Assembly: GCA_963402885.1 (NCBI GenBank)
Contig: OY727097.1
Location: 3,472,001 to 3,536,000, forward strand
Length of the DNA: 64,000 nt
Direction: 5' to 3'
Source: Antedon bifida
Taxonomy: Eukaryota > Echinodermata > Crinoidea > Comatulida > Antedonidae
Part shown: one piece after another, positions 1-64,000 of the stretch
How positions within the stretch are numbered: the first letter of the stretch is position 1
How the letters are laid out: each line of letters starts with the position of its first letter
The notes under the pieces: model-generated
The model's database searches: none
Seen by the model: the letters and a program-made list of their open reading frames with translations, nothing else
Told to the model about the DNA's origin: nothing
Translations under genes and position numbers: made by a program

Positions 1-184
1 AAAGCAAATACCCATCATAAATTCATTTGAAACTAAATACAAACAAATACTTATTTAAAACTATTAGAACATTAGTCTCAATTGTCTTAAGAATGTTTTT
101 TTTCTTTATTGTGCCTTTTTTGTTTAATTTTATTTGTCAATTAGACAAAATAAAGAAGTGTTTTTATTTCTCTCACATTTAAAT

Positions 185-320
185 AATAATAATATTTATT
201 TTGCCGGAGGACCAAACTTAAAGCCTTGGATTAATGCGTCCTTATCACACAATTATATTTATTAATTTATGTTTCTGTATATTGTATTGTGTGAAACAAT
301 AAACTTCAAACTAAGTTGAT
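185..320 (+). repeat. Possible 3' tail of a non-LTR retroelement
   Basis: The stretch reads like the terminal part of a LINE: a short conserved-looking segment with GGACCAAACTTAAAG, then an AT-rich tail that ends with the polyadenylation signal AATAAA at 298-303. No reverse-transcriptase coding sequence is attached. It could instead be the 3' end of an unseen upstream gene. Confidence 0.3.
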
Positions 321-679
321 TTACCACCATTATTTTACTAGTACTAGACGAAAAACAATGTATCCTCTCACTCGCCAATATTTGACCCTATTCAAAGCGG
401 TATTTACGTACAACTTAATCATGATTTTATTTTAAAATAATAATAAAAACAAATTGAATTGCTAAGAATCAGTTCACACTATATATAATTGAATTTAAAC
501 CATAACATCACGGCCGTAGCGAGATGTTAAAAGCAGACGAGGCAAAGATGCTTTAAATATATTTATCAAATATAAAATATGACGATCTCTGCTGGGGAGT
601 TGGAGTAGGTAGTGAAATTTGAACATTTCAGACGAGGCGAGCGCTTCGTCTGCCTCATGCTGGATACGGCCCTGCCATT

Positions 680-755
680 GGTGATATAATATGGTAGGGC
701 GTATATCAATCAGAAGATTCCGGATTCGAATCTCGGTTGAATCGTTTCTAATTCT
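680..755 (+). repeat. tRNA-like SINE fragment
   Basis: A box-B-like motif (GGATTCGAATC) follows an A-box-like GGTAGGGCGTA by about 35 bases, in the order expected for a tRNA-derived SINE head. The acceptor stem does not pair convincingly, so this is not called as a functional tRNA. Confidence 0.3.
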
Positions 756-2354
756 TCATTTCCTCGTCCTAACCGATTAAAATCATTTCCAATTTCTTTC
801 TTTCTTGTGGTTGCTAAGATGCCTGTAAATTTATATAACTTAATAATACACGAATAATTCGCCTTTTATATGTTATTCTTTCATATATATCAATTGCGTT
901 GACCTTTTGCGGCCATCTCTACGGCTATTAACGTTAATATCAACTGTGTCATTATCTTCACTTAATGTGTATGTTAACTGTTATCCAGATCACAGGATAA
1001 AAGCATTTTTATGTTTATCAATGTAAAATGTTCACAATAGCCATCTGCCTATGTGATCCATGTATTTTCTAGCCGTCAATCTAAATCTCATATTTGACCG
1101 TGATTCGCTTTACTCGGCTTTGTCATGTTTTAACGCAGGTGAATTTTGTCTTATAATGTTCTTGACATTTTACTAGCAGTTGGTGCTTGATTATTTGTCT
1201 ACTAAAAAAACTATAAACATGTTTTTTGTTTGATGTTTACCTTGATTCACGCCAGACTTATTAATGCTGTATCTCCACATACTACTATTTGCCCAGTATC
1301 ATATGGATATCCCAGAATACGGCATCTCATGTATATCACATGTGTTGCCTGTATCATGTAAAGGGTTACGGTAGGTTGTTCTATGAAGTGATACATGTAA
1401 AACACATATTACGCTGTATTATCGAATCGTCGTCCTATGATACTGGATAAATTAGTACCGAGAATCGTATTATTATGTGTTACGTGTTGTGTGTTGTAAA
1501 TTATAGTGAGTAATAGTGCAATATTGTAATTGTATTTTCCGAATTGTTGTTGTATTTTTATAGATTTTTCTTCAATATTTTTTATTTTATAATACAAACA
1601 TTATTAGCTGTGTGCTATTGCTTTTGTACATTTTATATACCGTAAATAAATACAGCAAATCACACATTAGCATATGTTTTACTACATGTTTTGCATGTCT
1701 ATATTTGAAATTAGAATTCTGTAGCCTTCCGACGTCTTGGAAATTAAGAAGCCAATTAAAGAAGATAGACTTGCATGCACTTTTCAACTACTGTTGAAAT
1801 TGTAATTTCTTATACATTAGTTTCACTGTAATTTGTTTGGGATCCAATATAGCCGAGTGTTCTTAAAATGTCTGTTTTAAAACCATTATTAACACAATAA
1901 CGTGTTTAATATTAAAAACATGTATGTCAGCAGCTTATGATTATGATTAAAATCATTATTTAAAATCTACCAGGCGGCGTCGTGGGAGATCCGTTTTCAT
2001 TATTTTCTTTTAGCAATTTAGGTGTCTGCATCTGCCGGAAATCGCGCTTTTCAGCTTGCCTCCTTCATCCTTCGCTCTGATCGAAACGGAGTGGTTTCAT
2101 CGAATTCAAACTATATTAATAGAAAATAATTGTATTTTGTATAATCCTGCTAATAAGTGAATGATAGAACGGTGTAGCAACACTCAGTCAATCTATGTCA
2201 CGTTAATGAGTGATTGGATGTTCCATTGTGTTTCTAATTTTATTATTATTGTATATTTCATTTCTTATCGCTTTCTCAACAGACTGATGTGTTAGTCTCT
2301 TCAGCTCCTCGTTTCCTAGAGGTTTGTTCACAGGATCAGTGCACACACATAATC

Positions 2355-5300
2355 ATGTTCTCGTTGAAACTGTTGACAACTGGGTCTATATTAGGTATGT
2401 ATTATACTTGCCCAAAGGGTGTAGTTATTGTCTATTTCTATGTTAGTCGATTTTTGTCTGTACGTATGAAACACCATACGTGCCAAAATATTTATGTTTT
2501 TACTAATATTAAGTCAAAACTCCGTTTACAAACTAGACTAGGTACCATATGTATTTGTAAATTAATGTCATATTGAAAAAGACTGCTATTTTTATCTCTT
2601 TAACAAAGTGAAGACAAGATTGAAAATGTTTATCTGATTTGAAGATACGTTATTTAACAATTCTATTTATTATTATTTATTATTTAAAAGTTACTAATTT
2701 TGATTTGTCAAAATAGAATTGTAAAATAAAGTGCAGACAAATCATATCATAATATCAGGTGTAGAGTGCCGCTCAGGTCAGATTAGTAGCGCGTTGGCCT
2801 GGCTTTGTTTCCTATTTCTTCATTATTTTTGTCCTTACATATTATAGGCCTATGCACATATTGAGAGAGGTACCCACTCAGGCACGGGTGGGTATTTTTT
2901 CTAGCTTATGACCGCAGTGAAGGAGATCTTTATTATGTCTTCATATGATTTATAGCAACTTCTGTTTTCTGTTTTCGATACACTATTTAATTTATATAAC
3001 AGTACAATATATCATTCGTAATTTCTTAATGGGGTGTGCCGTAATTCGTAGTATTACCCTAAGTAGCAGCAAATGCTCGGTAACTTGTTTAGAATGTTGA
3101 AATATTTAATAATCAATGTCATAGTTTACTGCAAACGTGTTCCTGGTATCGTTATATATTATACATTATTAAATTATACATTGTTTCTATATACGAATCT
3201 AGTGACAGGATGACATGTAAAAGTACTTAATACATCTAGAAGTCAGTTGCAATCCTATAGACGGTTTAAAAAATGTTTTCTGTTAACTACCAATGTAGAC
3301 TTGCCCCAGGTCTGTAGTTATTTCGAGGCTTTTTGAGGTTTGTCTGAAATTTTACAAACTCAAGTATACGTATGAAATGCCATATGTGCCAAAATATTTA
3401 TCTTTTTACTAATGTCAAGTCAAAACTCCGTCTGGAATCCAGACTACTACCAATGGTGCTTGTGCGCACTAACAGTGACTGTGACTTCTTGAACAACTTC
3501 CCGCTTTATTATCCCAATCATAGTTAAAAAATTGAAACATATCTGTGAATATTTCATCAGATAAATGACGCTTTTATTTCTTTTCTAAAGCACTTTATCA
3601 GTTGGTATTTTGCTGCGAAAGTGGATGGTTTCCCTGTGGCGATGACATTAGTGAATGTTTACCACAGGCGGTACAATGTGATGACGTCATAGATTGCGAT
3701 AACGCGGCAGATGAAGTAGGGTGTGGTATGTCATTTTTATAGTTTTTTTTTATTTTCAATTATGCATGGATTGGTGAATGTTATCGTGCCACTGAGAACT
3801 GTTCTAAGCCTAAAGTTAGGCATATAATTTTAATTTTACCTCCATGGGTTAGGTTGTTCCGAATGTACTCCATGTTAATTTATGAAATTTAGTATCTAAA
3901 AAATAGTTACAAAATGTAGACATAAATACAAGAATAAGCGGTGAGTGGCCAAGCGGTTAAGACAGTGGAACCGCAATACTTGCCATATTAACATCGGGAA
4001 GGGTTCGAGCCTTCTGGTGGTAGAACGAGTCTTCTCGGATAAGGACTATAAACCGTAGGTCCAGTGTACACATCTGGCTCATGTGCACTTTAAAGAACCT
4101 AGTACATCTTTTGAGACGAGTACACACAGTCACTGTCACTCATCAAGAGGGCTCCTTGATTGTCAGCATACGATGTTTAGGGTCACCCTCTATAAATAAG
4201 GTGTAATAAAAAAATATTGAAGAGTTGAAAAAGCAGGGTTCGAACGTCGAATTACCGCCAGTGACACACATGCTCAAAAAAAAAGACTTAAAGCATAGAT
4301 TACTTTTTGCTAAGCAAGCATACATAACTACTATGATGTTCTCTTTCTGTTATTAATATATAGGACAATATTTCGATGTCAGTTTAGTAGGAATCCAATC
4401 TGTAAGATAAGAATGTCAATTCATGTAATCGATCAACGCAATTTAGCAAAACATTACAATCATGCATATCTGAAGGAAACTTATTAGGTTTGTGACCATG
4501 AACGAGTTTACGAATACCCAAGTCGGTAATAATAATATTTTCATTTTATTTTATTAAATTTCCTACGTGAACTACAGATTATGCAATTTTAGCATTCATC
4601 AATCAAACAAATCGATATAAAATATTAGGCCCCTACATAAAACATAATTACAATATTTGTACATTTGTTCTCATTATTTTAAAATCCTTTCTCTGAAATT
4701 GAAAGCCAATATATTTTGATCATGATTATGTATGATGATCAATTATAGATGTTTTTTTGAAGGAGCTTTATACGAGGCTCGAGACGAAAGGTAATTACTG
4801 CGAATAAATCGGCGTTATGTAACTCTGTGGTCGACCACGTGATAACAATCCTATTCAAAATTGGTGCCCTTGCAGAGTAGATGTCCCCTCACAACAACGT
4901 TACGGACATGCGCAGACGATCGTCATAACTTGACTTTTTACTTTGATATCATGTATTATTTTTCAATACAATATACTTTAAAAATACAAATTATAAATGA
5001 TAGAAAAAAATTACACTACAGAGGAAAATTCATTCACGTCAAAACCCAGGGAAAAAAATGAGGAATAAGGTTTAAAAAATAAAATAATCAACGCTATTAT
5101 TGTAAAAAGAAAAAGATGAGAAGCAAAATAAACATTTGAAATGAAAATATTTATACTTTTAACCTGTTAATTAAGTGTTAACAAAACAAACATTAAAAAA
5201 AATATTGCTTGTATAAAAAATATTGATTCTCTGAAAACTAATAATAACTATAAGTATTATTCTCAATCGTTCTAGAATTATTGCATCGTTAATACGTTGC

Positions 5301-8300
5301 TATGGTTTCAAGCTGTAAACGACCAATCAAATTGAAGCAGATTGATCAAACTTAACCGAAATAGCAAAGATCGTTATAACATTAACTGCGTATTATCTAA
5401 GTACACATCTAGTTGTCTTCAATGGTGTACGTCCATAGATAATTATATTTTGAGTTATTACATTATATTTTGCAACGAAGTATAGTATATGATGTGTTTA
5501 ATGAGATGTATAAATATGCTCTTTCGTTTTGGTTCCCACGTGGACGCAACGCAATAAGTTGACGCGTCTAACAAAGCAACAGTTCGGACGTCGCGATTGG
5601 TCAAATTTTCGTTCGGTCTGCCTACGTCCTTGCGTTGCGTCTTTGAAATGGGAACAAATCTTTACGTAGGGTTTTAGTGGGAACCAATTTTTACGTTGCG
5701 TTTTAGTTTGAACTAATCCTTAAGTTGGATCCTAGTGGGAACCAATCTTTACGTTGCGTCCTAGTGGGAACCAAATCTTTAAGCGTGGTTCCCACTAGCG
5801 ACGCAACGTAACGCAATCTACGCAACGTAAGAAAATGCCCTTCTAATAATTGTGTTTGCCCCCGCTTGCGTGAAATCAAACCTGCGATGTTTGCAGCACT
5901 ATTGCGTCGTCGGTTCCCACTTGTGATTACGCAATACAGTACTTTGCTTCGCTGCTTTGCGTTCTAGTGGGAACCACGCTTTATTACTGTGCCAGATCAA
6001 ACTGGCAAACAACAGACATCAAATCATAAGAAAAAACCATGATTTTGATGATGACAGGGTTATAAAAAGTATATCAAACTTGCAATTCATCACACAACCT
6101 GATAACCTGCGCGTAACACGTCTGATAACCGTACCTATTAACAAAATATAAACATCAGCAGGCCTCCAAAATGTAGCGAATATAGTATTCCAATTTTACA
6201 CTTTCTCTGGGAAAAAATTAGAAACAAGTGTTTCTCAACTGATTTGTGTCATATGGGGTCTATATATCCACCAAAAAAAAAAGTTCCAGCTCATCTGGCC
6301 TGGGGAAAGTCGCCATAGAATACAGGTTTTTGCTCATATCTCCTCTTCTACATCATGTATTTCTTTTTTGTCTTATGTGGGTTCATCCCACTTTTATTCC
6401 CATATACATTTTCATATAAATACTGTATATTAATTTATACACATTTGTTCTAACATTGTATTTTTTGTTATGTGTTTTTACATACATGATTTTTGTTGTT
6501 GTAATCTTTTCTCTATTCATTATTTACTATAATTGTCTCTTATAATGTATACATAATTTCATCTTTTAATGTATTTTTTTTCTCGTTTATGTTATAAATA
6601 AATTAATTAATTAATATTTCATATTAAACCAAAGAAACAAATTACTATGGCCGATTTTAAAGTATGTTAAACAAATCACAAAATATACTTAGGCCTAACA
6701 TTGGAAATAATTCCTCCATAATGGTAAAATTATAGGTTTGCGATATGATTGAGAATGTCTCGATGTTCGGTTGTTACAATTCTACTAAGTCTAATATATT
6801 TAGGCCTAACATTGGAAATAATTCCTCCATAATGGTAAAATTATAGGTTTGCGATATGGTTGAGAATGTCTCGATGTTCGGTTGTTACAATTCTACTAAG
6901 TCTAATATACTTAGGCCTAACATTGGAAATAATTCCTCCATAATGGTAAAATTATAGGTTTGCGATATGATTGAGAATGTCTCGATGTTCGGTTGTTACA
7001 ATTCTACTACCGTCTTCTGATGAATTACACACAGCGTGCTGCAACTTATCTTTATTCATCCAAATCTTTTAAACAATATAATGTTTTTTTAAATAATATT
7101 TAGAAGAAAAGGCTGGGTTTGGAAACGATTTCGATAGACGCCATAATGCAACAATAAGCGGGAAGTATGAAATGTATAACACACAGAAGAACGTCTGCTG
7201 TAAGTTGATACATTCATTGAATTCGGTAGAACCCCTCTTTTGGGTCACCCCTTAAGCTTGGTTCCCACTAGGACGCAACGCAACACGTAACGCAACGCAA
7301 AGGTATTTGACTAATCACAAGCGATGGATTATTCGAACAGTCGCGTGTGATTGGTCAACTTGCTTGCATTTCGTCTGCTTCCTTAGTGGATACACCCTTT
7401 ATTTGGAGACACTTTCCGTTAAACGAGAGAGAGGAAATTTATTACACGGCCAACCAAGGAAAGCCACTTTGTCATGTCTAAAAGGTGTCCCTTTAATAGA
7501 GGTTCTGCTGTATTCGGTGAAACAACGTATAGTATAGTTTTGTATGTACCACACTCTTCTAAAATACTGTATAAAGGACATTTTCTAAGTCATTAGACTA
7601 GGGTTTTGGTATCATGTTATACAACCTTCGTGTATATCGATTCTTCTATATTGATACATACGTTCATCGTGTAACAATCACAGTGATGTAGGCTCTATCT
7701 CTACATCTACGTGACAAAGACACATTCCGTAATACATCATCTCACATGTTTATCACACGTTAAACACACGTGGTGCCTGTATGATGGAAAGTTAGATTAG
7801 GGTTAGGTTACATTCATCACATGTGAATCACATGAGTGAACGTGTATCCCAGAATTTGCCTATAATACTGTGAAATTTAGAGTAGGCCTACATCGTGATA
7901 CTTTCAATTTTATTTCAGTAATTCCTGTTTACCCCGTGGTGTGTAGATGTGGCAACAGGACAGAAATCGATTGTTCCTCTACAGGAATGACGAAAGTACC
8001 TGAATCTATTTCACCAAATATATCTCGATTGTAAGAAAAAAATAATTATTTAATTTCCTAATCTACCTTTTGAAAATTCTATTTCCTGGCAACGCTGCAG
8101 TGGTGAGTCCAGGAAATTGATGAGACTTCCTGTTGACATAAAAAGTCCTCTCTAATACGCATATAATATTAATATTATTATTATTTATTATTATCCCTTA
8201 GGCCTATTTATATTCATCAGTCTACAAAGTAAAGTAATTGCAATGTCACCAATGTGTAATACCACAAACAAACATGTAAACAGAAAAACAGTTCTCTAAT

Positions 8301-11300
8301 ATTAACATTTTATTTAAAATAATAATAATAATAAATATTGATAATAACAGTAATTATTTAAACCATAATTGTACAAAAAGATTATAATACTTATACATAA
8401 TAAAGTGGAAATATAATAAATAGAAATAAATAATACGTAATAAATGAGATGATTGCTTGTCCAAAAAAATTATAATCATATTAAAATTACCAAATTAAAT
8501 AACTATCTTTTCTCGCGGAAGCGCAAACCTGAGTACGGCAACTAAATAGCAATCGATAGAAACCAGTCAGACGTAGAATAAGAGATGTTGAAGTTTTATT
8601 TTCAGTTGCCGCCGGCAGTAAACATTTAAACTGCAGGTGCGAGATTATTTTTGGCTTAGTACGCGCGCTTTAACATTTGTTTTAGCAAAATACGCAGTTA
8701 ACCGACAAAATGAATAAGAACCAACTTTGTTGATGATATGATAAAGCTCTCTGTCTACACTATCTAGTTTGACAAAAAAAATAGTGATATGCCCAAATAT
8801 GGTAGTGATATGCCCAAATATGGTAGTGATATGCCCAAATATGGTAGTGATATGACATCACCGTGGGCACATCACATTTGTTTTGTCACATAAAATGTGA
8901 TAGTGTAGACAGAGCTTAATACTATAATTTCGTTTGATGTTTAGAAACTTATTTGGAAACAACATCAAGTTACTGGAAAATCGTTCAATGGCAAAGTACA
9001 GAGTTCTTCGTAAACTGTGAGTTAAGGCTGGTTTCCTGTCGACGTACATATCAACGTAGTAATTCCCTTACTCTACACTATCAAACTAGTTTGACAAAAG
9101 CGTGTGATGTGCCTAAATACGGTAGTGATATGCCCAAGTGGTACGGTAGTAATATACCAAAATATGGTAGTGATATAACATCGTCCATATATGGGGACAT
9201 CACATTTTGTTGTCACATAAAGTTAGATAGTGTAGACAGTTTTAGAGTTTCACATGTAGGCTTGCATTTATAAGATTGTTGAATCGTGTCTGATGTCAAG
9301 AAAGACACTGTTGACGTGCAGTATCTCTTCCATTTAGTGACGCATATGTATGTGTATTGTGTTGTTCACCGGCGTGAGTTTACTTACGATCTACACACGT
9401 TTACACCGTGTTAACTTAAAGCTCTGTCTACACTATCAAACTAGTTTGACAAAAAAGTGTGATTGCCCAAATATGGTAGAGATATGCTTAAATATGGACA
9501 TATATGGGCACATCACATTTTTTTGTCACATAAGGTTTGATAGTGTCGACAGAGCTTAAGACCTACTACGTACTTCAAATACTAGTTTTATGAATTATCT
9601 TCTATTTGGCATGTTCTACCCAAGTGTATATCAAGTTCATTTATACTATCAATTTAAAGTATAGATAAGATAATTGATTTTTTTTTATTGTGTACCGGTA
9701 TTTATTTTCCAGTTATCCCTACTAATTTTTGATGATTTTTGTCTAAATTATTAGATCGTTAGCCGATAATTATATTGCGGCTGTTGATGTTAATGCGTTC
9801 CAGGGACTTGTAGATTTGCAAAAACTGTAAGTGTCTGGTTTGATTTGATTTGAATTTATTTGAAAAATCATCATAAAAAATACATAAAAAGTGATAACAT
9901 AAATTACGGACATTACAAATAATACATTTATAAAAGATTTTCCAGGATAGCCCAAAAGGCTTATCAGCTTATTTCCATTGGGATCCTTTTACAATCTAAA
10001 ATAAAAAATATAAACATTACAAAGTAAATATAACAATAATATAAAAAACAAGTTAAATTAAAGACTATGATTGACTTATATAGTTATTTGGTTAATTCGA
10101 TTTTTGTTACTTGTATTTGCAAAATGCTCTTTGTTTTGTTTTTTTTTTCGATAACGTCCACAACTTTTAGGTAAAGTGAAGTAAACTTTATTGAACAAAC
10201 CGCTTTTGTGTCAGCGGCAGATGTTCACAGGACATTATAAAAACCACAAGAAAAGTAATGAAAAATAACATGTAACTCACGACTCTTTCAACTCCACTCC
10301 CTAAGCCTCAAATGCGGCTTATATTTTATAAGCACAATAAATTATGAAATAGTGTATCCATCGTAATTGGCGCGTTTATCGTTGTTGGATGCGTATGAAA
10401 TATGTTTTTATACAATAAGAATGGAGCGAATTATTCAAGTAACAGTCTACTACACTACTTAACGTTGATGATGGAGTATGTGTATTATTTGCTTATTATT
10501 ATCCTTATTGTTGTTATCAATATCATTAACATTATATTATGTAAAGAAAATACTAAGCCTTATATTATTATTAAAAATATCAGTAGTATTATTGGTGTGC
10601 CAAAACATATTATACGAAGATGACATACATTTCAGGAAAATCAAAATATTCAGTAGATCACAAATCTCGAGTTATCCTTATCTTAAATATGGACCGAAAT
10701 AATAAATAGCACGCCCTCTGTCGCTCTCTACATTTGGCAAAACTTCAGTTTTTGATTCTGTTCAATTTTTTAGGCCTATTTTAACACGATTTTGGCATTG
10801 CTACCAACAAACATAGCTTACACAAAGATTGTCCGAAACGAGTATGAAGTGCCGAGGTATGGAAAGCGTTATGTGTAAAAACAATTTTAAACTCGTAATC
10901 TTTTTCTGTTTTGTTGCGTTTCTAGATATTTGTCCGAGAACAAAATAAAAAGTCTACCTGATGGTGTGTTTATGCCTCTTACAAATCTTGAGTGGCTGTA
11001 AGTATTTAGTTTTGTTTATTAAAATTGTGGATTTTCTGTACTGTATAATTTAACCAGTCTCATTTCTAATACATAATAAGCCTAACCGAACAGTCGCCAC
11101 ATACGACACTGTATTACGAGAATGTTGTCAATGATAGGATAATGTGGATAATGAATATAGGCCTACAGACAGAAAATCGGTTGATTATTCTAGATATAAC
11201 TTAACCTAAAACTCTGTCTACACTATCACACTAGTTTGACCAAAAAAGTGTGCCCAAATATGGTAGTGATATGCCCAAATATGGTAGTGATATGACATCA

Positions 11301-14300
11301 TTATGTCCATACATGGGCACCACATCACATGTTTTGTCACATCAACTTTGATAGTGTAGACAGAACTTTTAAGTGGTATGTTACTAAAGTTGATACGTTG
11401 TAATCAGCATTTATTTCACTTACCATACGATGAACTGACTTTAGATTTAATTTTTTTTTTCATTTTTTCATTGACAGGTAAAATAAATAAAAATTATGAA
11501 TGTGCCATTTGATTTTAATCTACTTACAGTTCAAATAAAAGTATACAGTCACAGGAGAATACTTAAAAAGACATGAAACTAATTTAGACAGGCTGTAATC
11601 ATTGAAGTCACAAAAAGCCGCGGTCATACATGGATGGGGGAGGGTGGGATTTGTTTTAAAGAGCATCCACATGCGATGTTTGCAGCACAGTTGCGTCGTC
11701 GATTCTCACTTGTGTTTACGCAATACAAAACTTTGCGTTGATACGTTGCTGCGTTGCATTCTAGTGGGAACCACGCTTAAGTGAACTCATTGAAAGCTCT
11801 GACGGAATTAATCGGGATGTGGATGCTCTTTCAAACAAATCCCACCCTCCCCCATCCATGTGTGACCGCGGCTTTTTGTGACTTCAATGATTACAGCCTG
11901 TAAGGCGACAGTTATGTGTATGCTTACTTTTATGTATATCCTATATAGTGATAGATATTTTAAATAATATTTGTTAGAATGGCAAATATAAATGTAACAT
12001 GGGAGAAAATATGAACAATATAATAATAATGTATAGTTTAATTATGTGAATGTAGTAGATGTAAGAACTTCCATCAATCAAGCAAATAATGACATACCAG
12101 TTTTACTTTTCCATGGTAAAGCGTGGTTCCCACTAGCGACGCAACGTAACGCAACATAAGAAAATGCCCTTCCAATAATTGTGTTTGCACCCGCCTGCGT
12201 AAAATCAAACCTGCGATGTTTGCAGCACAGTTGCGTCGTCGGTTCTCACTTGTGATTACGCAATATAGAACTTTGCGTCAATACGTCGTAGCGTTGCGTT
12301 ACGTTGCGTCCTAGTGAGAACCAAGCTTAAAATAGTAATAACAGTTGACGTTTTATAACATTTTATAAGTCAATTTGCATTATTTATTTAAGTTCGACTG
12401 CACCACCATTAAGTATGTTGTTACTCGGGTCTAAAATATTGAATGTCAATAAATGTATTTATTACCAGAATGAATGTCCCAGTTTGCCATACACAGGGGT
12501 AACCCTTTTCTATTTGATTTGAATTGTAACATATCAAATTATTTCTTACTTTCGTGTTTACATTTTCTTTTTATTTTTTTTTTGGAATTGTAACTATATT
12601 AAATCGTTTCTTACTTTCATGAAAATGTACACAATTGTTTACAGAATGATGGACCACAACGAATTAACAACATTTGAGGGAAATCCGTTTGCTGGCTTGA
12701 ATAATTTATATTGGTTGTAAGTTAAACTAAATATTCTTGAAAATGGTAATTTATACATTGTATTCATTTAGCACTACAGCTACCTTTCTGTACGCTTCCT
12801 TCACATAAATTATAATTTATAGAAAAAGACAGATCGAATTCCTTCTATTTTGATGTTTTATCCAACATTATTCAATGCATCTTCTGATATGTCAATTCAT
12901 TTATATAAAACGGTCAGAAAATTGTTGAACATTCTTATTTCATAGATCAGTTCGCCATAACAAGATCAACGATCCAAACATAGGGAATGTGTTTGAAAAT
13001 CTGCCATCTTTAGAGTGGTTGTAAGTATACAACATCAACTACTCGAACACAATTAAGAACACAAATAAGATAGTTTAACAAGAAAGATTTTAATCATGTA
13101 TTTTACCGCCATCTTTCATTTTTACATTTTAATTAACATCGTATCTAAAATTTTAAATGAAAACAAATATGTTCATGGTTAATACCGAATTCAAGTATCT
13201 TATTATGTAAATATACCTGTAATTTAACTACTTTAAACACTTTAATTGTCACAAATGTACTTATATGTACAATATATTCATCACTGAGAATTTAAATAAA
13301 CGTGAGATGAATTCACACAAGACAAAACAAAATATCAACCATCGACCTAAGAGGCTACCGTACATTTATACTAGAATGTGTTTTAACATACAATTCAATA
13401 GATCCAGTTAAGTTTGAAACCCGGATGTAATACGTTGTCTTCTAAATTATAATTTATTCATTATCATAATCGCCTCATACATCCTGTTGTGTACACCCGA
13501 AGCTACCCTTTAACATTGGTTTAAAAATCACTTAAGCGTGGTTCCCACTAGAACGCAACGCAGCGACGTATCGACGCAAAGTGCTGTATTGCGTAAGTAA
13601 TCACAAGTGGGAACCGACGACTGAACAGTGCTGCAAACATCGTAGCTTTGATTTCACGCAGGTGGGGGCAAACACAATGATTGGAAGGGCATTTGCTTAC
13701 GTTGCGTAGATTGCGTTACGTTGCGTCGCTATAATTGAGAACCAAACTTTAGTCTTAACACAGCAAAGAATGTTTCCAGTGTCTTTTATAGTAGGTTTAT
13801 TATTTATTTTTAGAGAACTTGACAATAACCGAATTACTACATTGAATGCAGATAGCTTTGCTGGGGATACATCATTGTCGACATTGTAAGTGTAAACTTA
13901 TATCAAAATATCCCTTTTGATCATCATCATCATCTCTGCCACGGAGTATAATTATATGTTTCGTTCTTAGTGTGCCCACCTGATGTCATGAATAGTCCTT
14001 GAAACGACAGGAATTAGAAATAGGGTTGGTTTGTTAAATGGCCTACACATAAAGGTTTATCGCAAATAGCTTGATTTCGTGAGGAACGTCATTGCACAAT
14101 GCATGATGGGAAGGGTGTGGGAGCAAAGGTCACGACGTAGAAACATCAAATCACGTACGTACGCGTCGTGACGTTTGCCCTCAAACACTTTCGCTATTTT
14201 CGATAAACCTTATTACCAAGATCAAGTTGCTTTACAAGAACCAATCTGGTGGTGAAAAGGCATGATGAACTGCGTACATGCAGTAATCTGGCCGCGCGCA

Positions 14301-17300
14301 TTATGAGGGCTTTATACCCCCTAAAAGCCTCATCATTCATTATGGTTATGGAATGTATTGAACATATTTTAAAAGGCTCGATTCATAATCAATTATTTAA
14401 AAAACATATATTTGTACTCTCGAAAATTAAAAAAATCTGCAACCCCCTGTATCCGCTCCAGCAACAACTGCTTAGAGACATAAAGCCGTTCTTATGACTA
14501 CATTTACATCATGATTCAAGTATAGTACTTTACTATGGAGAGTACAACCATCTTATTATACAGTAACCCATTGCCGACGGTCCGCTTGTCGTGTGAACTT
14601 ATAGAGCATGTCAATTTACATTAATGAAGAATATAACAGTTATTATATATTCAAGGAATTAATATATCACTTTCATTGCCGAACATAAATATATCACGTT
14701 TTTGACTTGTCAACCGTGTGGGCGACAGTTAATACAGATAGTTACATAAAGATTAAGACAATTATATTACATATTGTCATGTATTGCGTATTTTTTGTTT
14801 TACATGTATATAAGCTGAGATTAACCTACATTTATTTATTTATAGACGCTGAAAGATAACTTGTTTTTAATCTATAGATGAAATAAGTAACAATTTAGTA
14901 TGTTTGCAGGTCATTGAAAAATAATGAAATATCATTTGTGCATCCGTTGGCGTTAACATCGCTTGTGAATCTTGTGGAGTTGTAAGTATATTATTACATC
15001 GATTGTCATTATGCATCGATTATCATTATGAATCAATTATCATTATGCATCGATTATCATTATACATCGATTACCGATTATCATGCATCGATTATCACTA
15101 TACATCGATTATCGATTATCATTATACATCGATTATCCATTATTATACATCGATTATTGATTAGCATTATGCATTGATTATCGATTATTATTTATCGATT
15201 ACATTATGCATCGATTATTAGTATAAATCGGATATTGATTATCATTATGCATCGATTAATCATCGATCAATACATCAATGGGTTGTTTCGTTATGTAGCG
15301 TATTGAGATTCATATAACATTAATAAAATAATAGCAATTCACACATATTTTGTGTTCTTATTTTCTATTTTTCATTGTATTTTCTATTTTTCATTGTATT
15401 GTGTCTAAGATATTCAATAACTCACCAACAAATTAACGTGTTACGTTATAATTCTAGAGACAATATCTATACGGTTCCTATAACCATGTAGGTGTTCTCC
15501 ATGCACTAACGTTGTTATTTCTACACTAGGCTATCATTATCTAATTTCATTAGATTAAAAGTTCGATTTACATCGTATGTTTGTTTAAGTATGATTAATC
15601 ACGTGCTTTCTTCTCTTAAGGGATTTATCCAAAAACAGAATAGACAGACTGTCATCAGTGCAGTTCAAGAACTTAACCAAACTCAGTCATTTGTAAGTGA
15701 AAAACCACGCTCTGTTTGTTGCGTATAAATTAACACATTAAAAATTGTTTTTTTTCGATCACGTTGAATTAATTGAGTTGATATGATGATCTATAAATAG
15801 ATATATTAATAAAATATCTTTGAATTTAATGAGGCTTTGCTATTATATGATACAAATGAAGTGCATAACATGTATTCATTTGGAAAAATTATTGTAGGAT
15901 AATATAAATGCAATTTAACACGAACATGATACATTTATATTATGAAACTATATTTATAAACGATGAGTAAATAATTGAATTTGGACGTTATACATTTGCC
16001 ATATTGATTACTATATTATGACGCACAGTATTTTAAATTTTTTTTTAATGTAATTAATATTTTAATTAATAAATACATTAACATTATTATTTATTAGTAA
16101 ATAATGCATAGCAATACCATTTACCAGTACCAGAATATTTTTTCACTTAATGCGTTCCATACTTCGTATGTTTAAAAACAGCTAACAACAGCAAAACAAT
16201 TCGCTATATAAACATTGAAGAGTTAAAATATTCAATGAAATAAATGTCTGTTTTATTTTTGTTCACAGATCATTGGATTTCAATCTGTTTCGAACTCTTC
16301 CTGTTGATGTATTTCACGACTTAGTAAATCTTGAAATCTTGTAAGATACCCATAAACATGTATCATACTTCAACATTAAATTTTCTAAATGCTAATCGCC
16401 AATGGCCATGCTGAATGTGACAGCAATTTTTTGCGATGCTATATCTCTCTTTTTCAACTGATAGAAATCATATCTTTAAAAATGTGTTGCTAAATGTCTT
16501 TAACTATAATCGCCAATAGGCATGTAACGTTTCAGTGCAATGACAACTATACAATGAAAGTAAATCGATTGTGAAGTTTCTCCCTGCAGCTAACTGCATT
16601 GTGAGAATAGTACTTTTATAATAAGACGTTTGATTAAACAATTAAACGAGACTGTAAGTTGAAGCTGTGATTCTACACTGTCCTCCAGAATTGTAGAATG
16701 AATGGTTATCTGTGCAATGGTACAAATAATGTCATAAGGTGAAAATACATTTCATCTTTCTCCTAATGAAATTATTTGTTCCATTACACGAATATAAAAC
16801 ATTCATACTCATGTGTGTTGAATTTCTTATTTATTTTAGGAGACTTGAAGGTATTACAATTAATAATATCGAACCGGCGATGTTTGAAAACCTAGAGAAG
16901 CTTACTACGGTGTAGGTGATTGTTTTAACACGTATCACACATACATAAGATGCTATAATCTTATAGGTATTCAACTGTTAAAACACAATAAGTGAACATG
17001 TACACAATGTTTTCCCTTATCATTCCCAAGCAAGTGCCATTAATTAGGACATAATAGGAGCTCGAAATAAATAATAGGCTTCAATTCATTTATGTACCTT
17101 AACTAGATAGGAAAAAATAAGTTTATTTTATGCCTAGCTTACATGGATAAACTGACAATAACCACTGCTCACCGCAGGGAGGGCTTTGAATATTCTTAAA
17201 GCACCCCTATACCATATTAGTAACGCCATCTTGATCGCGTTGTATTGAAATGATTAAGTGAACCTTAGAAGTGCATTAAGTGGATACTGGGTTTGAATTG

Positions 17301-20300
17301 ACAACGAAGCAGATAAAATGTTCAAATGTATGTGTCTCTTTAGATTTAAAAAGTAATATTTATCACCAGTAATTAGGATATATTCACTGTGATGATTGAT
17401 TTAAGATTAATTAGTATTAGGCTGAGCATGAATGCATGTAGCCTGTGGATATACATTATAGTTAATTGAATATAAATCTTAAATCTTCTTAAAAACATGT
17501 TTCCAGTTACGTGCCATGAATGAGAAATGACTATGTAGCCTTGGAATATTCACTGTGTATATACACACTGACAGTTTAATCTAATAAGTGCTTCGGTTTG
17601 TATAAAGACATACATAAAGTAACACAATAATGTGGGAATTACGAGCTTACTGTAGAAACTGCGCGAAATAATTGACACAGACCGACAGAGGGCGTGCTAT
17701 TTAATATTTCAAACACATTAACGATACAGATAACTCGAGATTTTAATAGGTTTTTGTAACGTCACCAAAAATAGACAAATGTACATAGTAACATATAAAC
17801 ATGTATTTTTAATTTCAGTTACTTTTCATCGTTTCAATACTGCTCGTATGTACCACATGTAAGGAATTGTAACCCTAAAACAGATGGTATTTCGACGATC
17901 TACAATCTTATGGCAAACAGAATCTTACGCGTGTCGGTGTGGACGATGGCTACGTTGACGTTCGTCGGAAACCTAGGTGTCTTCATCAGCCGACTCCTCA
18001 TGAAAGCGGAGCACAAAGTGTACTCACTGTTTATCAGGAATCTCTGTGGTGAGAAACCTAATCAATTGACAAAGTCTGTCTCCTCACTTATAGAAAACTT
18101 TACCGATTGTTTGTTTGAAGTATGAAAAACTAATGTTTCCTTGTGTAGATTTTTTTAAATTTGTTTCCCGCAGTTTACCGAAGTTTGTCAACTAGTCTAA
18201 ACTAGCAAACCTTGGAAAACTTCTTGGCAACCTCGTTCTAGTTTGAAAATAAAGCTGGCCATTGTAGACTATAGGCTTTAGTTTCAATTAGTTCCTCTTC
18301 AATTTGGCAGATCTCCTATATTTCCTTTCCATATCTTGTATAATCTTCTCTTCCTACCACCTGTCTCTTTTTTTTGCACGACTACCTTAACTTAAGGTAA
18401 AGTACTTTAATTTGCCTAGCTACACTACAATAGCAAACTTTAGTTTGCAAACTCCGAGTTAGTCAAGAAAATAAATTTGCTTAACAAACTACAGAAAATT
18501 AGTTTGTACAAGTTAAAGCCTAGTGTACTCTAGAAATCAAGCAAATGGTTTCAGCTACTTTTAGAAAACTTTACCAAATTTGTTTGCCAACACGTGTTCT
18601 CGAGTTGATTTGTAATGGAAGTATCATCCTAGTTTAAACTTCTACAAACTGTTTTTCTACAGTTTTCCGAAGTGTTTGAACATGATTTTGAAACTTAATT
18701 TTGCTTTTATACTTTCCAGCCGCTGACTTTCTAATGTCAATTTACTTGTTCATAATCGCCGTACAAGACCATAGATTCCGTGACAACTACAACCAAAACG
18801 CGCGCCAATGGATGGACAGTATAGGCTGCAAGATGACGGGTTTCCTAGCCATGGTCTCCAGTGAGGTCTCGGTGCTGCTCCTTGCTTTGATTTCCGTAGA
18901 ACGTTTTGTATGTATCGTCTACCCGTATGAATGTCGTCGTCTGAAAAAGAAAAAGGCAACGATAATTATCTCAAGTATTTGGACTACAGGTGCATTGATC
19001 GCATGTGTTCCGATGTTTGTAGAAAGTTATTTTGGAAACTTTTATGGAACCAATGGTGTATGTTTTCCGCTGCATATACATGAACCACGTTTGAAAGGAT
19101 GGGAGTACTCTGCTGCGATTTTTCTGGGAATCAACCTTCTGGCTCTTGTCCTGATAATTGTGTCATATGTTGGTAAGTGTATGCCTACTGTCGAATTAGC
19201 TTTACAATTTCTTTCACTCTTTCTTGATCAAACATGCCAGTAATCTGGAACTTCTTCCTCTCTCGGTTTTGGACACAATGTTACCAAATTCTATAACACC
19301 ATAACAATGTAGTCTCGGTACAACTATAATCTGTTTTATTTTTGTATCTGTTTTTTTATTCAAATGTTACAATTTTCTATAATAACTACTCACTACTACT
19401 GATCTTTAATATATAATTAATTCTACCATTTTTTTTCTTCTCTGTATATAGGTATGTTTATGAGCATACGGACCACGCGTAATGCTGCGACCGTGCAAAT
19501 AGGCTACAAGGGCGATATGAAGTACGCACGTCGTTTCTTCTTCATCGTTCTCACCGATTCTCTCTGTTGGATACCTATCATGATTATTAAATTGATAGCA
19601 CTTTTTAATATTCCGATAACTGGTAAGCGTAATAAGGAATCTGTTAACCTAACATATTAGGCATCATTCTCCATTACATTCATAATGATGATAACTTTGG
19701 TCGAGTCAATCCAAGTAGGCATAATAGGCGTAATATCATTTATTGTAATACTTTAGAATATAATATCTCTTTTTTGTGCTAGAAAATCTATATACATGGA
19801 TCGTAATATTTGTATTGCCGTTAAACAGCGCCCTCAATCCGATTTTGTATACTATTTCGACAACCACTTTTACTCAATGGTTTATGAAGGCGCTAAAATT
19901 ACACGTGACGACACAGAACTACGTCACGCATAGCCCACAGTTCACGAAGAGAGCAAAAAGTAAGTTTTTTATATTTAAATAGCGACCTTTCATGTTTGAA
20001 ACATGATGAGCATGCGCAGAATGTTAGACCTAATAGTTACGTAATGGGTGGGGCGCCGTGAAAACAATGGTCAATATAATAGGCCTATACAAATGTTACT
20101 CAATACCCTAAGGAATATCCTTCCTTATACCTGATACCTCGTGACTAAAATACCTAATCTAATCTAATTTACAGAATCGCATATTGAAATAAATAAGGAA
20201 AATATCGCTGACATGTCTGATAGAGTTCTGTCTTCAACAAGACCATCACTTCAAACAAACTGTAGCGACTTGCTGCCAAACACAACCTCAGCAGATGAAG

Positions 20301-20392
20301 ATGCCGCCGAACCACCACAAATACACCTTGATACTCGCTGTTATGTTGAACCACCAACATCAATAACAGCATCTTACGTAACATGTGTTTAA
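2355..20392 (+). CDS. Relaxin-receptor-like type C LRR GPCR (RXFP1/2 class), copy 1
   Basis: A plasma-membrane peptide-hormone receptor of the LGR type C family, whose known members bind relaxin/insulin-like peptides and signal through G proteins. Exons: 2355-2394, 3591-3725, 7104-7199, 7919-8030, 8945-9016, 9755-9826, 10926-10997, 12645-12716, 12946-13020, 13814-13885, 14910-14981, 15621-15692, 16269-16340, 16840-16911, 17819-18048, 18720-19172, 19452-19622, 19783-19959, 20175-20392. All introns are GT-AG and the total of 2,355 nt is divisible by three (784 residues plus stop; vertebrate RXFP1/2 are about 755). Order: signal peptide (from MFSLKLLTTG), one LDLa module with six Cys (about residues 22-58), linker, LRRNT (CRCGNRTEIDC), ten LRRs of 24-25 residues on phase-2 exons, LRRCT (FQYCSYVPHV), 7TM, and a 72-residue tail. 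One LDLa plus ten LRRs is the RXFP1/2 plan; whether it is an orthologue of RXFP1, RXFP2 or both needs a tree. Confidence 0.9.
2395..3590. other. Intron 1 of the receptor
   Basis: Starts with a GTATGT donor after the signal-peptide exon and ends in AAAG at 3590. A short motif around CGTATGAAACACCATACGTGCC at 2463 recurs slightly altered near 3368, each followed by TTTTTACTAAT, so two diverged copies of an interspersed repeat of about 80 bp lie here. Nothing coding was seen. Confidence 0.5.
3938..4215 (+). repeat. tRNA-derived SINE
   Basis: The head reads like a Leu/Ser tRNA: box A TGGCCAAGCGG near 3949 and box B GGGTTCGAGCC near 4001. The body contains GTGCACTTTAAAGAACCTAG, a motif typical of deuterostome and mollusc SINEs, and ends in an A-rich stretch after 4200. 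It lies in the intron between the LDLa exon and the linker exon. It is a retroelement rather than a functional tRNA, because the sequence runs on past the T-arm without an acceptor stem. Confidence 0.65.
5527..5982. mobile_element. MITE family A cluster (TIR with GGTTCCCACTAG)
   Basis: A full element lies at about 5781-5982, starting AAGCGTGGTTCCCACTAG and ending with its inverse CTAGTGGGAACCACGCTT. To its left is a related element (5527-5655) followed by three or four tandem copies of only the element's end (roughly TTTACGTTGCGTCCTAGTGGGAACCAA, about 5655-5780). The family is about 200 bp, non-coding and palindromic at its ends, and recurs at least eight times in the window. It has no transposase; the superfamily is not clear. 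Confidence 0.75.
6682..7008. repeat. Three tandem copies of a 111-bp unit
   Basis: Three nearly identical units begin at about 6682, 6793 and 6904, each with the segment TTAGGCCTAACATTGG near its start. They differ at only a few positions, so the array is young. It lies in the receptor intron before the linker exon at 7104. Confidence 0.9.
7252..7386. mobile_element. Diverged MITE family A element
   Basis: Begins AAGCTTGGTTCCCACTAGG and contains GCAACGCAA direct repeats and a GATTGGTCAA segment also seen near 5610 and 26910, so it represents a sub-type of family A. Its right end is degraded. It lies in a receptor intron, just after the linker exon. Confidence 0.5.
8743..8918. mobile_element. 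MITE family B (TIR CTCTGTCTACACTATC) with internal tandem expansion
   Basis: Ends are inverted: AAGCTCTCTGTCTACACTATC on the left and GATAGTGTAGACAGAGCTT on the right. Inside, the 21-bp segment TAGTGATATGCCCAAATATGG is repeated about four times, whereas other family members carry it once or twice. It ends 26 bp before LRR exon 8945. Confidence 0.8.
9072..9241. mobile_element. MITE family B
   Basis: Inverted ends CTACACTATCAAACTAG and GATAGTGTAGACAG surround ATATGGTAGTGATAT-type internal sequence. It lies in the intron directly after the LRR exon 8945-9016. Confidence 0.75.
9419..9558. mobile_element. MITE family B
   Basis: A compact member of about 140 bp, flanked by AAGCTCTGTCTACACTATC and its inverse (GATAGTGTCGACAGAGCTT). 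It is the second family B element in the same 738-bp intron. Confidence 0.8.
9836..10065 (-). mobile_element. Probable LINE 3' tail, reverse orientation
   Basis: Read on the minus strand this contains CCCAATGGAAATAAG, followed by AT-rich sequence ending in a run of A and T. The same signature (CACAATGGAAATAAG) occurs in the retroelement tail at 59127-59404, so both are likely 3' ends of one CR1/Jockey-like family. No open reading frame is preserved. Confidence 0.45.
11208..11368. mobile_element. MITE family B
   Basis: Inverted ends AACTCTGTCTACACTATCAC and GATAGTGTAGACAGAACTTTT with two internal copies of the CCCAAATATGGTAGTGATATG segment. Intronic, between LRR exons 10926-10997 and 12645-12716. 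Confidence 0.75.
11589..11900. mobile_element. Foldback element with 84-bp arms, carrying a nested MITE A piece
   Basis: Left arm 11589-11672 and right arm 11817-11900 are near-perfect inverse complements (outer end CAGGCTGTAATCATTGAAG). The 144-bp centre contains the right half of a family A element (about 11673-11780, ending AACCACGCTTAA). Such an arrangement would form a long hairpin. It is non-coding; the reading frame across it is accidental. Confidence 0.8.
12119..12330. mobile_element. MITE family A, full length
   Basis: Starts AAGCGTGGTTCCCACTAG and ends CTAGTGAGAACCAAGCTT, about 210 bp, with GCAACGTAACGCAAC near one end and CGTTGCGTTACGTTGCGT near the other. It lies in the same intron as the foldback element at 11589. 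Confidence 0.8.
13533..13751. mobile_element. MITE family A, full length, reverse orientation
   Basis: Begins AAGCGTGGTTCCCACTAG and ends near TTGAGAACCAAACTTTA. The asymmetric inner segment (GATTTCACGCAGG and the GCATTTTCTTACG-type segment) is inverted relative to the copy at 12119. Confidence 0.75.
14997..15270. repeat. ATCGATTATCATTATGC minisatellite
   Basis: About sixteen imperfect copies of a 15-18-bp unit containing ATCGATTATCATTA begin 15 bp after the donor of LRR exon 14910-14981. The counterpart in copy 2 (about 54447-54745) differs in unit number and order, as expected for replication slippage. Confidence 0.9.
17819..20392 (+). other. LRRCT and seven-transmembrane exons of receptor copy 1
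   Basis: Five exons carry the signalling half. Visible class A landmarks: Asp in TM2 (AADFLMSIYLF), an ERF in place of DRY at the end of TM3 (followed by VCIVYPY, as in relaxin receptors), the extracellular loop 2 segment YGTNGVCFPLH, LCWIPI in TM6 and NPILY (NPxxY) in TM7. The split of the 7TM region into several phase-1 exons fits the RXFP class rather than LGR4-6, which keep the 7TM in one exon. TM2 begins with an arginine (codon 18036-18038) where copy 2 has methionine. The protein ends in T-C-V, which matches a class I PDZ-binding C-terminus. Confidence 0.9.
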
Positions 20393-22194
20393 AGGTTCCT
20401 TTCCATTCCAGTTATGTCTACCTTCTCATCTGCTATCTATTCAGGCTTTAGTTATTATTTACCCGCGTAAGTTCGTTTCATGGTGGGTACAGTTATAGAT
20501 TACTTCTTGGTGGGTAGGAACTAACTTACCCAGGTAAATAACTAGCCTGAACCGCTTATGATACTCCAATAGAAACATCTTTCATTTAAAAATACTTTAA
20601 GGCTCGGGGTTATCTTAAGCCTGTTTTCCTGTCGACGTAACGTTATGCAGAGGCGCGGTGGATTGAGTAGATGTGAATGTGTTAAGTGAGTGTAGGCCCT
20701 ACACGTCTGGGATAGGTTTGGACAGATTTGCATTATGAAAGGTGTAAAATTAAATCTATATATTATATGATATGGAAGATTTATAGAAATGTATAGAATG
20801 TTTTTATTATTGGATTAGTTGCTTCAGTTGTTTTACACTTTAAGCACCGTCAATTATCTTTGTACTGTATTTTGTTACGTATGTACTTTATCAATATCAT
20901 TGCCATATGACTATTTGTTGGGTTTTTAAAATATATTTAAAAAACGATCATTATTAAAAAATTAGCTTAAAAGTGCAAATATTGTTAAAAACATTATATT
21001 AAAAATTAGCTAAATTGTAAATAAGCAAAACATAATTGAAATATAATACATTAGTTTAATTTTATTCCAAGCAGCTTACGATGCGGAACTTGTTATTGTG
21101 GTGTGTATATAGTGTAGAAATATCAGTGCGACATAACATACTTTTAATATATGACTTATGCAGAAATATGTTCGATCTTGATAATGCTAATGTCAGATTT
21201 GTATTGCGTATAATGTATTGTTTTATTGAAACGTCACAAGCGTTACATTCCATTTTAAAGAAGAAAAATGTGTTCCGTATATTTAGTAGATTTTGAAGTT
21301 GGGGATATCAAGTTTGACACTCCGTCCTATGCTAATATTGTGCTATAGCTTATGCGCTTCGGCGACTAGGTTTGTTGTAAAACGACGCATTGAGAAACTT
21401 TCCTCCTTTGAGTGAGGAATCATGGGATAATTTCAGCTAGGGAAATGGTCAAGGTGTATTTCAAACATTTCAAGACACAGCGTTTTCTCTCAAAATAATG
21501 GTGAGACACGCACGCGCCTACGGGATCTGCCGATGACGTCAGAATTACACATAGTTGTAAGTAGTATAATAATACCAATATGGTATTAACAAGTGGCAAA
21601 CCAAATATAGAAAGGTGTATTTGTAGATATGGTAATTAATTTTGTCATTAACAGCATTATTTTAAAATAAAATTTTTATTTTTTTATGGTAACATTTGAC
21701 GATTGTTTTAATAATTAATATTGTTTTATAATTAATATTGAATAAACATTTATTTTTTAAACTTTATGATTATTTATTTCTAAATTTGTTTTTGTATCAA
21801 CTTTCAATTTAAGATTCGGGTTACAATTATTTTGTTAGAATTTTTTATACACACCATTTCAGAAATAAAACTGTTTTAAAAGTGTTTCCATTCATTAATT
21901 TCCATAATGTACTTTGACATGTTTTATTGATGTTTAAAATATGCTGAAATCGACGAAAACATTTCCAATTTCGATACATACGGACGGTACTAGTAATAGT
22001 AGTCAGTTTGGTTAGTGATATTATACATCATGTACTCATCAAGTAGTAGGCCTACCAATAAATCGGGTTTTGATCATTTTCAGAAATTTATTTATTTTTT
22101 TTTTTGGTTTAAATTACATTAATTTACTTTGAAATGTTTTAATATTTAGATTATTTTGAAATTGGCGAATAATTTCCAACGGTACGTTGGACAT

Positions 22195-22275
22195 AACACA
22201 CGTATTCGCACCAGGTCACCGCGCCGCACAGGTGGTCGCGCGTCGCACCAGGTCACCGCGGCGCACCAAGCACAC
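22195..22275. repeat. GC-rich direct repeat
   Basis: CACCAGGTCACCGCG occurs twice about 41 bp apart within an 80-bp GC-rich island (CGCCGCACAGG, TCGCGCGTCGC) in otherwise AT-rich DNA. It is kept unchanged in copy 2 (62200-62285). Confidence 0.7.
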
Positions 22276-22522
22276 CAATAAGAAGAGGACACAGAAATAA
22301 ATCTGTTTGTATGATTTACAGATTTTGAAATCGTTAAATTGACTGCCAGCAATTGTTTGAGTCAATATTAATCAACGATTTTCCAATGTGGCGTGGAAGA
22401 TTTATTAGTACCTTTATCGATTTTTATTTGTTCGATTTTATTATTCGATATCTGATAATTGATTAATTAAAATTTATCAGTATTGAGGAGGAAAGTTACA
22501 GCTATGGATGAAAATAATATAA

Positions 22523-22661
22523 AGCTTTGTCTACACTATCAAAATAGTTTAAGAAATAAAGTGTGATGTGCCTAAATATGGTAGTGATATGACGTTATCA
22601 TGTGTCATATATAGGCACATCACATTGTGTTGTAATAGTTTGACAGTGTAGACAGAGCTTA
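22523..22661. mobile_element. MITE family B
   Basis: Inverted ends AAGCTTTGTCTACACTATC and GACAGTGTAGACAGAGCTT, about 139 bp. The same element is present at 62515-62652, so it predates the duplication. Confidence 0.8.
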
Positions 22662-23023
22662 ACGCAGGCCTGGTACAACGATTGTATAGGCTCTTTCTTG
22701 TATAAAATCATGCATAACAAACACATGGTATTATTACATACATCAGTATGAAGCACTTCAAGTCGTATAATAATATGATAGATGATATCATTAAATTTAT
22801 AGATTATAGTTTTACATAAAATAAATCACCGGGTCTTGTATTATTGGAGTATATTCTATTAATAGCATACCAATCTCCGTTTAATTATATCGAATTACTC
22901 GGCGTCTTCTGATCTACGTTGATAATGTTTTGATCTTCACATTCAATGTCGTCGTTTTATGATTTCAAGCAATAACAGAAATAAAAAAAAGTATGTCAAT
23001 CCATCAACTTTTGTTATTAACAA

Positions 23024-23232
23024 TTGGTAAAGAAGATGATGAGGAGGAGGAGGTGGATGAGGAGGAGGAGGAGGAGGAGGAGGAGGAGGAGAAGATGTAA
23101 AGTTTTGTCTACACTATCAAATGTGATGCACTCATATATGGACACGATGACGTCATATCACTACCGGTACCATATTTGGGCAAATCACACTTTTTTGTCA
23201 CATCAAGTTTGATAGTGTAGACAATGCTTAAG
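23024..23232. repeat. GAG/GAT-rich array followed by a MITE family B element
   Basis: An (AGG)n/(GAT)n purine tract at 23030-23098 abuts a family B MITE at about 23098-23232. In copy 2 the purine tract is shorter and GAT-richer (63024-63068) and the MITE is at 63072-63200. A short reading frame rich in Arg that crosses this tract is an artefact of the repeat. Confidence 0.85.
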
Positions 23233-23508
23233 AAGGATAATGGCAATATTGAGAGGAGGGCAGATAAGACAAAGATAGGAACAAGTTCTTATTACTTAAA
23301 TGGTTTTGGCTACCCCTTTGGAATGACAAAATTATACTTACATAAAGATACCTAATTTTAAACGGTTGGTAATTTAAATTGACTTAACGATGGACGGAGG
23401 AGATTGTTGCAAATGGAGGGAATAGCATAAAAAAAAAGAATAGGCCCTACTTAGGTATATGTTACAACGAGAAAATGGAATGTAGGGAAATGTCCTCTTC
23501 TTGATACG

Positions 23509-23665
23509 ATGATGATGATGATGTATGATTATAATGATGATGATTATGACGATGATGGTGATGATGATGATGATACTTATAGCGATGATAATATGACGAT
23601 GATACTCATAATAATGATGGTAATAATAATAATGATGGTAATAATAATAATGATGATACTCATGC
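23509..23665. repeat. GAT/AAT trinucleotide array
   Basis: Long imperfect (GATGAT)n changing to (AATAATGATGGT)n. It differs in length from the copy 2 counterpart at 63476-63640. Minus-strand reading frames rich in Ile and Ser across this array are repeat artefacts. Confidence 0.9.
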
Positions 23666-23883
23666 TATAATAATGAAGAATATATAATGAAGATAATAAG
23701 GATGGTAATGTATATGAATAGATATAGAAAAACAAATTATCATTAAAAAATATCGATGCTGTCCCTCTCGTAATCAACACAATTGTATATGGAAAGTAAT
23801 CGCTATATCGTTGTATTGGAATAATGGACGGCTTGTTAGTTAAATTTGACCAATCACCAGATGTTTGCATAGTCTCATTTGCA

Positions 23884-24002
23884 TATAAACCTGCATTATA
23901 AAGCGTTTTGTACATCGTTCAGATTTTTAGTTAAGATCTGGTGAGTGGATCGGCAGGACACCCCTTGTTGAACCGTTGTTAACGAACTACAAGAAGAAGC
24001 TG
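23884..24002 (+). promoter_or_regulatory. Putative TATA promoter and non-coding first exon of the secreted-protein gene
   Basis: Two TATAAA words lie at 23884-23889 and 23897-23902. A TCAGAT initiator-like sequence follows with A at 23921, about 24-37 bp downstream. The presumed exon runs to 24002 (AAGCTG, then the donor GTGAGT); another possible donor is at 23940. An acceptor at 24151-24152 (CTTTCAAG) opens the exon with the ATG at 24161. The start site is inferred, not shown. Confidence 0.55.
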
Positions 24003-24160
24003 GTGAGTTGCTATAGATATTTCAATTCAATCAATTTTAATCTAATGTTAGCAAGAGCTAGCCTAGTCACCTTATTGTTCTTGGTAGGAATACAGTAGTA
24101 TCCCAAACCATAAACCACGATAGCTCCAACATTTCTCTTGTTTTCTTTCAAGCCATAAAC

Positions 24161-27100
24161 ATGTGTCCTTCGTGGTTGGTGATGTTGGTGTTTGCTAATT
24201 TAGCCGTCCAAGTTGATAGTTTTGGCGAGGCTATCGAAGATGTTGTTGTAGATGAGAGGTTTCGTAAAGTAGGCAAAGCGTACGTGGACCGCTTTGATAT
24301 CGTCAATAACGCACTGGATCTATTGATTATAACCGAGGTAAGCGTTAGGCCTAATTTAAAGCTTGCTTCTCACTAGAACGAACGCAAGGACCTAAGCCGC
24401 AACTTCGTGTTTAAAATGTGTAACCGTTAGTTTTTTTTCAAATTTGCAAAAGTGACTCTTTCCTTCTTTTATGAAAATGTCCTTTAGCGCCATTTTTCAA
24501 AGGCGGTTTATTTCACGACGCTCATTCTGCATCACCACTGCCTGAAAATGAGTGAACATTTTTTCTAATATTTTAAGGTAATCAATTTTAAACCGGGAGC
24601 TCGGGAAGTAAAATACATTTTAAATAATGTAAACAATGATATATGTTATTTGTCTTTGTAATATAAATGTATGTAAACTATTTTACAACAGGATACGGTA
24701 GGAGTCCACGAGATATGGGTGGTTGATTTCGAACCTTACGACATCATTCCGAACATAACGGTTATAGAGATGGATACTGGTGATGTGCTCCCCGAAAACA
24801 GTGGCGAATGTTCTAACGTAATAAAAGGAGGAGCATTCATCCAGGACGTATTTGAGGATGGCGCCCTGTTCGATGACGAGTACAATTTTGAGTAAGTACG
24901 AGATGCTAGCCAATTTTAGAATTTCTTTACGTGATTTTATTTATTAATATTCCTAACGAATGAATGTATATCTTTTGATTCATGCTCTGGAGGCGCAAAA
25001 GCAGCAAACCCACTGTCGCTAGAACGTGTGGCGGCCTAGAACAAATAAAATAGACCTACAGTGTGTAAAAGCAAACAAAACATACTATACATTAATATTC
25101 ATAAAGTGGAAAATAAAGCGAACTATTATGTTTTCGCTTAAGCTCTATCTACACTATTTTTACAAAAAAAGCGTGATGTAACCTAATATGGTAGTGATAT
25201 GACATCATCGTGTCCATATATGGGCAAATAACATGTTGATAGTGTAGACAGAGCTTTAGGCCTTTCTAGCTGTTTTACGTTACGTTTTGTTTTTATTAAC
25301 ATTTATTGTTTTTCTTTAACTCGATAGACCGGTTCAATATGGAACTCTTGCATTAAAATCCACCGCACCCAAGAAACTGTTTATGACGTTTTCCAGAGAC
25401 GATCCATTTATTGTGACTGATGTATATAATGAAAATGTTACAAGGCGACAATATAAATATGAATTTACAGGTAATTTTAGTATGTTTCCAAATAAAAATC
25501 CTTCTGAAAATATGAAGCGTTTCCTAAAGGTGCTAAACCTGAGAATCCAGTAGACAAGCTTTAAACTTGGTTCCTCCTAGATACGCAACGTAACGCAACC
25601 CATATGGAAATATTTTGTAACCATATTAATGTATTTTTGTATTTTACAAACCATTTCTTTATAATGATTTATCCATTTATTAATAATTTAAAGACAAAAT
25701 ATATAATTGGGATCTTTCAGGAGACTTTGAATTTCTGTTTAATTGTTCGAATCGACTTGGTGATAGTATTTGGTCTTACGGTGATACGCAAACTCTCATA
25801 GAATTTAAGTCAACCGTGTACTTTACAAACGTCCGACCTGTCGACAATACTGACGGAACTAAGGTTTGTCTTATTTATTTTTTTTATTTATTTATTTAAT
25901 CAGTAGAAAGACTCAAAATAAAGAGCTTACATAGGAAACTGTTAATTAACATAAAACCAAGTTTAACGAATAATTAACATATTAAGGCCTATAATACAGT
26001 AATTAATTGGGCCTACTGTATAATTCGTTATCTTAAAATTGTTGAAATTGCGATTTTACAAGATTATTCAAATGGCAAATGGAAGTCTTGCTGGAAAAGA
26101 TGTGTTTTAATGGATTTTTGTCATGATATGACGTCATGGTATCTATGACGTCATGGTATCTATGACGTCATGGTATCTATGACGTCATGGTATCTATGAC
26201 GTCGTGGTATCTATGACGTCGTGGTATCTATGACATAATTTCTAAACTTTTTTCTAGGGCATGTCTTTCGTATCCTCCAGTGCAAATCTGTACTACAGCA
26301 TATACCGAATTGCTATGACGAACTTTATCATAAGTTCAGAACCACTGGTGGAGCCCTCAATTGATTACGTGATTATTTCTCCGTATGTCGTTGTAAGTAT
26401 TTTTTCTACCTGTTATTTTATTTCAATCATTTCATACTTTATTAATCTAAATTCATGCCATCGATATCCGATTTGAAAAAAAAACTCATTTGGATAAACC
26501 AAATTATACCATTTAACCTTGCTTTAAAATGGAACTGTCAGATTGTGTAACCAATTCAATTAAATTGCATAACGTACATAGAAAATGGTGTTGCTCTCTT
26601 GAGACTACAGCACATTAATGCAATTTGGTGATTTTTTTAGGCCGAGGTTGCAGTTCCAAACGCCGCTCATATACAAATTCGATTCAGAACAACGATCGAA
26701 TCACCAGAAGGAGAACTGTTGATATTTGAGCCTGGGACTATTGATTACGAACCAATGGATAACAACAACAGTCTGAATACCGATTTTGCAATTGTTTCAC
26801 CAATGAGCCCAACGCCCTGTGACGAGTAAGTGTCATCCAATTCAAATCTTGTATTCATATCTTGGTTCCCACTAGGACGCAAGGCAAGCTACAGTTATAA
26901 TCCATCCATGATTGGTCAAAGTTACTTGCTTTGCTTAAACTTAATATAACGCACTCATGCGTAATATAATCTACACCCTCTATTTGCACTGATGAAAGCC
27001 CGAAAGCTCTGCCAACTTTTCTGGCTGTTTTACTTTATCGTTTTGATTTAGCTTTTCGCTTTTTTGTATCTCCATTGAGATCCAGCCACTGATACCCACA

Positions 27101-29837
27101 GCATTGTCATTTTTTCAGTATTTTGACTTTGGATATATTGACAAAAATATTACACATAGTCTGTACATTTTACGACTTTTAGAACTGGTATCTGTGAACA
27201 ACTTTGGGATTTTGAGTTGGTGTTGGACGTTAGAGAAAATGTTGTTGCCAACAACGAACCAATCGACGCAACCGGAGTATTCAAGTTTATGTTTAGGAAA
27301 CATCGTTGTACGGATTCCACTACTGTACCAGCCAATTGTGTAGATCTAAACGAACCGGCTCTCGCCATCAGTATGGAAATTACTATTCAGGTAGGCGCTT
27401 TTGAATGCTTATTGTATAGTACCGTACGCAATCGCCTCGGATTACATAATGAAATTGCGAATTTAAAATGGAAAGAATTTATTTATTTCGTTTTCTTTCA
27501 GTTGGGTAGCCCTCTCAGTAATAAAATAAAAACATTTTATACCATCTTTAATTATTATTTACAACCATCCTAAACCACCCGCAAAAACCTACTTGTTAAG
27601 ATTCATTTAATCATTTTTTAAACGAACCTAAGTTAGTATATTGGCGAACTGAGATGTGCAGCTGTGGCAAAAGCTTGATATAGGCTGATGAAGCAGTAGC
27701 TTGTCGCCAGATCGTAGGTTACGCTCTGGAACATAAGGCTTAATCAATTCGACAATATGCTTTAGGAGCCATCCCATTTATACACTTATAAACTAATAAC
27801 AATATTTTATACTTAAATCATGTCAAAATTATTAAACTGCAGTAACTGCATGTGAACAATGTAGTTTGTGCAGAGTGCTACTGCAGTAGAACATTTAACA
27901 TGATCGTTCTTTATTTTTATTTTCCCAAAAATATAGTGTAAACATTAATAAATAATGGGAAGAGGGCTTGACATTGAAAAACTACCAAACTTGTAATTAG
28001 TTCGTCATAATCAAAAATACATTATAGATGTTGGTTAATATTTCTCTTTCTATATAACCATCTTTTTTCGTCATTTTCTTGAATTTACTGGTCAAGAAAA
28101 ATGCATAATAGCATGATAGTATGCACATTGATATATATAAAACCTTCCTTAGTAAATTTCACCTACAGTAAGTGTCGGCCATTAGGGAAATGCTAATTCG
28201 GCTACTTATTTTTTAGACTGTTGTTACCGTTGTGGATTCGGAAACCGACAAGCTTCAGATTATGGTTGTCAGCCTTACCGGTTACCAGAATGACAACCTT
28301 ATACAAAATGGCGGAACAGTACGCGGTGTAAATCATATGGAAAAAGTCCGATATAAAGTGAGGTAAGTCGTCTGATGTTGGAGCTCGATTTCACTAACTA
28401 AAAATAACATTGTTATATCGAAAAACCAGGTAAGAGCTCTTCCCTGGAGACTGAAATATGAAATGCTCTTCCATTTAATAAAATAAAAAATAAATTTTAA
28501 AAAAAGCACAGAATTATACCATGTGCTCCTTGTAAATAATAATCGTGTTTTTTTTACTTCATAGGTACACACCAACTTTCTTATACGACAGCTACGAATT
28601 GATGTTGACGCTATTTATGGTATGCAGGGGTATTACATGGGCCGACGAGCCAGAGGTAAAGAAAATAGAAAATTTAAGAATTCATACGGACTGGATTTTA
28701 CTCTCCAGCACCAATAAGTTGTTTAGGAAAGAAATATTTCTTATATTGAATCCTTACTACTATTCCAAGTTTCCTGGTTTCAAAACGATATTTTCATTTC
28801 AAATTTTAGGGTTGTTTAGCAGCAGAGGTAGTGAATCGATATATCGCGTACTACCACGACGACTTCGAATTCAGCTACGAAGAAATGGGTATCGAGACGG
28901 TGTACAATTTAGACTCGTTAATGGGGGATGCATGGAGTCCTGAAGGCGACAACACAACTCAACAAGTGTTAACGTTTAACGGTGCCGATCCTTCGGATTC
29001 GACCATCTACCGGATGGACTTCGTAAACACTGCCTTATCAAGCGAACGTGACCAATACGTAATTACGACCGTTTTTCGACTAGTTCCAAAGACTGAAAGG
29101 AAAAGAAGAGAGATATCGTCTGATGATTTGGATAGCAAACCGTTGATACTGAACACAGTACCAGCTAACGTTCACCACGTTGACACCCGTTCAATTGAGG
29201 ATTCCTTGGAATATCCCGCAGGTAAGCATTATTTTGCATAATGCACTCATGCGTGGAATTTATTTTGCATAATGCACTCATGCGTGGAATTTATTTTGCA
29301 TAATGCACTCATGCGTGGAATTTATTTTGCATAATGCACTCATGCGTGGAATTTATTTTGCATAATACACTCATGCGTGGAAAAAGTGTACGCGTAGTAG
29401 TCGCTTGCAAAAGACAAGTGGTCTTTATTGCCGCCATCATAACTGACGCAACAGATGCACACAGTATAGGAATAACTTTTATATAATATACATCTATAAT
29501 GCTCCGTCCTTAAAAGAGTTTGTGCCCTAAAGCAACGGTAAATTTGAAACATATCCAACTTTCTAACCTTTCTTTCATTATGCTTTCAGAGCTCACCATT
29601 CCGTTTGAATTTGCCGGATGCCCAGCAAACGCACATTTCGTCGCCGATGAATTAGATTGCGAATGTTCAGACGCCAGACAACAATACAGCGATTCAACAT
29701 TTCAGTGTGAAACCATATTTACACTAGAACTCCCGATTGATGAAACCGACGATGACGTCACTGGTTCTGGAACCACACGCGTGCATATTTCAAATCTTGC
29801 AATATCGTTTCTACTATTTGTATTTATAACTTTGTAA
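24161..29837 (+). CDS. Unrecognised secreted, probably GPI-anchored protein
   Basis: I do not recognise this family. Exons: 24161-24337, 24692-24891, 25328-25470, 25721-25863, 26258-26392, 26641-26825, 27183-27390, 28217-28362, 28565-28619, 28810-29221, 29590-29837. Every junction is GT-AG and in phase, giving 2,052 nt (683 residues plus stop). Visible: a signal peptide (MCPSWLVMLVFANLAVQ, cleavage near residue 20); a long extracellular part with alternating hydrophobic and charged stretches, probably beta-rich, several N-glycosylation sequons (NIT, NCS, NVT, NNS, NTT) and scattered Cys; a furin-like RKRR at about residues 561-564; a Cys-containing segment (DCECSDARQQ) after it; and a C-terminal hydrophobic tail (ISNLAISFLLFVFITL) with no cytoplasmic residues, preceded by TGSGTT, which fits a GPI signal. 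A furin site before a membrane anchor resembles ZP-domain proteins, but no ZP Cys pattern was found. Its promoter is duplicated at the end of the window. Confidence 0.8.
24361..24400. mobile_element. MITE family A fragment
   Basis: About 40 bp resembling one family A terminus (AAGCTTGCTTCTCACTAGAACG), just downstream of the donor at 24338. The rest of the element is not detectable. Confidence 0.4.
25139..25257. mobile_element. MITE family B, short member
   Basis: Ends AAGCTCTATCTACACTATT and GATAGTGTAGACAGAGCTTT, about 119 bp, internally deleted compared with other members. It lies in the intron before exon 25328-25470. Confidence 0.75.
25602..25708. repeat. 107-bp interspersed repeat, intronic copy
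   Basis: Nearly identical in sequence to 29937-30043 in the 3' UTR of the same gene. Shared landmarks are AATATTTTGTAACCATATTA and TTATAATGATTTATCC. A family A MITE fragment (about 25560-25600) abuts its left side. Confidence 0.85.
26128..26237. repeat. 17-bp minisatellite carrying a TGACGTCA palindrome
   Basis: About six and a half copies of TATGACGTCATGGTATC, the last ones mutated to GACGTCG. The array ends 20 bp before the exon at 26258. Each intact unit contains the cAMP-response-element octamer TGACGTCA. Confidence 0.9.
26861..26965. mobile_element. MITE family A fragment (GATTGGTCAA sub-type)
   Basis: Starts TTGGTTCCCACTAGGACGC and includes TGATTGGTCAAAG, as in the element at 7252. 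The right end is lost. Confidence 0.45.
27391..28216. other. Intron 7 of the secreted-protein gene
   Basis: An 826-bp intron between exons 27183-27390 and 28217-28362, with a GTAGGC donor and a TTTTTTAG acceptor. AT-rich; no repeat family or coding exon was recognised in it. Confidence 0.7.
29231..29385. repeat. Five copies of a 31-bp minisatellite at a splice donor
   Basis: The unit ATTTTGCATAATGCACTCAT plus GCGTGGAATTT repeats five times almost perfectly. The array begins 9 bp after the donor GTAAGC at 29222, inside the last intron of the secreted-protein gene. Confidence 0.95.
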
Positions 29838-30120
29838 TATAAATAATATACAAAACTATACATAAAATATAAAATTGAAATTTTGCAATACAATTTATAA
29901 CCGTGTATATTATATTAGAATTATTATTATTAAGATCATATGAAAATATTTTGTAACCATATTAATGTATTTTTGTATTTTACAAACCATTTCTTTATAA
30001 TGATTTATCCATCTAGTAATAATTTGAAGACAAAATATTTAATGTAATCTAATGATTTAAGATAATTTATATTTATATGTGAATTATTGCTGAATACGGA
30101 ATAAAGTTTGCATACTTTCT
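29838..30120 (+). terminator. 3' UTR and polyadenylation signal of the secreted-protein gene
   Basis: AATAAA at 30100-30105 lies 263 bp after the stop codon and is followed by a T-rich stretch. The UTR contains the second copy of the 107-bp repeat (29937-30043). Confidence 0.6.
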
Positions 30121-30150
30121 ACTATACATATTTAAATCAGATTTTCATTG

Positions 30151-30316
30151 TTCTTGGTTCCCACCAGCGACGCAACCTACGCAACGTAAGAAAATGCCCT
30201 TCTGTTAATTGTTTTCCTCCGCACTGTTGCGTTGTCGGTTCCCACATGTGATTACGCAATACATCGCTTTGCGTCCATACTTCGTAGCGTTGCCTTCTAA
30301 TGAGAACCACGCTTTA
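30151..30316. mobile_element. MITE family A
   Basis: Starts CTTGGTTCCCACCAGCGACG and ends GAGAACCACGCTTTAA, about 165 bp, internally shortened. It lies in the gap between the convergent secreted-protein and PGAP2-like genes. Confidence 0.7.
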
Positions 30317-30329
30317 AATGTAAAGATAT

Positions 30330-30620
30330 TTATTCGGTTTAGGCCTTCCAACCCACAGCAGCCAGCAGTGCAGTGCCTACCAGATCAGCACACCGGGAGA
30401 CGATCCCCTACTCTTTTCTGAATAGTGTACCAATGTCTATATGTACAGTTCAGATCTTGCCAAAGGATACAATCGGTATAGAACAGATAGATTAGAACCC
30501 GGGCCAAACGTTGTTTATCTTCGGTGATCTAACGAGAACCGGTGTTTCAACGCAGTACGGCCGTATTAGTTACGGTGTTCGTTGTCGCACAATTTAAAAC
30601 AAAGACCTGATCTCCAGGGG
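30330..30620 (+). repeat. Dispersed retroelement-like sequence
   Basis: Non-AT-rich sequence with GGGAGACGATCCCCTACTC and ACGAGAACCGGTGTTTCAAC, segments of the kind seen in bodies and tails of invertebrate SINEs and LINEs. No reading frame is preserved. The assignment rests on general resemblance only. Confidence 0.3.
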
Positions 30621-30819
30621 GAAAAAAAAATTTGTTCAGGATAAATTCAGTCATCGTAGTATTTAATGGAAACAAAATACAAAACAATTGTTTTAGTATA
30701 AAAATGTCTTCTATATTTAATAAATATCTCTAATTCAATTTTACTTTTGGTCCAACTTTTTTTTAACCCTTTCTTCAATACGCGAGTAAATTTGCTATTT
30801 TGTCCATTTTTAATTAACC

Positions 30820-33570
30820 TTATCGTCCATCCTCCAGTAACATTATATACTTCTTTCCAAAGTCATCGATTGCTATACTATGGAAGGCCATGTTCGTCAT
30901 AATTACTGCATACTCGGACATGGCGAAGAAGCTGTAAACTGCAAAAGAGAGAAACAAATTAGTTTTAAAAAAATCGTGATTTATTTCTGGTCGATGTTAT
31001 CTTCTTCTTCGTCTTTAGTTAAGCGTGGTTCCCACTAGAGACGCAATGTAACGCAACCACGTTTTGACGCAAAGTGCTGTATTGCGTAATAAGCAGTGCG
31101 GCAAACATCGCAGATTTGATTTTACGCAGTACAGTGTCATACAGCCCATGATTTGCTGTGATGTTTAGGTTTAACATATTCTGTCGCCAAACTATACACG
31201 GCAACCACGTGTGTAGACTTACCGTAGGGTTCACAGTATGCATTATGTCGCCAGTACAAATACATTACTAAAACAAATGACGTGACGTTTGCTAAAAATA
31301 TGTAAAGTTTCTTCTTTGCACTGTAGCACTCCTGTGAAAGAAAAAATGAATTGATAAAGGCAAACTTATTTTTTCTTTCATACGGTAGTAAATCAAACAT
31401 GTTTAAAGTTCCCCCGAAGACCTAATATAAAAACTACGCCCGACGCTATCTCAAGACGACTCGTCTCGTCGCAACTCGGACAGAACCGACGAGTCAACAC
31501 GACTCGTCGGGTCTTGATACAACTGGCGATTACGATAAAAAGACTACCACACTTACGTAGTAGTCCTTGTAGCCTTTTGGTTTTGTGTATATTATGTTTA
31601 ACCGTATATAAGTTTTGGAGAATTCTGCAGTTCTATCAAGATTGTAGCAAACGATCAACTATAGCTTTTGCTTTATAGATAGATAATTGACTGAAATATG
31701 TTGTCGATTATGCGTTCGTTGTCAATTCATAACATAATACACAAAATGTCGCACTGGGCGTTTCATCGAAATCACCGGCGGCTCAAATTGTCGGCGGCCC
31801 AACCGGGTATTCTCAATAGGCGATGATTTGGGGGTCGGCCCATGAGCTTGATGTAACGACCAAACCTCGTATTTCAAATGTTTTACTGTATACTAGACCT
31901 ACAATGCTATATAGCATCTTTGTAAAAGAATAACTAAATAGAATAATAATACACAACCAAATACAGTGGAGCTAGCAAAACAGAGTTGGAGGAGCAGAGT
32001 CTTCACATATGAAGTTGGTTCCAAATACGAAGAAGAAGAAGAAGAATGATTATTTCTGTCTCTGATACGAACCATTTGAGACTTTGAAAGACGGGGCCAG
32101 TGGCTTAGCACACAGGAGAGAAACATGTTGAGGAAGGAAAAAATACCAAATCCTGTAAAGCAGTTACGATGAATTCCTGAAATTAATCAAAACATTTAAA
32201 ATATAAATATTGTCTTTCGATAACTGGATTCTGGGTAACAAATGTCTATACCAATATTTAGTTTAAGCCTTAAGACTTGTCTACACTATCAAACTTTATG
32301 TGAGAAAACAGTCGCCATATACATGGCTGCAGTCGCGTGCGCAAATTTGAGTTAGTGTTTACCGACTGACCAACCACCATAGTGAGCTAATAGGGTCCAT
32401 TTATCGACTAAAAATGTGATGTGCCCATATAGCCTATAGACATGAATGATGATGTCATATCACTACCAAATTTGACCATATAACCATATTTGGGTACATC
32501 ACACTTTTTTTGTCAAACTAGTTTGATAGTGTAGACAGAGCTATCGATTAAATTATTTTATTATAGGTTAAAATAATTATTCTCAATATTCTGCTATAAA
32601 TAAAATCTAACAAAATTACTAATAATTACCAAAATCTTCAGTGGACGATACGCATGTTAGTCCAAGTAAGCAGAAGATTTCACAAATGTGCGATACATAT
32701 CCGACACGATTACACAAAACGAACCCCTTGCGCTTTGTCTCAACAACATGCTTCATATCGCCATAATATTTATAGTATACTGTAGCAAACAAAAGGCGTG
32801 GCGTTATATGCAGTGCCACGCCCATCCGCCATATATACTTTTGTGGTTTGTAGTTGCCTATCACTGTACTGATTGAAGGCAAGAAATTTGGAACCTTTAA
32901 AAAAAATATGTGATACGATTTTAGCAAACCAAAAAGTATTTTGGTATCCTCCGGTACAACATAATGGATAGATATGTAAATGTGTTGATTAGAGATATTC
33001 TACTGATTTAATTTTTTGTATACTAATTTAAAAGTAAGACTTAAAATTCATCTGTACATATTAACATTGATTATTCCAATATTGGATTTTATATTCATTC
33101 ATTTATTATATATTGTGTGTATGTTTTTTTTGAATAATTTTCCATACTTATATTGTAATAATTTATAAATGTACATCGATGTATTATAGGCTAACTATTA
33201 GGCCAACCAAGGCAATCTACAACAGAACACTGAGTTCGCCTTGCCAAGATAGGAACTCGTAACAATCCTTTGATCTTATATCTGGCTGCGACAAATACCA
33301 ACTGTACTTATTCTCTCCAGTGTCTATTATTAAGGGGCGTGGAACTGATCGTGTCGCAGCCACAGATAAACCCTTTGATCTCCGGAGCTCAGCATCCTGT
33401 TGTTAGATTGACTTGGGTCAACTTACATTACAGTGAGTCCACAGGACACTGTCAAAATGATAAATAAATCACAGGAACATACAAATAAAAATAGAGAGTA
33501 GAGGGAGGGCGACTGCAACAGACACCACCCATTTCATTTGTAGCCTCAACAAGTCTGCACTTAAAGTCAT
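30820..33570 (-). CDS. PGAP2: PGAP2-like protein (FRAG1/DRAM/Sfk1 family) with an in-frame TGA
   Basis: PGAP2 is a Golgi multi-pass membrane protein needed for fatty-acid remodelling of GPI anchors. Exons, in transcript order: 33570-33427, 32894-32630, 32176-32007, 31331-31223, 30938-30820. All junctions are GT-AG and in phase; 807 nt gives 268 residues (human PGAP2 is about 254). Family signatures in order: a first membrane segment ending in THC, VPNFLPSIS, KYIWRMGVALH, TCVSSTEDFG, FRAG1-type RHNAYCEP, then SEYAVIMTNMAFH and a final DFGKKY. Codon 34 (33471-33469), inside the first membrane segment, is TGA; alignment to PGAP2 continues on both sides without a gap, so it replaces a normal codon (possibly TGG to TGA). 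The gene may be a null allele, a recent pseudogene, or carry a sequence error. It converges on the secreted-protein gene, and the giant transposon begins 522 bp upstream of its ATG. Confidence 0.85.
31020..31130. mobile_element. MITE family A, half element
   Basis: Starts AAGCGTGGTTCCCACTAGAG and continues through the inner segment (TGACGCAAAGTGCTGTATTGCG) but lacks the far end. It sits in the last intron of the PGAP2-like gene. Confidence 0.6.
32272..32545. mobile_element. MITE family B with an internal insertion
   Basis: Outer ends GACTTGTCTACACTATC and GATAGTGTAGACAGAGCT flank about 270 bp, twice the usual size. The extra part (about 32310-32400) contains a segment whose reverse complement occurs at 45616-45700 inside the giant transposon (ACACTAACTCAAATTTGAG-type sequence with GGTCGG). 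It lies in a PGAP2-like intron. Confidence 0.65.
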
Positions 33571-34081
33571 CCTGCACACAGACCGCTTCACAGATCATTC
33601 ATAAGACATAACTAGACAAAGAATAATTTGTTTAAATTCTTTTATTTTATATATGAATTATTTTAAATGTATTTATCTAGCCTACTGTCTACTGTAATAA
33701 TAGTGGGCACATTTGCCTGGTATCATAAGATAGTGATAAATAGGTATTTTGCTTCGTTTCCTATCTTTAGGAACGAAACGACTCTGGAATTAAATGATCT
33801 AGCGACTGTATACTGTATATTCCGCGGCGACAGTGACACTGAACGGCTAAACGAACTGAAGCAGGGCCTAGCACAATTAAAACTATTTGCATGCCACTTG
33901 CAATGTGAATTTTCATGAAAATCAATAATTAATTTACATGTAAAAGTCATTATACGACTTGCATTTTTTTCTATAAAGTTAATTCACTAGCTAGGCCTAC
34001 CACTCCTCTCTTCTCTCTCCCCGTCATGGGCCGTACTGTCTCTTCTTTTGTTTACAAAACACAAATTATCCAATTCTCTAC

Positions 34082-34091
34082 TGCTTCCTCT
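34082..34091. repeat. Left target-site duplication of the giant transposon
   Basis: TGCTTCCTCT here is identical to 51718-51727 and directly abuts the left terminal repeat ATGTCTGTGAAG. Confidence 0.9.
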
Positions 34092-34249
34092 ATGTCTGTG
34101 AAGTTGGTTACTAGTTCCTAGTTCCTAGTTCCTTATTCAAATTCAATTAAAGGGACAGTCACAAATATTTAAAAAAAACAGATTTTAATACGTAATAACT
34201 GTCTAATTGAGTTGATATTGCACCAACATGTTAGCCTTGACCTCCTCTA

Positions 34250-36090
34250 CTTCTTCCGGTCAAAGTTTAATAACATTTTATGCATTTACGCCCTCTACGG
34301 CGAATAAGTAACTAGCTTTTACGAACGTTATAACACTTGACCTGCTTAATTTTTTCAAAATATTTTGGTATGAATCGATCACCCTTGACCTACTCTATCA
34401 TTTGCCTCCCCAGTTCCGCGAACTTTTTTGCATCTACGCCCTCTACGGCGAATAAGTAACTGGCTTTACGAACGTTATAACACTTGACCTGCTTAATTTT
34501 TTCAAAATGTTTTTGTATGGATCGATCAACCTTGACCTACTTTACCATTTGCCACCCCAGTTCCGCGAACTTTTTTGCATCTTCGCCCTCTACGACGAAT
34601 AAGTAACTGGCTTTACGAACGTTATAACACTTGACCTACTTAATTTTTTCAAAATATTTTGGTATAGATCGATCACCCTTGACCTTTTTTATCATTTTCC
34701 ACCCCAGTTCCGCGAACTTTTTTGCGTCTACGCCCTCAACGGCGAATAAGTAACTGGCTTTTACGAACGTTATAACACTTGACCTATATATTTTTTTCAA
34801 AATATTTTGGTATTAATCGATCACCCTTGACCTACTTTACCATTTGCCACCCCAGTTCCGCGAACTTTTTGGCATCTACGCCCTCTACGACGAATAAGTA
34901 ACTGGCTTTACGAACGTTATAACACTTGACCTACTTAATTTTTTCAAAATATTTTGGTATGAATCGATCACCCTTGACCAACTCTACCATTTGCCACTCC
35001 AGTTCCGCGAACTTTTTTGCGTCTACGCCCTCTACGGTGAATAAGTAACTGGCTTTACGAACGTTATAACACTTGACCTACTTAATTTTTTCAAAATATT
35101 TTGGTATGGATCGATCACCCTTGACCTACTTTACCATTTGCCACCCCAGTTCCGCGAACTTTTTTGCATCTTCGCCCTCTACGGCGAATAAGTAACTGGC
35201 TTTACGAACGTTATAACACTTGACCTGCTTAATTTTTTCAAAATGTTTTTGTATGGATCGATCAACCTTGACCTACTTTACCATTTGCCACCCCAGTTCC
35301 GCGAACTTTTTTGCATCTTCGCCCTCTACGACGAATAAGTAACTGGCTTTACGAACGTTATAACACTTGACCTACTTAATTTTTTCAAAATATTTTGGTA
35401 TAGATCGATCACCCTTGACCTTTTTTATCATTTTCCACCCCAGTTCCGCGAACTTTTTTGCGTCTACGCCCTCAACGGCGAATAAGTAACTGGCTTTTAC
35501 GAACGTTATAACACTTGACCTATATATTTTTTTCAAAATATTTTGGTATTAATCGATCACCCTTGACCTACTTTACCATTTGCCACCCCAGTTCCGCGAA
35601 CTTTTTGGCATCTACGCCCTCTACGACGAATAAGTAACTGGCTTTACGAACGTTATAACACTTGACCTACTTAATTTTTTCAAAATATTTTGGTATGAAT
35701 CGATCACCCTTGACCTACTCTACCATTTGCCACTCCAGTTCCGCGAACTTTTTTGCGTCTACGCCCTCTACGGTGAATAAGTAACTGGCTTTACGAACGT
35801 TATAACACTTGACCTACTTAATTTTTTCAAAATGTTTTGGTATGGATCGATCAACCTTGACCTACTTTACCATTTGCCACCCCAGTTCCGCGAACTTTTT
35901 TGCATCTTCGCCCTCTACGGCGAATAAGTAACTGGCTTTACGAACGTTATAACACTTGACTTACTGAATTTTTTCCAAATAGTTTTTGCATCGACGCCCT
36001 CTACGGCCAATAATTAATTTGTTATGGGTAGATGACCCTTGACTACTTTACCATTTGCCAAACTAGTTCCGCGAACTTTTACCTATGTCC
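34250..36090. repeat. Left satellite arm (about 12 units of ~146 bp)
   Basis: Each unit contains CGAACGTTATAACACTTGACC, a central ATCGATC (in GGTATGGATCGATCACCC) and AGTTCCGCGAACTTTTTTGC. Unit variants repeat in the same order: units starting near 34495, 34640, 34780, 34925 and 35075 recur near 35225, 35370, 35513, 35660 and 35810. This is a five-unit higher-order repeat of about 730 bp, duplicated in tandem. The last unit before 36090 is diverged. Confidence 0.93.
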
Positions 36091-36440
36091 TTTTACGGCG
36101 AATTCATTTTAGTTTTGTTTTGACTTGTTACGATTCTAGAAGATAATTTCTGAAGCAAACACAAATACAACAGTTTGTTTAAAAACGATAACCACAAGTT
36201 ATTTATTCCGTTTTATTCATTAACACTTTTCAACACAAGTAGAACATGACTACCTGAAATTAAAACAGCATTTAAAGTAGGCTCTATCGTAGTATATAAA
36301 CTAAGAACTGATAAATAACTTCTTACGTCAACATGTGACGACACACTGCATAGTCATTCAATACCACCCCACTTCAATAAATGTTATGCCGGGCTAATTT
36401 TTCTTGTTAATTGCAACAGTTGCAATCGATCCCAATGTAA
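36091..36440. other. Spacer between left arm and internal repeats
   Basis: AT-rich sequence inside the transposon with no recognised repeat, gene or regulatory motif. Confidence 0.5.
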
Positions 36441-38560
36441 TATCTTTTTAAACTTGCTTACAGTACCCATTCTATAAAAGCGCACAAACCAAATCTGAAC
36501 TGACGGTTTTGTTAAATGTCATTACAGCAACTGTTACTTAAAAACAGTTTACACTACCTTATAACAGCAAAATTAACATATTATTCATTAATACTGTTAC
36601 CGTTAATATTAAAAAGCGCACAATCTTCATTGAGTGATAATAGTCGTTTAAACACAATATACAGTAATATTTTTAAAACTATATTTGTAGTACCCGTCTA
36701 TACCTCACAAACTAAACAATTGGGTGAAATAGTGTTTGAAAAACGGTTTAGGCTTATAGACTTTATAACAACAAAATTAACATATTGTGAAATATGCCTT
36801 AACCTTTAATGTGAAACATATTCATTAATAATCCTTTATTAATTAACAATTAAAAAGCGCACATTCCCTGGGTGATGAAAGCTGTTTTAAAAACAATACA
36901 ATAATTGTAATGTAACGAATGTAATGTTGAACTGTAAGTAGCTGAAATAATTTTTTATTTAACAATTTAAATATGCCTATTACTACTCTTTCATAACTTA
37001 TATAACATTATACAATAATTTCTTTCAAAACTGTCAAAAGCAATTTTTTTTCCCATTGCATTTTGTTTCCTAGGTAATATGATGTAGGAAGATAATTGTA
37101 TCTAAATGTTAAGCATCACATTAAGTTGTTTAAATGGTGTTCTTACGCATATCGTTTATGGCATAAATGTCTTTTATTATAAAATCTATAAATTACTAAA
37201 TGTTTTACCACTGTAGACCTAGAATGTTTGAACAAATCTCTGAATTAAAAATCACCCACATAGGCCTACAATGACATCATCTTACAGTACCCATCTATAA
37301 GCGCACAAAAAAAACAAAGCTGAACTAATGTTTTTTTTTTCAAATGTCATTACAGCAACTGTTACTTAAAAACAGTTTACACTACCTTATAACAGCAAAA
37401 TTAACATATTCATTAATACTGTTACTGTTAATATTAAAAAGCGCACAATATTCATTGAGTGATAATAGTCGTTTAAACACAATATACAGTAATATTTTTA
37501 AAACTATATTTGTAGTACCCGTCTATATTTCACAAACTGAACAATTGGGTGAAATAGGCACTAATGTGGATTTTTTAAATTTCATGATATCAACTGTTAC
37601 CTGAAACATATTCATTAATAATCCTTTATTAATTAACAATTCAAGCGCACATTAGTCCTTGAGTGATAATAGTCGTTTTAAACACAATACAAACAATATT
37701 TTTTAAACTATATTTTCTACAGTACCCGTCTATATAAGCGCACAAAAATAAATGTTGAAATAATGTTTTTAAAAAATACCTGAAAACGGTTTAGGCTAAT
37801 AGACTTTATAATATCAAAATTAAGATATTCATTAATAATCCTTTAACCATTAATATTGCCAATTAAAAAGCACATATTCTTCCATGAGGTATAAAAGTTG
37901 TAAAGAGAATACAACAATTTTGATCGAAAGTAATTTTTTTAACTAAGTTGTTTTACCTAATACATTACCCATTATAGTGTACAAAGAAAACAATTATGTG
38001 AAATAATGTTATTTCTACAATGTCATTACAGCAACTGAAAATAGTTTATATACTTTATAATAGCAAAATTAACATATTCATGATTAATCCCATGGGCCTA
38101 TAAATTGTATAGGTACATGATAATCCTTTATCCGCTAATTAATTAAAAATCGCACATTCTTCCCTGGGTGATAAAAGTTGTTTTAAAAACAATACAATAA
38201 TTGTAATGTAACGAATGTAATTTTAAACTATAGGCCTAAGTAGCTGGAAATACAGTATTTGTTATTTACCAATTTAAATATTATTCTTTCATAACTTATA
38301 TAACATTAGGCTATACAATAATTTCTTTCAAAACTGTCAATTGCATTTGTTACCCAAGTTATGATGTAGGAAGATAATTGTATCTAAATGTTAAGCATCA
38401 CATTAAGTTGTTTAAATGGTGTTCTTACGCATATCGTTTACGGCATAAATATCTTTCATTATAAAATCTATAAATTACTAAATATTTTACCGCTGTAGAC
38501 CTACAATGTTTGTACAAATCTCTGAATTAAAATCACCCACATACAATGACATTGTTCATC
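36440..38560. repeat. Degenerate long direct repeats downstream of the transposase gene
   Basis: Two modules recur. Module A (about 36455-36830 and 37286-37640, with weaker copies near 37720 and 37960) contains GTCATTACAGCAACTGTTAC and AGCGCACA. Module B (about 36840-37260 and 38110-38545) contains GATGTAGGAAGATAATTGTA and GTTCTTACGCATATCGTTTA. Small plus-strand reading frames inside module A are duplicated with the module and have no coding features. Confidence 0.8.
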
Positions 38561-38704
38561 TCTCATATGTGATTCATATTTGTTAAAAAAATAACCTTGA
38601 TATTAAAAAATGAATATATGACTAAACTTTCGTATTGATACATCTAAATCAAGTTGAAGCACTAATCTATTGGCTACTGTATTGTCTGATCGTTATATTT
38701 GCTG

Positions 38705-41700
38705 TTAAACCTGAACTAGAATTAAATGTTCTGGAACACAATCCTTTACATATCTACCTTCATATTGTTTTAATTTGCCTTGAAGACCGTCATAGTATAA
38801 CCATCCATGTTCTTGAGATTGGATAACACTTACAAAATGTCCTGGTCTGTGCATAGTAACTCCAACAAGTCGGAATGTACATCCTCTGATAATCAATGTG
38901 TCGGCATAATCAAGTACATTATTCGACAGATACTCATTTGAAACGAGGTCACTAATCGGAATAACTATTATTACAGGAAGGGGACGAAAAATATGTCTGG
39001 AATACGTTCGCACACCAGCACAATAATATCCCATTCTGGAAAAACAGATGAATCAATATATATTTTTATAAATTACATTATTTATCAGTATCATGTTAAT
39101 TTATATAGTGAATATAATAAAGTAATTATACAAACACAAATTGCAATTATTACAGTAACATAAAAATTGTTTAAACTTACTCAGTTTTTCCAGTTTCCAA
39201 TATTGTTTTCTCTTCGGTAAAGAAGTTGGTTTCTGGTTGACTGTTGCCTTCGAATGAAGCACTGCATCGTGTTGGTTGGGGGTTTAGCCAGTCGGTTACC
39301 ATATGCTCAATGTCTGTTTCTTCTTCCTTGTCAGGTGTTTGAACTCTGCAAATTATTGTTTGATTATTTAAATAAATAAATAACAACTGTTATGAACAAT
39401 AATAAGCACGGTAAACCATTATTTCCACAACCTACACTTTATTTTAATTCATCTATAGTCATGTTTGTTGCAATCAGGGTGTTTCGCAATACAGTATGCA
39501 TTATATCATCAAAAATTATGATTATCATTTGAAAATTAAATCTAAATTTGATCAAAATTCATATTATTGCATTTATATTACATCATGCTCTACATACCCA
39601 ATAGCAATTCCTTTAGTATTCTTCTCTCTGTACGGATGCGGACACTGTTTGTTTGAGCACTTGCTCTTCACAGTTGTCTGCAACATGTTCGAAACATGTT
39701 TGGCGAAAATTTCGTATTCACTCCCATAGCAGTTTAGTCCTTTCTTTAGTTCACCTTCAGTAAATGATGTTAACCACGTGAATTTGGCCTCTGAGAAATG
39801 CTTCTCTGACATTAGAAGGCAGCAGGTAAGGATGTGTTGTACGACAGTTGTGTCTGATTGGCGTTCCAAGTGATTTTTAAATGCATCGTACTGGATGTAG
39901 GCCATGTATATGATTGTAAGGAAGTTGTCTACAGTGCATGTATTACTAAGTTGTACACCTTGTACTCTTCCACCCCATCGTGGTACTGCTGGTAGTCTGT
40001 CGTTGACTGTTTTTGTCGACTGCTTTGGGTGGAACACATTTGTTCGGCCCTTTCGTCTCTTTTTTTGCCAACCGTCTTCATCATTTCCCTTACTGGTTAT
40101 GTTGTCTTTTTTTCTCTTATACTGTCTCATTCCCGGATAACAATCTCCTTTTTCGGCTTCCGTATCTACGTTTCCCTTTTCATTCTTTTTGTCATCCATA
40201 CTATCCTCATCGTATTCATCATTTCTCTTACTGGTTATGTTGTCTTTTTTTCTCATATACTGTCTCATTCCCGGATAACAATATCCTTTTTCGGTTTCAG
40301 TACCTACGTTTCCTCTTTCTTTCTTTTTATCATCCATACTATCCTCATCGTCTTCATCATTTCTCTTACTGGTTATGTTGTCCTTTTTTCTCTTATACTG
40401 TCTCATTCCCGGATAACAATCTCCTTTTTCGGTTTCAGTATCTACGTTTCCTCTTTCTTTCTTTATATCATCCATACTATCCTCATCGTCTTCATCATTT
40501 CTCTTACTGGTTATGTTGTCCTCTTTTCTCATATACTGTCTCATTCCCGGATAACAATATCCTTTTTCAGTTTCAGTATCTAGGCTTCCTCTTTCTTTCT
40601 TTTTATCATCCATACTATCCTCATCGTCTTCATCATTTCTCTTACTGGTTATGTTGTCCTTTTTTCTCATATACTGTCTCATTCCCGGATAACAATATCC
40701 TTTTTCAGCTTCATTATCTAGCCTTCTTCTTTCTTTCTTTTTAACATCCATACTATCCTCATCGTCTTCATCATTTCTCTTACTGGTTATGTTGTCTTTT
40801 TCGTTGACTGTTTTTGTTGACTGCTTTGGGTGGAACACATTTGTCCGGCCCTTTCGTCTCTTTTTTTGCCAACCTTCTTTGCTTAGATTTATTGAAATGC
40901 TTTCTTGTGTCTTTTTCTTAACATTTCTTACATTAGGGAAATTTCCTTCACGGATCCTGCCCTTTATGGTACCCTTTAAGGTAGCAATGAACGAGCCGGG
41001 TCGCTTAAAGCATTGCTTTCGTAAGACGTCAACTTTTATAGATTTAAACCATCCCTCGACAGGTGCGTTTGTATCTCTAGTTGTGATACTGTTTGATTTC
41101 ACATTAATACTTAGAAGCAGTCCACTCCACAATGGGTATATTGGCATTATATCGTTTATTAAAATCCCAATAAATCCTGGACATTTCAGATCATTTGTCT
41201 TCTTTTCATTATGAAGCAGTGGGCATGATGTACTTTGCACGACATTGTCGTAAATTTCATCGAATACTACAGTAAATGGGGACACTTCGCGAATGGTTTT
41301 ATTGTCAAATCCAACGTTTTCTTCTTCCTTTAAGAGGTTTTGCAGGCCCTCTTGTTTGCAGCTACTCTCTTCTTCGTCTTCTATTATGTTTTTACCAAAC
41401 TGTTTTTCCAGCCTTCGATGTGCCTTCACGAACTGTGTACCTTTACTGCTTGAAAGAAAGACAATGCAAACATTGTGAAATATGTTTAATGCCTCGTCAG
41501 TTTGTGTAGAGTTTTGAAGAAGTGCGAAACATTGCAGTGCAAAGACCTTGATGGAAGATGATACCGGTATTAATTTAGACATTTTTCTCGAAATGGTCTT
41601 GATCATGTGTGCCGCACAGAGATGGACAGTTGTAAACGAGTCCACAAATATGTCTGTTTTACTTTTGGTGGAAATGTCGTATGCGGTCCTGAGATATGAC

Positions 41701-44700
41701 TTAATGTTCATAAGATTGAAGACAGAAAGTGCACTCTGAATTAGTGCAAAACTGTAATCCGTTTCAACTTTACGAACATGAATATGACGACCAGTAAGGG
41801 TTACAGCACGTTTGACGTGACCTAAGAAATGAGAGATATTTGGTATTGTGTGATCGGTTGTGAGCATGTCGGCAACAGAAACAGCTGGAACTTTATCTGC
41901 CTGTCTTATTACACATGAGTACAACAAAGGAATCTTTTGATGTGGGATTTTGCTTATAATCGATCCAGTTGCGTCTAAGTAGATATCTAGTTGGTGATTT
42001 GTAGATAATTTGCGTATTACATTTATTTGCTCATCACAATAGAGAAATACGGTAAATGGATCTGCAGCCACATATTGTATGTAATCACTATTATCTTTGG
42101 TGTATGCTTCTTTCAAAAGTAATATCTCTTGAATGTTATCACGGTGAAGTGTTTCCCGCTGAATTGATTCAGATAATATTTTTCTTAGTACTGGCAGGTT
42201 TTGACATTCAGTGAAATTCCCAGCCTTTAAAGCTTCTATAGGCATGTTCGACAAAGACGAATAATAATGATTAATTGTCCCATCCTTCAACAATCTATCG
42301 GCAAGCTCTTGTCGTCGTTTCCCTTTAACTTGGCGTTTATTGATGTCACTGCCACTGTGGGATATTTCTCCGTTTATTGTGCACTGCATGGTAATAGGTT
42401 CGTTGTCTTTGGGTTGTATTTCTATTTGAAAGAGAAATGTCCCACTGCATTGGTCTCCTTTGCACACCGCTTTTCCTGTAAAAAAATTGCATGACTGTTT
42501 TCTACTACGTACAGATTTTACACGGTTGTACTTGAACGCCAAAACACATTTTGGAAATGCAGAACTAACTTTTTCGTATAGGATATCAGTCCAAGGACCA
42601 ACGAGCTTTCTTTGACCTGAAGAATATTCACTTGGTTTTATTGAATTCCAATCCTCTCTGCTTATAGTTAGTATAATTTTATCAACAGCAGAAGCAATTT
42701 CATCATCATTTTCGTGTTCTTCATTGGTACTTGTCTGTAAATCATTATCCTCATCGTCTTCATCATTTCTCTTACTGGTTATGTTGTCCTTTTTTCTCAT
42801 ATACTGTCTCATTCTCGGATAACAATATCCTTTTTCAGCTTCATTATCTAGGCTTCCTATTTCTTTCTTTTTATCATCCATACTATCCTCATCGTCTTCA
42901 TCATTTCTTTTACTGGTTATGTTGTCCTTTTTTCTCATATACTGTCTCATTCCCGGATAACAATATCCTTTTTCAGCTTCAGTATCTAGGCTTCCTCTTT
43001 CTTTCTTTTTATCATCCATACTATCCTCATCGTCTTCATCATTTCTCGTACTGGTTATTTTGTCCTTTTTTCTTATATACTGTCTCATTCCCGGATAACA
43101 ATATCCTTTTTCGGCTTCATTATCTAGGCTTCCTCTTTCTTTCTTTTTATCATCCATACTATCCTCATCGTCTTCATCATTTCTCGTACTGGTTATTTTG
43201 TCCTTTTTTCTCATATACTGTCTCATTCCCGGATAACAATATCCTTTTTCGGCTTCATTATCTAGGCTTCCTCTTTCTTTCTTTTTATCATCCATACTAT
43301 CCTCATCGTCTTCATCATTTCTCTTACTGGTTATGTTGTCCTTTTTTCTCATATACTGTCTCATTCCCGGATAACAATCTCCTTTTTCAGCTTCATTATC
43401 TAGGCTTCTTCTTTCTTTCTTTTTATCATCCATACTTTCCTCATCGTCTTCATCATTTCTCTTACTGGTTATGTTGTCTTTTTTTCTCTTATACTGTATC
43501 ATTCCCGGATAACAATCTCCTTTTTCAGCTTCATTATATTGGCTTCTTCTTTCTTTCTTTTTATCATTCATACTATCCTCATCGTCTTCATCATTTCTCT
43601 TACTGGTTATGTTTTCCTTTTTTCTCTTATACTGTCTCATTCCCGGATAACAATCTCCTTTTTCAGCTTCAGTATCTAGGCTTCTTCTTTCTTTCTTTTT
43701 ATCATTCATACTATCCTCATCGTCTTCATCATTTCTCTTACTGGTTATGTTTTCCTTTTTTCTCTTATACTGTCTCATTCCCGGATAACAATATCCTTTT
43801 TCGGCTTCATTATCTAGGCTTCTTCTTTCTTTCTTTTTATCATCCATACTATCCTCATCGTCTTCATCATTTCTCTTACTGGTTATGTTGTCTTTTTTTC
43901 TCATATACTGTCTCATTCCCGGATAACAATCTCCTTTTTCGGTTTCAGTATCTACGTTTCCTCTTTCTTTCTTTTTATCATCCATACTATCCTCATCGTC
44001 TTTATCATTTTTCTTACTGGTTATGTTGTCCTTTTTTCTCTTATTCTGTCTCATTCCCGGATAACAATATCCTTTTCCAGCTTCATTATCTAGGCTTCTT
44101 CTTTCTTTCTTTTTATCATCCATACTTTCCTCATCGTCTTCATCATTTCTCTTACTGGTTATGTTGTCCTTTTTTCTCATATACTGTCTCATTCCCGGAT
44201 AACAATCTCCTTTTTCAGCTTCATTATATAGGCTTCTTCTTTCTTGCTTTTTATCATCCATACTATCCTCATCGTCTTCATCATTTCTCTTACTGGTTAT
44301 GTTGTCCTTTTTTCTCTTATTCTGTCTCTTTCCCGGATAACAATATCCTTTTTCAGCTTCATTATATAGGCTTCTTCTTTCTTGCTTTTTATCCTCCATA
44401 CTATCCTCATCGTCTTCATCATTTCTCTTACTGGTTATGTTGTCCTTTTTTCTCTTATTCTGTCTCTTTCCCGGATAACAATATCCTTTTTCAGCTTCAT
44501 TATATAGGCTTCTTCTTTCTTTCTTTTTATCATCCATACTATCCTCATCGTCTTCATCATTTCTCTTACTGGTTATGTTGTCTTTTTTTCTCTTATTCTG
44601 TCTCATTCCCGGATAACAATATCCTTTTTCGGCTTCATTATCTAGGCTTCTTCTTTCTTTCTTTTTATCATCCATACTTTCCTCATCGTCTTCATCATTT

Positions 44701-47700
44701 CTCTTACTGGTTATGTTATCTTTTTTTCTCATATACTGTCTCATTCCCGGATAACAATATCCTTTTTCGGCTTCCGTGTCTACGCTTCCCTTTTCGTTCT
44801 TTTTATCATCCATACTATCCTCATCGTCTTCATCATTTCTCGTACTGGTTATGGTGTCCTTTTTTCTCATATACTGTCTCATTCCCGGATAACAATATCC
44901 TTTTTCGGTTTCTGTATCTACGTTTCCTCTTTCTTTCTTTTTATCATCCATACTATCCTCATCGTCTTCATCATTTCTCCTATATTTTGTTTTCGCTGTA
45001 CAATCTTCATTAATTTCAATCTGGTGTACATCAACATCATCTTCATACGACCGCACCACGTCTTCTGTATTTAATACTAGAAATGTAATGTTTTTATATA
45101 ATATAATTTTAAAAGCGATTTCTATACAATGCCTATAAGTTTAAAAACATGAATTTCAGAGCCCAAAAGCATTAAAACACTGTGTATGCAATATCGAATT
45201 TAAAATTAAAGTTTAAAAACACAGCCCTTTAATTTACAATACGATAAAGTTCATAGTATACGGACCTGTACAAGTTATTATTAAGTCTTAGATTAACAAA
45301 TTATTAAAAAATAAAATTAGATGTATGATATACCATATTGCTTTATTTTTATGCAAAAGAATACGTGATAACATAGAGATATTACATTTCTTTGGTTATG
45401 GGTGAACCAGCACCACCGGTGAAGGCAGCAGGGCACGTGATGCACGAAAACAAAGCATCGCCATACCATTAAAAAAAATACATGACATCATTAATTAATT
45501 TTACCGTTTGAGACAGTGCGAGACAGGCAAGTAAAAACAAAATGTATGCATAACTTCGTATTTGTTTAATGTTTAAAAATTACTCACACTGTTTTAGTTT
45601 CGTACAAACGCGACTCTACAGCTCACTATGTCGGTCGGTTGGTCGGTCGGTAAACACTAACTCAAATTTGAGCACGCGACTGCAACCATGTATATGGCCT
45701 TATTTATCTTAATCATTTCCTTTAGTTTCTCTCACTTTAAAACTGTACACATAATAACAGGACTGTACACGCATTTAAATAGCTGTTCTGTTAAGACCTT
45801 GTTTGCCAAATTATTTTTCAGATTATTGCCTTTTCAGTAATTTTTGTCTCGTTCGCTCTTTCCGTAATTTTTATTTCTTACATTATTAAGTCCAGTTAAT
45901 ATAACGATCGACAGTTGATAAATAACAACAACATAAATCGAAAAGGTTTTCTTCCTCGAACTATTTATTTTTATTTATTTATTAAACATTTGGCAAATAC
46001 CCAAAGAGGAATCCAGTGCACCAACATATGATATTACCAATTATATCTTTAATGAAATTAATGTTTTCCAAGTCCAATCTGATGACGTCATAGCTAGTAA
46101 GAGCAAACATGATTATCGTGACGCGACAACGAATTTATTGTTCTTTCACAATCATTTGATTGGATTAATAAAGTTAAAGATTAATTCTAAAATATTATTT
46201 ATCAAAAACAGCATAAAATATAATGGAGAATGAAACTTTTATAATTTATATTGTTTTATGTAAGAACAATGTTTACCTATATCGTCGATCGTATCGTCCT
46301 AGTCGTAGTCTTAAAGTCATGATCAACAAGAACAATAAACTCGTTGTATCGTCACGATATTATTGCTCTTACCATGGAGAAAAACATTAAAAAAAGGAAT
46401 TTTCTCCATGCTCTTACTAATCATGACGTCATCTGATTGGACGTATTATATATGACAGACAGCATGAATGGTTATCCTATAGTTAGGTTAAAAACTTTTT
46501 CGATTTATTTTTTTTTCTGTATAATTTATTTGCTTACTTACTTATCGTCCCTAGTATGGCCCTTTAGTCAAGCATAACCAGTATGTGCGTCAATTTGCTC
46601 TTTAGTTCACTATGTCGGTCGGTTGGTCGGTCTGTCTGTCTGTCTGTCTGTCTGTCGGTCTGTCTGTCTGTCGGTCTGTCTGTCGGTCCGGTATCACTAT
46701 GCGTTTTATCGCTTTCTGACCTTATCTTGATATCAGTTTAATCTAGCTAAGTCAATTTTTCACAGAATATTCCTTATGGCCAGGAATCGATGTGGTTATG
46801 TTTTCACGGTGCGCAATAAAAGAATACGCGGTCTACGCACGATTTAACGAAATCACGTTTGTAATCATATCTTCACAACCATGAATCACAATTAAATAAA
46901 ATTTGGTACTCATAAATTTAAGGGCATAAATCATCATATGGCAATACAATTACGTGCGTAGCGCATGTAACGCATGCGTACGCGCGCTTAAAATTTTCAA
47001 AATTTATTTTCGATGAAATAAGAGTACGTTTCAGGCAATTTTAAGCGTTTACAAAATTGCCATGAGTGCGCAGATTTTTGCGCGCGCACTGCGCGTTAAA
47101 TGTTATTGCTCACTCTTTTTGCCCGATTTCTGTTTTGTTGACTTACATTTCAACTCGAAATTACGTTATACGAGCACGTCAAAAGTGACAGGCTACGCAC
47201 GTGTAAATTAAAAAAATATAAATGTTTTTAAACATTTCAACATTTTTAAACATGTTCAGTAATTTCGGTCAGTATAGTTCACTATGTCGGTCGGTCGGTC
47301 TGTCTGTCGGTCTGTCTGTCAGTCCGGTATCACTATGCATTGTAGCACGCGACTTAATGGCTGTTGGCCTTGTTTCTGTGCCATGTTCGTTGATGTCATA
47401 TCGGTTATACGTACTGTTTATGCCTAAAAGTTGACCGGGAACTGGGGTTCATAGTGTCAATTGGCCTTCTAAATGAGTTAAAGTTTTTTCTTTCCTTTTT
47501 CTTTTGAAACATTCTGTTATGCTATTTCTGCAAAACGTAGGCCAACAGGTTAATTATCGAATAATTTCGGACTTGGAACCACCGATACGCGGCGTGCCTC
47601 TTTAGGAAAATTATAGGACTAATATAACTCACTCAAAAATTCGTTAACTGACCCCGTTTAATTAAATTTATATTTTATGTCCTATCAAAACGAATTTTAT

Positions 47701-49272
47701 AACCCTATAATAGATTCTAATTATATGACAAATAGAGCATGCCAAGCGGTTATTTTTTTTATAAATTATTATGTGCGAATATTCCATCAAGTTGATTAAT
47801 ATTCCTAACAACTGTTTGTATCATTGTTGATTGGACAAATGTCTTTTTTGTTCTCTGCTGCTTCTCTATGGAATTCTCTCCCTCGACATATTACAAAATC
47901 ACCATCCATTGCTATTTTTAACATCTAATGCTAGCGCCTTTGATTTTTACTTCGGTTTAGTTGATACTGGCGCTATACAAATACCTACAATATTATTAAT
48001 AACTATAATAACTCAGGGTCAGGTGTATCAGAGGAATTATATTGAGCTAGACGCCTACAACTAACTTGACATACGTGACGTGTCACATGTTAGGGAGTCT
48101 AAACAATGGCTTTAGTCTTTAAACAGTATGTGTAGGCCTACTTAGAGATTCGCATTAAATAAATATGATCCTTTCATGGTTTAATAATAATAATTAATTA
48201 ATAATTAATAAATGTATACATACTCAACCATGGCAATAAAAAATAATTAATTACATATATTATGTTTGACCGTGTCATTGGTCACTTGCCATGTAGTAGT
48301 GACTATTTGCAAGATCAATCTTTAATTTATTTTATTTATACATTTAAGATTTCTATAATTTATATTGGAATTATCATTTGTTTTAAAATATGACAATTAA
48401 GGATGCTTTTAAGTTTACAAAACATTGAATTCCCATCGCATAGGACAGTACTTGCATTCGATAATGTAGTGTTTAAAGTTTAAGTACCTAAGTTGTAGTT
48501 GAGGGCGTCATCAAATTGTATGGAAGGCCACTGCAAACAAAATTTAAAAACCATTACTTTCTTGTTTAGTTTATTTTAGATTTTTTAATTATTCAAACCA
48601 ACTATTTATGGAATACATAACAATATATCATAATGTAGATACACATTAAGTTCATGTAATACATTGCTTTCTAATCCGAAAAGACCAACGGCGGCAGCAC
48701 CATATCATACATTTAGGCCTACTCAATGTAAACAAATTGACTTTTTCAGTTACTGTTATGGTATTTTACATTTGAATATCTAATATTTTATATTATAAAC
48801 TGTGCTTGGAATACATTTTGTGAATTACGAATGAAAAGGGTATTTCTTAAAAAATATTAGAGCTACTGTAGGCTACCCATGGTGTGTTTAAATCGCTCCT
48901 GACAACAACAAAAACTGCAGGATACATATTCCATTAAGAACTTAACATAACGGTTAAATTATCTTTGATTTCTTTCAGAAAGTAGTGCCCTTCGCATAAT
49001 AGTAGTATATATGTACATATTGTTATATTATCTTAAATCTTACTTCTTGTCCCTATGACTTTTTTCTCTTCTTCCTCTTTTGAACAAAGTGCATGCCGAC
49101 TATCAGCGTTTACTTCTTTAGCATCAAGAATTGATTGTATCCATCTCTTTTTATAATGAGGAGTTGCGGATTTCGTTGGTTTTCTTTGAAAACATTTAGG
49201 CAAATATACTTTAAATTCTTTCCGATTTATCCGTTTCGGAGTTTTACGTTTTCGTTTACCAACGCTTTTCAT
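38705..49272 (-). CDS. Transposase fused to a USP-like cysteine protease, with 46-residue repeats
   Basis: Exons in transcript order: 49272-49044, 45064-39598, 39345-39181, 39035-38705; GT-AG junctions in phase, 6,192 nt, 2,063 residues. Exon 1 is basic with a likely nuclear signal (KRKRKTPKR). Residues about 106-850 are sixteen copies of an acidic/basic 46-residue repeat. Residues about 850-1474 form the transposase-like core: a Cys pair (CKGDQC), then D1107 (IYLDATGS), D1179 (VETDYSFA), C1226-x2-H1229 (LCAAHM) and E1413 (APVEGWF), inferred as the DDE triad with the C2H motif of Mutator-type enzymes. Five more repeats follow (about 1498-1741). The C-terminus resembles peptidase family C19: Cys box LSNTCTVDNF (C1786), a possible zinc site (CSNKQC), His box MHRPGHFVSVI (H2020) and WLYYDGL (D2036). 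Roles would be DNA cleavage and joining, and ubiquitin or ubiquitin-like removal. The protease spans three exons and is intact. Exon 1 is the least certain part. Confidence 0.8.
40001..40874 (-). repeat. Repeat block 2 flanked by 73-bp direct repeats
   Basis: Five 138-bp units (46 residues each) at about 40074-40801 sit between direct repeats 40001-40073 and 40802-40874, which encode the same 24-residue segment (GWQKKRRKGRTNVFHPKQST and four more). The two flanks differ at only two or three bases. This looks like a block copied or expanded into the coding sequence between the transposase core and the protease domain without breaking the frame. Confidence 0.9.
42745..44978 (-). repeat. Repeat block 1: sixteen 138-bp coding units
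   Basis: Each unit encodes 46 residues: an acidic start (RNDEDDEDSMDD), a basic stretch (KKKERRSLDNEAEKG), then YCYPGMRQY and RKKDNITSK. Units differ by few substitutions and keep the frame, so the array evolves by unit exchange. The unit length of 138 bp is a multiple of three, and the complementary strand also lacks stops over most of the block. Probable structure is disordered or helical and highly charged; function is unknown. Confidence 0.95.
45616..47335. repeat. Three GTCG/GTCT microsatellite-bearing repeats
   Basis: CACTATGTCGGTCGGT followed by variable GTCT/GTCG runs occurs near 45625, 46607 and 47281. The second is longest (to 46690), and the second and third end in GTCCGGTATCACTATGC. 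The sequence next to the first (AACACTAACTCAAATTTGAG) also occurs inverted inside the MITE at 32272, so this is an interspersed repeat with a microsatellite core. Confidence 0.75.
46069..46443. mobile_element. Foldback element in the transposase intron
   Basis: The left side (TCCAATCTGATGACGTCAT then GTAAGAGCAAACATGA, 46072 onward) is mirrored by TGCTCTTACTAATCATGACG and TCATCTGATTGGA near 46408-46440. A second inner pair (GATTATCGTGACGCGACAACGA and TCGTTGTATCGTCACGATA) makes the whole 370 bp a nested palindrome. Non-coding. Confidence 0.75.
47845..48010 (+). mobile_element. LINE 3' remnant (CR1/L2-like)
   Basis: In one frame the sequence reads AASLWNSLPRHITKSPSIAI, the usual C-terminal signature of non-LTR retrotransposon ORF2 proteins. 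It is followed by a GGCGCTATACAAATACC tail ahead of AT-rich trinucleotide-like sequence, as at L2/CR1 3' ends. Heavily 5'-truncated. Confidence 0.7.
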
Positions 49273-50432
49273 TCTTCATTTTTAAAAACTTGCACAAATT
49301 AAGAATGTGACTGCACTCCTTAAAATAAAACATCCTACTAACTACCAAACAAATATACAGATGCCTAGATAATGTGCGTATCGTATAACATAACAATAGT
49401 TAGAAGTGTCCGACTAAGGCAACGAACTTAAGCTACCGTACCGGCGCGCGGCATTAATTAATAATAATGTAGAGATAGTGCTTGCTCCAAAAAGAGTTGT
49501 GGTTAGCATCTTCTGGTAGCCGACCACAAAAAAGTGTCATGTACACATGGTGGGTAGTTGCCGACCTGATTACGCGCAACCCTGGTTTGTCTTGTGTGTG
49601 AGTTGGATAAGAGTCTATTCATTCATTCATGTGAAGGAATTGATAATCAGTATTTAATAACAAAACAATTTTAAAATACCTTAGACTCAAGTTTCTTTAC
49701 TAAAAAATCTATTTCATTCCATATTAAAACCACTAACGATTACATTTATTGAATCAATTTTTGGAATTTTTATTGAGAATACAAAACATTAACAGTTTAG
49801 CATAACATATCAAATATAAACAATGATACATACATACAAGTAAATAAAAATGATCAAATATTGAGATATAGTTCGTTAATTGTAAACCTAAAATAAATGT
49901 TATTCATCTAAGTTACCGTGTCAAGACAGTTTCTTCAAGCTGTCAGCTAAACACGTATGTTAAATTAATACTGGTTTATAATTAATGAACCATATCTCAA
50001 TCTCAATCTAATCTAAACCAGAGGAAAATGTTTTTACTATTATCAAATATAATAATATGTATTCAAATACATTTCCAAATCCATCCATAATATTTCTAGG
50101 AATTTTTTTTCTGCAGATTCTCTACTTTCCCTCATTCCATTTATCCTTTTTTCGTTCTTTTTCTTGGACCTCTGTCTTCTTTATTCATCTCTAACGCCAG
50201 GCATCTTCAGTGTTTTGGGTTGCTTTGAAAAAAAAAACAGAATTGCACTGGAAAGTTTTAAACTATTCCAATCACCGGGAAGGTGAAGGGTTCGGAGAGG
50301 TAATGGAGTATCATAATAGCCACATTAGGAAACTAATGGCGTTTGGGAGCAATGAAATATCAACATTGTACTGCGAAGGTTTTAAAGTACATTTAAAATC
50401 CACCCTGGGGCGGGTATGATTTCTAGTATGTA
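49273..50432. other. Region upstream of the transposase gene, inside the element
   Basis: This should hold the transposase promoter. It is AT-rich with no clear TATA-initiator pair. A homopolymer-rich stretch (TTTTTTTTCTGC) lies near 50105. The plus-strand reading frame at 50210-50419 has no recognisable domain and is not called. Confidence 0.4.
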
Positions 50433-51560
50433 ATATATGATCGATCCATACAAAAACATTCGTAAAGCCAGTTACTTATTCGCCGTAGAGGAATGCTAAA
50501 AAAATCGCGGAACTGGTGCGGCAAATGGTAAAGTAGGTCAAGGGTGATCGATTCATACCAAATTAATTTGAAAAAATTAAGTAGGTCAAGTGTTATAACG
50601 TTCGTAAAAGCCAGTTACTTATTCGCCGTAGAAGGCGTAGACGCAAAAAAGTACGCGGAACTGGGGTGGCAAATGGTAGAGTAGGTAAAGGGTGATCGAT
50701 TCATACCAAAATATTTTGAAAAAATTAAGTAGGTCAAGTGTTATAACGTTCGTAAAGCCAGTTACTTATTCGCCGTAGAGGGCGTAGATGCAAAAAAGTT
50801 CGCGGAACTGGGGTGGCAAATGGTAAAGTAGGTCAAGGGTGATCGATTCATACCAAAATATTTTGAAAAAAATATATAGGTCAAGTGTTATAACGTTCGT
50901 AAAAGCCAGTTACTTATTCGCCGTTGAGGGCGTAGACGCAAAAAAGTTTGCGGAACTGGGGTGGAAAATGATAGAAAAGGTCAAGGGTGATCGATCTATA
51001 CCAAAATATTTTGAAAAAATTAAGTAGGTCAAGTGTTATAACGTTCGTAAAGCCAGTTACTTATTCGTCGTAGAGGGCGTAGATGCCAAAAAGTTCGCGG
51101 AACTGGGGTGGCAAATGGTAAAGTAGGTCAAGGGTGATCGATTCATACCAAAACATTTTGAAAAAATTAAGTAGGTCAGGTGTTATAACGTTTGTAAAGC
51201 CAGTTACTTATTCGCCGTAGAGGGCGTAGACGCAAAAAAGTTCGCGGAACTGGGGTAGCAAATGGTAGAGTAGGTAAAGGGTGATCGATCCATACCAAAA
51301 TATTTTGAAAAAATTAAGTAGGTCAAGTGTTATAACGTTCGTAAAGCCAGTTACTTATTCGCCGTAGAGGGCGTAGACGCAAAAAAGTTCGCGGAACTGG
51401 GGTGGCAAATGGTAGAGTAGGTCAAGGGTGATCGATCCATACCAAAATATTTTGAAAAAAGGAAGTAGGTCAAGTATTATAACGTTCGTAAAAGCTAGTT
51501 ACTTATTCGCCGTAGAGGGTGTAAATGCATAAAATGTTATTGAACTTTGACCGGAAGAAG
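50433..51560. repeat. Right satellite arm (about 7.5 units, inverted)
   Basis: Inverse complement of the left-arm satellite: CAAGTGTTATAACGTTCGTA recurs near 50590, 50739, 50885, 51033, 51180, 51325 and 51475, spacing about 147 bp. The outermost unit carries the same diverged form (GTGTAAATGCATAAAATGTT) as the outermost left unit, so both arms share outer ends but differ in unit number. Confidence 0.93.
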
Positions 51561-51717
51561 TAGAGGAGGTTAAGGCTAACATGTTGATGCAATAATAAAT
51601 CAATTAGACAGTTATTACGTATTAAAATCTGTTTTAAAAAATATTTGTGACTGTCCCTTTAATTGAATTTGAATAAGGAACTAGGAACTAGGAACTAGTA
51701 ACCAACTTCACAGACAT

Positions 51718-51727
51718 TGCTTCCTCT
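51718..51727. repeat. Right target-site duplication of the giant transposon
   Basis: TGCTTCCTCT directly follows the right terminal repeat (CTTCACAGACAT). Only 18 bp separates it from the start of duplicated segment copy 2. Confidence 0.9.
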
Positions 51728-52006
51728 CGCAGTTTGCGTCCCGTATCGATAAACCTTATTACCAAGACCAAGGTGCTTTACAAGAACCAATCTGGTGGTG
51801 AAAGGCATGATGAACTGCGTACATGCAGTAATCTGACCGCGCGCATTATGAGGGCTTTACCCCCTAAAAGCCTCATCATTCATTATGGTTATGGAATGTA
51901 TTGAAAATATTTTAAAAGGCTCGATTTATAATCAATTATTTAAAAAACATATATTTGTACTCTGGAAAATTTAAAAAATCTGCAACCCCCTGTATCCGCC
52001 CCAGCA

Positions 52007-53916
52007 GAATAGGGTTGGTGAAATTCAGTCCAAAATACGCAGAATTTTTTCCAAAATACGTCAAGTTGAGGGCGCTATACTAATCCAAAATACGCGAGTC
52101 TTTCCAAAATACGTCGACTTGAGGACGCTATTCATTTTCCAATATACGCGAATTGTCCAAAATACGTCAACTTGAGGGCGTTATTCATTTTCCAAAATAC
52201 GCGATTTGTCCAAAATACGTCAAATTTTGGAGCGTTAGTAATTTTCCAAAATACGTCAACTTGAGGCCACTATTAATTGGAAAATTATCCAACTATTATC
52301 CGCTATCAGTCCAAAATACACAGAATTTTTTCAAAATACGTCAACTTGAGGGCGCTATACTAAATACAAAATACGCGAGTCTTTCCAAAATACGTCAACT
52401 TGAGTTATCCAACTTAAAACAACTTTTGTAGCGCTTTTAATTTTCTACAATAAGAAAGTTATCCGACATATCCTCCAACTTGAAGGCACAGTTTTCTAAA
52501 ATACGCAAATTTTCCCAAAAAATATTCGAACCTTCAAAACTATAAAGGTCGATTGTATCTTCAACATTGAAAAGATGAACCATTTTGGTAAGTTTTAAGT
52601 TCAGTTTGTATCATATTAGATAATAGTTCTTGTAGTAGTCCATTGGCAATATATCAATATTTGTTGTATGTTAGGATCTTCTGCTTGATATGCAGATGTG
52701 CTAACCACTAGACCACTGGCGCTTTCATGGTATAGTTCAAACCCGATCTGATAGCGACTCTTTATATTCTCGGCGTGGTACGGCGGAAAAGCACTAGTCC
52801 CTTAATTGTATGCAAGCGAACCAGAGATCAAATTGATACGCCCCATCTTATATATATATATATATATATATTATTTATTGTGAAAAATTAAGGTGCAGTT
52901 GTCACTCTAAACTAGTCACCTCTTTTTTCCCTTCTCGTATTCATCATTTCATTTCAGGTATTTTTAAACAATAAAACACCCTAAAGTAAATGTAATCATA
53001 TGTATATAATATAATATAAAAACATTTTTATTTTGCCGTTTTCGCGTAAAAAACGATTACTTACTACTTATTATAACCAAATATTAATATTATTTTAAAC
53101 ATTTTAACACTAATAGTTTTTAATTATTATTACTTACTTTTCATCAAGATTGAAGATGATATTATAGTTCAGTTTGAGGATCATAAGGCCAAAAAAAAAA
53201 TGTGTATTGTGTTGGCCACGTTTTGGGTAAATCCCAAAAATGGGTAGGTCGGTAGGAAAAGTTTTTTTTTTTGTTTTTTTTCAGACCAAAAATGTGTTGC
53301 TGGCAAAATAATAAACAATTTATACAAATAATACAAAAAGACTTTTAAGCACTTTTCATAGTACCCTAGTTTATGCCTCATTTCTAGCTACGTCTGGCAA
53401 TTCAATCGTACATCGTTCACATTATTATATTATAGGCACTGTCTATTGACTGATGTTGGCACATATTTGTTTTTATTCAGTAATAAATGATTACATTGAA
53501 AAATAATAATTGGCTACTATAGGACATTTTATTTACAAAAAAATGTTGCCTTCCAATAATTTCATTTATAACTAAAATGTACTTGTTTGTTTTACTCTAA
53601 GAAACTTTTTTACATTAAATTGTAATTTTACCTTACACTCTTAATATGACACATTTGGAAAGGCTCTCGTATTTTGAAAAAAAGTTTGCCGCCCTCAAGT
53701 TGACGTATTTTGGACAAATCGCGTATTTTGGAAAATGAATAGCGCCCTCAAGTTAACGTATTTTGGACAATTCGCGTATTTTGGAAAATGAATAGCGCCC
53801 TCAAGTCGACGTATTTTGGAAAGACTCGCGTATTTTGGATTAGTATAGCGCCCTCAACTTGACGTATTTTGGAAAAAATTCTGCGTATTTTGGACTGATA
53901 TTCACCAACCCGACTC
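52007..53916. mobile_element. 1.9-kb non-autonomous DNA transposon with ~210-bp TIRs
   Basis: Flanked by the 8-bp direct repeat CCCCAGCA (51999-52006 and 53917-53924); copy 1 shows the unoccupied site near 14465. Ends GAATAGGGTTGGTGAA and its inverse TTCACCAACCCGACTC begin TIRs of about 210 bp. These are themselves built of repeated TCCAAAATACG and CTTGAGGGCGCTAT segments (unit about 57 bp), and extra units extend to about 52430 on the left. The middle holds a (TA)n run near 52849-52870 and no transposase. An 8-bp target duplication and a GGGTTGG terminus would suit a hAT-type element, but this is inference. Confidence 0.85.
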
Positions 53917-54375
53917 CCCCAGCAACAACTGCCTAGAGACGTAAAGCCGTTCTTATGACTACATTTACACCATGATTCAAGTATAGTACTTTACTATGAA
54001 GAGTACATCCATCTTATCATACAGTAACCCATTTGCCGACGGTCCGCTTGTCGTGTGAACTTATAGAGCATGTCAATTTACATTAATGAAGAATATAACA
54101 GTTATTATAATTATATTCAAGGAATTAATATATCACTTTCATTGCCGAACATAAATATATCACGTTTTTGACTTGTCAACCGTGTGGGCGACAGTTAATA
54201 CAGATAGTTACATAAAGATTAAGACAATTATATTACATATTGTCATGTATTGCGTATTTTTTGTTTTACATGTATATAAGCTGAGATTAACCTACATTTA
54301 TTTATTTATAGACGCTGAAAGATAACTTGTTTTTAATCTATAGATGAAATAAGTAACAATTTAGTATGTTTGCAG

Positions 54376-57300
54376 GTCATTAAATAATGAAATATCATTT
54401 GTGCATCCGTTGGCGTTAACATCTCTTGTGAAATTGTAAGTATATTATTATTACATCGATTGTCATTATGCATCGATTATCATTATGCATCAATTATCAT
54501 TATGCATCGATTATCATTATACATCGATTACCGATTATCATGCATCGATTATCACTATACATCGATTATCGAGTATCATTATACAGTACATCGATTATCA
54601 TTTTACATCGATTATCCATTATTATACATCGATTATTGATTAGCATTATGCATTGATTATCGATTATTATTATTTATCGATTATCATTATGCATCGATTA
54701 TTAGTATAAATCGATTATTGATTATTATTATTATGCATCGATTAATCATCTATCAATACATCAATGGGTTGTTTCGTTATGTAGCGTATTGAGATTCATA
54801 TAACATTAATAAAATAATAGCAATTCACACATATTTTTTGTTCTTATTTTCTATTTTTCATTGTATTTTCTATTTTTAATTGTATTGTGTCTAAGATGTT
54901 CAATAACTTACCGAAAAATTAACGTGTAACGTTATAATTCTAGAGACAATATCTATACGTTTCCTATAACCATGATGTAGGTGTAATCCATACACTAACG
55001 TTGTTATTTCTACACTAGGCTATCATTATCTAATTTCATTCGATTAAAAGTTCGATTTACATCGTATGTTTGTTTAAGTATGATTAATCACGTGCTTTCT
55101 TCTCTTAAGGGATTTATCCAAAAACAGAATAGACAGACTGTCATCAGTGCAGTTCAAGAACTTAACCAGTCATTTGTAAGTGAAAAACCACGCTCTGTTT
55201 GTTGCGTATACATTAACACATTAAAAATTGTTTTTTTTCGATCATGTTGAATTAATTGAGTTGATATGATGATCTATAAATAGATATATTAATAAAATGT
55301 CTTTGAATTTAATGAGGCTTTGCTATTATATGATACAAATGAAGTGCATAACATGTATTCATTTGGAAAAATTAATGTAGGATAATATAAATGCAATTTA
55401 ACACGAACATATCTAGTCATTTTTACACCGTGTTTCATAACTTATATTTTTTGTGCAATTATGTGTGTGTATATAATATATTATATTGTATATTTATTTA
55501 TTATTGTATTAATAATTGTCAATCTTTAAGAAGAATTTCTGTTGTTATTTTATGATGATGATGGACAAATAAAGCATTTCAGTATTCAGTAAAAAAAAAC
55601 AAAAAAAAACATGATACATTATATACATTTATAAACGATGAGTAAATAAATGTGAATTGAATTGAATTTGCAGGTTCTACATTTGCCATATTGATTACTA
55701 CATTATGACACACAGTATTTTAATCCTTGTCAACAAATTTTTTTTTTAATGTCATTAATATTTTAATTAATAAATACATTAACATTATTATTTATTAGTA
55801 AATAATGCATAGCAATACCATTTACCAGTACCATAATCTTTTTTCACTTAATGCGTTCCATACTTCGTATGTTTAAAAACAGCTAACAACAGCAAAACAA
55901 TTCGCTATATAAACATTGAAGGGTTAAAATATTCAATGAAATAAATGTCTGTTTTATTTTTGTTCACAGATCATTGGATTTCAATCTGTTTCGAACTCTT
56001 CCTGTTGATGTATTTCACGACTTAGTAGATCTTGAAATCTTGTAAGATACCCATAAACATGTATCATACTTCAACATTAAATTTTATGAAATGTTATTTT
56101 CTAAATGCTAATCGCCAATGGCCATGTTTAATGTGACAGCAATTTTTGCGATGCTATATCTCTCTTTTTCAACTGATAGAAATCATATCTTTAAAAATGT
56201 TTTATTAAATGTCTTTAACTATAATCGCCAATAGGCATGTAACGTTTCAGTGCAATGACAACTATACAATGAAAATAAATCGATTGTGAAATTTCTCCCT
56301 GCAGCTAACTGCATTGTGAGAATAGTACTTTTATAATAAGACGTTTGATTACACAATTAAACAAAACTGTAAGTTGAAGCTATGATTCTACACTGTCCCC
56401 CAGAATTGTAGAATGAATGGTTATCTGTGCAATGGTACAAATAATGTCATAAGGTGAAAATACATTTCATCTTTCTCCTAATGAAATTATTTGTTCCATT
56501 ACACGAATATAAAACATGTGTGTTAAATTTCTTATTTATTTTAGGAGACTTGAAGGTATTACAATTAATAATATCGAACCAGCGATGTTTGAAAACCTAG
56601 AGAAGCTTACTACGGTGTAGGTGATTGTTTTAACACGTATCACACATACATAAGATGCTATAATCTTATAGGTATTCAACTGTTAAAGCACAATAAGTGA
56701 ACATGTACACAATATTTTCCCTTATCATTCGCAAGCAAACGTCGTGAATTATTCATTAGATTAATTGTGCCATTAATTAGGACATAATATGAGCTCGAAA
56801 TAAATAATAGGCTTCAATTCATTTATCTACCTTAACTAGATAGGAAAAAATAAGTTTATTTTATGCCTAGCTTACATGGATAAACTGACAATAACCACTG
56901 CTCACCGCAGGGAGGGCTTTGAATATTCTTAAAGCACCCATATACCATATTAGTAACGCCATCTTGATCGCGTTGTATTGAAATGATTAAGTGAACCTTA
57001 GAAGTGCATTAAGTGAATACTGGGTTTGAATTGACAACGAAGCAGATAAAATGTTCAAATGTATGTGTCTCTTTAGATTTAAAAAGTAATATTTATCACC
57101 AGTAATTAGGATATATTCACTGTGATGATTGATTTAAGATTAATTAGTATTAGGCTGAGCATGAATGCATGTAGCCTGTGGATATACATTATAGTTAATT
57201 GAATATAAATCTTAAATCTTCTTAAAAACATGTTTCCAGTTACGTGCCATGAATGAGAAATGACTATGTAGCCTTGGAATATTCACTGTGTATATACACA

Positions 57301-60300
57301 CTGACAGTTTAATCTAATAAGTGCTTCGGTTTGTATAAAGACATACATAAAGTAACACAATAATGTGGGAATTACGAGCTTACTGTAGAAACTGCGCGAA
57401 ATAATTGACACAGACCGACAGAGGGCGTGCTATTTAATATTTCAAACACATTAACGATACAGATAACTCGAGATTTTAATAGGTTTTTGTAACGTCACCA
57501 AAAATAGACAAATGTACATAGTAACATATAAACATGTATTTTTAATTTCAGTTACTTTTCATCGTTTCAATACTGCTCGTATGTACCACATGTAAGGAAT
57601 TGTAACCCTAAAACAGATGGTATTTCGACGATCTACAATCTTATGGCAAACAGAATCTTACGCGTGTCGGTGTGGACGATGGCTACGTTGACGTTCGTCG
57701 GAAACCTAGGTGTCTTCATCAGCCGACTCCTCATGAAAGCGGAGCACAAAGTGTACTCACTGTTTATCATGAATCTCTGTGGTGAGAAACCTAATCAATT
57801 GACAAAGTCTGTCTCCTCACTTATAGAAAACTTTACCGATTGTTTGTTTGAAGTATGAAAAACTAATGTTTCCTTGTGTAGATTTTTTAAAATTTGTTTC
57901 CCGCAGTTTACCGAAGTTTGTCAACTAGTCTAAACTAGCAAACCTTGGAAAACTTCTTGGCAACCTCGTTCTAGTTTGAAAATAAAGTTGCCATTGTAGA
58001 CTATAGGCTTTAGTTTCAATTAGTTCCTCTTCAATTTGGCGGATCTCCTATATTTCCTTTCCATATCTTGTATAATCTAATCTTCCTACCACCTGTCTCT
58101 TTTTTTTGCACGACTACCTTAACTTAAGGTAAAGTACTTTAATTTGCCTAGCTACACTACAATAGCAAACTTTAGTTTGCAAACTCCGAGTTAGTCAAGA
58201 AAATAAATTTGCTTAACAAACTACAGAAAATTAGTTTGTACAAGTTAAAGCCTAGTGTACTCTAGAAATCAAGCAAATGGTTTCAGCTACTTTTAGAAAA
58301 CTTTACCAAATTTGTTTGCCAACACGTGTTCTCGAGTTGATTTGTAATGGAAGTATCATCCTAGTTTAAACTTCTACAAACTGTTTTTCTGCAGTTTCCG
58401 AAGTGTTTTAACATGATTTTGAAACTTAATTTTGCTTTTATACTTTCCAGCCGCTGACTTTCTAATGTCAATTTACTTGTTCATAATCGCCGTACAAGAC
58501 CATAGATTCCATGACAACTACAACCAAAACGCGCGCCAATGGATGGACAGTATAGGCTGCAAGATGACGGGTTTCCTAGCCATGGTCTCCAGTGAGGTCT
58601 CGGTGCTGCTCCTTGCTTTGATTTCTGTAGAACGTTTTGTATGTATCGTCTACCCGTATGAATGTCGTCGTCTGAAAAAGAAAAAGGCAACGATAATTAT
58701 CTCAAGTATTTGGACTACAGGTGCATTGATCGCATGTGTTCCGATGTTTGTAGAAAGTTATTTTGGAAACTTTTATGGAACCAATGGTGTATGTTTTCCG
58801 CTGCATATACATAAACCACGTTTGAAAGGATGGGAGTACTCTGCTGCGATTTTTCTGGGAATCAACCTTCTGGCTCTTGTCCTGATAATTGTGTCATATG
58901 TTGGTAAGTGTATGCCTACTGTCGAATTAGCTTTACAATTTCTTTCACTCTTTCTTGATCAAACATGCCAGTAATCTGGAACTTCTTCCTCTCCTCTCGG
59001 TTTTGGACACAATGTTACCAAATTCTATAACACCATCACAATGTAGTCTCGGTACAACTATAATCTGTTTTATTTTTGTATCTGTTTTTTTATTCAAATG
59101 TTACAATTTTCTATAATAACTACTCAATTCAAAAGAAATAATCAATTCAAAAGAAATATCAGGAAACATCTCAAAGAGGTTATGCTAGAAAGATTATAAT
59201 TTATATTTTTATTGTTACTACATGTGTTCTGTTTATATTGTAAATGTTTATTCTTGGTGTTGTTATCCTTAAGGGCCACAATGGAAATAAGTTTGACCTT
59301 TGGTTACTTTTTTGTGTTACCCTGAATTCATTCTTTGTATTTTTTTTTTATGTTGTGATTTTATGAATTCGAATAAAGAAATAAAAAAAAAAATATAAAA
59401 AAAATACTCACTACTACTGATCTTTAATATATAATTAATTCTACTATTTTTTTCTTCTCTGTATATAGGTATGTTTATGAGCATACGGACCACGCGTAAT
59501 GCTGCGACCGTGCAAATAGGCTACAAGGGCGATATGAAGTACGCACGTCGTTTCTTCTTCATCGTTCTCACCGATTCTCTCTGTTGGATACCTATCATGA
59601 TTATTAAATTGATAGCACTTTTTAATATTCCGATAACTGGTAAGCGTAATAAGGAATCTGTTAACCAAACATATTAGGCCTCATTCTCCATTACATTCAT
59701 AATGATGATAACTTTGGTCGAGTCAATCCAAGTAGGCATAATAGGCGTAATATCATTTATTGTAATGCTTTAGAATATAATATCTCTTTTTTGTGCTAGA
59801 AAATCTATATACATGGATCGTAATATTTGTATTGCCGTTAAACAGCGCCCTCAATCCGATTTTGTATACTATTTCGACAACCACTTTTACTCAATGGTTT
59901 ATGAAGGCGCTAAAATTACACGTGACGACACAGAACTACGTCACGCATAGCCCACAGTTCACGAAGAGAGCAAAAAGTAAGTTTTTTATATTTAAATAGC
60001 GACCTTTCATGTTTGAAACATGATGAGCATGCGCAGAATGTTAGACCTAATAGTTACGTAATAGGTGGCGCGTCGTGAAAACAATGGTCAATATAATAGG
60101 CCTATACAAATGTTACTCAATACCCTAAGGAATATCCTTCCTTATACCTGATACCTCGTGACTAAAATAACTAATCTAATCTAATTTACAGAATCGCATA
60201 TTGAAATAAATAAGGAAAATATCGCTGACATGTCTGATAGAGTTCTGTCTTCAACAAGACCATCACTTCAAACAAACTGTAGCGACTTGCTGCCAAACAC

Positions 60301-60517
60301 TATTTCAGCAGATGAAGATGGCGCCGAACCACCACAAATACACCTTGATACTCGCTGTTATGTTGAACCACCAACATCAATAACAGCATCCCTACGTAAC
60401 ATGTGTTTAAAGGATTCCTTTCCATTCCAGTTATGTCTACCTTCTCATCTGCTATCTATTCAGGCTTTAGTTATTATTTACCCGCGTAAGTTCGTTTCAT
60501 GGTGGGTACAGTTATAG
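54376..60517 (+). CDS. 5'-truncated relaxin-receptor-like gene, copy 2
   Basis: Exons: 54376-54435, 55110-55175, 55970-56041, 56545-56616, 57552-57781, 58451-58903, 59469-59639, 59800-59976, 60192-60517. They correspond to LRR7-10, LRRCT, 7TM and tail of copy 1; signal peptide, LDLa, LRRNT and LRR1-6 are absent because the duplication starts inside the intron before LRR7. All splice sites are intact. LRR7 lacks four codons and LRR8 two, all in frame. Substitutions include Met for Arg at the start of TM2, His for Arg before the second part of TM2-3, and Lys for Glu in loop 2. A 1-bp difference near 60390 shifts the last frame, so the tail is 36 residues longer and ends WWVQL. It may be a pseudogene, may be used through splicing from upstream exons, or may be the other allele. 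Confidence 0.65.
54447..54745. repeat. ATCGATTATCATT minisatellite, copy 2
   Basis: Counterpart of 14997-15270, longer by about two units. The reading frame across it is a repeat artefact. Confidence 0.9.
55411..55610 (+). mobile_element. Retroelement insertion with poly-A tail, copy 2 only
   Basis: A 200-bp insertion relative to copy 1 (empty site near 15930), ending GACAAATAAAGCATTTCAG then A-rich sequence. Short ACAT repeats lie on both sides. The poly-A end and GACAAATAAAG signal fit a truncated LINE or a SINE tail. It lies in the intron after LRR exon 55110-55175. Confidence 0.8.
59127..59404 (+). mobile_element. 5'-truncated LINE insertion, copy 2 only
   Basis: A 278-bp insertion flanked by TACTCA, which occurs once at the empty site in copy 1 (near 19387). 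Its 5' end encodes the last residues of an ORF2 protein (FKRNIRKHLKEVMLERL then stop), followed by a 3' UTR with CACAATGGAAATAAG, an AATAAAG signal and a poly-A tail. This fits a CR1/Jockey-like LINE. It lies in a 7TM intron. Confidence 0.85.
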
Positions 60518-62514
60518 ATTACTTCTTGGTGGGTAGGAACTAACTTACCCAGGTAAATAACTAGCCTGAACCGCTTATGATACTCCAATAGAAACATGTT
60601 TCATTTAAATATACTTTAAGGCTCGGGGTTATCTTAAGCCTGTTTTCCTGTCGACGTAACGTTATGCAGAGGCGCGGTGGATTGAGTAGATGTGAATGTG
60701 TTAAGTGAGTGTAGGCCCTACACATCTGGGATAGGTTTGGACAGATTTGCATTATGAAAGGTGTAAAATTAAATCTATATATTATATGATATGGAAGATT
60801 TATAGAAATGTATAGAATGTTTTTATTATTGGATTGGTTGATTCAGTTGTTTTACACTTAAGCACCGTTAATTATCTTTGTACTGTATTTTGTTACGTAT
60901 GTACTTTATCAATATCATTGCCATATGACTATGTGTTGGGTTTTTAAAATATATTTAAAAAACGATCATTATTAAAAATTAGCTAAAAAGTGCAAATATT
61001 GTTAAAAACATTATATTAAAAATTAGCTAAATTGTAAATAAGCAAAACATAAGTGCAAATATAATACATTAGTTTAATTTTATTCCAAGCAGCTTACGAT
61101 GCGGAACTTGTTATTGTGGTGTGTATATAGTGTAGAAATATCAGTGCGACATAACATACTTTTAATATATGACTTATGCAGAAATATGTTCGATCTTGAT
61201 AATGCTAATGTCAGATTTGTATTGCGTATAATGTATTGTTTTATTGAAACGTCACAAGCGTTACATTCCATTTTAAAGAAGAAAAATGTGTTCCGTATAT
61301 TTAGTAGATTTTGAAGTTGGGGATATCAAGTTTGACACTCCGTCCTATGCTAATATTGTGCTATAGCTTATGCGCTTTGGCGACTAGGTTTGTTGTAAAA
61401 CGACGTATTGAGAAACTTTCCTCCTTTGACTGAGGAATCATGGGATAATTTCAGCTAGGGAAATGGTCAAGGTGTATTTCAAACATTTCAAGACACAGCG
61501 TTTTCTCTCAAAATAATGGTGAGACACGCACGCGCCTACGGGATCTGCCAATGACGTCAGAATTACACATAGTTGTAAGTAGTATAATAATACCAATATG
61601 GTATTAACAAGTGGCAAACCAAATATAGAAAGGTGTATTTTTAGATATGGTAATTAATTTTGTAAATTTTTTTTAACAGCATTATTTTAAAAATAAGATT
61701 ATTATTTTTTTATGGTAACATTTGACGATTGTTTTAATAATTAATATTGTTTTTATAATTAGTATTGAATAAACATTTATTTTTTAAACTTTATGATTTA
61801 TTTAAGATTCGGATTACAATTATTTTGTTAGAATTTTTTATACACACCATTTCAGAAATAAAACTGTTTTAAAAGTGTTTCCATTCATTAATTTTCATAA
61901 TGTACTTTGACATGTTTTATTGATGTTTAAAATATGCTGAAATCGACGAAAACATTTCCAATTTCGATACATACGGACGGTACTAGTAATAGTAGTCAGT
62001 TTGGTTAGTGATATTATACATCATGTACTCATCAAGTAGTAGGCCTACCAATAAATTGGGTTTTGATGATTTTCAGAAATTTATTTATTTTTTTTTTTGG
62101 TTTAAATTACATTAATTTACTTTGAAATGTTTTAATATTTAGATTATGTTGAAATTGGCGAATCATTTCCAACGGTACGTTGGACATAACACACGTATTC
62201 GCACCAGGTCACCGCGCCGCACAGGTGGTCGCGCGTCGCACCAGGTCACCGCGGCGCACCAAGCACACCAATAAGAAGAGGACACAGAAAGAAATCTGTT
62301 TGTATGATTTACAGATTTTGAAATCGTTAAATTGACTGCCAGCAATTGTTTGAGTCAATATTAATTAACGATTTTCCAATGTGGCGTGGAAGATTTATTA
62401 GTACCTTTATCGATTTTTATTTGTTCGATTTTATTATTCGATATCTGATAATTGATTAATTAAAATTTATCAGTATTGAGGAGGAAAGTTACAGCTATGG
62501 ATGAAAATAATATA

Positions 62515-62652
62515 AAGCTTTGTCTACACTATCAAAATAGTTTAAGAAATAAAGTGTGATGTGCCTAAATATGGTAGTGATATGACGTTATCATGTGTCA
62601 TATATGGGCACATCACATTGTGTTGTAATAGTTTGACAGTGTAGACAGAGCT
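62515..62652. mobile_element. MITE family B, copy 2
   Basis: Same insertion as 22523-22661, with a few substitutions. Confidence 0.8.
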
Positions 62653-63071
62653 TAACGCAGGCCTGGTACAACGATTGTATAGGCTCTTTCTTGTATAAAA
62701 TCATGCATAACAAACACATGGTATTATTACATACATCAGTATGAAGCACTTCAAGTCGTATAATAATATGATAGATGATATCATTAAATTTATAGATTAT
62801 AGTTTTACATAAAATAAATCACCGGGTCTTGTATTATTGGAGTATATTCTATTAATAGCATACCAATCTCCGTTTAATTATATCGAATTACTCGGCGTCT
62901 TCTGATCTACGTTGATAATGTTTTGATCTTCACATTCAATATCGTCGTTTTATGATTTCAAGCAATAACAGAAATAAAAAAAAGTATGTCAATCCATCAA
63001 CTTTTGTTATTAACAATTGGTGAAGAAGAAGATGATGATGATGATGAGGAGGAGGAGGAGGAGAAGATGTA

Positions 63072-63200
63072 ATGTTTTGTCTACACTATCAAATGTGATG
63101 CACCCATATATGGACACGACGACGTCATATCACTACCGGTACCATATTTGGGCAAATCACACTTTTGTCACATCAAGGTTGATAGTGTAGACAATGCTTA
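63072..63200. mobile_element. MITE family B, copy 2
   Basis: Same insertion as the element at 23098-23232; the purine-rich tract on its left is shorter here. Confidence 0.75.
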
Positions 63201-63848
63201 AGAAGGATAATGGCAATATTGAGAGGAGGGCAGATAAGACAACGATAGGAACAAGTTCTTATTACTTAAATGGTTTTGGCTACCCCTTTGGAATGACAAA
63301 ATTATACTTACATAAAGATACCTAATTTTAAACGGTTGGTAATTTAAATTGACTTAACGATGGACGGAGGAGATTGTTGCAAATGGAGGGAATAGCATAA
63401 AAAAAAGAATAGGCCCTACTTAGGTATATGTTACAACGAGAAAATGGAATGTAGGGAAATGTCCTCTTCTTGATACGATGATGATGATGATGTATGATTA
63501 TGATGATGATGATTATGACGATGATGGTGATGATGATGATGATACTTATAGCGATGATAATATGAGGATGATACTCATAATAATGATGGTAATAATAATG
63601 ATGGTACTAATAATGATGATACTCATGCTATAATAATGAAGAATATATAATGAAGATAATAAGGATGGTAATGTATATGAATAGATATAGAAAAACAAAT
63701 TATCATTAAAAAATATCGATGCTGTCCCTCTCGTAATCAACACAATATTGTATATGGAAAGTAATGGCTATATCGTTACATTGGAATAATGAACGGCTTG
63801 TTAGTTAAAGTTGACCAATCACCAGATGTTTGCATAGTCTCATTTGCA

Positions 63849-63967
63849 TATAAACCTGCATTATAAAGCGTTTTGTACATCGTTCAGATTTTTAGTTAAG
63901 ATCTGGTGAGTGGATCGGCAGGACACGCCTTGTTGAACCGTTGTTAACGAACTACAAGAAGAAGCTG
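63849..63967 (+). promoter_or_regulatory. Duplicated TATA promoter and first exon of the secreted-protein gene
   Basis: TATAAA at 63849-63854 and again about 13 bp further, initiator-like TCAGAT with A near 63886, and a donor after 63967 all match 23884-24002. The window ends before the exon with the start codon, so it is unknown whether a full second copy of the gene follows. Confidence 0.5.
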
Positions 63968-64000
63968 GTGAGTTGCTATAGATATTTCAATTCAATCAAT

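Follow-up and report, generated by a model that had tools for sequence, protein, structure and literature searches.

The question raised by this locus is whether two inverted, satellite-like arms surrounding one large gene constitute a complete transposon and, if so, of what kind. Within the window (the whole 64,000-nucleotide stretch that was analysed), an element of 17,626 bp extends from 34092 to 51717, with perfect ends and an exact repeat of TGCTTCCTCT directly outside them. This repeat occurs exactly twice in the window, at 34082-34091 and 51718-51727 (plus strand), while the terminal sequence ATGTCTGTGAAG occurs once per strand, at 34092-34103 (plus) and 51706-51717 (minus). The left arm (34092-35986, plus strand) consists of a non-satellite terminal domain of about 184 bp, the tip of the inverted repeat (34092-34275), followed by 11.6 monomers of 147 bp with a five-monomer higher-order period (34276-35986); the right arm (50455-51717, minus strand) carries 7.4 monomers of 147 bp (50455-51534) and its own tip (51535-51717). 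Aligned as inverted repeats, the arms agree at 92.6% over 1,270 bp. The preliminary description was correct as to satellite arms and a right arm of 1.3 kb, but the monomer measures 147 rather than 146 bp, and the left arm 1.9 rather than 2 kb.

The ends recur throughout the host genome. A 27-base end sequence matched the assembly 141 times with at most two mismatches, compared with no matches for the reversed control, indicating that the recurrence is not due to chance. The outer flank was visible at 17 of 30 loci (window included), and all 17 begin at the same base; their flanks look unrelated by eye, with no satellite seen in them. Other copies do, then, end at the same bases, and those with visible flank do not extend further, bearing out the initial claim of a complete transposon with exact ends. 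At least 37 convergent end pairs, spanning 1.2-17.7 kb, were present among the first 100 of the 141 ends. In 22 bounded elements the target duplication was an exact 9 bp in 14, an exact 10 bp in three, imperfect by one mismatch in two, and absent in three; with a second full-length copy (C12, no duplication) counted apart, 17/21 are exact at 9-10 bp, two have one mismatch and two have none. The duplication typical of the family is thus probably 9 bp long and, given the 14 exact 9-bp cases against three of 10 bp, the 10-bp duplication first reported for the window element, while an exact repeat, is probably 9 bp plus one chance match.

Recent activity, which had been suspected from the intact ends and gene, was corroborated by four deletion derivatives of 4,136 bp, each on a contig of its own (C1, C7, C8, and C9), which are only 0-1 substitutions apart and lie within different 9-10-bp duplications; movement has therefore been very recent. 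Many of the shorter copies arose by internal deletion: of 14 copies 4.0-4.6 kb long, 11 follow the element interior to approximately position 3922 (98.2-99.4% identity) and then continue into arm sequence. The C12 copy differs from the window copy at 21 of 17,362 bases, and by two whole units, one 138-bp coding unit and one 148-bp monomer. As its large exon contains two frameshifts, no intact copy other than that of the window was found. Two traits of the foldback class are present here: (i) long inverted repeats containing internal tandem repeats, and (ii) copies that differ in length and have tips and target duplications in common. The same genome holds an intact candidate master, its frameshifted sister, and an old decayed copy (C14), together with a distant relative and shorter copies of graded lengths.

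The gene between the arms was modelled on the minus strand as four exons with GT/AG sites and matching phases, predicted to be spliced into 2,063 codons. Putative exon 1 (49044-49272) supplies an ATG start and a basic N-terminus. Exon 2 (39598-45064) encodes, in order, a repeat array, the transposase core, a second repeat array, and the Cys half of a protease-like domain, whose His/Asp half, with the motifs GHF and WLYYDG, is encoded by exon 4 (38705-39035). Exon 3 (39181-39345) was predicted from splice sites and phase. A stretch similar to exon 3 can be read by eye in the distant relative; in the C14 copy most of this exon is missing (53/164 bp align). Compared with C14, dN/dS was 0.46 for the core and 0.35 for the Cys half, and exon 4 showed no third-position excess (5, 5, and 3 differences by codon position). 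With this gene model intact, autonomy of the element is plausible.

Two in-frame arrays of 46-aa repeats flank the transposase core. The first is a coding minisatellite of 138-bp units (42746-44979, minus strand); the second (40073-40801, minus strand) is absent from the decayed C14 copy and has a duplicated 72-bp segment on either side (40803-40874 and 40002-40073, both minus strand), features that may record the entry of an array into the gene without a break in the frame. Protein-level constraint on the repeat units was not found: their pairwise pN/pS (0.81) was no lower than that of control frames (0.72-1.13), and the arrays consequently show no sign of such constraint.

The C-terminal part of the predicted protein resembles USPL1/USP proteases with marginal E-values (0.027-0.18); the best of these, to USPL1, came from a query that retained a few intron-read residues, and a properly spliced query gave 0.13. 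We considered whether the domain might have another papain-like fold, or be an inactive relic, rather than a USP/USPL1-type protease. Besides the marginal E-values, such a reading would fit the absence of any USP match when the Cys half alone was searched against the PDB, the lack of a Pfam family match to the spliced domain, and the AlphaFold model of exon 4, which, like that of the core, was too poor to use (mean pLDDT 46.9 and 33.6). A fold search with the exon 4 model held no USP among the 50 matches listed, a result that carries no weight with so poor a model. The Cys half did hit cullin and COP9 chains (E 0.39-0.84), which we dismissed as chance. Against this alternative, the six PDB matches that exon 4 alone yielded, with a limit of E 10, were all to USPL1 (best E 0.046) or USP15. 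In addition, the order Cys...His...Asp is present, along with GHF and WLxxD, and the Cys box, NTCTVDNF, has the counterpart NTCTIDNL in the distant relative. A Phe directly follows the active-site His in both the window and C14 copies; in the available portion of PMC8983731, Phe is given for this position in all USPL1 orthologs, as opposed to Tyr in ubiquitin USPs. Thus, while a different fold or a relic is a possibility we take seriously, we think it the less probable reading, and the single large gene seems, from its sequence, to combine an enzyme that moves DNA with a ubiquitin- or SUMO-removing protease.

The beginning of the core resembles DUF4650 (Pfam E 0.0011 with the whole core and 0.00028 with the first 261 residues, short of the curated cut-off), a domain that we take to belong to USPL1. 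The corresponding piece of the distant relative had no DUF4650 match, and a search of the host genome found none either, which is uninformative, as 14 control genomes likewise gave none. That a USPL1-type SUMO isopeptidase is a working part of the transposase, with two regions (the protease and the DUF4650-like stretch) in common with animal USPL1, is a speculation to which we give little credence. Were it true, it would imply a transfer of domains between a transposon lineage and the gene for an animal SUMO protease, and animal transposons would make use of deSUMOylation, a role already suggested for Ulp1 in Mutator elements.

The 624-aa core (40875-42746, minus strand) carries D, D, CxxH, and E motifs, which we recognised by eye against the MULE pattern and which suggest DDE chemistry. 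In pairwise alignments, a distant relative that is 30-36% identical has counterparts of the motifs LDATGS, VETDYSFALI, HLCAAHMI, and TNAPVEGWF. Neither the Pfam MULE profile (PF10551) nor any other transposase profile matched the gene product (E up to 1; up to 10), although the HMMER filters discard most matches above approximately 0.1 even with an E limit of 10. A PDB search of the core returned four matches at E up to 10, none to a transposase, and no match was found in NCBIfam or, for relatives, among viral contigs. The PDB match to centromere-binding protein 1 (E 0.08) and the Pfam matches to Tox-HDC, LCD1, TOR1L1_C, and HB_ELP1, all below cut-offs, were taken as chance. The missing profile match is one reason to ask whether the large element is a passenger, with a different Mutator-like family supplying the transposase that moves its tips and arms, and with a gene that is captured or decayed cargo; another is that no more than two full-length copies turned up, one of them frameshifted, against many shorter ones. 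However, a family of many deleted copies with a single intact master is nothing out of the ordinary among DNA transposons, the window copy has kept its frame, and the core motifs have their matches in the distant relative. We therefore judge a passenger role improbable.

As to superfamily, the duplications, exact at 9-10 bp in 17 of 21 elements, fall within the 9-11 bp of Mutator-like (MULE) elements. Of the superfamilies named in the preliminary description as candidates for a profile search of the core, none was confirmed by a profile, but the evidence points to the Mutator-like one, of which, with no Pfam MULE match, the element is a candidate member. It is a foldback element that appears to work like a Mutator-like transposon. 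Assignment to Zisupton/KDZ (Zisupton/Dileera/Kyakuja), put forward in the same description and in keeping with a large gene that has a protease-like domain, is very unlikely, since KDZ duplications are 7-8 bp in the accessible text of PMC12730594 and those of this family 9-10 bp. Tandem arrays are hard to assemble, but an assembly artefact, or insertion into pre-existing satellite, is scarcely credible as the origin of the arms, as the same tips and arm-like sequence occur in 20 other bounded elements, 16 of them inside exact 9-10-bp duplications of their own, and no satellite was seen by eye in the visible outer flanks.

We conclude that the window element is quite probably the autonomous master of a foldback-type cut-and-paste family, encoding a DDE transposase and a USP-fold protease. 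The spliced gene would produce a transposase that recognises the common tips, and perhaps also sites within the satellite monomers; it would excise the element and insert it via a staggered cut of 9 bp. Copies with internal deletions and pure-arm foldbacks would be mobilised in trans by this protein, and the arms would gain and lose whole monomers, probably by unequal exchange. The candidate C-terminal protease, most like the SUMO isopeptidase USPL1, would probably strip the transposase itself, or host factors at the insertion site, of SUMO or ubiquitin. In many cases foldback elements have been described from non-coding copies, and here an intact candidate master was found. Because one genome holds master, sister, decayed copy, relative, and shorter series, the idea that monomers serve as extra transposase sites becomes testable, as do the route of arm expansion and the help of a SUMO/ubiquitin protease in transposition.

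Elements of this kind had been called unusual, which holds for an intact gene of this size but not for the arms, as arms of tandem repeats are already known from a class of foldback elements (Tetris, Tm1, Galileo, and FB, in the literature available to us in part). In the portions of the sources at hand, Tetris and the Drosophila foldbacks (PMC4079207) likewise have inverted repeats made of a tip and a variable number of long tandem units (approximately 220 bp in Tetris, compared with 147 bp here), 8-10-bp duplications, non-coding copies, and gain of units between alleles; the authors found no coding copy, whereas the window element has an intact large gene between its arms. Tm1, a Mutator/Foldback element of root-knot nematodes (PMC3169594), is similar in its composite inverted repeats, 9-bp duplications, and coding copy with non-coding derivatives, but differs in its units of approximately 14 bp and its 496-aa transposase, which matches FLYWCH and MULE in Pfam, and the excerpt mentions no protease. 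Rehavkus (PMC6446971), which is Mutator-related, also has 9-bp duplications and a minisatellite before its 3' inverted repeat; unlike the window element, it has inverted repeats of 26-400 bp, a reported PHD finger (no Pfam match to one in our gene product), and no protease in the text available. The joining of a transposase to a SUMO/ubiquitin-removing cysteine protease has parallels in Mutator-like elements with Ulp1 and Ginger1 with Ulp1 or OTU, the nearest precedent being a transposase_11 plus peptidase C19 protein of T. vaginalis (PMC2836005); as excerpted, these cases involve Ulp1, OTU, or C19 on another transposase type, whereas the best match of the window domain is USPL1, and we found no description of an element in which satellite-built ends go with a gene of this composite kind. 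Arthropod MULEs (PMC13359780, in part) share the arrangement of a single transposase gene between inverted repeats, but measure 1.4-10.0 kb, with inverted repeats of 13-1193 bp and transposases of 313-1136 aa, compared with 17.6 kb, arms of 1.3 and 1.9 kb, and a modelled 2,063 aa in the window element. For its size, its intact gene, and its USP-type domain, the window element looks like a new variant among foldback elements.

The ends, the arms and the TGCTTCCTCT repeat were recovered at the places in the window (C10:3472001-3536000) reported by the preliminary description. On both sides of the element (34092-51717; 17,626 bp), a tip of ~184 bp is followed by monomers of 147-148 bp, and the inverted-repeat alignment of the two arms is 92.6% identical across 1,270 bp. 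Among 10 left-arm and six right-arm monomers, mean likeness between arms (0.940) equalled that within them (0.936 and 0.941). Left-arm monomers spaced five apart were 99.2% alike, indicating a higher-order period. The left interior also carries a direct repeat of ~500 bp (36754-37262 and 38046-38543; 82% identical).

Other copies, which the preliminary description had proposed seeking with the outer 300 bp, were found: the left-end query had at least 356 matches in the assembly (315.6 Mb, 27 contigs), a lower bound, scoring having covered 40 of the 219 candidates. A 27-base end pattern, allowing up to two mismatches, matched 141 times, and its reversed control never. Among the first 100 ends listed, 74 formed 37 convergent pairs spanning 1,191-17,673 bp, leaving 26 unpaired. 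Twenty stretches were fetched around ends, plus the remainder of one long copy. Counting the one in the window, 21 elements have both ends present. Of these, 17 are flanked by exact target duplications (14 of 9 bp, three of 10 bp); two others have a one-mismatch duplication and two have none. As three exact 10-bp cases in 17 approximate the chance extension of a 9-bp duplication, we infer a true length of 9 bp. In one stretch (L038, 4437-4457), 21 bp separate two family elements.

Four copies of 4,136 bp, on contigs C1, C7, C8 and C9, differ at 0-1 positions per 4,136 bases, and three of 4,608 bp at 0-1 per 4,608; other pairs within the three groups compared diverge by up to 1.4%. Of the 14 copies in the 4.0-4.6 kb range, 11 follow the interior of the putatively autonomous element to approximately position 3922 (98.2-99.4%) and then continue as arm sequence; L034, L040 and L041 make up a separate subgroup of lower similarity (89-93%). 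Copies L038b and L042 are arm-like along their whole length, and L035 and L047 are arm-like at 93% and 97%; these four are classic foldbacks.

Besides the window element, one full-length copy was found (C12:11699974-11717646), differing by 21 substitutions per 17,362 aligned bases and by length changes, among them a 138-bp coding unit and a 148-bp monomer. Its tips are intact; two breaks disrupt the reading frame of its large exon, for which sequencing error may be responsible. Judged by eye from the printed flanks, and counted apart from the 21, it has no target duplication, possibly because copies recombined, a flank changed or the insertion was atypical. A third, decayed copy on C14 retains 51-92% protein identity in pieces. 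A broken distant relative (C12:12341300-12346600, minus strand; 30-36% identical) resembles the window gene in its order of acidic repeated modules (by eye), core and protease Cys box.

The element sits between the copies of a segmental duplication (14458-24035 and 53919-64000; three blocks, 94-97% identical), each with one ORF (18701-19243 and 58432-58974) that we take to encode a GPCR. Immediately to its right lie two arrays of a 53-bp unit (52029-52255 and 53690-53894), 1.4 kb apart and by eye reverse complements, possibly a second, unrelated foldback-like element. Near-perfect tandem arrays lie elsewhere outside it at 6682-7009 (3 x 111 bp, 98%) and 29229-29382 (5 x 31 bp, 99%).

The predicted minus-strand gene, modeled from the sequence, has 2,063 codons in four putatively spliced exons (49272-49044, the least certain; 45064-39598; 39345-39181; 39035-38705), all with GT/AG sites and matching phases, and the element would be autonomous. 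The core lies between two arrays of 46-aa repeats. Pairwise pN/pS among 20 of 22 units was 0.81 versus 0.72-1.13 in five control frames; being no lower than the controls, the arrays behave as frame-keeping minisatellites. The decayed C14 copy has only ~200 bp of repeat sequence in its first array, TRF reported no array there, and its core continues straight into the C-terminal domain through one copy of a segment that, in the window, occurs on either side of the second array. The arrays thus expanded in the full-length lineage or shrank in C14.

The core (dN/dS 0.46, window versus C14) carries LDATGS (D1107), VETD (D1179), CAAH (C1226, H1229) and TNAPVE (E1413), all matched in the distant relative. 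Read against the Mutator pattern, these motifs, with the 9-bp duplications, fit a Mutator-like enzyme of presumed DDE chemistry. The comparison with transposase profiles that the preliminary description had suggested gave no Pfam profile confirming this identity, and a PDB sequence search of the core matched no transposase. Because of these results and a failed structure prediction, we say that the element appears to work like a Mutator-like transposon, not that it is one.

The C-terminal domain is likely a USP-fold protease. Against PDB (E up to 10), exon 4 alone had six matches, two to USPL1 (E 0.046, 0.062) and four to USP15 (E 1.3-1.4); an unspliced join of two open frames (E 0.027, 0.04) and the spliced three-exon domain (E 0.13, 0.18) matched USPL1 alone. 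The Cys half by itself matched no USP in PDB, nor did the spliced domain match Pfam. Its order is NTCTVDNF ... GHF ... WLYYDG. The position following the active-site His, reported to be Phe in all USPL1 orthologs and Tyr in ubiquitin USPs (PMC8983731), is Phe in the window and C14 copies. The predicted protease would be active, and SUMO specificity is an even prospect. The start of the core matched Pfam DUF4650 with E 0.0011 in one search and 0.00028 in another, where the score was 20.7 bits and the cut-off 27. This is curious because USPL1 has DUF4650 as its second Pfam domain; the piece from the distant relative did not match it.

Within the open-access literature searched, no relevant paper was found to join USPL1 to a transposase or transposable element. 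Papers in that literature describe transposases with Ulp1 or OTU domains and one transposase_11 plus C19 protein (PMC2836005), KDZ duplications of 7-8 bp (PMC12730594), and arthropod MULEs of up to 10.0 kb and 1,136 aa (PMC13359780). They also describe foldback elements, most of them placed in Mutator, whose arms are tandem repeats and whose duplications span 8-10 bp (PMC4079207; PMC3169594), and Rehavkus, which combines a minisatellite with 9-bp duplications (PMC6446971).
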